Shown: positions 1 to 38,243 of the stretch, in pieces
Layout: each line of letters starts with the position of its first letter
Numbering within the stretch: the stretch's first letter is position 1
DNA from: an uncultured Flavobacteriaceae bacterium
Lineage (GTDB): Bacteria; Bacteroidota; Bacteroidia; Flavobacteriales; Flavobacteriaceae
NCBI GenBank assembly: GCA_937923515.1
Contig: CALDUF010000018.1
Location: 1-38,243, forward strand
DNA length: 38,243 bases
Direction: 5' to 3'
Notes under the pieces: model-generated
What the model was told of the DNA's origin: nothing
Database searches by the model: none
What the model saw: only the letters and a program-made list of their open reading frames with translations
Made by a program: the position numbers and the translations under genes

Positions 1-178
1 GCCACTTTGCCTTAGTTTGGCGAAAAGCAGAATCAAAGTCGGTCGCATCATCTTCCATCAATTTTTCAATATCGCAAACCATGTGATCTAACACTTCAAA
101 TGTTATGTCTACAAAATCTATATCACTTTTAACAATAAATGATTTTACAGTTTGAATTTGTGTTTCGTTCAACATCAT
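1..178 (-). CDS. Uncharacterised protein downstream of PadR (partial, N-terminal 59 residues)
   Basis: The reading frame starts at an ATG whose bases overlap the TGA stop of padR (ATGA, 4-bp overlap; a second in-frame ATG lies 3 bases on) and runs off the left edge of the window. The visible N-terminus is hydrophilic and acidic (begins MMLNETQIQTVK, later FEVLDHMVCDIEKLMEDD). I do not recognise the family. In many bacteria the gene translationally coupled to a PadR regulator encodes a membrane protein that the regulator controls, so a membrane protein is possible, but no membrane segment is visible in the part seen. The overlap makes co-transcription and coupled translation with padR very likely. 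Confidence 0.7.
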   Translation of the reverse strand, partial: MMLNETQIQTVKSFIVKSDIDFVDITFEVLDHMVCDIEKLMEDDATDFDSAFRQTKAKW

Positions 179-513
179 TGCAATCTAAATTTTGGATACA
201 CCAAAGCGCGCATCGTTTTTATATAATCTTCTAATTCTGCTAATTTATTTACCGTTTCTTGAGTGCCCAATTCTGTTAGTTTATAATACTTTCGTGTTCT
301 GTTATTAACTTTTGAAAATTCTACATCTAATAATCCTTCGGCCTCCAGTTTGTGTAAAGAAGGATACAATGCACCTTCAGTAATTAACAATTCACCATTA
401 GTAATTTCTTTTACTTTTTGCGTAATTTCATAACCGTACATCTTATCATTCTCATTTAAAAGTTTTAAGATAATGGTTGTTAAGCTTCCTTTGTATAAAT
501 TGGCACTTTTCAT
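175..513 (-). CDS. PadR family transcriptional regulator
   Basis: A 112-residue protein covering a complete PadR winged-helix domain. The recognisable signature is the start KGSLTTIILKLL, then MYGYEITQ, then the ITEGALYPSLHKLEAEGLL wing region, followed by RKYYKLTELG. PadR proteins are dimeric repressors that bind palindromic operators and often control a neighbouring gene and themselves. The ATG at 513 is preferred over a TTG nine bases upstream, because the TTG would lie inside the promoter -7 box (520-527). A 36-bp perfect palindrome (525-560) sits directly upstream and overlaps that box, which fits autoregulation. The downstream gene overlaps by 4 bp; the PaaE-like reductase is divergent. 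The ligand cannot be told from sequence. Confidence 0.93.
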   Translation of the reverse strand: MKSANLYKGSLTTIILKLLNENDKMYGYEITQKVKEITNGELLITEGALYPSLHKLEAEGLLDVEFSKVNNRTRKYYKLTELGTQETVNKLAELEDYIKTMRALVYPKFRLQ

Positions 514-519
514 ATACTT

Positions 520-527
520 CAAATATA
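520..527 (-). promoter_or_regulatory. Promoter -7 element of padR
   Basis: TATATTTG on the minus strand fits the Bacteroidota -7 consensus TAnnTTTG. Its last base lies 6 bases before the ATG of padR, so the transcript would be leaderless or nearly so. It overlaps the palindrome by three bases. No good -33 TTG is visible at the usual distance. Confidence 0.55.
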
Positions 528-560
528 CATAATTATTTTATGCATAAAATAATTATGTAT
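525..560. promoter_or_regulatory. 36-bp perfect palindrome, probable PadR operator
   Basis: The two 18-base half sites (starting ATACATAATTATTTTATG) are exact reverse complements, with the symmetry centre between 542 and 543. The palindrome lies in the divergent padR/reductase intergenic region and overlaps the padR -7 box. PadR-family operators are typically AT-rich inverted repeats with ATAC/GTAT-like ends, so this is the natural binding site. Binding is inferred. Confidence 0.7.
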
Positions 561-603
561 TAATTTTTCGACTAAAAACACCGATTAAACGCCACTGCTT
601 CAT

Positions 604-611
604 TATTTTTG
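604..611 (+). promoter_or_regulatory. Possible -7 element of the PaaE-like reductase gene
   Basis: TATTTTTG matches TAnnTTTG and ends 15 bases before the ATG at 627. No clear -33 TTG was found. If real, it rules out the TTG at 609 as the start codon. Confidence 0.4.
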
Positions 612-626
612 CTAAAAAAATGTAGT

Positions 627-1691
627 ATGTCTGGATTTCACACACTTTCTGTTAAAAACATAACTAGAGAAACTGATAAAGCGGTAAGTATTAGTTTTAA
701 TCTTACGGATAACTTAAAATCTGAATTTTCTTTTAAAGCAGGGCAGTACATCACATTAAAAACTACTATAAACGGTAGCGAAGTACGACGTGATTATTCC
801 TTATGCGAAGCCCCAAAAAGTGGTGCATTAAAAGTTGCCATAAAAGAGGTAAATGACGGTACATTTTCGGCATACGCAAATAACCAATTAAAAGTTGGTG
901 ACACTTTAGAAGTATCGTCACCAAAAGGACGTTTTATTTTTGAACCTAACGATAAGACCACTAAAAACATAGCATTATTTGCCGCAGGTAGTGGTATAAC
1001 GCCAGTTATGAGCATTGTAAAATGTGCTTTGGAAGAAGAAGTACATAGTAAAGTTATACTGGTTTATGGTAACAAGACTACAAAGGACACGATGTTTCTT
1101 AACGAACTTTTAGACTTACAACACCAATATAGTACACGTTTTTCTATTCAGTTTGTATTTAGTCAAACCGATGAAGACGATGCCATTTTTGGACGTATTG
1201 AAAAAAGCACCGTTAATTATGTAATGAAAAACAAACACAAACACGTTGCTGTTGATGCGTTTTATTTATGCGGACCAGAAGGTATGATAAATACCGTAAA
1301 AGATGTTTTAACTGAACACGGTATCGCTGAAAAGCGTATACATTTTGAATTGTTTAAAGCTGCAAAATCTTCTGAAATTAAACAAGAAACCACTGCGGTT
1401 TCTACAACTGGCAAAACTAAAATAACAGTGGTAGTTGATGATGAAGAGACTACCTTTGAAATGTCGCCAAAACAAACCATACTTGAGGCTGCATTAGATA
1501 AAGATTTAGATGCACCATATTCTTGCCAAGGAGGGATTTGTAGCAGTTGCCTAGGGCGCATTACGGAAGGTGAAGCAACTATGGCACAAAACCATATTTT
1601 AACGGAAAGTGAAGTTGCAGAAGGTTTGGTTTTAACCTGTCAAGCTCACCCAACTACTGCAACAATTGTTATAGATTATGATGATGTTTAG
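627..1691 (+). CDS. PaaE-like FAD/NAD(P)H reductase with C-terminal 2Fe-2S ferredoxin domain
   Basis: A 354-residue electron-transfer protein. It has an N-terminal ferredoxin-reductase flavin domain (RRDYSL near residue 55), an NAD(P)-binding domain (GSGITPVM near 121-128, CGPEGM near 215) and a plant-type 2Fe-2S domain with cysteines C300, C305, C308 and C338 (CX4CX2C...C). This architecture is that of PaaE, the reductase of phenylacetyl-CoA epoxidase, and of related oxygenase or hydroxylase reductases. No paaABCD or other oxygenase gene is in the window, so the partner is unknown and the name paaE is not assigned. The ATG at 627 is chosen over a TTG at 609 because the latter overlaps a -7-like box and adds non-family sequence. 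It converges on the GT9 gene with a 2-bp gap. Confidence 0.88.
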   Translation: MSGFHTLSVKNITRETDKAVSISFNLTDNLKSEFSFKAGQYITLKTTINGSEVRRDYSLCEAPKSGALKVAIKEVNDGTFSAYANNQLKVGDTLEVSSPKGRFIFEPNDKTTKNIALFAAGSGITPVMSIVKCALEEEVHSKVILVYGNKTTKDTMFLNELLDLQHQYSTRFSIQFVFSQTDEDDAIFGRIEKSTVNYVMKNKHKHVAVDAFYLCGPEGMINTVKDVLTEHGIAEKRIHFELFKAAKSSEIKQETTAVSTTGKTKITVVVDDEETTFEMSPKQTILEAALDKDLDAPYSCQGGICSSCLGRITEGEATMAQNHILTESEVAEGLVLTCQAHPTTATIVIDYDDV

Positions 1692-1693
1692 TC

Positions 1694-2725
1694 TTATTTT
1701 GAAATTACAGTAGACACTTTATCTAAAATATGTTGTACCGGTATTGAAGCACTAACTGCTTTGTAACCCTCAGGATATTTATTACCGTATACCGAAGTTG
1801 GCACTAAAGGAAAAGCGGCTCTATTAGCAAGTAAAGCATAATCTTCTGGTTGATGAAACGGCGCAAAACCTGCATAAGGATGTGTAACACCCCAAATGGT
1901 TATTACTTTAATACCTAACATTGCTGCAATGTGCGCGTTTCCAGAATCCATAGAGAGCATTACATCAAGGTTTGAGACTATATCTAATTCTTCATCTAAA
2001 GTAAGTTTCCCTGCAATACTCACTGTATTTTTATACCGTTTCGCCCAACGGTTTAAAATGGCTATTTCGTTTTTTCCCCCACCAAATAACACCACTTTGT
2101 AGATAACACTTATGTGCTCTAGAACATCTTCCATTAAATGTAAAGGGTACATTTTTGCATCATGTGCCGCAAAAGGTGCAATACCAACAACAGCCTGCTT
2201 TCTATCACCTAAAATACGTTTTAATTTATCATTTAAATCAACTTTATCTGGAAAAGAAGGTTTAGATAGATCAATAGGGTAGCCTAACCCACTAAACACA
2301 TCAGCATATCTTTGATGTGTTGTTTTTAATTGCTTGAATAGTTTACCTGACGTTAATTGGCGTTTCTCTGCGCGCCCTTTATCAATTGATATAAACCTAT
2401 TACAGCTAATAAATTGTTTTAATACTTTGCTTCTTAAAACATTGTGCAAATCGGCAATGGCGTAAAATTTAAAGTTTTTATTAATGCCTCTTGCTAATTT
2501 ATAAAGTCCGATTGTACCTTTATGCTTGCCTTTTAGATCGGCAGTAATTACCTCAACATCTTTTAAACTTCTAAAGAATGGTTTAAAAAAAGATTTGGTT
2601 AACACCGTAATTTTTAAATCGGGGTGCTGCTCTGTTGCTGCTTTTATAACAGGTACAGACATAGCAACGTCTCCCATTGCTGAGAGACGTATAACTAATA
2701 TATGTTTTTTTGGTTGTTGTGGCAT
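1694..2725 (-). CDS. Glycosyltransferase family 9 (heptosyltransferase-like)
   Basis: A 343-residue GT9 protein. It begins with the hallmark LVIRLSAMGDVAMSVPVIKA and ends with the nucleotide-sugar pocket SMDSGNAHIAAMLG followed by TIWGVTHPYAGFAP, both typical of ADP-heptose:LPS heptosyltransferases (WaaC/WaaF/RfaF group). It is expected to act at the cytoplasmic face of the inner membrane in lipopolysaccharide core synthesis; the donor sugar is not certain because Bacteroidota GT9 enzymes vary. It lies 37 bp downstream of the DUF4254 gene, probably in one transcript, with a hairpin between them. Its 3' end is 2 bp from the convergent reductase gene, leaving no room for a separate terminator. 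Confidence 0.92.
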   Translation of the reverse strand: MPQQPKKHILVIRLSAMGDVAMSVPVIKAATEQHPDLKITVLTKSFFKPFFRSLKDVEVITADLKGKHKGTIGLYKLARGINKNFKFYAIADLHNVLRSKVLKQFISCNRFISIDKGRAEKRQLTSGKLFKQLKTTHQRYADVFSGLGYPIDLSKPSFPDKVDLNDKLKRILGDRKQAVVGIAPFAAHDAKMYPLHLMEDVLEHISVIYKVVLFGGGKNEIAILNRWAKRYKNTVSIAGKLTLDEELDIVSNLDVMLSMDSGNAHIAAMLGIKVITIWGVTHPYAGFAPFHQPEDYALLANRAAFPLVPTSVYGNKYPEGYKAVSASIPVQHILDKVSTVISK

Positions 2726-2741
2726 CTCAACTTAAATTAAG

Positions 2742-2761
2742 ATTCCTGTTGTTACAGGAAT
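2742..2761. repeat. Short perfect hairpin between DUF4254 and GT9 genes
   Basis: ATTCCTGT and ACAGGAAT form an 8-bp stem with a 4-base loop immediately after the DUF4254 stop. There is no strong T-run on the minus strand, so a partial terminator or mRNA-processing/stability element is more likely than a full terminator. Confidence 0.5.
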
Positions 2762-2762
2762 T

Positions 2763-3368
2763 TTACTTTTGAGAACGCAACACTGGGTTTAGTTCATCAT
2801 CATTGTACATCTTCATTTGCTTGTACACTTTCATATATTTATCGCCATTCTCGATATCATTTAAAAGTGTATCTATTGCCGTAGATAAATCTACGCGTTG
2901 CTCTAAAAGCACTTCTAGTTTGTTTTGGCAAGCAACTTTATGAGCCTCAGTCGCATCAGTTCTAGTCGCTTCCTCATTCATATGATACACTTTAAGCGCT
3001 AAAATAGATAACCTATCTACACCCCAAGCAGGACTTTCTGTATTGATGGTAGCATCAGTTTTTGCGCTAACGTCTTTATATTTTTCAAGAAAATAACTAT
3101 CGATATATTCTACCATATCTGTCCTGTCTTGGTTGGACGCATCTATTTGACGTTTCAATGTTAATGCAGCAACAGGATCAATTTGCGGATCGCGAATAAT
3201 ATCTTCATAATGCCATTGTACAGTATCTATCCAGCATTTTCTATACAATAAGTGCTCTATTAAATCACTTTTAGTGTACGGGTTTTCAAAAGGCTGGTCT
3301 ACAGTATTAATAACATGGTATTTTTCTATAACGTCTTGAAATATCTTATTGGCTTTTTTGGTAAACAT
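2763..3368 (-). CDS. DUF4254 domain-containing protein
   Basis: A 201-residue soluble, helical protein recognised as the Bacteroidota DUF4254 family (motifs HLLYRKCWIDTVQWHYEDIIRDP and DRLSILALKVYHMNEEATR). The function is unknown. The family is often beside glycosyltransferase family 9 genes, as here, which suggests a role connected to lipopolysaccharide core assembly; that is inference from context. No signal peptide or membrane segment is visible. It is divergent from upp with a 70-bp intergenic region carrying a good -7 box. Confidence 0.85.
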   Translation of the reverse strand: MFTKKANKIFQDVIEKYHVINTVDQPFENPYTKSDLIEHLLYRKCWIDTVQWHYEDIIRDPQIDPVAALTLKRQIDASNQDRTDMVEYIDSYFLEKYKDVSAKTDATINTESPAWGVDRLSILALKVYHMNEEATRTDATEAHKVACQNKLEVLLEQRVDLSTAIDTLLNDIENGDKYMKVYKQMKMYNDDELNPVLRSQK

Positions 3369-3387
3369 AAGTGTAAAATTTAAAGCA

Positions 3388-3395
3388 CAAATATA
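3388..3395 (-). promoter_or_regulatory. Promoter -7 element for DUF4254-GT9 genes
   Basis: TATATTTG on the minus strand matches TAnnTTTG, 19 bases before the ATG of DUF4254. The -33 element is not obvious. Confidence 0.5.
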
Positions 3396-3438
3396 CTTAT
3401 ATTAGTTAACTTTAACATTCTAAAAAGCGCTGTAAAAG

Positions 3439-4098
3439 ATGCATTTACATGACCTCTCAAAACAACACTCTATTTTAAATAAATTTATTTGCGAAATACG
3501 AGATGTGGCTATTCAAAAAGACAGGATGCGTTTTAGAAAAAACATAGAACGTATTGGGGAAGTTTTAGGGTATGAAATGAGCAAATTATTATCATACAGT
3601 CCTAAACAGGTAATAACGCCATTAGGTAATTTTAACACTGCTGATTTTGATAATACTATTGTGCTTTGCTCTATTTTAAGAGCTGGTATACCATTGCATA
3701 ATGGCCTTTTAAATTATTTTGATACTGCTGAAAATGCTTTTATATCAGCATACAGACATCATAAAGAAAACCCTGAAAATTTTGAGATTATTGTAGAATA
3801 TTTGGCTTGCCCAGATTTAAACAACAAAACACTAGTGTTAGTAGACCCAATGTTAGCAACTGGCCAATCTATGGTAGCTACCTTTGAAGCACTAAAACCT
3901 TTCGGTTCGCCAAAAGAGATACATTTAGTAAGTGTTATTGGTGCTAAAGACGGTGTTGATTTTATCGCAGATAAATTTCCAAAAAACACACATCTTTGGA
4001 TTGCTTCAATAGATCAAACATTAAATAATAAAGGCTACATTGTGCCTGGGTTAGGTGATGCTGGCGATTTATCCTTTGGAGGAAAACTGCAAAAGTAA
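3439..4098 (+). CDS. upp: Uracil phosphoribosyltransferase
   Basis: A 219-residue protein that converts uracil plus PRPP to UMP in pyrimidine salvage (cytoplasm). It shows the PRPP-binding loop VDPMLATGQS at residues 135-144 and the C-terminal uracil-binding segment GYIVPGLGDAGD near 199-210, with SILRAGIP upstream. Length and motif order match the UPRT family. The last 30 bases overlap, in antisense, the 3' end of the convergent DUF6427-like gene, an unusually large overlap for two conserved genes. Confidence 0.95.
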   Translation: MHLHDLSKQHSILNKFICEIRDVAIQKDRMRFRKNIERIGEVLGYEMSKLLSYSPKQVITPLGNFNTADFDNTIVLCSILRAGIPLHNGLLNYFDTAENAFISAYRHHKENPENFEIIVEYLACPDLNNKTLVLVDPMLATGQSMVATFEALKPFGSPKEIHLVSVIGAKDGVDFIADKFPKNTHLWIASIDQTLNNKGYIVPGLGDAGDLSFGGKLQK

Positions 4099-5010
4099 CA
4101 GCACGATGGGCACTAGTAGTATCACAGTAAAAAACACTTCTTTAAACCATTTTTCTCTTATTATTTCAATATAATTTGCAATAATAATTGCTAAAGGTGC
4201 AAACATAAATAGAAATTCTCTGCCTGTTTTTTCTGGCGCAATCACCAAAAGTAAAAATGCAATAGCTACTGCCCAAATTATGAGATAGAATGCAGGACGT
4301 AACGCTTTTTTCTTTTTATTTATGCTTTTAATATAAAATAGTAAAGACCAAAACCCAAAAGAGAATAACAAGGTTGATGCCACCAAAAACTGTATAGAAT
4401 TATACGCACTAAAATCTAAACTTACCTGAAAACCGTGATATAAATAGCCAATAGCATCATAACTACACAAAAAACACAAACAATACCATATAACAAATAC
4501 TGTAATTATACTTACTAAAGGAATAAGCCAATTTCTAAGTGTATTATCGGTAAACAGTCGTATTGCAACTGGTATTAGCACAAAAAACAATATAGACCAA
4601 GAATAAAAAAGTGTAGATACTCCAATCCAAAAAGCAGCATCAAACAGCTTTTTTTTAATGTTTTTTTGAGAATGTAGGCTAATAAGTCGTCTTATACTAA
4701 ATAGTAAAAAAACATTGGCTAAAGTTAATTTTAAACTTGCTGTGGTTTGTGGTATCATCAATATAAAAATACCATAAAGTATAATTTCTAAGCTATTGGT
4801 TTGGGTAAGGTTGTTTTTACTTGATACAAAATTTAGTACCAACATTGAAAAGTAACTGCTTAGAAACAGAGCAATAAAAATTAAAACAGTGTTAATATTA
4901 GTAGTATCGCTTTCAATTTTAGTAAAAGAGCGTGCACAAGCAATTGCAATAATAAAAAAGACAACTATAAAATTAATTGGCTTAGATTTACTAAAAATGC
5001 TTGTAATCAT
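4069..5010 (-). CDS. Polytopic membrane protein, DUF6427-like
   Basis: A 313-residue, very hydrophobic protein with roughly eight to nine predicted membrane segments spread along the whole length (for example PINFIVVFFIIAIACA near the N-terminus and EVFFTVILLVPIVLLLLQF at the end). From memory it matches the DUF6427 family found beside upp in Flavobacteriaceae; function unknown. It overlaps upp by 30 bp at the 3' end. It faces away from the small DUF6341-like gene across a 158-bp intergenic stretch in which I saw no convincing promoter. Confidence 0.75.
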   Translation of the reverse strand: MITSIFSKSKPINFIVVFFIIAIACARSFTKIESDTTNINTVLIFIALFLSSYFSMLVLNFVSSKNNLTQTNSLEIILYGIFILMIPQTTASLKLTLANVFLLFSIRRLISLHSQKNIKKKLFDAAFWIGVSTLFYSWSILFFVLIPVAIRLFTDNTLRNWLIPLVSIITVFVIWYCLCFLCSYDAIGYLYHGFQVSLDFSAYNSIQFLVASTLLFSFGFWSLLFYIKSINKKKKALRPAFYLIIWAVAIAFLLLVIAPEKTGREFLFMFAPLAIIIANYIEIIREKWFKEVFFTVILLVPIVLLLLQFSSKG

Positions 5011-5168
5011 TAACTGTTTTTGTATTTTTGCAATGTAAATATACTAATCATCACATGAATTTTCCTTTTTAAAATTCAGAAATAAAATGATTAGAATTTA
5101 TATAAGCAACTGAATGTATTCTGCCGAATAGTCGGGATTGGATATTTTCTAAATAAAAAATTAAATAG

Positions 5169-5396
5169 ATGAAAGATTTATTTTACGCCATACGAGATTT
5201 ATTTGTAGATGTACTTTTTGCGCCATTTGATGCCTTAAGAGCATTAGAACTAGACAACTGGTGGCTAGCTAACACAGCATCTTGGATATTTGTAATCATA
5301 GGATTTGTAGCTATGTTGTATTGGATTAAACAACTTAAATTATTTAACGACAATAACGAAGAAGATAAAAGTATTTCTTCGCATTCGTTTCTATAA
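5169..5396 (+). CDS. Small membrane protein, DUF6341-like
   Basis: A 75-residue protein with an amphipathic N-terminus (FVDVLFAPFDALRALELDNWW), one clear membrane segment (WIFVIIGFVAMLYWIK, about residues 38-53) and an acidic tail ending SHSFL. From memory this matches DUF6341, a family always located between upp/DUF6427 and purD in Flavobacteriaceae. The function is unknown. The 3' end overlaps purD by 6 bp in antisense. Confidence 0.8.
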   Translation: MKDLFYAIRDLFVDVLFAPFDALRALELDNWWLANTASWIFVIIGFVAMLYWIKQLKLFNDNNEEDKSISSHSFL

Positions 5397-6662
5397 ATCG
5401 AAACCAATATCTTTACGATAGTTCATCTTATCAAAATGTAGTTTTTCTATACTTTGGTAAGATTTTTTTATGGCTTCTTGGTAGCTGTTACCATACGATG
5501 TAATAGCCATAACACGACCGCCAGACGTTACAATTTTGCCATCTTGTAGTTGAGCACCTGCATGAAACGGTATTGAATCTTTGATGTGTTCTACACCTGT
5601 AATTTCTTTACCTTTATCATACGCTTCAGGGTAGCCACCAGAGACTAGCATAACAGTTGTAGCCGCACGATTATCAATTTCAATATCAATTTTATCTAAA
5701 GTGCCATTGGCCATGGCTTGCAAAATTTCAACCAAATCGTTCTTTAGCCTTGGAAAAACCACCTCGGTTTCAGGATCGCCCATACGCACGTTGTATTCAA
5801 TTACTTTTGGGTCATCTCCTACTTTAATCAACCCTATAAATATAAAACCAACGTATGGTAAATTATCCTTTTTTAAGCCTTCTACCGTTGGCTTTACGAT
5901 GCGGTTTTCTATTTTATTTAAAAAGTTATCTGTAGCAAAAGGTACTGGAGAAACTGCTCCCATACCGCCAGTATTTAAACCTGTATCACCTTCACCAATA
6001 CGCTTATAGTCTTTAGCGGTTGGCAGTACTTTATAATGTGTACCATCGGTAAGCACAAAACAGCTTAATTCTATACCATCTAAAAACTCCTCAATAACCA
6101 CTTTAGTACTGGCATCGCCAAACTTAGCATCAACCAACATGCTTTTTAATTCGGCTTTAGCCTCATCAATATCATTCAAAATAACAACGCCTTTTCCTGC
6201 TGCTAAACCATCTGCTTTTAATACGTAAGGCGGCTTTAACGTTTCTAAAAATGCATAACCGTTTTCTACAGTGTTTTTTGTAAAACTTTCGTAAGCTGCT
6301 GTTGGAATATTATGACGGTATAAAAACTCCTTTGCAAATTCTTTACTACCTTCTAATTCTGCTGCTGCTTTTTGTGGCCCAATAACTGATACATGCTTTA
6401 TAGCATCATCATTCAAAAAATAATCGTGAACTCCTTTTACCAAAGGATCTTCTGGTCCAACCACTACCATATCAATTTGCTTATCTAAAACTAAGGCTTT
6501 TATGGCTTCAAAATCGGTTACTCCAATATTTACATTAGTTGCAACCTCAGCAGTACCAGAGTTGCCAGGAGCTACATAAAGATTTTTACATGTGTTACTC
6601 TGTGCAATTTTCCAAGCAAATGTGTGCTCTCTTCCGCCTGAACCTAGTATTAAAATATTCAT
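5391..6662 (-). CDS. purD: Phosphoribosylamine-glycine ligase (GAR synthetase)
   Basis: A 423-residue ATP-grasp enzyme of de novo purine synthesis that joins glycine to 5-phosphoribosylamine. It starts with the expected MNILILGSGGREHTFAWK, and contains the ATP-grasp segments KADGLAAGKGVVI, IEEFLDGIELS and the family signature GMGAVSPVP. Length is normal and nothing is missing. It is transcribed alone here, divergent from the CapK-like gene and convergent with the small membrane protein gene. Confidence 0.97.
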   Translation of the reverse strand: MNILILGSGGREHTFAWKIAQSNTCKNLYVAPGNSGTAEVATNVNIGVTDFEAIKALVLDKQIDMVVVGPEDPLVKGVHDYFLNDDAIKHVSVIGPQKAAAELEGSKEFAKEFLYRHNIPTAAYESFTKNTVENGYAFLETLKPPYVLKADGLAAGKGVVILNDIDEAKAELKSMLVDAKFGDASTKVVIEEFLDGIELSCFVLTDGTHYKVLPTAKDYKRIGEGDTGLNTGGMGAVSPVPFATDNFLNKIENRIVKPTVEGLKKDNLPYVGFIFIGLIKVGDDPKVIEYNVRMGDPETEVVFPRLKNDLVEILQAMANGTLDKIDIEIDNRAATTVMLVSGGYPEAYDKGKEITGVEHIKDSIPFHAGAQLQDGKIVTSGGRVMAITSYGNSYQEAIKKSYQSIEKLHFDKMNYRKDIGFDL

Positions 6663-6764
6663 TTGTAGTGTGTTTTAAATTCCCATTAACGTGAGAATAA
6701 CAAATTATTGGTTTAACACGCCATGGCTTTTGCGTGTTTTAAAGTTTCCGCAAAAATAAAATTA

Positions 6765-8129
6765 ATGCTTCTAATACACGAATATTTTTTATTTACTTTA
6801 CATCAATATCGTTTTAAAGTGAATTTATTTAATCTAACATTAAAATTAAAAGGCTTTCCTATTGAGAAAGCTAAGCGTGACTTAGCAGAAATTCAATCGA
6901 AATCTGATAAGGCATACGAGATCTATTTGAGCTCTAGAAAGAAAGCCATTGTAGACTATCATGTAAACCATAATAAATTTTACCAACGTATTACCAAAAA
7001 TGTTGACACCAATGTGTGGCACAAGCTTCCTGTAATTAAAAAAAGTGATCTACAAATTCCGCTAAAGGAACGCTTATCAACAGGATTTACAGTAAAAAAT
7101 TCGCATATACATAAAACATCAGGTTCTTCAGGAACACCTCTAATTTTTGCTAAAGATAAATACGCGCATGCGCTGTCTTGGGCAAATTTTATAGATAGAT
7201 ACGCATGGTATGGTATTGATGCAACAAACGCTAAACAAGCACGGTTTTATGGTATTCCTATAAAAGGCTTAGGATATTACAAAGAACGCTTTAAAGATAT
7301 ATTAGGCAATAGGTTTCGATTTTCAGTGTTTGATATGAGTGATGTGCAACTAGAGTGGAACATCACAAAATTTAAAACAACAGCCTTTGAGTATATTAAT
7401 GGATATACAAGTGCCATTGTGCAATTGGCTAAGTTTTTAGAGAAAAAAAACATGATTTTAAAAGATGTTTGCCCAACACTAAAATTATGTATTGTGACTG
7501 CTGAAATGCTTTTTGATGATGATAAAACCTTACTTGAAACTTATATTGGTGTGCCTATTGCAAATGAATATGGATCTGCAGAACTGAGTTTGATTGCTTT
7601 TAACACACCCGAAAATGAATGGATTGTAAATACTGAGGATTTATTTATTGAGATTTTAGATGATAATGATGCCCCTGTAGAAAACGGAATAGAAGGTCGC
7701 ATTGTAGTAACCTCACTTTACAATACTGCGCATCCATTTATTAGATATGATATTGGTGATTTTGGAATGCTGCATAAAACAAGTACGTTGAAAAAACCAA
7801 TATTGCAAAACGTAATAGGCAGAACGAGTGATATTGTAGTATTACCTAGCGGAAAAAGGGCTGCAGGCTTAACATTCTACTACATCACAAAAACAGTAAT
7901 TGAAGATGACGCCAACGTAAAAGAATTTATTATTGAACAACATGCATTAGATACTTTTAAAATACGATACACAAGTAAAGCACTACTTTCAGAAGCCAAA
8001 ATAAACACCATTAAAAAAGAAATTAAGAGGTATTTAGAAGATGGATTAACCATTAATTTTGAAAGACAATCGGCTTTAAAACGCACTAGAGGCGGTAAGT
8101 TAAAGCAATTTACGTCTTTTGTGAAGTAA
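6765..8129 (+). CDS. CapK/PaaK-like adenylate-forming enzyme
   Basis: A 454-residue member of the phenylacetate-CoA ligase-like (CapK) branch of the ANL superfamily. It shows the P-loop TSGSSGTP near residue 118, the acidic EYGSAE near 267, YDIGD near 328 and VIGRTSD near 350. Such proteins adenylate a carboxylic acid; CapK-type members sit in capsule or O-antigen loci, and this gene abuts the polysaccharide locus, so modification of a sugar with an acyl or amino-acid group is a reasonable inference. The ATG at 6765 is preferred; an upstream in-frame ATG at 6723 lies in a hairpin loop and adds atypical residues. The 3' end overlaps the convergent GT2 gene by 20 bp. Confidence 0.85.
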   Translation: MLLIHEYFLFTLHQYRFKVNLFNLTLKLKGFPIEKAKRDLAEIQSKSDKAYEIYLSSRKKAIVDYHVNHNKFYQRITKNVDTNVWHKLPVIKKSDLQIPLKERLSTGFTVKNSHIHKTSGSSGTPLIFAKDKYAHALSWANFIDRYAWYGIDATNAKQARFYGIPIKGLGYYKERFKDILGNRFRFSVFDMSDVQLEWNITKFKTTAFEYINGYTSAIVQLAKFLEKKNMILKDVCPTLKLCIVTAEMLFDDDKTLLETYIGVPIANEYGSAELSLIAFNTPENEWIVNTEDLFIEILDDNDAPVENGIEGRIVVTSLYNTAHPFIRYDIGDFGMLHKTSTLKKPILQNVIGRTSDIVVLPSGKRAAGLTFYYITKTVIEDDANVKEFIIEQHALDTFKIRYTSKALLSEAKINTIKKEIKRYLEDGLTINFERQSALKRTRGGKLKQFTSFVK

Positions 8130-8889
8130 CTGTTTGTTTAGACTTTACAAAAAAGTATTCAAACAGAAAGCGCACAAGATAATAGATTGATTTTAGAGTT
8201 GAAAAACCTAATCCTTTTTTATATACTAAGTAATTATAGGTAATAAGGCTTAATTTATTTGAAGATATAGAATGTGTTCTCACTCTATATATTGCCAAAG
8301 ACTCTTCCACACCTAAAGCGGGCATTTTACTTTTTTTAACGGCCTGTAACCACAACAACCAATCTTGCCGTTTGCGAAGGTTTGGCGCGTATACTTTACC
8401 CAAAACTTTTGTATTATAAATTCCAGTTAGGTTACCAATGTAATTACACTTTAAAAGTTTTTTATAGGTTATTTTAGGTAATGCCTTTACAGTTTTACGT
8501 AATAGACTGCCGTTTTCATCCATGATATCATAACTTGAAAAACTAACTTTAGCATTATTAGCAAGCATAAATTTAAGCTGCTGTTCTAGTTTATGCGGTT
8601 TCCATAAGTCATCACTATCTAAAAACGCAATAAAGTCTCCCTGGGCTTCCTCAATACCTTTGTTACGTGTAACTGCCGCACCTTGATTCATTTTATTTTG
8701 AAACACCTTAATATTACTATTATTAGAAGCATAATTGTTTACAATTGAAAGTGTATCATCGTTTGAGGCATCGTCAATAATAATAAGTTCCCAATTTGTG
8801 TGGGTTTGCTTTAAAACACTTTCAATGGTAGGGGTAATAAAACGTTGAGAATTATATGTTGGCATTATTATGGAAACAAGCGCTTCCAT
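8110..8889 (-). CDS. Glycosyltransferase family 2
   Basis: A 259-residue GT-A enzyme. The N-terminus SIIMPTYNSQRFI, then LIIIDDASNDDT, and the metal-binding FLDSDDLW are all present, in the usual order, followed by a TuaG/WcaA-like RQDWLLWLQAV segment. It is expected to add one sugar to the undecaprenyl-linked repeat at the cytoplasmic face. It is the last gene of the polysaccharide locus and begins one base after the stop of the glycosylphosphotransferase gene. Acceptor and donor cannot be told from sequence. Its 3' end overlaps the CapK-like gene by 20 bp. Confidence 0.93.
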   Translation of the reverse strand: MEALVSIIMPTYNSQRFITPTIESVLKQTHTNWELIIIDDASNDDTLSIVNNYASNNSNIKVFQNKMNQGAAVTRNKGIEEAQGDFIAFLDSDDLWKPHKLEQQLKFMLANNAKVSFSSYDIMDENGSLLRKTVKALPKITYKKLLKCNYIGNLTGIYNTKVLGKVYAPNLRKRQDWLLWLQAVKKSKMPALGVEESLAIYRVRTHSISSNKLSLITYNYLVYKKGLGFSTLKSIYYLVRFLFEYFFVKSKQTVTSQKT

Positions 8890-10245
8890 TTAATATGCTT
8901 TTTTCTCGCCTTTTAGTGCATTTATAAAAGTTTGCACTGTAATTTTAATATCAAGAAGTAAAGACCAGTTTTCGACATAAAAAATATCGTACTTTACGCG
9001 GTTTATAATGTCCTTATCTGTTTCTATTTCACCCCTAAAGCCACTTACTTGAGCTAGACCTGTAATACCTGGTTTTACAAAATGCCTAACCATAAACTTA
9101 TCTATTCTTCTTGCATACATATTTGTATGGCTTACCATGTGAGGTCTTGGGCCAACAACCGACATGTCTCCAAACAAGACATTAAAAAATTGTGGAAGCT
9201 CGTCTATACTTGTTTTTCTAATAAAAGCACCAACTTTAGTAACTCTAGCATCACCTTTTGTTGCCTGATGCAAATGTGCATTTTTATTGGGCGTCATAGA
9301 TCTAAATTTATAACAATCAAACTCTTTATAATTAAATCCGTTTCTAGATTGTTTAAAAAACACAGGGCCTTTAGATTCTATTTTGATAAGAATAGCCAGC
9401 AAAGGTGTTAACCATGATAGAATGAAAACGATAATAAAAAGTGAGAACAGTATATCAAATAATCGTTTCACATACTTATTTAAGGATTCTTGTAGAGGTA
9501 TATTTCTTAAAGAAAGTACTGGAATATAATCGTAATACTCATATTTAAGTTTTTTAGAAAAAATCTCCTTATTATCTGGTATAAATTTTAACTCTCGTAA
9601 ATTGTTATCGGCAAAATCTATAAGTTCATTGATTTGTTTATTCGATAATTCTGCAACTGAAAAATATATTTCATTAATATCATTATCAATGATATAATCA
9701 AAACACTTACTTAAAGAAAAACCTTCTTCTCTAACGCTAAATTGTGACATGAATTTATATCCAAACTCAGGTCTTGTTTTAAAAATTTTTATAAGTTGTC
9801 TTGTCTTTTCATTTTTACCAATTACTACAACCAATCTTATATTACCTCCCAAAATACTTCTGTATTTATTAAGTAAAAAGAATGTTAAAAATTTAAAGAC
9901 CGTAATTAAAACAAAAACGAAAAACAGATAATTACCTAAATTAATTCTACTAATATTGGGTTGTTTAAAAAATCCTATAAAAGCATATAAGACTATTGCA
10001 AATAATACCGTTTGTTTTAAAATTAGTGTTAATAATTGAACTATCTTAGTGCTTCTCTGCACCTCATAAAATCGATTATAGAATGAAATGACTAGCCAAA
10101 GTATAGAAAGATAGCTTAAAAACAACAATCTATGTTGAAAGTTAATTTCAAATAGAAAAACAGAACTGCATAGTATTATCATATCAATGATAATAGAAAT
10201 GGGTTTTATTAACCCAGAGTATCTGTTTGGTTTAAAAGTTTTCAA
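8890..10245 (-). CDS. Exopolysaccharide polyprenyl glycosylphosphotransferase (WcaJ/WbaP type)
   Basis: A 451-residue initiating enzyme that transfers a sugar-1-phosphate from a nucleotide sugar to undecaprenyl phosphate at the inner membrane. The N-terminal third has four to five membrane segments; a central Rossmann-like region follows (RLVVVIGKNEKTRQL); the C-terminal catalytic part starts with a re-entrant hydrophobic helix (KRLFDILFSLFIIVFIL) and carries FKQSRNGF, YKFRSM, SIDELPQFFNVLFGDMS and VVGPRP. Architecture matches WcaJ. The sugar is probably glucose-1-P or galactose-1-P, which is inferred and not decided by motif. It is 1 bp from both neighbours in the operon. Confidence 0.95.
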   Translation of the reverse strand: MKTFKPNRYSGLIKPISIIIDMIILCSSVFLFEINFQHRLLFLSYLSILWLVISFYNRFYEVQRSTKIVQLLTLILKQTVLFAIVLYAFIGFFKQPNISRINLGNYLFFVFVLITVFKFLTFFLLNKYRSILGGNIRLVVVIGKNEKTRQLIKIFKTRPEFGYKFMSQFSVREEGFSLSKCFDYIIDNDINEIYFSVAELSNKQINELIDFADNNLRELKFIPDNKEIFSKKLKYEYYDYIPVLSLRNIPLQESLNKYVKRLFDILFSLFIIVFILSWLTPLLAILIKIESKGPVFFKQSRNGFNYKEFDCYKFRSMTPNKNAHLHQATKGDARVTKVGAFIRKTSIDELPQFFNVLFGDMSVVGPRPHMVSHTNMYARRIDKFMVRHFVKPGITGLAQVSGFRGEIETDKDIINRVKYDIFYVENWSLLLDIKITVQTFINALKGEKKAY

Positions 10246-10246
10246 T

Positions 10247-11239
10247 TTATCGTTTTATGTGTTTATCAAAGCTTTTGTGCTCGCTTTTGTACAACTCTTC
10301 TGGACTAAGGCTTTTAAAATAATCAAACGTTTTTTTCATGCCTTCGTCTCTTTGCACTTTGGGAGACCAATTTAGTATTTTTTTAGCTAATGAAATATCT
10401 GGCTGTCTTTGAAGCGGATCATTTACCGGTAAATCCTTGTATATAATTTTTTGGGTAGTTCCTGTTAATTTTATAATTTCCTCGGCAAATGCTTTTATTG
10501 TGATTTCATAGGGGTTCCCAATATTTACAGGAAGCTCGTAGTCACTTAATAAGAGCCTATAAATACCTTCCACTTGGTCGTCTACATAACAAAAAGAGCG
10601 CGTTTGAGAGCCATCTCCAAAAACCGTTAAATCTTCTCCCCTCAAAGCTTGCCCCATAAATGCAGGTATTACTCTACCGTCGTTTAGGCGCATTCTAGGG
10701 CCGTAGGTGTTAAAAATTCTAACTATTCTAGTTTCTAAGCCGTGAAATCTATTATAAGCCATAGTAATAGCTTCTTGAAAGCGTTTGGCTTCGTCATAAA
10801 CACCTCTGGGGCCAATTGTATTTACATTACCATAATAATCCTCAGTTTGAGGATGTACGAGCGGGTCTCCATAAATTTCGGAAGTTGATGCAATTAAAAT
10901 TCTAGCTTTTTTTGCTTTGGCTAAACCTAGTAAATTATGTGTACCTAAAGCACCTACCTTTAGTGTTTGTATTGGTATTTTTAAATAATCTATAGGGCTG
11001 GCGGGAGATGCAAAGTGTAATATATAATCTAAATTACCTCTTAGTTCAATAAAGTTTGTAACATCATGAGCAACAAACTCAAAATTTTCTAGACCTATTA
11101 AATGTTCTATATTTTTTTTGTCGCCAGTTATTAAGTTATCCATTGCTACAACATAGTAGCCTTCTTTATGAAATTTATCGCATAAGTGCGAACCTAAAAA
11201 CCCGGCAGCACCTGTAATAAGAATTTTTTTTAAAGCCAA
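10247..11239 (-). CDS. uxs: UDP-glucuronate decarboxylase (UDP-xylose synthase)
   Basis: A 330-residue extended SDR protein. It has the NAD-binding GAAGFLGS at 10-17, the UXS-type segments HFASPASP near 76-82 and [14 protein letters not shown] near 118-131, and YDEAKR with catalytic Y148 and K152. These features are those of UDP-glucuronate decarboxylase, which makes UDP-D-xylose, and not of UDP-glucose 4-epimerase. The UDP-glucose dehydrogenase that would supply its substrate is not in the window. The symbol is given by family; a 4-keto-pentose product cannot be excluded. It lies between the WcaI-like GT4 and the glycosylphosphotransferase genes. Confidence 0.85.
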
Positions 11240-11256
11240 TACTCTGATATTTTTAA

Positions 11257-12468
11257 TTAAATACTTTCAAGTTTATCAATAAAATTATCCAAAACTTCAG
11301 TTTTAGAAAATTTTCTGTTTACATAGTCCATAGCATTTAATCCAATGTTCTGACTAAGTTTTTTGTCATTTTTTAAAATACAAATCTTTTGAATTATTGC
11401 TTCCATTTCTGTATCATCAAAATAAAAACCGCCTTGAGATTCTTTAAATACAGTGGCTACTTCACTCTTTAAATTCCCCGTTACTATTGATGGTTTTGCG
11501 CTAGCCATCATACCTAAGATTTTTGAAGGCATTACGGTATCAATAACATCCGTTTTTTGAAACAAAATATGTAAATCGGCACTACTTAATAGAGATGGTA
11601 ACTCTTCATAAGGTACTAAATTATAGTGCTTCACAATACTATGATGCTTTATTTTTGATAGTAAACTATCTTTTTCGGCACCTTCGCCAACTACAATAAC
11701 TTCTACATTATCAATTGACTTTATATGATTTAAAAACTCAATAAAAAACACCCAATCTTGCTTAGCGCCAATATTTCCTGAATAAAGAATTTTAAATGCA
11801 TTGGATTCTAAATATCTATGCGATTTTATTTTATTGCTACTAAATTTAGTTATATCAATCCAATTTGTGAGATAAAAAGTATTCGTTTTTGTTTTCTGTT
11901 TTAGTTTAGCAATCATACCAAAACTTATGGTTGAAACGATATCTGCTTTTGACAAAACAAATTTTTCAATACTCTGCAATAAATCAATAACAACCTTTTT
12001 ATTCCCTGTTAGAAGTCCTGAATCTATCGCTGCATCAAATTCAAAATCCTGTATGTGTACCCAGTGTTTCGACTTGTATCGTTTTTTCATAAACCACCCC
12101 AATAGAGCAGACGTTGTAAATGGCACAATAGATATAACTATATCTGGTTTGTTAACTCTAAACAGGTTAATAAAATTTCCAAAAGTAAAACTTGTTAAAT
12201 GAATAATTCTTTTAATAAATGTAGGGTCTTTAGGAACATACTGCTTACTTCTAAAAACTTTTACACCATTTATAGTTTCTTTTACTAAATAGGGTTTTGA
12301 TTTATAATCGTCTCTAATTTCCCACTGAGGATAATAGGGAAAACCAGTTATAACGGTAACGTCAAACCCTTTTGAAACTAAATATTCAGCTTTTTCAGTT
12401 GAATATAAACCTATGGCACTATCTTCTGGAAAATAGTTAATACCAATAATTAAAATTCTATTCCGCAA
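11257..12468 (-). CDS. WcaI-like glycosyltransferase family 4
   Basis: A 403-residue GT-B enzyme. The start [22 protein letters not shown] and [12 protein letters not shown] are typical of the WcaI (colanic acid) group, and the C-terminal half has the GT4 donor-binding run [21 protein letters not shown] and [17 protein letters not shown]. It should transfer a sugar (fucose in the colanic-acid pathway) to the lipid-linked intermediate. The start overlaps the end of the WcaF-like gene by 11 bp, mirroring the wcaF-wcaI type pairing in colanic acid clusters. Confidence 0.9.
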
Positions 12469-13015
12469 TCTTTCTATCCTTTATAAACTTAACTGGAGAT
12501 CCAACATAAACTGAATTAGAATTTAAATCTTTAATTACAGTGCTTCGTGCTCCAACTACTGTACCTCTGCCTATTGTAACTCCTGGCGACACAAAAACAT
12601 CTGTAGCAAGCCAACATTCGTCTTCAATGATAATCTTTTTTGAATAAATAGGAAAATCATTTTTAGTATAATCATGAGAACCAGTGCATAAATAACTCTT
12701 TTGAGAAACAACAGTATGGGCACCTATTTCAATCTCACCTAAACTGTAGAGTACAACATAATCACCAATCCAACTGCAATCTCCAATTTTAACCTTCCAA
12801 GGATACGTAAATTTAGCACTAGGACGGATAATGACATTTTTACCAATTTTTGCACCAAAACACTTTAATAGAAACCTTCGCCATCCATACATGAATTGTG
12901 GTGTTGTGCTAAAAAATAGTGCTTGAACTAACCACCACAGCTGTACCGTGATTTTAGATTTTCCTCTAAAATTATCAGGTGTTTTGTATAGATTTAGATT
13001 TTGGATTTTCATCAT
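12458..13015 (-). CDS. WcaF-like putative colanic acid acetyltransferase
   Basis: A 185-residue left-handed beta-helix acyltransferase of the WcaF type. Hexapeptide-repeat residues run through IGKNVIIRPSAKF, IGDCSWIGDYVVLYSLGEIEIG, and ATDVFVSPGVTIGRGTVVGARSTVIK, with the TGSHDYTK loop holding the expected catalytic His. Acetyl-CoA-dependent O-acetylation of a sugar in the repeat unit is the likely role. The ATG at 13015 is chosen because it overlaps the TAA of the upstream GT4 gene by one base (TAATG), and an in-frame upstream ATG would overlap that gene by 34 bases. Confidence 0.9.
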   Translation of the reverse strand: MMKIQNLNLYKTPDNFRGKSKITVQLWWLVQALFFSTTPQFMYGWRRFLLKCFGAKIGKNVIIRPSAKFTYPWKVKIGDCSWIGDYVVLYSLGEIEIGAHTVVSQKSYLCTGSHDYTKNDFPIYSKKIIIEDECWLATDVFVSPGVTIGRGTVVGARSTVIKDLNSNSVYVGSPVKFIKDRKIAE

Positions 13016-14121
13016 TATTCTAAGATTGACCTGTAAAGATTTTCCCAAGCAATAAATTTACCTTCCCAACAATATTCTTTCTTAACAAAATTCTTTAGAG
13101 ATTCACCTTTTGTGTTTCTCTCATCATAACTCCAACTTAAAACTTTATTTAATGCCTCTAAAAGTTCTTTTTTATTAGGATTTATCAATAGGCCACCATT
13201 TTCGTTCCAATCTTTACATAGTCCTGTTTGGTGGGTTGTAATAACTGGTGTACCAACTATTGCAGACTCTAAATTTACCATACCTATTACTTCAGAGTAA
13301 GACGGTGCTACAAAAACAAATGCATCTCTAAACAAATTGTCTTTCTTTTTACCCTTAACTAGGCCCAGAAATTCAATTCTATTTTCTAAATTTAAACTTT
13401 TTGTTAATGCAATTAAACTTTTTGAGTAATCATTAAAAGATCCGGCTATTTTTAATGAAACACTTTTGTCTTCAATTTTACTAAATGCATCAATTAACAA
13501 GTCTATTCCTTTTTTAGGATCTAATCGTCCTAGATAAAGAATATATTTCTTAGAACTTATTGTATGAATTTGTTTGTCATCTTTTTTCTGGAAATCATGA
13601 ATCAAATTTGGTATTTCGTTTACTTTAGTTTTTGGAAACCTCTCTTTTAAGTCTTCACTTTCAAAAGGTGTAATAGAATGAAGCGTATTGGCTTTTTTAA
13701 AATATCTTTTAGTTATAAATTCAAAATAAAGTTTCTTTTTTAAATACCCCTTTTTCCATAACCAAGGCTCAAACATACCGTGGAAAGACACGACGTAAGG
13801 TATCCTATTTTCATTAGCATATTGGCAAGCAAAGTATTGAGAATACATCCAAACACCATGAACGTGAATAACATCAATCCCACTATTTTGTTTATTCAAT
13901 TCTGTTAATAAATCCTCTAAGTCTTTTGTTTTGCCCCAATATTTCCATAATATAGAATTTGCCTTTTCTGGTTTCAATATTTTGTCAGTAATCTCTGCAT
14001 AAGGTGAAATTATGGTAGATTTATGTTTATGTTTAATCAACTCTTTATGAAGATTTTTAACAACAGTTCTAATCCCTCCACTCGTAAGAGAATAATCTTC
14101 TAAAACATGAACAATATTCAT
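13015..14121 (-). CDS. Glycosyltransferase family 4
   Basis: A 368-residue GT-B enzyme. N-terminal acceptor domain starts NIVHVLEDYSLTSGGIRTVVKNL and contains DVIHVHGVWMYSQY; the donor domain carries ILYLGRLDPKKGIDLLIDAF, LKIAGS and SYSEVIGMVNLESAIVGTPVI with the conserved E-x7-E-like segment of GT4. It probably adds one sugar of the repeat unit. It is coupled by one-base overlaps to both neighbours. Donor sugar not identified. Confidence 0.92.
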   Translation of the reverse strand: MNIVHVLEDYSLTSGGIRTVVKNLHKELIKHKHKSTIISPYAEITDKILKPEKANSILWKYWGKTKDLEDLLTELNKQNSGIDVIHVHGVWMYSQYFACQYANENRIPYVVSFHGMFEPWLWKKGYLKKKLYFEFITKRYFKKANTLHSITPFESEDLKERFPKTKVNEIPNLIHDFQKKDDKQIHTISSKKYILYLGRLDPKKGIDLLIDAFSKIEDKSVSLKIAGSFNDYSKSLIALTKSLNLENRIEFLGLVKGKKKDNLFRDAFVFVAPSYSEVIGMVNLESAIVGTPVITTHQTGLCKDWNENGGLLINPNKKELLEALNKVLSWSYDERNTKGESLKNFVKKEYCWEGKFIAWENLYRSILE

Positions 14122-15323
14122 TATTTATTTTGTGTTTTTTTATTAAACAAAATTGGCAAAACCCCCATAAAAAAACTAAAAAAAATCACACCGTTTTCTC
14201 TTTCTAGTATATTTTCAGAAGTCATAACAATAAGATAAAATAAAAGAACACATAATGCAATTTTATTATCAAAAACTAATGAATTTTTTAGATAATAAAA
14301 CAGTGTTAAAACAAATAAACTTGAACCAACAAAACCTATTGATAATAAAAAACTTAGAAACTGATTATGTGAATTGTATCTTTCTAAATATAAAAAAGAC
14401 GCTTTATCTTTAAAACTATTTATAAGTACATCATTGTAATCGCCTATACCTCTACCAAAAAAAGGGGTTTCTTTTATAACGCCTACTGCATACCTATAAA
14501 TGGTATATCGAATATTTGTAGAACTAAAATTACCATTATCTATTGTTTGAATATTAACTAGTTCAGAAAATTTCTTTTTACCCTCGCTAATATTATATAT
14601 GGCGATAGTTAATGACATTAAAAAGACTAGACCCAAACTCCATATTTTCCTGTTTTTATTAAAAAAAAAGAAAACAATTGATGTTATTGCTAAACCAATA
14701 ATTGGTCCTTTTTTTAATAACATCATAAGAAAAAATATTAATATTATATCTGAAACTAAAAGGATTAAAATTTTGTTCCATTTTTTTTCATTTTTTAGCA
14801 GAAAAAAACTGAATAATATGGCTATACAAATGTGCATAGAAAGATATATTGGATGAATATTAAAATTACCTTGTGCAATTCTTACAACTGTAATATAGTG
14901 AACAAAAATGGCACTTTTGTAGTGAAAAAGATGACTAAAAAAAAACGCAATATTTATACCTAAAATTATTATTATAAATATCCACAAATAAGAAGTTCTT
15001 CTTTTTCTTATATGTAAGATTGTATCTTTTGATAAAATTGAAAAAATAAAAGGAAAAACCAATATTGATGACATGGTTTCCAATTTTCTCAATCCATAAT
15101 CAATATTTTCTGAATAAGTAAGGCTAATTATTAAAAAAAAGTAAACGGAGGTGGTAATTAAAAAATATTTGATATTAAAATTAAAGTTCTGAACATCTAT
15201 ATTACACAGAATTGTTAAACCAAAGAAACCAATAATAATAGGTTTTATATTTGTTGGAAATGCAGGTAACAAAAAAATAGAAATCATACCTACAAACAGT
15301 AACTTTATCTTAAATTTTTTCAT
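14121..15323 (-). CDS. O-antigen ligase/polymerase family membrane protein (Wzy/WaaL-like)
   Basis: A 400-residue polytopic protein with about ten to twelve membrane segments and a large periplasmic loop that carries the family-typical TPFFGRGIGDYND and RYNSHNQFLSFLLSIGFVG motifs (Wzy_C / O-antigen ligase). It therefore either polymerises repeat units or ligates polymer to an acceptor. A second polymerase-like protein is encoded directly upstream, so one may be the polymerase and the other the ligase. It overlaps that gene by 4 bp and the next GT4 by 1 bp. Confidence 0.85.
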   Translation of the reverse strand: MKKFKIKLLFVGMISIFLLPAFPTNIKPIIIGFFGLTILCNIDVQNFNFNIKYFLITTSVYFFLIISLTYSENIDYGLRKLETMSSILVFPFIFSILSKDTILHIRKRRTSYLWIFIIIILGINIAFFFSHLFHYKSAIFVHYITVVRIAQGNFNIHPIYLSMHICIAILFSFFLLKNEKKWNKILILLVSDIILIFFLMMLLKKGPIIGLAITSIVFFFFNKNRKIWSLGLVFLMSLTIAIYNISEGKKKFSELVNIQTIDNGNFSSTNIRYTIYRYAVGVIKETPFFGRGIGDYNDVLINSFKDKASFLYLERYNSHNQFLSFLLSIGFVGSSLFVLTLFYYLKNSLVFDNKIALCVLLFYLIVMTSENILERENGVIFFSFFMGVLPILFNKKTQNK

Positions 15324-16735
15324 TTTTTTAAGCCTGTTATATACTTAGTAAATCCATTAAATAATTTAGGAATTGTGAACACTCCTAAAAAAGTTCCTAT
15401 ATAGTACGAAAAGCCACTTGTAAGGTCTCCGCGTAGCAAGAACATTAAATGAATAGCAAAATAAAATGCCATAAACTTTTTAAGTTTGTCATCTTGATTT
15501 AGCCAGCCTAAAAATTTCACCACAAAATAGGCAAGTAAAATAGCCATGAAAATAGAGCCCAAAACCCCAAAGTTTAAATATCCCTCGGAAATAACGGGAT
15601 TTGAAAGGTTATTAAAATGGAATCCAAATTTTTCTATCATGTAGTTTCCTATTAACTCTCCTGAGGAAATTGGTTTTGAGGTCCAAATACTTCTTGGCAC
15701 GAAAAAAAGCAGCACACTTAACAACTGATATCCCATAGATAATCCTTCATTAGAAACATAAACCATAGATGCTGATATATTGGCAAAAGCATCATAATTT
15801 AATGTATTAAACGTTGTTGAAAAGTTCTCTACTGAAAATTCGTCTGTTATATACTTAGGATTATTTAAAACCTCTTCAAATGTGTATTCTACGTGGGTTA
15901 ATATTTGTATTAATGGAAATATTATAACCATTGAAAAGAATAAAAAAGAAAGTGATTTATCGTTACTGTTCAAAAGTTTTGGGAAAAATAAAAACAACAA
16001 AGTAATATATATGGGGCCTAATGCATTACGTTTCTCGGTCAACGGGTTTTTGAACCAAAATAACAGTACTAAAAAGGATAAAAATATAAAAGATATTAAA
16101 AGTACGTTTGAAGTTATACGCTTAGTCTTTAGTAAATAGTTGTAACTCAAGATTAATCCACCTAAAGGAACAAGAAATAATACCTTTTTCTGTACTAATA
16201 AGTCAAAAACGGAATAACTGGATTGGTACCAACTTGGTCTAGTATATTCTTCAATTATAAAATTATAACTCATAATAAGCACCAAAACACAAAAAAATAA
16301 AATGAAAAGAAGGTTTAGTGGCAGCCTAGGGTTCTTTTTTATTATAACATTATTTTCTATACTACGCTTTTTTGCCTTTTTAAAAAAAACATAAAAGCTA
16401 TAAAATATGATATTAAACAAAATTATTAAAGCATTGGTTTGTATCGTTAAAGTTTCATCATATGGGAGTTTTTGAGAAAAGAACATATAGTCCTTTTCAA
16501 AAGTACCTATTTGTATAATGGGTGCCAAAACAAAAAATAAATAGTAAAAAACAATATAAGTAGATATAAATGGCGAAAAGTATTTTTCTATATATAAATG
16601 ATGAAAAGTAACTACCAATATGCCAATGAAACTCATAAAGAAAGATATCCAAACCCATGCATCTGCATTAAATGTAACAAACATTAATATACTTACTAGA
16701 GCGTAAAAAGTAATTAAAACATGTTTTAGTTTCAT
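15320..16735 (-). CDS. O-antigen polymerase-like membrane protein (Wzy candidate)
   Basis: A 471-residue polytopic protein with roughly twelve membrane segments. The loop with YDAFANISASMVYVSNEG and LLSVLLFFVPRSIWTSKPISSGELIGNYM is characteristic of oligosaccharide repeat unit polymerases of the OAG/Wzy_O-antigen type; SEGYLNFGVLGSIFMAILLAYF follows. It is expected to polymerise lipid-linked repeat units in the periplasm. It is embedded in a run of 4-bp overlaps with the neighbouring genes, so it is co-translated with the flippase/GT4 set. The division of labour with the adjacent ligase-like protein is unresolved. Confidence 0.85.
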   Translation of the reverse strand: MKLKHVLITFYALVSILMFVTFNADAWVWISFFMSFIGILVVTFHHLYIEKYFSPFISTYIVFYYLFFVLAPIIQIGTFEKDYMFFSQKLPYDETLTIQTNALIILFNIIFYSFYVFFKKAKKRSIENNVIIKKNPRLPLNLLFILFFCVLVLIMSYNFIIEEYTRPSWYQSSYSVFDLLVQKKVLFLVPLGGLILSYNYLLKTKRITSNVLLISFIFLSFLVLLFWFKNPLTEKRNALGPIYITLLFLFFPKLLNSNDKSLSFLFFSMVIIFPLIQILTHVEYTFEEVLNNPKYITDEFSVENFSTTFNTLNYDAFANISASMVYVSNEGLSMGYQLLSVLLFFVPRSIWTSKPISSGELIGNYMIEKFGFHFNNLSNPVISEGYLNFGVLGSIFMAILLAYFVVKFLGWLNQDDKLKKFMAFYFAIHLMFLLRGDLTSGFSYYIGTFLGVFTIPKLFNGFTKYITGLKK

Positions 16736-17799
16736 TTAATCAGGTCTATAAAGGTTTTACCCATGCTTTCAATTGAATATTTATTTTTACAATAAACACA
16801 AATTTTTTCTCTTTGAGAAATCCAAAATTTCTTATTGTCGTAAAATTTCAAAAGCTGTTTACTAAAATCGTTAATATTATCAGTTTCAAAAAACATTGAA
16901 TTTTCACTTTCTATAACTGCCTCAATTTCTGGTGAATGATTTTCTGTTTTTGATACTAACATTGGTACTCCAAAACTAAAACTTTGCGTTATTGATAACC
17001 CTACATAACCAGGAGAAACACTTAATATTGAAGTATCATATAATGATTTAAGAATATTATAATCACTAATATGTCCAAACAATTTTACGCTTTCCTGTAA
17101 ATTATGAGTTGCTATGTATTCGCTTAAATGTTCTTTTTCTTCTCCTTCTCCCACAAAGAACAATTTACTAGTTTTAGGCAATAAATCCAGTGCCTGATGA
17201 TAGCCTTTTAGTAAAAATAGAGGTTTCTTTTGTTTTGTCAGTCTGCCAACATAAATAATATTTTCAATATCTCCCTCAGCGTTACACTGCATTTCTTTCT
17301 TATAGTAAACCGCATTAACGGCGGCAGCTAGGGGTTTGTTTTTGATTAAACTTGATAGCTCTTTTTGTTGCGTTTCTGTATAAACTATAATTTTACTTCC
17401 TAAAAGCCTCATTAAATGCCTTAATTTATCACTTTTACTGCCCATTCCGCTCCTTGGCCATGCATGACCCCAAAGCACCGTTTTTTTGTTTATAATCTTT
17501 CTTATGAGTAGTATTAACCAGTTAGATATTATTCTGGGGTTCATTTCTAAAACCAAAATATTGTCCTTAAATACCTCACGCCAATGCTTCCCCGTTTGAT
17601 AAAGAAATTTATTTTTAAAAAAGAAAATATTATTTACTTCATTTATAAAACCAATTGAAAAATCTGTTTTTACAGAGTCTTCAAAATAATGCTTTCCGCT
17701 ATACAAATTAAAATCTTGTTTAAGTTGTTGCGCAATAAACATATATAGCTTTTTTCTATAATCTGGAGCGCTGGTTTGTAATATTACCAGTTTTTTCAT
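16732..17799 (-). CDS. Glycosyltransferase family 4
   Basis: A 355-residue GT-B enzyme. The donor-binding half shows IIYVGRLTKQKKPLFLLKGY, FFVGEGEEKEHL, SVSPGYVGLSITQSFSFGVPML and SPEIEAV, the standard GT4 sequence order; the N-terminal half (TSAPDYRKKLYMFIAQQL, VLWGHAWPRSG) resembles capsular GT4 enzymes of Bacteroidota. It should transfer one sugar during repeat-unit assembly. Four-base overlaps link it to the flippase and polymerase genes. Confidence 0.9.
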   Translation of the reverse strand: MKKLVILQTSAPDYRKKLYMFIAQQLKQDFNLYSGKHYFEDSVKTDFSIGFINEVNNIFFFKNKFLYQTGKHWREVFKDNILVLEMNPRIISNWLILLIRKIINKKTVLWGHAWPRSGMGSKSDKLRHLMRLLGSKIIVYTETQQKELSSLIKNKPLAAAVNAVYYKKEMQCNAEGDIENIIYVGRLTKQKKPLFLLKGYHQALDLLPKTSKLFFVGEGEEKEHLSEYIATHNLQESVKLFGHISDYNILKSLYDTSILSVSPGYVGLSITQSFSFGVPMLVSKTENHSPEIEAVIESENSMFFETDNINDFSKQLLKFYDNKKFWISQREKICVYCKNKYSIESMGKTFIDLIK

Positions 17800-19061
17800 G
17801 CTTTAGAACGCTTGTTAAAAAAATAAAAACCTAATATTAGCAGAAAAAACTCAGTAGTTGTAACGGAAAATGCTGTACCATAAATACCAAAAAATTTAAC
17901 GAACACTAAACTTAAAATTAAGTTAAATACTCCTCCTGTTATAAGTATATTCATTCTCAATTTATATTTTTTAATTGCTGGTAAATACAAGGCGTTATAC
18001 AGCATATTTAACCCTGAAAATATGGCTATTAAACTTAATATTTTGAAAATGATTGCATAACTTGAAATTAATTGGTCGTTATAAATTAGATTTAAAATAG
18101 TTTCTCCAAAAAACAATATAGTTAATGAAATTATAACCCCTAATGCAAGTATAGAAGGGCTCATTTTTTTTATTATATCGTTTTTCTTTTTGTCATCTTG
18201 TTTAGCTAACCAAGGGTAAAGCGCTTGATATAAAGGGCTATAAATATTCTTAACTGCTAAAATTAATTTTTCCATACTTGAATATACACCTACTGTAGTA
18301 TTTCCTGTAAAGATTCCTAAAATAAACACGTTACTAGACGTATATAACATGGTTGCAAAATTAGAGATAAAAAGACTTGTGCTTTCGTATAATAGTTTTT
18401 TTATTAACGCCAAGGAAGGCATTGTGAAATTCACATATTTAAAACTCATTATTAAACCTAATAAACCTGCTACAATAAAGCCTAATGAGTTGTAAACCGG
18501 CACATAAATATAATCTGACTCTTGCTTTATTAAAATAAATACTAGTAACGTAAATATTACTTTTGCTATAATATTTACTAGCGTTACAAACTTCATCTTT
18601 TCTATCCCTTGAAAAAACCATGTAGGAAATAAAGCTTGCCCTATAACTATGCCAAAGCTTAGGTAGTAAATGCTAGAGTCTATTCTAAATCTTGAAAAAG
18701 AATTCACAATAACGAAAAGAAGAAATAAGGCTGTTAAAATTAAGCCTATTTTGATAATCATGATTGCTGAAAAAATTTCTGAAATCTTATCTTTATCGTC
18801 TTTGTTTACAGCTATTTCTCTAGTACCGCTTATATTAAAACCGTAATCTACAAAAACCACCAAGAAAACACACAAAGATTGTGCAAACATTACCAAGCCA
18901 AACTTTTCTGCACCTAAAACTCTTACTAAAAAAGGGAGTATAACTAAGGGTAAAATATAGTTAGCTGCTTGAAGAATAGTAAGCGAAAAATAATTTGAAA
19001 TAACGACTTTGTTATCGTTAAAAAAGTTTTTTAAATTGATTTCCTTTTTTTTTAATGACAA
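17796..19061 (-). CDS. Wzx-type oligosaccharide flippase
   Basis: A 421-residue MOP-superfamily protein with about twelve membrane segments. The N-terminus (YFSLTILQAANYILPLVILPFLVRVLGAEKFGLVMFAQ, here given in part) is the classical Wzx start, and SLFISNFATMLYTSSNVFILG is the matching mid-protein segment. It flips undecaprenyl-linked repeat units from the cytoplasmic to the periplasmic leaflet. Presence of Wzx plus Wzy-like and Wzz-like proteins marks the locus as Wzx/Wzy-dependent, not ABC-transporter-dependent. It overlaps the next gene by 4 bp and lies 56 bp from the frameshifted lipoprotein gene. Confidence 0.93.
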   Translation of the reverse strand: MSLKKKEINLKNFFNDNKVVISNYFSLTILQAANYILPLVILPFLVRVLGAEKFGLVMFAQSLCVFLVVFVDYGFNISGTREIAVNKDDKDKISEIFSAIMIIKIGLILTALFLLFVIVNSFSRFRIDSSIYYLSFGIVIGQALFPTWFFQGIEKMKFVTLVNIIAKVIFTLLVFILIKQESDYIYVPVYNSLGFIVAGLLGLIMSFKYVNFTMPSLALIKKLLYESTSLFISNFATMLYTSSNVFILGIFTGNTTVGVYSSMEKLILAVKNIYSPLYQALYPWLAKQDDKKKNDIIKKMSPSILALGVIISLTILFFGETILNLIYNDQLISSYAIIFKILSLIAIFSGLNMLYNALYLPAIKKYKLRMNILITGGVFNLILSLVFVKFFGIYGTAFSVTTTEFFLLILGFYFFNKRSKA

Positions 19062-19117
19062 ACCTATTTTTATTTAAAAGTATTAAAATAGAACCCTTTT
19101 TTAAGAAACGATGTAGA

Positions 19118-19571
19118 TCAATTAATTTGTTTAATCGTTACACTATTAGGAACAATATTTACACTAGATTTCTCATCAGTTTTTGCTTTCCAGCTGAGAA
19201 TTTTGTTTTTTTCATTGGTTGATCCTAGTATAATCTTTATTTCTGAGACATTTATATGTCCAGAAAGTTTACACTTATACCAACCATTCGCAAGTTTTTC
19301 AATCAAAACATTTTCTTTTTCAAAATTACCTCCTTTTTTTGCGGCTTCAAGTTGGTAAAAATTTAATAATTCTATGTTTACCTTTTTCTTTATCAATTTC
19401 AAAAGATTTACTTTCATTATTAAATTCAAATTTTTTATTAGTCCGTGCAGGTATCTCAATAACTGCATTAATGTTTTTATCTAGAGAGAATAAAGGCAAA
19501 TGATAATAATTTGGTTTTTTTTCACATGAAAACACTAAAAAAAATAAAACAGTAAAACTTACTAAATTCAT
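19118..19571 (-). pseudogene. Frameshifted lipoprotein related to its upstream neighbour
   Basis: Two overlapping frames form one broken gene. The first starts MNLVSFTVLFFLVFSC, a lipoprotein signal peptide with the lipidated Cys at residue 16, as in the intact neighbour, and runs to a stop near 19347. The second frame (to 19118) carries the C-terminal module: IEKLANGWYKCKL, IKIILGSTNEKNKILSWKAKT and VNIVPNSVTI, aligning clearly with the neighbour's IEKLPNNWYKCTV, VRIIMGTTDSTRKVTSWEGKT and VYVVPSSIIL. The frames join with a +1 shift near an A-rich run at 19383-19390. The product would also lack about 55 residues in the middle relative to the neighbour. Sequencing error in the A-tract is an alternative to real inactivation. 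Confidence 0.8.
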
Positions 19572-19602
19572 AACCCTATCCAATTAAACAATAAATTTTA
19601 GT

Positions 19603-20235
19603 TTAAAATATTTCTTCTAAGATTATGCTTGACGGCACAACATATACACTTCCTTGTGCTTCTGTTTTACCTTCCCAACTTGTAACTTTTCTGGTTGAAT
19701 CTGTTGTTCCCATAATAATTCTAACATTATCAGCAGCAACTTCGGCACCCACCGTGCATTTGTACCAATTATTAGGTAATTTCTCTATGGTAGCCATCGC
19801 ATTTTCAAAATCTTGAGCGGTTTTATAATCAACTACCTCTCCTTTTTCTAAATCGAAAACGGCGTCTACCCTGTCTGGATAATCACCTGATATTCTTAAT
19901 CCAAAAAGACTGTTGTTTGATCCTTTTTTTACAATTACACTTACTTTATATTCTGAAGCGTATGTAACAGGAATTAATCCGCTTGATAGATAAGCAGATT
20001 CTGTAGTTGTAACCCTAGAAAGATGATAAACAGGATTAACATACTCAACCTCATCAGCTAACTCTAAGCTAACTCTAGTTTTTGTTAATGTTGCAATGTC
20101 TTCTGACAAAAAATTCTTTACTGTTTTATATTGTTTTTCAACAACTTCTTCAACTACAGCTTTTGTTTCTTTCTTTTTTTCATCTTTACAAGAAAAAACT
20201 ACTGCTAAAATTAAAAGTAAAATTATTCTTTTCAT
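19603..20235 (-). CDS. Lipoprotein with a beta-sandwich module resembling those of phage tail proteins
   Basis: A 210-residue predicted lipoprotein: signal peptide MKRIILLLILAVVFSC with lipidated C16, a charged Lys/Glu linker, then one module. The module contains YKVSVIVKKGSNNSLFGLRI, a VFDLEKGEVVD strand pair, ATIEKLPNNWYKCTV and a C-terminal SWEGKTEAQGSVYVVPSS. From memory this resembles the beta-sandwich carbohydrate-binding-like modules of phage tail and surface proteins (pattern YTFSVYVKAG...FDL..G.V...IE..GNGWYRC). Sugar binding at the cell surface is inference. The ATG at 20235 is used because it starts directly at the signal peptide. It lies 16 bp after fcl, and the frameshifted relative follows 31 bp downstream, suggesting tandem duplication. 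Confidence 0.8.
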   Translation of the reverse strand: MKRIILLLILAVVFSCKDEKKKETKAVVEEVVEKQYKTVKNFLSEDIATLTKTRVSLELADEVEYVNPVYHLSRVTTTESAYLSSGLIPVTYASEYKVSVIVKKGSNNSLFGLRISGDYPDRVDAVFDLEKGEVVDYKTAQDFENAMATIEKLPNNWYKCTVGAEVAADNVRIIMGTTDSTRKVTSWEGKTEAQGSVYVVPSSIILEEIF

Positions 20236-20251
20236 CGTATTTAGGTTTTTG

Positions 20252-21304
20252 TTATTGTTCATTACTTAAGTACCAATTATAGGCTTTTTTAACGCCTTCT
20301 TCTAACTCAATATTATGTTTCCAACCCAAGCTATTTAATTTAGATACATCGGTTAGTTTTCGCATTGTTCCATCTGGCTTATCTGTATTAAACACTAAAT
20401 TGCCTTTAAAGCCTATAGTGTTTTTAATGGTTTCTGCTAATGCTTTTATAGATATATCTTTACCAGTACCTATATTAATATGTGTGTTTCTAATTTCTTT
20501 ACTACCTTCATTGTAAGTGTCAGAGAAGTTTCTATTCTGCATAATAAATACACAAGCATCGGCCATATCTTCGCTCCATAAAAACTCGCGTTTAGGTTTT
20601 CCAGAGCCCCAAATTTCAACTTCAGTTGAGGTTACTCCAAAACCTTTTAAATACGTCTTAGCGTCTTCTATAGAAGATACATTTAAATCTTTAACAACTG
20701 CAGCTTCATTTCCTTCTGATAGTAATTTAGCTAAATGAATTTTACGGATTAAAGCAGGTAATACGTGTGATTTTTCTAAATCAAAATTATCGTTAGGCCC
20801 ATATAAGTTTGTTGGCATTACCGAAATAAAGTTTGTGCCGTATTGTAAATTATAACTCTCACACATTTTAATACCTGCAATTTTAGCAATAGCATAAGGC
20901 TCATTGGTATACTCTAAAGTATCGGTTAGCAAACTATCTTCTTTCATAGGTTGCGGTGCGTTTTTAGGATAAATACACGTACTCCCTAAAAACAATAGTT
21001 TTTTTACATCGTTTACATAGCTTTCATGGATTACATTGTTTTGAATCATCATGTTTGCATATATAAAATCTGCTCTATACTTATTGTTTGCTATAATACC
21101 ACCTACTTTTGCAGCTGCTAAAAAAACATATTCTGGCTGCTCTTGTTTAAAAAAATTAGCAACATCTGTTTGATTAGTTAGGTCTAGCGCTTTGTGAGTA
21201 CGCGTTATTATATTTTGATATCCTTTACTTTTAAGGTTTTTAAATATGGCGCTTCCCACCAAGCCTCTGTGGCCTGCAATATAAATTTTGGCATTTTTAT
21301 CCAT
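20252..21304 (-). CDS. fcl: GDP-L-fucose synthase
   Basis: A 350-residue SDR epimerase-reductase that converts GDP-4-keto-6-deoxy-D-mannose to GDP-L-fucose with NADPH. It shows the GHRGLVGS nucleotide loop near residue 11, GSTCIYP, the catalytic YAIAKIAG, and [15 protein letters not shown], all family signatures. It carries the roughly 30-residue insert before [14 protein letters not shown] that is seen in the longer Bacteroidota forms. It follows gmd by 5 bp, the usual operon order. Also known as wcaG. Confidence 0.96.
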
Positions 21305-21309
21305 GAAAT

Positions 21310-22428
21310 CTACTCGAAATAATTCATAATTTGATAACCACCCTCTTTAAGAAAGCTATCTTTTTCCATCAATTTTATATCACTTTTCATCATATCATCA
21401 ACTAAGGCTTGTAAATCATACTTTGGCACCCATCCTAATTTCTCTTTCGCTTTTGTAGCATCACCTATCAACAATTCTACTTCGGTTGGTCTAAAATATT
21501 TTGGATCTACAGCAATAACTTCTTTTCCAAGTTCTAATTGATATTTAGGATTATCACAGCTTTTTATATACCCCTTTTCATCTTCTCCTGTACCTTTAAA
21601 TTCTAGTGCGATGCCTACATGCTCAAAACACATTTTAACAAAGTCTCTTACGGTAGTAGTTTTATTTGTAGCAATCACCCAATCCTCTGGTTCATCTGCT
21701 TGAAGAATCATCCACATCATTCTTACATAATCTTTAGCATGCCCCCAGTCTCTTTGGGCATCAAGATTACCTAAATATATTTTCTCTTGTAAACCCAAGG
21801 CTATTTTTGATGTAGCCCTTGTAATTTTTCTTGTCACAAACGTTTCGCCTCGTATTGGAGATTCATGATTAAACAAAATCCCATTACAGGCAAACATACC
21901 ATAAGCTTCCCTGTAGTTTACTGTTATCCAGTAGGCATACATTTTTGCTACTGCGTATGGACTTCTAGGATAAAAAGGTGTTGTTTCGGTTTGTGGCACC
22001 TCTTGTACTTTTCCGTACAATTCTGAGGTAGATGCCTGATATATTCTTGTTTTTTTCTCCAAACCAAGTAAACGTAAAGCTTCTAATAATCTTAAGGTTC
22101 CAATACCATCAGCATTTGCTGTATATTCTGGCATTTCGAAAGACACGTGTACATGACTCATGGCTGCCAAATTATAAATTTCATCTGGCTGAACCTCTTG
22201 GATAATTCTAGTAAGGTTTGTACTATCAGTTAAATCACCATAATGCAAGAAAAAATTTTGATTATCAACATGAGGATCTTGATATAAATGATCAATTCTA
22301 TCTGTGTTGAATAATGATGATCGTCTTTTAACACCATGTACTTCGTATCCTTTTTTTAAAAGAAATTCACTTAGATAAGCACCATCTTGTCCTGTAACTC
22401 CTGTTATTAACGCTACTTTTTTTTGCAT
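21310..22428 (-). CDS. gmd: GDP-mannose 4,6-dehydratase
   Basis: A 372-residue SDR enzyme that makes GDP-4-keto-6-deoxy-D-mannose from GDP-D-mannose. Signatures are [19 protein letters not shown] at the N-terminus, [27 protein letters not shown] with the catalytic Tyr-Lys, and [20 protein letters not shown]. It is the first gene after a strong Bacteroidota promoter, so it starts the second transcription unit of the polysaccharide locus. The enzymes making GDP-mannose are not in the window. Confidence 0.97.
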
Positions 22429-22486
22429 CTTATTTAATTCTTTTTTTATGAGTCTTCTATCTTTTCAACCCGTATTTTATTTCACA

Positions 22487-22516
22487 CAAAAGTACAACAA
22501 TTGTTCCCTTTAACAA
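22487..22516 (-). promoter_or_regulatory. Canonical Bacteroidota promoter upstream of gmd
   Basis: On the minus strand, a -33 TTG (22516-22514), 19 bases of spacer and a -7 TACTTTTG (22494-22487) match the Bacteroidota consensus TTG-N17-23-TAnnTTTG. The leader to the gmd ATG is about 50 bases. This is the best promoter match in the window. Confidence 0.75.
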
Positions 22517-22598
22517 GGTTTATATTACCTGTGCTAATGTGTTACAATCTAATATACTTGATTAAAATACCATAAATCAACTGTTTGAAAAAAGCAAC

Positions 22599-22616
22599 CA
22601 ATATTTTTTTATATTG
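22599..22616 (-). terminator. Possible weak terminator after rfbD
   Basis: CAATAT and ATATTG form a 6-bp stem around an A6 loop on the minus strand, followed a few bases on by GCTTTTTTC. It lies about 30 bases after the rfbD stop and before the gmd promoter. The stem is AT-rich and weak. Confidence 0.35.
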
Positions 22617-22645
22617 AAGTCAACTTATATTTTAAGCCAAGTGTG

Positions 22646-23437
22646 TTATTCTCTTTTTTTTGATAAAACTGAATATAAGGGTCTTAACGCTAAAGTTTTA
22701 AATTTATCGGTCTTTATAAGGTTTATATTATCCAATAATTTATTTTCAATTAAAATACTCTTTGCAAAATCGTACCAAGTCATAGCATTTTCGTCACAAA
22801 AGTGATACAATCCAAAATTCTTATCGTTGTTTTTGATTAACTCTACAGTAAATCTTGATAAATTTTCAGTGTCTGTTGGAACTCCCTTTTGATCTGTGGT
22901 AATGCGTAATTCTTTTTCAGTCTTAGCCTTTTTAAGGATTGTTTTATAAAAATTATTCCCGTGCTTTTTGCTGTAAAGCCACGATGTTCTAATTATAAAA
23001 TAATTATCTAAAACTGCTTTAATATGATGTTCACCCTGCAGTTTGGATTTACCATACTCGTTAATTGGATTTGTATCATCACTTATTTTATAAGGTTCGG
23101 TTTTTTCTCCATCAAACACGTAATCTGTAGAAATATGAATTAAAGTAACCTTACGCTCTAAACAAACATTTGCTAAATTTTTAGCGCCTTGCGAATTAAT
23201 TTTATAAGCTATTTCTGGTGTTTTTTCAGCTTGTTCAACATTTGTATATGCAGCACAATTGATACAATAATTAAAAGCATGCTTACTAAAAAAAGATTCA
23301 AGTAGTGCCTTATTTGTAATATCTAATTCTGTTTTAGAGACAAATACAAAATGTAAACCTAAGGTGTTATTCTTGTATAACTCTTCAATTGTTTTTCCTA
23401 ACTGCCCATTGGCTCCAGTAACAAGAATAGATATCAT
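22646..23437 (-). CDS. rfbD: dTDP-4-dehydrorhamnose reductase, C-terminus apparently truncated
   Basis: A 263-residue SDR reductase completing dTDP-L-rhamnose synthesis. It has GANGQLG near residue 8, CAAYTNVEQAE, STDYVFDG, YGKSKLQGE and RTSWLYS. The family usually extends some 20 residues past RPxYSVLS to a final helix; here the protein stops at RPLYSVLSKKRE. An A8 tract (22654-22661) sits exactly there, and skipping one A gives a 14-residue continuation (ENNTLGLKYKLTSI, ending at 22609) that looks like the missing tail. So either the gene has a genuine 3' truncation or the A-tract has gained one base. The active-site part is complete. The start overlaps the rfbC stop by one base. Confidence 0.92.
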   Translation of the reverse strand: MISILVTGANGQLGKTIEELYKNNTLGLHFVFVSKTELDITNKALLESFFSKHAFNYCINCAAYTNVEQAEKTPEIAYKINSQGAKNLANVCLERKVTLIHISTDYVFDGEKTEPYKISDDTNPINEYGKSKLQGEHHIKAVLDNYFIIRTSWLYSKKHGNNFYKTILKKAKTEKELRITTDQKGVPTDTENLSRFTVELIKNNDKNFGLYHFCDENAMTWYDFAKSILIENKLLDNINLIKTDKFKTLALRPLYSVLSKKRE

Positions 23438-23982
23438 TAATCAAATAGGTTTTCAAAGGTTTCTAAATCAAGGTCTTTTTCTGATATTATCATTTCATCT
23501 TCAGGAATACCCCAATTAATCTTTACAGTTGTATCGTTATATATGATTCCAGATTCTGAAGCTTTATCATAATAGTTATCACATTTATAAGAAAAAATAG
23601 TGTCGTTTTCTAATGCAACAAATCCATGAGCAAAACCTCTTGGAACATATAGCTGCTTCTTGTTTATAGGGTCTAAAACTATTGAAAAATGTTGCCCAAA
23701 TGTTGGCGAATCTTTTCTTATATCTACACAAACGTCTAAAACTTTACCTTTTAGTACTTGTACTAATTTAGCTTGTGCTGACGTTCCTTTTTGAAAATGC
23801 AATCCTCTAAGTACACCTTTAGAGGAATTTGATAGGTTGTCTTGAACAAATTTGGTGTGTATTCCTGTTGCTTCAGAAAACGTTTTTTGGTTAAACGTTT
23901 CTAAGAAATAACCGCGTTCGTCTTTAAAAACTCTAGGTGTTATAACGTAGCAACCTTTTAGGTGTGTTTCCTTGATGTTCAT
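23437..23982 (-). CDS. rfbC: dTDP-4-dehydrorhamnose 3,5-epimerase
   Basis: A 181-residue cupin enzyme, the third step of dTDP-L-rhamnose synthesis. It shows RGYFLETFN near 23-31, VLRGLHFQ with catalytic His near 62, and the YVPRGFAHGFVAL strand. Length matches the family when the ATG at 23982 is used; an in-frame ATG at 24006 would overlap rfbA by 14 bp and add eight residues. It overlaps rfbD by one base. Confidence 0.96.
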   Translation of the reverse strand: MNIKETHLKGCYVITPRVFKDERGYFLETFNQKTFSEATGIHTKFVQDNLSNSSKGVLRGLHFQKGTSAQAKLVQVLKGKVLDVCVDIRKDSPTFGQHFSIVLDPINKKQLYVPRGFAHGFVALENDTIFSYKCDNYYDKASESGIIYNDTTVKINWGIPEDEMIISEKDLDLETFENLFD

Positions 23983-23992
23983 GGCGTCTTTA

Positions 23993-24847
23993 CTATAATG
24001 TTTCAAGGTATTCTCCGTAACCGCTTTTAAGTAAAGGTTGCGCTAGCTTACTTAATTGTGCTTTATTGATGTATCCCATTTTATATGCCATTTCCTCTAT
24101 ACATCCTATTTTAAGACCTTGACGCTCTTCGATAACCTCAACAAATTGAGATGCTTGCATAAGTGATGCAAACGTACCGGTATCTAACCACGCCGTTCCC
24201 TTATCTAAAATTTGTACGTTAAGCATGCCTTTATTTAAATAAACCTTGTTAACATCAGTTATCTCTAACTCCCCGCGTTTACTAGGTTCTATTTTTTTTG
24301 CGATCTCTATAACCGAATTGTCGTAAAAATAAATGCCTGGTACAGCAAAATTAGATTTAGGGTCATTTGGTTTTTCTTCAATAGAAATGGCTTTATTATT
24401 TTCATCAAATTCCACAACACCATAGCGTTGAGGGTCTTTAACATGATACGCAAAAACAACGCCACCTTTTGGGTTACTATTACTTTGTAAAATTTTATTT
24501 AAACCAGAGCCATAAAATATATTATCGCCCAATATTAAAGCTACAGCATCATCTCCTATAAACGCCTCGCCTATAATAAAAGCCTCAGCTAATCCTTTTG
24601 GTGATTCTTGTATGGCATACTCAAATTTACACCCAAAGTCTTCACCGTTTCCTAAAAGATCTTTAAACTTAGGTAAATCTTTAGAGGTGGAAATAATTAA
24701 AACCTCTCTTATTCCAGCAGATAAAAGTGTAGATAACGGATAATATATCATTGGCTTATCATAAACAGGCATAAGTTGCTTACTTAATACTTTAGTAAGC
24801 GGGTATAACCTAGTGCCTGAGCCTCCTGCTAAAATAATTCCTTTCAT
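23993..24847 (-). CDS. rfbA: Glucose-1-phosphate thymidylyltransferase
   Basis: A 284-residue nucleotidyltransferase producing dTDP-glucose from glucose-1-phosphate and dTTP. The N-terminus [20 protein letters not shown], then [39 protein letters not shown] and GTAWLDTGT are all classical. Length is normal. Its start overlaps the rfbB stop by one base (TAATG), so the rhamnose genes form a tightly coupled B-A-C-D unit. Confidence 0.97.
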
Positions 24848-25857
24848 TATACTTTATATTTTTTGGTATACCAGTCAATCGTTTTTCGTATGCCTGTTTC
24901 AAAATTTTCCTCAGCTTTCCAACCTAATTTTTTTTCTATTTTAGAAGCATCTATAGCATATCTAAAATCATGTCCTGGTCTATCTGTAACAAAGGTGATT
25001 TGATTTTTATACGATTGAGATTTAGGGAAGTCTTTATCTAAAATATCACAAATTTTATTAACGATATATAAATTATCTCTTTCGTTCTTCCCACCTATGT
25101 TATATGTTTCTCCTGCTACACCCATAGTGTAGGCTAGGTCTATACCTTTACAATGATCTTCTACATATAACCAATCTCTAATGTTTTTACCATCACCGTA
25201 AATGGGTATGTTTTCTCCGCGTAACGCTTTTCTAATTATGGTAGGAATTAGTTTTTCATCGTGTTGTTTTGGCCCGTAATTATTAGAACAATTTGTTGTA
25301 ACACAATTTAAACCATAGGTGTGATAATAACTTCTAGCAATAAAATCTGACGATGCTTTTGATGCACTATACGGGCTATTAGGAGCGTACGGTGTGCGTT
25401 CTGTAAACAACCCATCTTCGCCTAAAGTACCATAAACCTCATCTGTAGAAATATGTAAAAACCTTGATTTTAGGTGCTCGTCTTTAATTTTATTAGGCGC
25501 TAACATCCAATGGTTTTTAGCAACATCAAGTAGATTAAAAGTGCCTAAAACATTGGTGTTTATAAACATATCAGGCGATTTAATAGAATTATCTACATGA
25601 GATTCTGCCGCAAAGTGAATAACACCTTGAAAATTAAATTCTGTAAATAGGTCTTGAATTAATGTTCTATCACAAATATCACCCTTAACAAACGTGTAGT
25701 TTTTATGTTCTTGAACTTCAGCTAAATTAGAAAGCTCTCCTGCATAGGTTAACTTATCAATATTTACAATTTTAATATTTGGGTATTTATTGAGAAAATA
25801 GACTATAAAATTTGATCCTATAAACCCAGCACCACCTGTTATTAAAATATTCATCAA
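24847..25857 (-). CDS. rfbB: dTDP-glucose 4,6-dehydratase
   Basis: A 336-residue SDR enzyme converting dTDP-glucose to dTDP-4-keto-6-deoxyglucose. It has [13 protein letters not shown] at the N-terminus, [24 protein letters not shown] with the catalytic Asp-Glu pair, [10 protein letters not shown] with Tyr-Lys, and [17 protein letters not shown]. The start is one of two adjacent ATG codons (25857 or 25854). It follows the Wzz-like gene with no gap. Confidence 0.97.
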
Positions 25858-26934
25858 TTATATTTGATTTTTGTATTTCTCTAAAAATTTGATAAAATGT
25901 AGCGTTAATAAAATTATTGAAGCTAAAATTATGGCTATAATTGTATAGTATATTTTTATATTAAAAGCTTTTCCATATAACTTTCTACTATTATCTTTCG
26001 TTCCTTGGTTTTCTTGACTTGATACAATTTCTATAACGTATTGCTTATCTTCTTTTTCTCTTTGTATTTCAACCAATTCTCTTCTTAACTCAACATCATT
26101 TGTGTATAACTCAAATTCTTTAGTGAACCCTTTATTATCGTTATTATCAATACTAATGCTTGTTTGAGTTCCTGAAGGTGTTTCAAGTGGTGTTTCTAAA
26201 ACTTTCTTGTAAACCTGTTGGAGTTCTTTAGAAGCTTCTAAAGATGTGAGAATAGACTTTTCTAACCTAGATAGTTCATCTAAATCTTTCATTTGTTCAG
26301 TTTGAAAATAGTCTGTTTCTACTATTTTACCAACAATATTGTTTATAATAGTACCAAATATATCCTTCTCTTTTGCTTTAATTATAATACGTTGTACTGG
26401 ATATTGAAACTCTTTTGAGTTTTTGGAATAATCTTCAAATGTAACTGTAGCAGCTATAACAGAATCTAATTCCTTTGTGTATTCGTCAAAATTTTTCAGT
26501 TTATCATTTTCAGTAATTACTGATTCAACCTCTAAGTCTATAAGAGCCGCAGCTTTAGCTGGTGTAATATTTAGAACAGCACCTAAGGTTGCCGAATCGC
26601 CCTCTGCAATTAATTCGTTATAGTAATCAATAGCACGATATAAATTTTCTCCTGTATCATAGTTTTGTTTGATAACAGTGGTAGATTTGTAAGCTGAATC
26701 ACCTTTATTTTGTTTAAAATAGCCATAAACAAAACCGAGAACCCCAGCTATAATAATTTTAATGATGTGCTTTTTTACAAAGAAAATCAACCAAACAAAG
26801 GATAAGAATATTTTTTTCAATATATCTCCTATAGACTTGAAAAGTCTTTCAAACATATTCCCTATCATCTTAAAAAGCTGTCCTAAATCTACCTCTTCAG
26901 ATTGTTGTGGTTGCTGTGGCAAATCCTTACTCAT
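25858..26934 (-). CDS. Wzz-like polysaccharide co-polymerase (chain-length determinant candidate)
   Basis: A 358-residue protein with the co-polymerase plan: a cytoplasmic Gln/Pro-rich head, one or two membrane segments near residues 42-73, a long charged periplasmic domain with coiled-coil character (about 75-325), and a C-terminal membrane segment near 328-349 with a short basic tail. The first periplasmic residues (YKSTTVIKQNYDTGENLYRAIDYYNELI, given in part) and the later QRIIIKAKEK fit the Wzz/Fep fold loosely. No tyrosine-kinase domain is attached. Function as regulator of glycan length is inferred from topology and its place at the head of the rhamnose operon; sequence similarity to classic Wzz is weak. 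Confidence 0.65.
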   Translation of the reverse strand: MSKDLPQQPQQSEEVDLGQLFKMIGNMFERLFKSIGDILKKIFLSFVWLIFFVKKHIIKIIIAGVLGFVYGYFKQNKGDSAYKSTTVIKQNYDTGENLYRAIDYYNELIAEGDSATLGAVLNITPAKAAALIDLEVESVITENDKLKNFDEYTKELDSVIAATVTFEDYSKNSKEFQYPVQRIIIKAKEKDIFGTIINNIVGKIVETDYFQTEQMKDLDELSRLEKSILTSLEASKELQQVYKKVLETPLETPSGTQTSISIDNNDNKGFTKEFELYTNDVELRRELVEIQREKEDKQYVIEIVSSQENQGTKDNSRKLYGKAFNIKIYYTIIAIILASIILLTLHFIKFLEKYKNQI

Positions 26935-26947
26935 AATTAAAAATATA

Positions 26948-28636
26948 TTATTTTAATATTTGTTCTAAAATAGTTCTTGTAATTAAATACGTAGGCTTAA
27001 CACCTGAGGTGCCAAGACCTCCTGAAGCAAGTGTGCTACCAGTTTTTAAGGGATTGTCACTTGCATAATATGCATATCTTACTTTTACATCTTCTCTAAT
27101 ACTTCCCCTTACTTTAGAGGCAGCTTGAATGGCTTTTTGATAATGTGCACCTTCCATCTCAAGCCCAATAACACTCCATGTAGATTCAAAAAAGAATTTT
27201 AAAATATCTTTATTTTGAAGCGATGTACCTAAAACCGTAATCATCGAGCCTTCATACACATCAATACCTTGACATTCCAAGTCTTCCTTTTTTAGCTCAT
27301 TTTTAAACGGATAATTATCTGCTGTTCCCTCAAAAATATGAGCCGAAGGTATCATAATATCGCCTTTTCCGCCTTCTAAAATACCAGCTTTCCCCATTAT
27401 TGATACAGATTCAACATTTAAATGAATGTGTTCTCCTTTGTGTTTAAATGGTTTTAGCAGCTCATCTATAGTTTCATAGGCTTGCTCTCCAAAAGCATAA
27501 TCCATGACTAATATAACAGGTTTTTTCGATTTTAAAGTAGTTTCATCTACTTTAATGTCTAGCTTAGATACATCAATTTTCTGGGTGTCAAATATTTGAA
27601 CATCAATATTTGCGCCAGATGAATCATCAATGTATATCATACCGCCTTTAATCGCTTCTCTTTCTACTTTTGTTCTAAGTTCAGCATTAGCACTATTGCT
27701 TAACATTTTATAAACATCAAAAACGTCATGTTTAGCTACCAATGTTTTTAAGGCACAAGGTGCAAAAACCGTATTCATTACGCTGTGCATGTTCGCACTA
27801 ATTACATGTATAGGTCTATTTATTAATTTGTTTTTGTAAAGTGTCTGTTTTACATCATTAGCCCATATCTCTCCATGAATATGGTGCCCTATTTCTTCAC
27901 GTAATACTGGACTAAATCTTACCTCTCGTTTTTCATTAGTTAGCTCTTCTTTTATGGCTAATTTTCCTAGCCAATATATAATATGCAACAAGCGCTCTGG
28001 TTGAGACGCAATGGCAAATTCACCATAAATAGTATTAATCTCGCTAAAAGTTCTTCCTAATATATTTGCTGCATGAGTAATAGCTACTTCACGCTCTTTT
28101 TGAGTTAGTTTTTTATTGCCGTTTACAATACTTTCAAGCTTATTCCAATCTCGTGTAGTTTTACCAATATCATCAATAAGTACACTTTTACTAATTTTAT
28201 GAGATTCAATAAATAAAAATGTAAGATGCGTTAAAATATCATAAATTTCAGAGCGCCCTCTGGTAATTTCAATATTCATTTGCTCTTCATCAATTCTGTA
28301 GCAATTACGACGACGTTTTTCTGGAATTATAGGTTTAAAATGAGAGCTTTTATACCCTTCATCACTGGTAAGGCTAATAACAGAGCACTCCTCAATACCT
28401 CTAGGTAATCTATCTATAACATACAACAGCCCATCTAGTTCTACTTTTTCTTCAGCAACAGAGCCATAAATTTCAGGGCGTAATAATAATAATGATTGTC
28501 TTAAAGTTTCGCCAGATACGCCCATAGGTTTGTAAAACCCGCGGTTAAAGAGGTGCCGCATGGTAATATACATGCGTTCAATAGCGTTAGAGCTTTCTTG
28601 AGCTCTAGTTCGTTCGTGGCGTTTAGTTTGTTTCAT
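26948..28636 (-). CDS. Uncharacterised conserved protein, DUF6909-like, with a nucleosidase-like C-terminus
   Basis: A 562-residue soluble protein. I believe it belongs to the Flavobacteriia family DUF6909; the name is from memory. The N-terminal half is helical and polar (ERMYITMRHLFNRGFYKP, LLLLRPEIYGS). The C-terminal part has alternating strands and glycine loops: VILVMDYAFGEQAYE, KAGILEGGKGDIMIPSAHIFEG and VIGLEMEGAHYQKAI. The last segment resembles the EMEGA/EMEAA motif of nucleoside phosphorylases and AMP nucleosidases, so an NP-fold domain is possible. The ATG at 28636 is preferred; the frame extends 39 bases further, overlapping the GH3 gene. It follows GH3 by 28 bp and precedes the Wzz-like gene by 13 bp. 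Confidence 0.7.
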   Translation of the reverse strand: MKQTKRHERTRAQESSNAIERMYITMRHLFNRGFYKPMGVSGETLRQSLLLLRPEIYGSVAEEKVELDGLLYVIDRLPRGIEECSVISLTSDEGYKSSHFKPIIPEKRRRNCYRIDEEQMNIEITRGRSEIYDILTHLTFLFIESHKISKSVLIDDIGKTTRDWNKLESIVNGNKKLTQKEREVAITHAANILGRTFSEINTIYGEFAIASQPERLLHIIYWLGKLAIKEELTNEKREVRFSPVLREEIGHHIHGEIWANDVKQTLYKNKLINRPIHVISANMHSVMNTVFAPCALKTLVAKHDVFDVYKMLSNSANAELRTKVEREAIKGGMIYIDDSSGANIDVQIFDTQKIDVSKLDIKVDETTLKSKKPVILVMDYAFGEQAYETIDELLKPFKHKGEHIHLNVESVSIMGKAGILEGGKGDIMIPSAHIFEGTADNYPFKNELKKEDLECQGIDVYEGSMITVLGTSLQNKDILKFFFESTWSVIGLEMEGAHYQKAIQAASKVRGSIREDVKVRYAYYASDNPLKTGSTLASGGLGTSGVKPTYLITRTILEQILK

Positions 28637-28664
28637 TCTTAGTAAAAACGGTACAAATGTACTA

Positions 28665-30161
28665 TTATTTTTCAATCAAGCTAGTAAGAGCATCAGCAAT
28701 CTTTCTATCATTCGATAGCCTAGGAATTTTATTTTGTCCTCCTAGCTTTCCAACAGATTTCATATACTCTTGAAATCCGTTTACTTTAACTTTCGTAATT
28801 TTTAATTGCTGCAATACTTTACCTTCAATTAAATCAAAATAATACGAATTTTGTTTTTGAAGTGAAGTATCTATACGTTTTGCCAAAAGAGAAAGGTCTT
28901 CTGGAGTATTTTCAAACTCAATAAACCACTCGTGATAGGGTAATCCTTTATCTGGGTTTATTTGTGGTGCTACTGTAAATTCTGAAATTCTTATGTCTGT
29001 ACCTTCAATAGCGTCTTTCATGGCCTGCTCTACTTCTTTTCCTATAACGTGCTCACCAAAGGCCGAAATAAAGTGCTTAATCCTTCCTGAAACAATCACT
29101 CGGTAAGGCTTTGTTGAAGTAAACTGAACAGTATCACCAATATTGTAAGCCCACAATCCAGCATTTGTTGAAATTAACATCACGTAATTTACACCAACAG
29201 CAACATCTTTAATAGTAATGCGTTTTGGGTTGTTATTAAAAAATTCATCTGCTTTTACAAACTCGTAAAATATACCAGAGTTTAGTTGTAGTAACATGCC
29301 TTTTTCGTTTTGAGTATCTTGAAAGGCGAAAAAGCCCTCACTAGCTGGATACAATTCTATACTATCTACTTTTCTGCCAATTAAGTTTTCAAACTTAGCA
29401 CGATAAGGCTCATAGTTAACACCACCAAAAATAAACAAGTTGAAATTCTTAAAAACATCACCAACTTTTTTACCTGTTTTCTGCTGTAATTTTTCAAAAT
29501 ACATTTGTACCCAAGATGGAATTCCAGAAATAACCGTCATATTCTCAGGTAAGGTTTCTTCAACAATAACATCTACTTTGGTTTCCCAATCGTCTATACA
29601 ATTGGTGCTCCAAGAGGGTAATCGGTTTTTCTGCAAATATTTAGGTACATAATGTGCTACAATGCCCGATAATCGTCCTAATTGAATGCCATTTTGTTCA
29701 TGCAAAATGGGACTACCTTGCAAAAAAATCATCTTACCATCAACAAATTTAGAGTTTCCCGTTTCGTTAATGTACAGCAGTATCGCATTTCTGGCAGCCT
29801 CAACATGGGTAGGCATACTTTCCTTTGTTATAGGAATGTATTTTGAGCCAGAAGTTGTACCAGAAGTTTTTGCAAAATATATGGGTTTACCTTTCCAAAG
29901 TACGTTTTCTTCTCCTGCAACCACACGCTCCACATAGGGTTTTAAAGCTTCGTAATCTCTTATAGGTACTTGCTTGATAAAATCGTTATGCGAAGCAATA
30001 TTTGCAAAATTATGATCTTTACCAAATGCTGTTTGTGCTGCAGAATGTATTAAATACGCAAACACCTTTTGTTGGGTTGCAGCTGGGTTTGCTGCCCATT
30101 TTTTAACTTTACTGGCAACTATTTTAGCGAAAGGTTTGGCTAATACTGATTTTATGGACAT
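28665..30161 (-). CDS. GH3 family adenylating enzyme
   Basis: A 498-residue member of the GH3 (auxin-responsive) branch of the ANL superfamily. ATP-binding segment TSGTTSGSKYIPIT lies at 99-112, GGVNYEPY at 245-252 and YPASEGFFAFQ at 270-280; GDTVQFTSTKPYRVIVSGRIKHFI marks the hinge to the small domain. Plant GH3 proteins conjugate amino acids to acyl substrates. Bacterial homologues are widespread in Bacteroidota, but their substrate is not established. The start lies 3 bp after the M23 peptidase stop, so the two are co-transcribed. Confidence 0.88.
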   Translation of the reverse strand: MSIKSVLAKPFAKIVASKVKKWAANPAATQQKVFAYLIHSAAQTAFGKDHNFANIASHNDFIKQVPIRDYEALKPYVERVVAGEENVLWKGKPIYFAKTSGTTSGSKYIPITKESMPTHVEAARNAILLYINETGNSKFVDGKMIFLQGSPILHEQNGIQLGRLSGIVAHYVPKYLQKNRLPSWSTNCIDDWETKVDVIVEETLPENMTVISGIPSWVQMYFEKLQQKTGKKVGDVFKNFNLFIFGGVNYEPYRAKFENLIGRKVDSIELYPASEGFFAFQDTQNEKGMLLQLNSGIFYEFVKADEFFNNNPKRITIKDVAVGVNYVMLISTNAGLWAYNIGDTVQFTSTKPYRVIVSGRIKHFISAFGEHVIGKEVEQAMKDAIEGTDIRISEFTVAPQINPDKGLPYHEWFIEFENTPEDLSLLAKRIDTSLQKQNSYYFDLIEGKVLQQLKITKVKVNGFQEYMKSVGKLGGQNKIPRLSNDRKIADALTSLIEK

Positions 30162-30164
30162 GGC

Positions 30165-31028
30165 TTATTCGAAATCAATAAAATTAGTAGGATTAATAGG
30201 GTAGCCGTCACTCCATAATTCAAAATGCAAATGTGGTCCTGTAGACAATTCGCCTGTATTTCCAGAGGTTGCGATAACTTCTCCAGCTTTTACCAAATCG
30301 CCTTGACTTTTGGTAAGGCTTGCATTGTGTTTATATACTGAAATTAAACCATAACTGTGCTCTAAAATAATAACGTGGCCTGTGCCTGCCGTCCATTCTG
30401 CAAAAATTACAATACCATCTGCAGTGGCTTTAATTGGCGTATCTTTTGGTACTACAATATCTACAGCATAGTGTTTTTCCTTTAAATTATAAGCTTCGCT
30501 TACTGTGCCAGTAACAGGTGGAAATAACACAAAATTGGTTACCGAAGTGGCAGACTCAAATAAATTGTATTTATCCTCTTTTTCTACTTTTGCTCTTAGT
30601 AATGAATCTTCTTTTGTTGGATTTAAATCTACTTCGCTAATTTCAAGTTTTGTGGCTTCTACAATAGAATCTCTATTTAATTCTTCTGAAGTTACATCGC
30701 CTTTTAACACCTTTTTTATAGAACTATAATAACGCTCATTCGCTATTAAAATTTGTTGTAACGAATCGGTTTTAAAACTCAAATCTGTAGCTTGCTTTTT
30801 TAAAGCGGTAGACGAATATCCTGGTATATACTCTTTTAAAGGCGAATAAGCAATAAGCAAAATGGTAAGAGCCACCAGCAAAATACCAGATAAGGTAACC
30901 ACAACAAATACATTAAGTCTCGTTAATTTTAATGATAAACGCTCTTCAAAAGTGTTTTCATTGAGTACTACCAAACGGTATTTGTCTAGTAGTTTTTTCT
31001 TAATTTTTTTTGGTTCTTTTTTAGCCAT
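30165..31028 (-). CDS. Membrane-anchored M23 family metallopeptidase
   Basis: A 287-residue protein with a basic cytoplasmic N-terminus, one membrane anchor (about 39-61), a periplasmic helical linker (75-125) and a LytM/M23 peptidase domain. All zinc and catalytic positions are present: H186xxxD190, H234 and H266xH268. It is therefore likely to be an active peptidoglycan endopeptidase at the cell envelope, involved in wall growth or division. It is first in the minus-strand run M23-GH3-DUF6909-Wzz-rfbBACD; spacings of 3-28 bp suggest one transcript. Confidence 0.92.
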   Translation of the reverse strand: MAKKEPKKIKKKLLDKYRLVVLNENTFEERLSLKLTRLNVFVVVTLSGILLVALTILLIAYSPLKEYIPGYSSTALKKQATDLSFKTDSLQQILIANERYYSSIKKVLKGDVTSEELNRDSIVEATKLEISEVDLNPTKEDSLLRAKVEKEDKYNLFESATSVTNFVLFPPVTGTVSEAYNLKEKHYAVDIVVPKDTPIKATADGIVIFAEWTAGTGHVIILEHSYGLISVYKHNASLTKSQGDLVKAGEVIATSGNTGELSTGPHLHFELWSDGYPINPTNFIDFE

Positions 31029-31036
31029 GTTGCTCG

Positions 31037-31044
31037 CAAAATTA
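31037..31044 (-). promoter_or_regulatory. Possible -7 element upstream of the M23 peptidase gene
   Basis: TAATTTTG on the minus strand fits TAnnTTTG and ends 8 bases before the ATG, which would give a very short leader. No -33 TTG is visible at the right distance. Confidence 0.4.
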
Positions 31045-31116
31045 AATAAAATAAGCTTTACTGCAGTCTACACATTAGTATTAGTGTTAAAAACAACGTA
31101 ATTAAAGTTTAATTAT

Positions 31117-31124
31117 TAACTTTG
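31117..31124 (+). promoter_or_regulatory. Promoter -7 element of tatA
   Basis: TAACTTTG matches TAnnTTTG, 19 bases before the tatA ATG. The -33 element is not clear. Confidence 0.5.
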
Positions 31125-31143
31125 CACTCTAAATATATTTATT

Positions 31144-31326
31144 ATGAACTTACAAATGTTACCGTTGGCAATAGGCCCTATGCAAATAACATTAATAGTG
31201 GTGGTAGTACTATTAATTTTTGGAGGAAAAAAGATTCCTGAATTAATGCGTGGTTTAGGTAGCGGCATTAAAGAATTTAAAGATGCCAGTAAAGAAGACG
31301 ATACAAAGCAAGATAAAGTTGAATAA
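31144..31326 (+). CDS. tatA: Twin-arginine translocase subunit TatA/TatE
   Basis: A 60-residue Tat pore component: short periplasmic N-terminus, one membrane helix (about residues 12-26, [13 protein letters not shown]), the hinge [20 protein letters not shown] forming the amphipathic helix, and a highly charged tail. Length and motif order are typical of TatA/E. No tatC is nearby. The gene is followed at once by a strong bidirectional terminator. Confidence 0.95.
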
Positions 31327-31345
31327 ATACTATTCACTATACAGC

Positions 31346-31377
31346 AAAAAACCAATACTTAACAGTATTGGTTTTTT
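31346..31377. terminator. Bidirectional intrinsic terminator between tatA and DUF4837 genes
   Basis: A 14-bp perfect stem with core CCAATACT/AGTATTGG and loop TAAC is flanked by six A and eight T residues, so it can act as a Rho-independent terminator on either strand. It sits exactly between the convergent stops at 31326 and 31408. Confidence 0.9.
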
Positions 31378-31407
31378 TTGTTTTTAAATCATGTTAAGTA
31401 GAGCGCT

Positions 31408-32385
31408 TTAATTAATAGAAATCGTTTTAATGATAGCTTCTAACTCAAACATATAATCGCGTTTTTCTACCGAAGGCGCAAAGGCAAATCCTTCGGCAAC
31501 AATCCAGCGTTTGTTTATATTATCCTCTATAGCGTAATTAATGTATGGTCCAGCCATAAATGCATTTTTTACTTCCCACATACCCTTAGTTTCTAAAGTT
31601 GGTTTAGTGTCTAAAACAGTTTCGCCATGAAATGGTGTATATGCCATTTCGGTAGACATGTAAGAGCCTTCCACAGGGCCTTCAATATGTTGTTTCCCAA
31701 TAGAGTCTCTAATTGCTACAATTCTATTTATAACGCTATCTGTTTTTTGTATGGCACCATACGGCAATTCGTAAAGCATAATATTTAACGTTCCTGTACG
31801 AATATCGCGTCTTATCCAGAAAAAGTTCCCATCGTCTTTTGCTATTCTATATGCGTTATTAAACTCAATATTTACACCTAATTTTTCTGTAATTACATGT
31901 GAATTGTATAGAGCCTTTCGTATCAAATTTTGTCGCTGTGCCAATTCAATTCCTCTAAACGTTTCAATTATTTTTGCAGCATTTTCTTTTAAAACTGCAA
32001 TAACGTCGTCTTTTGTTTTTCCTGTAACAAGTACTACTTTTTGTGGTTTTGCATACACATTATCCTTAATGGCCATACCTGCTTTTTTGCCCATTTCAAT
32101 TTTTAAAACCGTTCGGGTTCTTGTAATAAAATCGGTAAATACTTGTGGCGGTATTTGGTTAATGTTAAATGTAGGTTCGTCTTGTGGTAAACCATATACT
32201 GGCGCCGTAAGCACATCACGAATGGCTTCACCAACACGCCCTTTCCAGCTCTCGTTATCGATAACGACAGATATGTCGTTAATTTTTCCTTGAGAATCAA
32301 AAAGAATCCTTTTGTTTTTTGATGCATCATCTTTACACGATACAAGTACTAATACAATCATTAAAATACTCAGTATGTTTCTCAT
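31408..32385 (-). CDS. DUF4837 family lipoprotein
   Basis: A 325-residue protein with a lipoprotein signal peptide (MRNILSILMIVLVLVSC, Cys at 17) and a body recognised as the Bacteroidota DUF4837 family (GKINDISVVIDNESW, FFWIRRDIRTGTLNIMLYELPYG). The function is unknown; the protein should be lipid-anchored in the envelope. It follows the MltD-like gene by 21 bp and probably shares its transcript, which hints at a cell-wall connection. Confidence 0.88.
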   Translation of the reverse strand: MRNILSILMIVLVLVSCKDDASKNKRILFDSQGKINDISVVIDNESWKGRVGEAIRDVLTAPVYGLPQDEPTFNINQIPPQVFTDFITRTRTVLKIEMGKKAGMAIKDNVYAKPQKVVLVTGKTKDDVIAVLKENAAKIIETFRGIELAQRQNLIRKALYNSHVITEKLGVNIEFNNAYRIAKDDGNFFWIRRDIRTGTLNIMLYELPYGAIQKTDSVINRIVAIRDSIGKQHIEGPVEGSYMSTEMAYTPFHGETVLDTKPTLETKGMWEVKNAFMAGPYINYAIEDNINKRWIVAEGFAFAPSVEKRDYMFELEAIIKTISIN

Positions 32386-32406
32386 TATTTTGTGTTTTTT
32401 TTGAAA

Positions 32407-33987
32407 TTAGCCTCTGCCTATTTTTAACTTCATTCCTGGTTTTAATCTACTACCACTAATACCATTCCAATCTTTAATATCTTGAATAGAAACTCCAGAA
32501 AACTTTTGCGCAATGCTCCAAAGCGAATCGCCATTTTCAACAGTGTAGATGGTAACCTCTCCAGAAATAGGCTTAGGTTTTGGTGTATTTATAGCAACTG
32601 TAGGTTTTGATACTACTGGCTTTCTAGGGTAAACGGTAAGGCGTTGCCCAATTTTTAAATTATTACTTCGCAACCCGTTCCAGCGTTTTATATCGCTTAC
32701 GCGCACGCCATACAATCTAGATATTTTACCCAAATAATCTCCAGATTTTACGCGGTAGCGAATTTTATTGTTTGCATCAAAAAATTGCGGTAATGGTTTT
32801 TCGCGCTTCTCTAATTCTTCTTTTGCAAACGCATAAATTTTGTCTTCGTTATTTACAAAAGTTCCAATGACATCGGTTGGCAATCGCAGCGTGTAATTTT
32901 TGCCTTTTACCACAGGAATAATATCTAATTTATAAGACGGATTTAAAAACTGAAGCTGCTCAATTGGTGTTCCTGTAACTTCAGATACTTGATCGAGCGT
33001 TATCGTTTGTTTAACCACCACAGTGTCAGTTTCAAAGTACACTAGTTCTGGTTTATACCGTTTAAAACCGTGCGCCTTGGCATATTCAAAAATATACATA
33101 TTGGCTAAAAATGCTGGTAAATATCCTGCAGTTTCACGTGGTAAATTATGGCGAATGTTCCAATAATTTCTATAACCGCCCGATCTGCGAATGGCTTTGG
33201 TTACGTTACCTGGACCCGAGTTATAGGCCGCCAACGCCAAATCCCAATCGCCAAAAATTCGGTAAAGACGCGCCAAATATTTTGATGCTGCTACGGTTGA
33301 TTTTATGGGTTCGCTACGTTCATCAACATAACTGCTTACATCTAAGCCGTACTCTTTTCCTGTACCAAACATAAATTGCCATAAACCTGTGGCACCAACG
33401 CGAGATTTTGCATTGGGTTTTAAAGCAGACTCTACAATGGCTAAATATTTTATTTCTAACGGAATATTTTGATTGTCTAACTCCTGTTCAAATAGCGGAA
33501 AATAAAACGCGCTCATCGTCATAAGTTTTTGCAAATGCTTGCGTCTATGCTTTAAATACGATTTTATAACGTTTTCTAACGAAGGATTGTAAGCCACGTT
33601 AAACGGCGTTTTGGCATCCAGTGCTTCTAAGCGCTTTTTTAACGTATCGGTGGGCAATTCTGGATAGTAAACGTCGTTGAACGACATGTCTGTAACCGAC
33701 TTGTAAATCGTGTCAAACAGGTTATTGTTATAAAGTTCTTCGCGCCATTTTTTATCAATTTCTGCTAAATAGGCATCATCTTTAAATCCTTTAATGTTTA
33801 AGCTATCGCCTTCTTCAACAGGTTGAATTATTGTAATTACGTTTTGTTTTACATCTATTAGTGTGTCTTTTTGGATTACTAGCGTGTCTTTTACAATTTT
33901 GGGTGGTACAACAAGAGAGTCTGGTTGTTGCGCAAAACAAAACCCCGTAAAACATAATATATAAAGACTAAGACTTTGGAAATTCAT
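32407..33987 (-). CDS. mltD: Membrane-bound lytic murein transglycosylase D-like protein with two LysM domains
   Basis: A 526-residue secreted wall hydrolase. It has a signal peptide (1-19, ending FCFAQ), an N-terminal charged region, an SLT domain (about 150-310) with catalytic E186 in YLAIVESAL, and AAYNSGPGNVTKAIRR and LPRETAGYLPAFLA following; then a divergent LysM-like stretch (about 322-370) and two clear LysM repeats (409-454 and 479-524). It should cleave peptidoglycan glycan strands to 1,6-anhydro products while bound through LysM. There is no lipobox cysteine, unlike E. coli MltD. Confidence 0.93.
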   Translation of the reverse strand: MNFQSLSLYILCFTGFCFAQQPDSLVVPPKIVKDTLVIQKDTLIDVKQNVITIIQPVEEGDSLNIKGFKDDAYLAEIDKKWREELYNNNLFDTIYKSVTDMSFNDVYYPELPTDTLKKRLEALDAKTPFNVAYNPSLENVIKSYLKHRRKHLQKLMTMSAFYFPLFEQELDNQNIPLEIKYLAIVESALKPNAKSRVGATGLWQFMFGTGKEYGLDVSSYVDERSEPIKSTVAASKYLARLYRIFGDWDLALAAYNSGPGNVTKAIRRSGGYRNYWNIRHNLPRETAGYLPAFLANMYIFEYAKAHGFKRYKPELVYFETDTVVVKQTITLDQVSEVTGTPIEQLQFLNPSYKLDIIPVVKGKNYTLRLPTDVIGTFVNNEDKIYAFAKEELEKREKPLPQFFDANNKIRYRVKSGDYLGKISRLYGVRVSDIKRWNGLRSNNLKIGQRLTVYPRKPVVSKPTVAINTPKPKPISGEVTIYTVENGDSLWSIAQKFSGVSIQDIKDWNGISGSRLKPGMKLKIGRG

Positions 33988-34098
33988 AAGGTAACATGTA
34001 TCCTTTTTTGAACGATATTATGGCTAAAATCGTATTTTTTAGGCTAATTTGAAAACTTAATTCAATTTATTACCCTTGTTTTTTAGTACAAAATATAA

Positions 34099-34131
34099 AG
34101 ACCTCACAGGTTTTAAAAACTTGTGAGGTCT
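34099..34131. terminator. Strong hairpin after pgk, Flavobacteria-type repeat
   Basis: AGACCTCACA and TGTGAGGTCT form a perfect 10-bp stem that extends inward through G-U, G-C and three A-T pairs. It lies 25 bases after the pgk stop on the minus strand and is followed there by TTTATATTTTG, so it probably ends the pgk transcript. From memory, the same CTCACAGGTTTT/CTTGTGAGG hairpin recurs between genes in Flavobacteriaceae genomes. Confidence 0.65.
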
Positions 34132-34155
34132 AGTATTTATATGTGTGTTTACTAT

Positions 34156-35343
34156 TTATTTTAAAATAGCAGCAATACCAGGTAATGTTTTACCCTCTAA
34201 ACTTTCTAACATAGCACCACCACCAGTACTTACGTAGCTTACTTTATCTTCAAAACCAAATTGCTTTACAGCAGCCACAGAATCGCCACCACCAACTAGT
34301 GAGAATGCGCCGTTTTTAGTAGCTTCGGCAATAGAATCTCCAAGTGCTATGGTGCCTTTTGCAAAACTTTCCATTTCAAAAACACCAAGTGGCCCGTTCC
34401 ATAAGATGGTTTTACTTTCCATTACTACTTTATGAAATTGCTCGCGCGATTTTGGTCCTGCGTCCACACCTTCCCAACCATCAGGAATTTCGTTAATATC
34501 AACAACTTGTGTGTTGGCATTGTTACTAAAATCGTCTGCAGCCACAGTATCTACAGGAATATGTATTTGTACATTTTTTGCTTTTGCTTGCTCTAAAATT
34601 TCTAGTGCTAGCGGCATTTTATCGTCTTCACAAATAGAGTTACCTATTTTACCACCTTGAGCTTTTACAAAGGTAAATGCCATACCACCGCCTATAATTA
34701 GGTGATCTACTTTATCTAAAATATTTTCTATAATAGTAATTTTCGAAGACACCTTTGCACCACCAAGAATGGCCAATACAGGTTTTTCGCCAGTTTCCAT
34801 TACTTTATTAATACTCTCAATTTCTTGAGCTAATAAGTTACCAAAGCATTTTTTGCCTTCAAAAAATTGTGCTACAATAGTTGTAGAAGCGTGTGCTCTA
34901 TGCGCCGTACCAAAAGCATCGTTTACATAAATATCACCTAGTTTAGAAAGTTGTTCTGCAAACCCTTGGTCTCCCGCAGTTTCTTCTTTATGGTAACGTA
35001 AATTTTCTAATAGTAAAATTTCTCCTGGTTGCAAGTTTGCAGCAGCAGCCTCGGCATTTTCGCCAACGCAATTAGATACAAACGTAACGCCAACACCCAA
35101 AATATCTTCTACTTTTGATACAATGTGTTGTAACGAAAACTCCTCTTGAGGCCCTTTTGGGCGCCCTAAGTGCGACATTAAAATACAACTACCACCATCT
35201 TCTAAAATTTTAATAATTGTAGGTTTCGCCGAAACGATTCTTGTAGCATCGGTTACCTCAAAATTTTCATTTAGCGGTACGTTAAAATCTACGCGGATAA
35301 GTGCTTTTTTATTTTCGAAATTAAAATCGTTTAGAGTCTTCAT
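34156..35343 (-). CDS. pgk: Phosphoglycerate kinase
   Basis: A 395-residue glycolytic enzyme transferring phosphate from 1,3-bisphosphoglycerate to ADP. It has RVDFNVPLN near 17-25, [34 protein letters not shown] and the C-terminal [14 protein letters not shown] nucleotide loop. Length and motif order are normal. It is preceded by its own -7 box and followed by the hairpin at 34099-34131. On its 5' side begins the accessory stretch. Confidence 0.98.
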
Positions 35344-35370
35344 TAATATTGTTTATATCTAATTAGAACA

Positions 35371-35378
35371 CAAATGTA
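35371..35378 (-). promoter_or_regulatory. Promoter -7 element of pgk
   Basis: TACATTTG on the minus strand matches TAnnTTTG, 27 bases before the pgk ATG. No clear -33 TTG. Confidence 0.5.
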
Positions 35379-35929
35379 ACTAATTAAACAGCCATAAAAA
35401 ATGACTTTTTTTACGAAAACGTTTGAGGTGCTTTAATTTTATTTGAAATTGATTATAATTAAAAAAACATAAATGAAAATAAATTGAATGATTTGGAAGA
35501 TTATCAAAAATCTGGAATGCTACAATTTAAGATAACGAATTTTACCATTACGAAAGCGAGTAAGAGATTTAGTTTATCCAAAGAAGATGTAAAGATTTAC
35601 TGCTTAAAAGTTAGAGAGAAAGTAAAAAAAAGAAGATGTTAACAAAGATTTAGTATATTTTTATTGAGCTAAATATTATTATTTGTAGGAATCAAATCAA
35701 TTCAATAAAACTCTTCATATATTCATTTAGAAGGTTTTATTATTTGGGTCTGCATCAATTTTAATTGCCATAGGCTATTTTATATTAGCGATGAAAGGAA
35801 AATCTAACTAAAAATTACTTATTGATTTTGATAAAAATTTAGGATACCTTCGTTCAACCTTAGGTGTAACTAATTATAATAAGTATACTCGCGTTGTGGG
35901 CATACTACATGAAAAACTCAGATTAATTA
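35379..35929. other. Gene-free stretch with decayed reading frames
   Basis: No intact gene is visible. Two plus-strand pieces look like old coding sequence. One (35484-35642) lacks an initial ATG and encodes ITKASKRFSLSKEDVKIY, then a lysine-rich end; an internal ATG at 35517 could give a 41-residue peptide. The other, from about 35731, reads KVLLFGSASILIAIGYFILA (one membrane segment), a TAA stop, then in the same frame GYLRSTLGVTNYNKYTRVVG and so on to a TAG at 35937, overlapping the start of the next gene by 8 bp. I do not recognise either family. Confidence 0.5.
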
Positions 35930-37894
35930 ATGAATAGAGCCTATTATAAAAATTCAATATCAAAATTTATTAGAGAAAATGACAATTCCATCCTAGGTAA
36001 ACTAAGTTTAAATCATTCTAATAGACAATTAGAAGATTTACAAAAAAATGCTTGGGTTAAGCAAATTGAAATATTAAAAGATCAATTAAATGAGTTTGAA
36101 GGCCAAATTTATTTTGAATTTGCTATCCCTAGAATGGGAAAAAGAGTTGATAATATAATAATCATAAATGACTCAATATTTGTAGTTGAATTTAAAGTTG
36201 GCGGTGGTGGTTTTGAAAATTATGCTCAAGCTCAGGTTTTAGATTACACACTCGATTTGAAAAACTTTCATGAAGGAAGTCATAATGCAAAACTAATTCC
36301 TGTTTTATTAGCCACAAATGCAGAGAATCAACATATTGAAATAGAGAATACCCTTAACCACAAAACTGTCGTTAAAACAAATAAAAAGAGCCTTAAATAT
36401 GTATTAAAAGGTTTCATTAAAAATTCTTCAAGCTATATTGATTTTGAAAACTGGGAATCTTCAACTTATAAACCTACCCCTACTATTGTTGAGGCAGCAC
36501 AAGCACTATACAAAGGACATAGCGTGGAAGCAATATCTCGATCAGATTCTGGAGCAATAAATCTATCTAAGACTGCTAACTGTTTAAATAGAATAATTGA
36601 TGATTCAAAAAATAATAAAAAGAAAACAATATGTTTTGTTACTGGAGTTCCTGGAGCAGGAAAAACATTAGCTGGTCTAAATATTGCTAATGAAAGATTA
36701 AAAGCAGATGAAGACGAACACGCAATTTTCCTTTCAGGAAACGGTCCTTTAGTAGATGTACTTAGGGAAGCATTAGCACGCGATTTAATTAAAAACTCAA
36801 AAGAAAATGGAAAACCAATAACAAAAGAAAATGCCAAAAGAAAAACAAATGCATTTATTCAAAACATTCACCATTTTAGAGACGAATACCTAAAACATAA
36901 TATTGAACCAACTGAAAAAGTTGTAGTTTTTGATGAAGCACAAAGAGCTTGGAATAAAAAACAGGTTAGTTCGTTTATGAAACGTAAAAAAGGTATTGAA
37001 AATTTTGAAATGTCTGAACCTGAATTTTTAATAGACGTGATGAATCGACACAAAGATTGGTGCACTATTATTTGTTTAATTGGTGGTGGACAAGAAATAA
37101 ATACTGGAGAAGCGGGATTAGAGGAATGGATAAATTCATTTCAGTATAAGTTTAAAGATTGGAAAGTGCATTATTCAAATCTAATAACTGATAGTAAAAA
37201 TTACATAAAAACTCTAGAACAAAAAAAATGGCTTTCTAATAAAGCGAAATCAGAAAGCGAATTGCATTTGTCCGTTTCTTTAAGATCATTTAGATCTGAA
37301 AAATTATCTGAATTTGTACACCAGTTTTTAGAATTAAATACTAAAAAATCTAAAGAACTTTATCGAGAAATTAAGGATGATTTTCCAATAAAAAGCACAC
37401 GCGAACTGTCTAAAGCAAAAGATTGGATTAGAAAACAAGCTAAAGGCAGTGAAAGAACAAGAATAATAGCATCTTCTGGTGCCAAAAGGCTTAGGCCATT
37501 AGGAATTAATGTAAAAAATGAAATATCTGCGCCAAACTGGTTTTTAAATGATAAAAAAGATATAAGATCCTCTTATTTCCTAGAAGAAATTGCAACAGAA
37601 TTTGACATTCAAGGTTTAGAAATAGATTGGTCTTGTTTAGCCTGGGGAGCAAATTTTTATATTGAAAATAACAAATGGAACTACCAAACCTTTAGAGGAT
37701 TTAAATGGCAAAATATCAATCAAGAAATTAGTAAGTCGTACCTAAAAAACACGTATCGAGTACTTTTAACACGCGCAAGGCAAGGAATGGTTATTTATTT
37801 ACCAAAAGGATCGTGTATAGATCACACAAGACCCGATAATTTTTATGATGGAACTTGGAATTATCTGAAAGAGATAGGAATTGAAGAGTTATAA
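35930..37894 (+). CDS. PD-(D/E)XK nuclease fused to a DUF2075 superfamily 1 helicase-like domain
   Basis: A 654-residue protein. The N-terminal region (about 40-165) has a PD-(D/E)XK nuclease layout: E63, D74 in GKRVDNIII, E87-x-K89 in VVEFKVG, and a following Q/Y helix AQAQVLDY (99-106). The rest is a DUF2075 domain: Walker A GVPGAGKT (239-246), Walker B VVVFDEAQRAW (331-341), GGGQEI (385-390), SLRSFRS (450-456), EFDIQGLEID (557-566) and the motif VI-like NTYRVLLTRARQGM (607-620). All key residues are present, so ATP-driven nucleic-acid translocation plus cleavage is likely. It stands alone between pgk and holB, flanked by decayed sequence and a repeat, which suggests an acquired defence gene; that role is inference. 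Confidence 0.85.
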   Translation: MNRAYYKNSISKFIRENDNSILGKLSLNHSNRQLEDLQKNAWVKQIEILKDQLNEFEGQIYFEFAIPRMGKRVDNIIIINDSIFVVEFKVGGGGFENYAQAQVLDYTLDLKNFHEGSHNAKLIPVLLATNAENQHIEIENTLNHKTVVKTNKKSLKYVLKGFIKNSSSYIDFENWESSTYKPTPTIVEAAQALYKGHSVEAISRSDSGAINLSKTANCLNRIIDDSKNNKKKTICFVTGVPGAGKTLAGLNIANERLKADEDEHAIFLSGNGPLVDVLREALARDLIKNSKENGKPITKENAKRKTNAFIQNIHHFRDEYLKHNIEPTEKVVVFDEAQRAWNKKQVSSFMKRKKGIENFEMSEPEFLIDVMNRHKDWCTIICLIGGGQEINTGEAGLEEWINSFQYKFKDWKVHYSNLITDSKNYIKTLEQKKWLSNKAKSESELHLSVSLRSFRSEKLSEFVHQFLELNTKKSKELYREIKDDFPIKSTRELSKAKDWIRKQAKGSERTRIIASSGAKRLRPLGINVKNEISAPNWFLNDKKDIRSSYFLEEIATEFDIQGLEIDWSCLAWGANFYIENNKWNYQTFRGFKWQNINQEISKSYLKNTYRVLLTRARQGMVIYLPKGSCIDHTRPDNFYDGTWNYLKEIGIEEL

Positions 37895-38033
37895 AGCATA
37901 GTGTAACAAAAATTTAAAAAATAAGGATTAAAAGGTAAGACCATAAGTTTACAATAATTGATTATATTAAACAAAACACCTTCCAAAAAAACTACTACTT
38001 CAACCCCAAAACACATCTTCTGCAAATAGACCC

Positions 38034-38155
38034 GCGTTAGGGATTGAGGCATTTGTTGAAGCTCCCCGACGCAGGAGGGAGCGACTGCCGAAAGCCCGAC
38101 CCAAGCGATCCTGCAAGGTTTCTAAAAACCTTGTAGGTATGAGCGCAGGGAACGC
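38034..38155 (+). repeat. GC-richer structured intergenic repeat with three nested stems
   Basis: An outer GCGTT (38034-38038) pairs with AACGC (38151-38155). Inside are a GCTCCC/GGGAGC hairpin (38061-38066 with 38077-38082) and a 12-bp hairpin (38110-38121 with 38126-38137, one G-T pair, loop CTAA). The words GTTAGGGAT, AAAGCCCGACCC and AGGGAACGCCC are ones I remember from an interspersed intergenic element of many Flavobacteriaceae genomes. The strand is not certain. Function unknown: terminator, REP-like element or non-coding RNA. Confidence 0.6.
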
Positions 38156-38178
38156 CCAAAATATTTAAAAAATTGCTT

Positions 38179-38186
38179 TACTTTTG
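38179..38186 (+). promoter_or_regulatory. Promoter -7 element of holB
   Basis: TACTTTTG is an exact TAnnTTTG match, ending only 4 bases before the holB ATG, so the mRNA would be essentially leaderless. Confidence 0.55.
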
Positions 38187-38190
38187 TGCG

Positions 38191-38243
38191 ATGCTGTTTC
38201 AAGACGTTTTAGGGCAAGAACATATTAAAGCGCACTTAACTAC
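38191..38243 (+). CDS. holB: DNA polymerase III subunit delta' (partial, first 17 residues)
   Basis: The frame starts at an ATG and reads MLFQDVLGQEHIKAHLT before the right edge. This matches the well-conserved N-terminus of Bacteroidota delta' clamp-loader subunits (MLF..xxGQ..IK..L). Only the first residues are visible, so the call rests on that short match and on the remembered pgk-holB neighbourhood in Flavobacteriaceae. Confidence 0.75.
   Translation, partial: MLFQDVLGQEHIKAHLT

What the first reader, a model, noticed from the sequence alone, without database searches (positions are those of the whole stretch)
35930..37894. Stand-alone PD-(D/E)XK nuclease-DUF2075 helicase, candidate single-gene defence system
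Both halves keep their key residues: E63, D74, E87-x-K89 for the nuclease; Walker A at 239-246, DEAQ at 335-338 and the arginine-bearing LLTRAR near 611-616 for the motor. DUF2075 ATPases recur in defence islands, often with a GIY-YIG nuclease; the PD-(D/E)XK fusion is a different pairing. The gene is alone in what looks like an accessory insertion between two core genes, next to decayed sequence. Of the window's content it is the best candidate for a little-described system.
Basis: partly seen in the sequence, partly recalled or inferred. Interest (0 to 1): 0.75.

Follow-up and report, generated by a model that had tools for sequence, protein, structure and literature searches.

The report
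Integron-borne nuclease-helicase, a defence candidate
The gene makes a DNA-cutting motor enzyme already listed as a possible anti-virus protein, and some of its relatives travel as single-gene cassettes in a little-noticed, integron-like gene-capture system that looks widespread in one family of bacteria.

Summary
Window 35930-37894 encodes 654 aa: an N-terminal PD-(D/E)XK fold and a Schlafen-group-3 (DUF2075) helicase, with the named catalytic residues invariant in 35 homologues. It is not a new family: PADLOC lists it as PDC-S41, an unvalidated phage-defence candidate (2.5e-287). It is accessory: 1 of 12 genomes of the genus; one congener has 131 bp between pgk and holB instead.

Its flanks lead further. 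In at least 15 of 107 distinct loci the gene is bounded like an integron cassette, by ~130-bp attC-like elements or GTT-anchored inverted boxes; in two it is one member of arrays of 16-17 elements. A covariance model of the elements hits 171 of 198 Flavobacteriaceae genomes. They lie downstream of, and co-oriented with, an Xer-type recombinase (22 of 26 testable loci of the 30 best) that scores below the integron-integrase cut-off. The survey I read reports one complete integron in Bacteroidetes. The window's own junctions align with cassette junctions in congeners but are decayed.

Defence is inferred, not shown. PDC-S41 also occurs with a restriction-type controller gene or a Nudix hydrolase (PDC-S07).

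The parts
34156..35343 (-). pgk (phosphoglycerate kinase; name recalled), left core neighbour
   Evidence: ORF; match in 12 of 12 genomes of the genus, own included
35849..35895 (+). decayed left junction of a cassette site (TTCGTTCAACC ... GCGTTG); in congeners TTCGTTTAACG, GGATAT...ATATCC, R box
   Evidence: alignment A6 with L025, L027, L028; does not fold as a hairpin here; decay is inference
35893..35929 (+). cassette 5' leader (GTTGT...TACTACATGAAAAAC), counterpart of GTTGTACTRYATTAA in L046, L047, L052, L055
   Evidence: BLASTN homology with L046, L047 and L055 starts at 35903; flank sequences
35930..37894 (+). PDC-S41: PD-(D/E)XK nuclease + SLFN-g3 (DUF2075) helicase, 654 aa
36035..36424 (+). 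nuclease domain, residues 36-165 (E63, D74, E87-x-K89, Q102-x3-Y106)
   Evidence: invariant in 35 sequences; fold
36623..37804 (+). helicase domain, residues 232-625 (Walker A 239-246, DEAQ 335-338, R615)
   Evidence: PF09848 6e-81; best PDB match of the full model human SLFN11
37896..37907 (+). possible remnant of R'' box (GCATAGTGTAAC; ACGCAGTACAAC in L047 and L052)
   Evidence: comparison of flanks; inference, the match is partial
37966..37972 (+). remnant of R' box (ATTAAAC; GTTAAAC in G132, G202, G204)
   Evidence: alignment A5; no model hit in the window
38191..38243 (+). start of holB (DNA polymerase III delta' subunit; name recalled), right core neighbour; cut by the contig end
   Evidence: homology with L018, L021, L035 and others

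Best explanation
The gene is a mobile, single-gene nuclease-helicase of the catalogued family PDC-S41. SHOWN: nuclease and motor residues intact; accessory, patchy, cross-phylum distribution; in at least 15 distinct loci its ends are those of an integron-type cassette; Flavobacteriaceae, the window's own genome included, carry attC-like elements and an Xer-type recombinase. INFERRED FOR THIS COPY: it entered the pgk-holB site as such a cassette, whose recombination ends have since decayed. INFERRED FUNCTION: the motor loads on foreign DNA (ends, replication or recombination intermediates) and feeds strands to the PD-(D/E)XK domain, which degrades or nicks them, so that phage or plasmid DNA fails to establish. 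I found no controller gene with the cassette form; other chromosomal copies are often coupled to a restriction-type controller protein or lie beside a Nudix hydrolase, as might be expected for a nuclease that is risky to the host.
For: PDC-S41 full-length match; SLFN-g3 helicase; residues invariant in 35; nuclease fold; SLFN11 best PDB match. Absent from 11 of 12 genomes of the genus; 23 of 395 phylum genomes with a strong match, E <1e-150; relatives in four plasmid records, one phage record, nine viral contigs; the tree mixes phyla. Neighbours: PDC-S07 in 10 of 114 nearest ORFs and Pfam NUDIX in 10 of 114; neither is among the 25 families listed for 110 distant ORFs. Controller protein at the start codon in 22 of 107. 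Cassette ends: GTT-anchored inverted box in 13 of 105 loci, permuted mean 0.8, maximum 3; other ORFs of the same loci outside five array loci 8 of 792. R1 hits at the gene's ends in 9 of 81 sources, all on its strand. Site: alignments A5, A6.
Against: No phage, plasmid or biochemical test was seen. The window gives no R1 hit at E <=0.1 and its flanks do not fold; cassette origin of this copy rests on homology of the site and a 27-base leader. 92 of 107 distinct loci show no cassette ends by my tests (five viral loci, L126-L130, were not scanned with R1). R1 was built from 14 elements, six beside PDC-S41 and two at pgk-holB of G132 and G202, so hits there are by construction; hits at the gene's ends that are independent of the model are L055, L062 (two), L068 (upstream one), L069 and L094. 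A general defence-island setting is not shown: the distant ORFs also held defence hits (mad3 3, mad8 2, type I restriction). Fold matches of the nuclease are weak. PADLOC's label is itself guilt by association.
Confidence: 0.6

Rival explanations
1. The family is a DNA-repair or recombination enzyme (RecB/AddA-like end processing) spread by transfer, not a defence system.
For: The nuclease model resembles NucS; in eight loci (six after removing doubles) it lies near polA (name recalled) and a Nudix gene.
Against: Absent from most genomes of genus, family and phylum examined; variable sites; a polA-Nudix pair stands without it beside in four genomes, G013, G061 (which has PDC-S41 elsewhere), G091, G173; coupled to a restriction-type controller in 22 of 107 loci.
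Confidence: 0.15
2. It is an anti-plasmid or anti-transformation nuclease rather than an anti-phage one.
For: The architecture equally suits degradation of any incoming linear or replicating DNA (inference).
Against: Nothing here separates the two; two Persicobacter plasmid records themselves hold a relative at 67% identity.
Confidence: 0.2
3. This window's copy came in by ordinary homologous or illegitimate recombination; the cassette resemblance of its flanks is chance.
For: No R1 hit and no hairpin in the window; the R'' match is partial.
Against: Both junctions align with those of other single-gene inserts at the same site in congeners, two of which have an attC-like element directly behind the gene (both elements were in the model); DNA shared with L046, L047 and L055 starts at the same base 35903.
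Confidence: 0.25
4. The ~130-bp elements are not attC sites but terminators or REP/MITE repeats.
For: They are hairpin-like repeats between genes, found by similarity; no recombination was shown. Of three bottom strands folded, two (L212, L110) give one long hairpin and one (L028) does not.
Against: Conserved AAC...GTT ends and an L stem with compensatory changes at 9 of 13 pairs; 64 of 68 ORFs between elements co-oriented with them, 39 of 63 intervals with one ORF; gene-specific inverted boxes at both ends of one gene; all 30 hits near the 30 best recombinase loci lie downstream and co-oriented.
Confidence: 0.07

Closest known systems
PADLOC PDC-S41 (PDLC05014)
   Same: Full-length profile match, positions 1-653 of 657, E 2.5e-287
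   Different: Nothing in the protein; the cassette form, controller gene and Nudix neighbour are not part of this single-gene label as seen here
Human Schlafen SLFN11/SLFN14 (solved structures)
   Same: Best PDB matches of the full model, E 1e-9 and 6e-8
   Different: TM only about 0.3; SLFN N-domains are RNases of another fold (recalled; title of PMC5862951 in the listing)
Upx, Nhi, Shedu (single-gene anti-phage nucleases)
   Same: One-gene nuclease systems; Upx (9wuf) is among the weaker fold matches of the nuclease domain (E 0.05); Nhi is also a nuclease-helicase, Shedu has a PD-(D/E)XK domain (passages of PMC12904381)
   Different: Only PDC-S41 matched strongly in PADLOC (next Cas4_II 0.0014, mad8 0.0039); I did not check whether PADLOC holds models of these three, nor compare their sequences
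Integrons with IntI
   Same: attC-like elements with R and L boxes, arrays of co-oriented genes behind a tyrosine recombinase
   Different: The recombinase is below the TIGR02249 cut-off, leaves model positions about 181-238 unmatched and scores best with XerA (NF040815)

Membership tests
PDC-S41 | whole-protein profile match | tested here: met
   E 2.5e-287, residues 1-654
PDC-S41 as a working defence system | protection against phage | not testable with these tools
   no paper in the library holds 'PDC-S41'; PDCs called unvalidated in passages of PMC12988326
PD-(D/E)XK nuclease | fold and E/D/ExK residues | tested here: met
   fold matches weak, TM below 0.5
SLFN group 3 / DUF2075 helicase | PF09848 above its gathering score | tested here: met
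   272.9 bits against 24
Restriction-modification | a methyltransferase regularly beside the nuclease | tested here: not met
   DNA_methylase in 1 of 114 nearest ORFs at 59 loci; none recognised by me in the window's ORFs (no family scan of these)
Integron gene cassette (PDC-S41 in relatives) | gene bounded by an R box at its 5' end and attC directly after the stop | tested here: met
   R1 hit directly after the stop: L047, L055, L062, L068, L069, L094, L110; inverted boxes at both ends: L047, L052, L055, L062, L069, L078-L081, L086, L101, L110
Integron gene cassette (window copy) | intact attC | tested here: not met
   no R1 hit, no hairpin; decayed junctions align with congeners
Integron in the strict sense | IntI integrase with IntI-specific domain | tested here: not met
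   0 of 10 genomes over the TIGR02249 cut-off; model about 181-238 unmatched in the best hits; definition from passages of PMC9668308
Integron in the strict sense | attC recombined by the integrase as folded single strand | not testable with these tools
   bottom strands: two of three elements fold as one long hairpin (z -1.65, -2.66), the third only in pieces (z -2.28)

The most novel reading that the evidence does not exclude
Flavobacteriaceae as a family carry their own class of chromosomal integron, run by an XerA-like recombinase that seems to lack the IntI-specific domain and is therefore missed by integron finders. This system moves genes such as the defence candidate PDC-S41 as single-gene cassettes, both within arrays and into isolated chromosomal sites such as pgk-holB.
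Probability: 0.7. Interest if true: 0.87.

Novelty: new variant of a known kind. Interest (0 to 1): 0.74.

Why it matters
The nuclease-helicase alone is a catalogued candidate. The new part is how it travels. If Flavobacteriaceae have integrons with a non-IntI recombinase, a large cassette pool in a major bacterial family has been invisible to searches that require IntI. Integron-borne phage defence, known to me from Vibrio and from mobile integrons (recalled, no call), would extend to another phylum. It also makes a question directly testable: whether the IntI-specific domain is needed for attC recombination. PDC-S41, found in cassette form and in controller-coupled form, is a clean pair for asking how a risky nuclease is kept silent.

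Tried and rejected
Rejected or inconclusive: (1) a new protein family: PADLOC already has it. (2) R-M system: no regular methyltransferase partner. (3) A core, syntenic gene: refuted. (4) Genuine IntI: below the TIGR02249 cut-off in 10 of 10 genomes. (5) Rfam at the flanks: seven loci gave only two unrelated leader families. (6) A word-based scan for attC: 110 hits against 82 in shuffled sequence, not discriminating; replaced by a covariance model. (7) The motif GTTGTACTGCAT with two mismatches: hits in most loci, so chance; informative only at the gene's ends. (8) PADLOC scan of 57 array genes: PDC-S41 and single members for PDC-S32, PDC-S15, PDC-S54, PDC-S69, WYL, DrmC and Cas3c; the output does not tell how many distinct proteins these are and the distant-ORF scan used another threshold, so no claim of enrichment. 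(9) General defence-island enrichment: not shown, since the distant ORFs also held defence hits. (10) PDB sequence search: nothing. (11) A family of small proteins (YLYRDAGNYK) in eight loci: three members gave no Pfam match. (12) Preprints could not be searched; the PDC source paper was not read. In the inverted-box test I dropped L061 of the 13, because its boxes lie far from the gene.

Full report
1. The protein. The frame 35930-37894 is intact, 654 aa. It matches Pfam SLFN-g3_helicase (6e-81, residues 232-625) and, over its whole length, PADLOC PDC-S41 (2.5e-287). NCBIfam gave nothing near a cut-off, a PDB sequence search nothing. The full-length model (pLDDT 83) matches human SLFN11 and SLFN14 best (E 1e-9, 6e-8, TM about 0.3), then Upf1-type helicases and, at rank 45, EcoR124I HsdR. 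A model of residues 26-177 alone (pLDDT 90.4) finds nucleases at the top with modest scores (NucS 6.2e-4, Cdn1, Can2, Bax1, ACE1, Upx 0.05; two structural-genomics proteins and R2 retrotransposon proteins are among them).

2. Distribution. 11 of 199 genomes of the family, own genome and one broken divergent copy included; 1 of 12 of the genus; 34 of 395 of the phylum at E <=0.001, of which 23 are strong (E <1e-150). A scan of named genomes gave 323 relatives, of which 80 loci were kept; they include Campylobacterota, Acinetobacter and Neisseria at 58-69% identity. On a quick tree of 35, Bacteroidota need 9 label changes, of which starred branches force at least 4; several rows are metagenome bins. 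Four plasmid records (two at 67%, two at 28%), one phage record (48%) and nine viral contigs (29-55%) hold relatives.

3. The site. In the window the gene lies between pgk and holB (names recalled). Of 11 congeners, nine have holB within 5 kb of pgk: one with 131 bp and nothing between, eight with other genes; in two I saw no holB within 12 kb. So the interval is a variable site.

4. Neighbours in relatives. Of 114 nearest-neighbour ORFs at the 59 loci with 8 kb on both sides, 10 match PDC-S07 and 10 match Pfam NUDIX. Six Nudix proteins scanned singly all match PDC-S07, 7e-31 to 1e-48. Among 110 ORFs 6-9.5 kb away, neither is among the 25 families listed, each of which has at least one member, so at most one ORF could have either. 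That distant set does hold other defence hits (mad3 3, mad8 2, type I restriction), so only the Nudix link is claimed. Thirteen distinct loci have the Nudix gene within 0.5 kb: eight convergent, four upstream and one downstream co-directional. The convergent group is often next to polA, and in four genomes a polA-Nudix pair stands without the nuclease beside it, so these eight are not independent events. A controller-type HTH protein (PADLOC Control_protein, 5e-22) overlaps the start codon or ends within about 30 bases of it, by alignment, in 26 of 119 loci, 22 of 107 after removing doubles. This is the C-protein arrangement of restriction systems (recalled).

5. Cassette ends. Homology between the window and L046, L047 or L055 starts at the same base, 35903, 27 bases before the ATG, and ends 1 to 29 bases after the stop. 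In L047, L052 and L055 the run GTTGTACTGCAT (or near) precedes the gene and its inverse follows the stop. A test anchored on GTT finds such a pair in 13 of the 105 distinct loci with enough flank; 30 permutations gave a mean of 0.8 and a maximum of 3. One of the 13, L061, has its boxes far from the gene and I drop it. Other ORFs of 200 aa or more in the same loci gave 8 of 792 outside five array loci and 9 of 43 inside them. The loci are related, so 13 is not 13 events; there are three or four box types.

6. attC-like elements. Fourteen elements (A4; model of 131 positions) share AAC and GTT ends and an L stem with compensatory changes at 9 of 13 pairs. Covariance model R1 found 51 hits at E <=0.1 in 81 sources, all on the strand of PDC-S41. 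L110 (Tenacibaculum skagerrakense) has 16 and L052 (Robertkochia solimangrovi) 17, with the gene as one member. Hits abut the gene in L047, L048, L052, L055, L062, L068, L069, L094 and L110; six of the model's 14 elements come from there, and the hits independent of the model are L055, L062 (two), L068 (upstream), L069 and L094. With the inverted-box loci that makes 15 distinct loci of 107; the five viral loci L126-L130 were not scanned with R1. None of the 15 has the controller protein; the chance of no overlap with 22 of 107 is 0.024, ignoring relatedness. In L078-L081 and L086 the box is GTTACCGGT, and in L086 a recombinase 40% identical over 267 aa to the one below lies 130 bp upstream.

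7. The system. R1 hits 12 of 15 genomes tried, several of which gave elements to the model, and 0 of 3 in Neisseria, Acinetobacter and Sulfurimonas; the window's genome has 13. In the family it hits 171 of 198 genomes at E <=0.001, with only 17 candidates scored per genome and rough E-values; no survey outside the family was run beyond those three. Between neighbouring elements in ten loci, 39 of 63 intervals hold one ORF, 10 none, 14 more; 64 of 68 ORFs are co-oriented. In 9 of 10 genomes the best integron-integrase-like match is, as I read the scores, a ~360-410-aa recombinase (one with a stop inside; in G597 only Xer-like hits), never over the TIGR02249 cut-off, with model positions about 181-238 unmatched. 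NCBIfam XerA (NF040815) scores best in 4 of 4 and exceeds its cut-off in 2. Relatives of it occur in 121 of 198 family genomes at E <=1e-45. Of the 30 best, 22 have R1 elements within 1.5 kb, all 30 hits downstream and co-oriented; four of the other eight are cut by a contig end downstream. In the window's genome the recombinase lies 0.2 kb from the end of contig 93. In G132 elements lie upstream on the other strand instead.

8. The window's copy. The right junction aligns with those of single-gene inserts at the same site in G132, G202 and G204, the left with G132, G202 and G207. In G132 and G202 an attC-like element follows that gene directly (both were in the model), and G202 also has a short hit at the left end (E 0.008). 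In the window the right R box reads ATTAAAC for GTTAAAC, R1 finds nothing and neither flank folds. I read this as a cassette whose ends have decayed; it is inference.

9. Literature. 'PDC-S41': no paper. 'DUF2075': five papers in the listing, none on defence by title. PDCs come from 'guilt by embedding' and most are unvalidated (passages of PMC12988326). PDC-S07 co-localises with type IV restriction in Streptococcus suis, 23 of 23 (passages of PMC12813430). IntegronFinder 2.0 reports one complete integron in Bacteroidetes, in Salinibacter ruber (passages of PMC9024848). Bacteroidota appears in lists of phyla with integrons (passages of PMC8618304 and PMC9668308). A Tenacibaculum genome run with IntegronFinder 2.0 gave none (passages of PMC10013915). 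One search for integrons with Flavobacteria or Bacteroidetes listed 30 of 38 papers, none by title on a Flavobacteriaceae integron (listing only). [quoted passage not shown] So I found no report of this system, but preprints and most subscription papers were out of reach.

10. Verdict.

Noticed in passing
L201 / L205 (window's genome, contig 93, 188-1381): Xer-type recombinase of the window's genome, 0.2 kb from a contig end, as might be expected if a repeat-rich cassette array follows.
   Followed up: partly
L056 9733-10005, L065 9730-10005 and 20 other distinct loci: Restriction-type controller protein (HTH) overlapping or abutting the start codon of PDC-S41.
   Followed up: partly
L065 11940-12338, L042 10905-11288, L063 4541-4906, L084 9617-9973, L041 8100-8471, L045 8467-8898: Nudix hydrolases (PDC-S07) beside PDC-S41 in several arrangements; the L084 copy looks degraded in its Nudix box (motif recalled).
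   Followed up: partly
L044 10929-11252, L172 10012-10398, L175 9955-10386, L176 (gene abutting the start): Small protein family (YLYRDAGNYK) recurring next to PDC-S41, co-directional or convergent; three members scanned gave no Pfam match.
   Followed up: partly
L112 9266-9718, L115 9253-9783, L123 29-493: Divergent ~150-aa gene of unknown family upstream of controller-type PDC-S41 loci, mostly Flavobacterium.
   Followed up: partly
window 38030-38180: G+C-rich stretch before holB, also near holB in G132 and G204; looks like a dispersed repeat.
   Followed up: no
window 8110-26934: What looks like a polysaccharide (O-antigen or exopolysaccharide type) biosynthesis cluster, read from the ORFs.
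   Followed up: no
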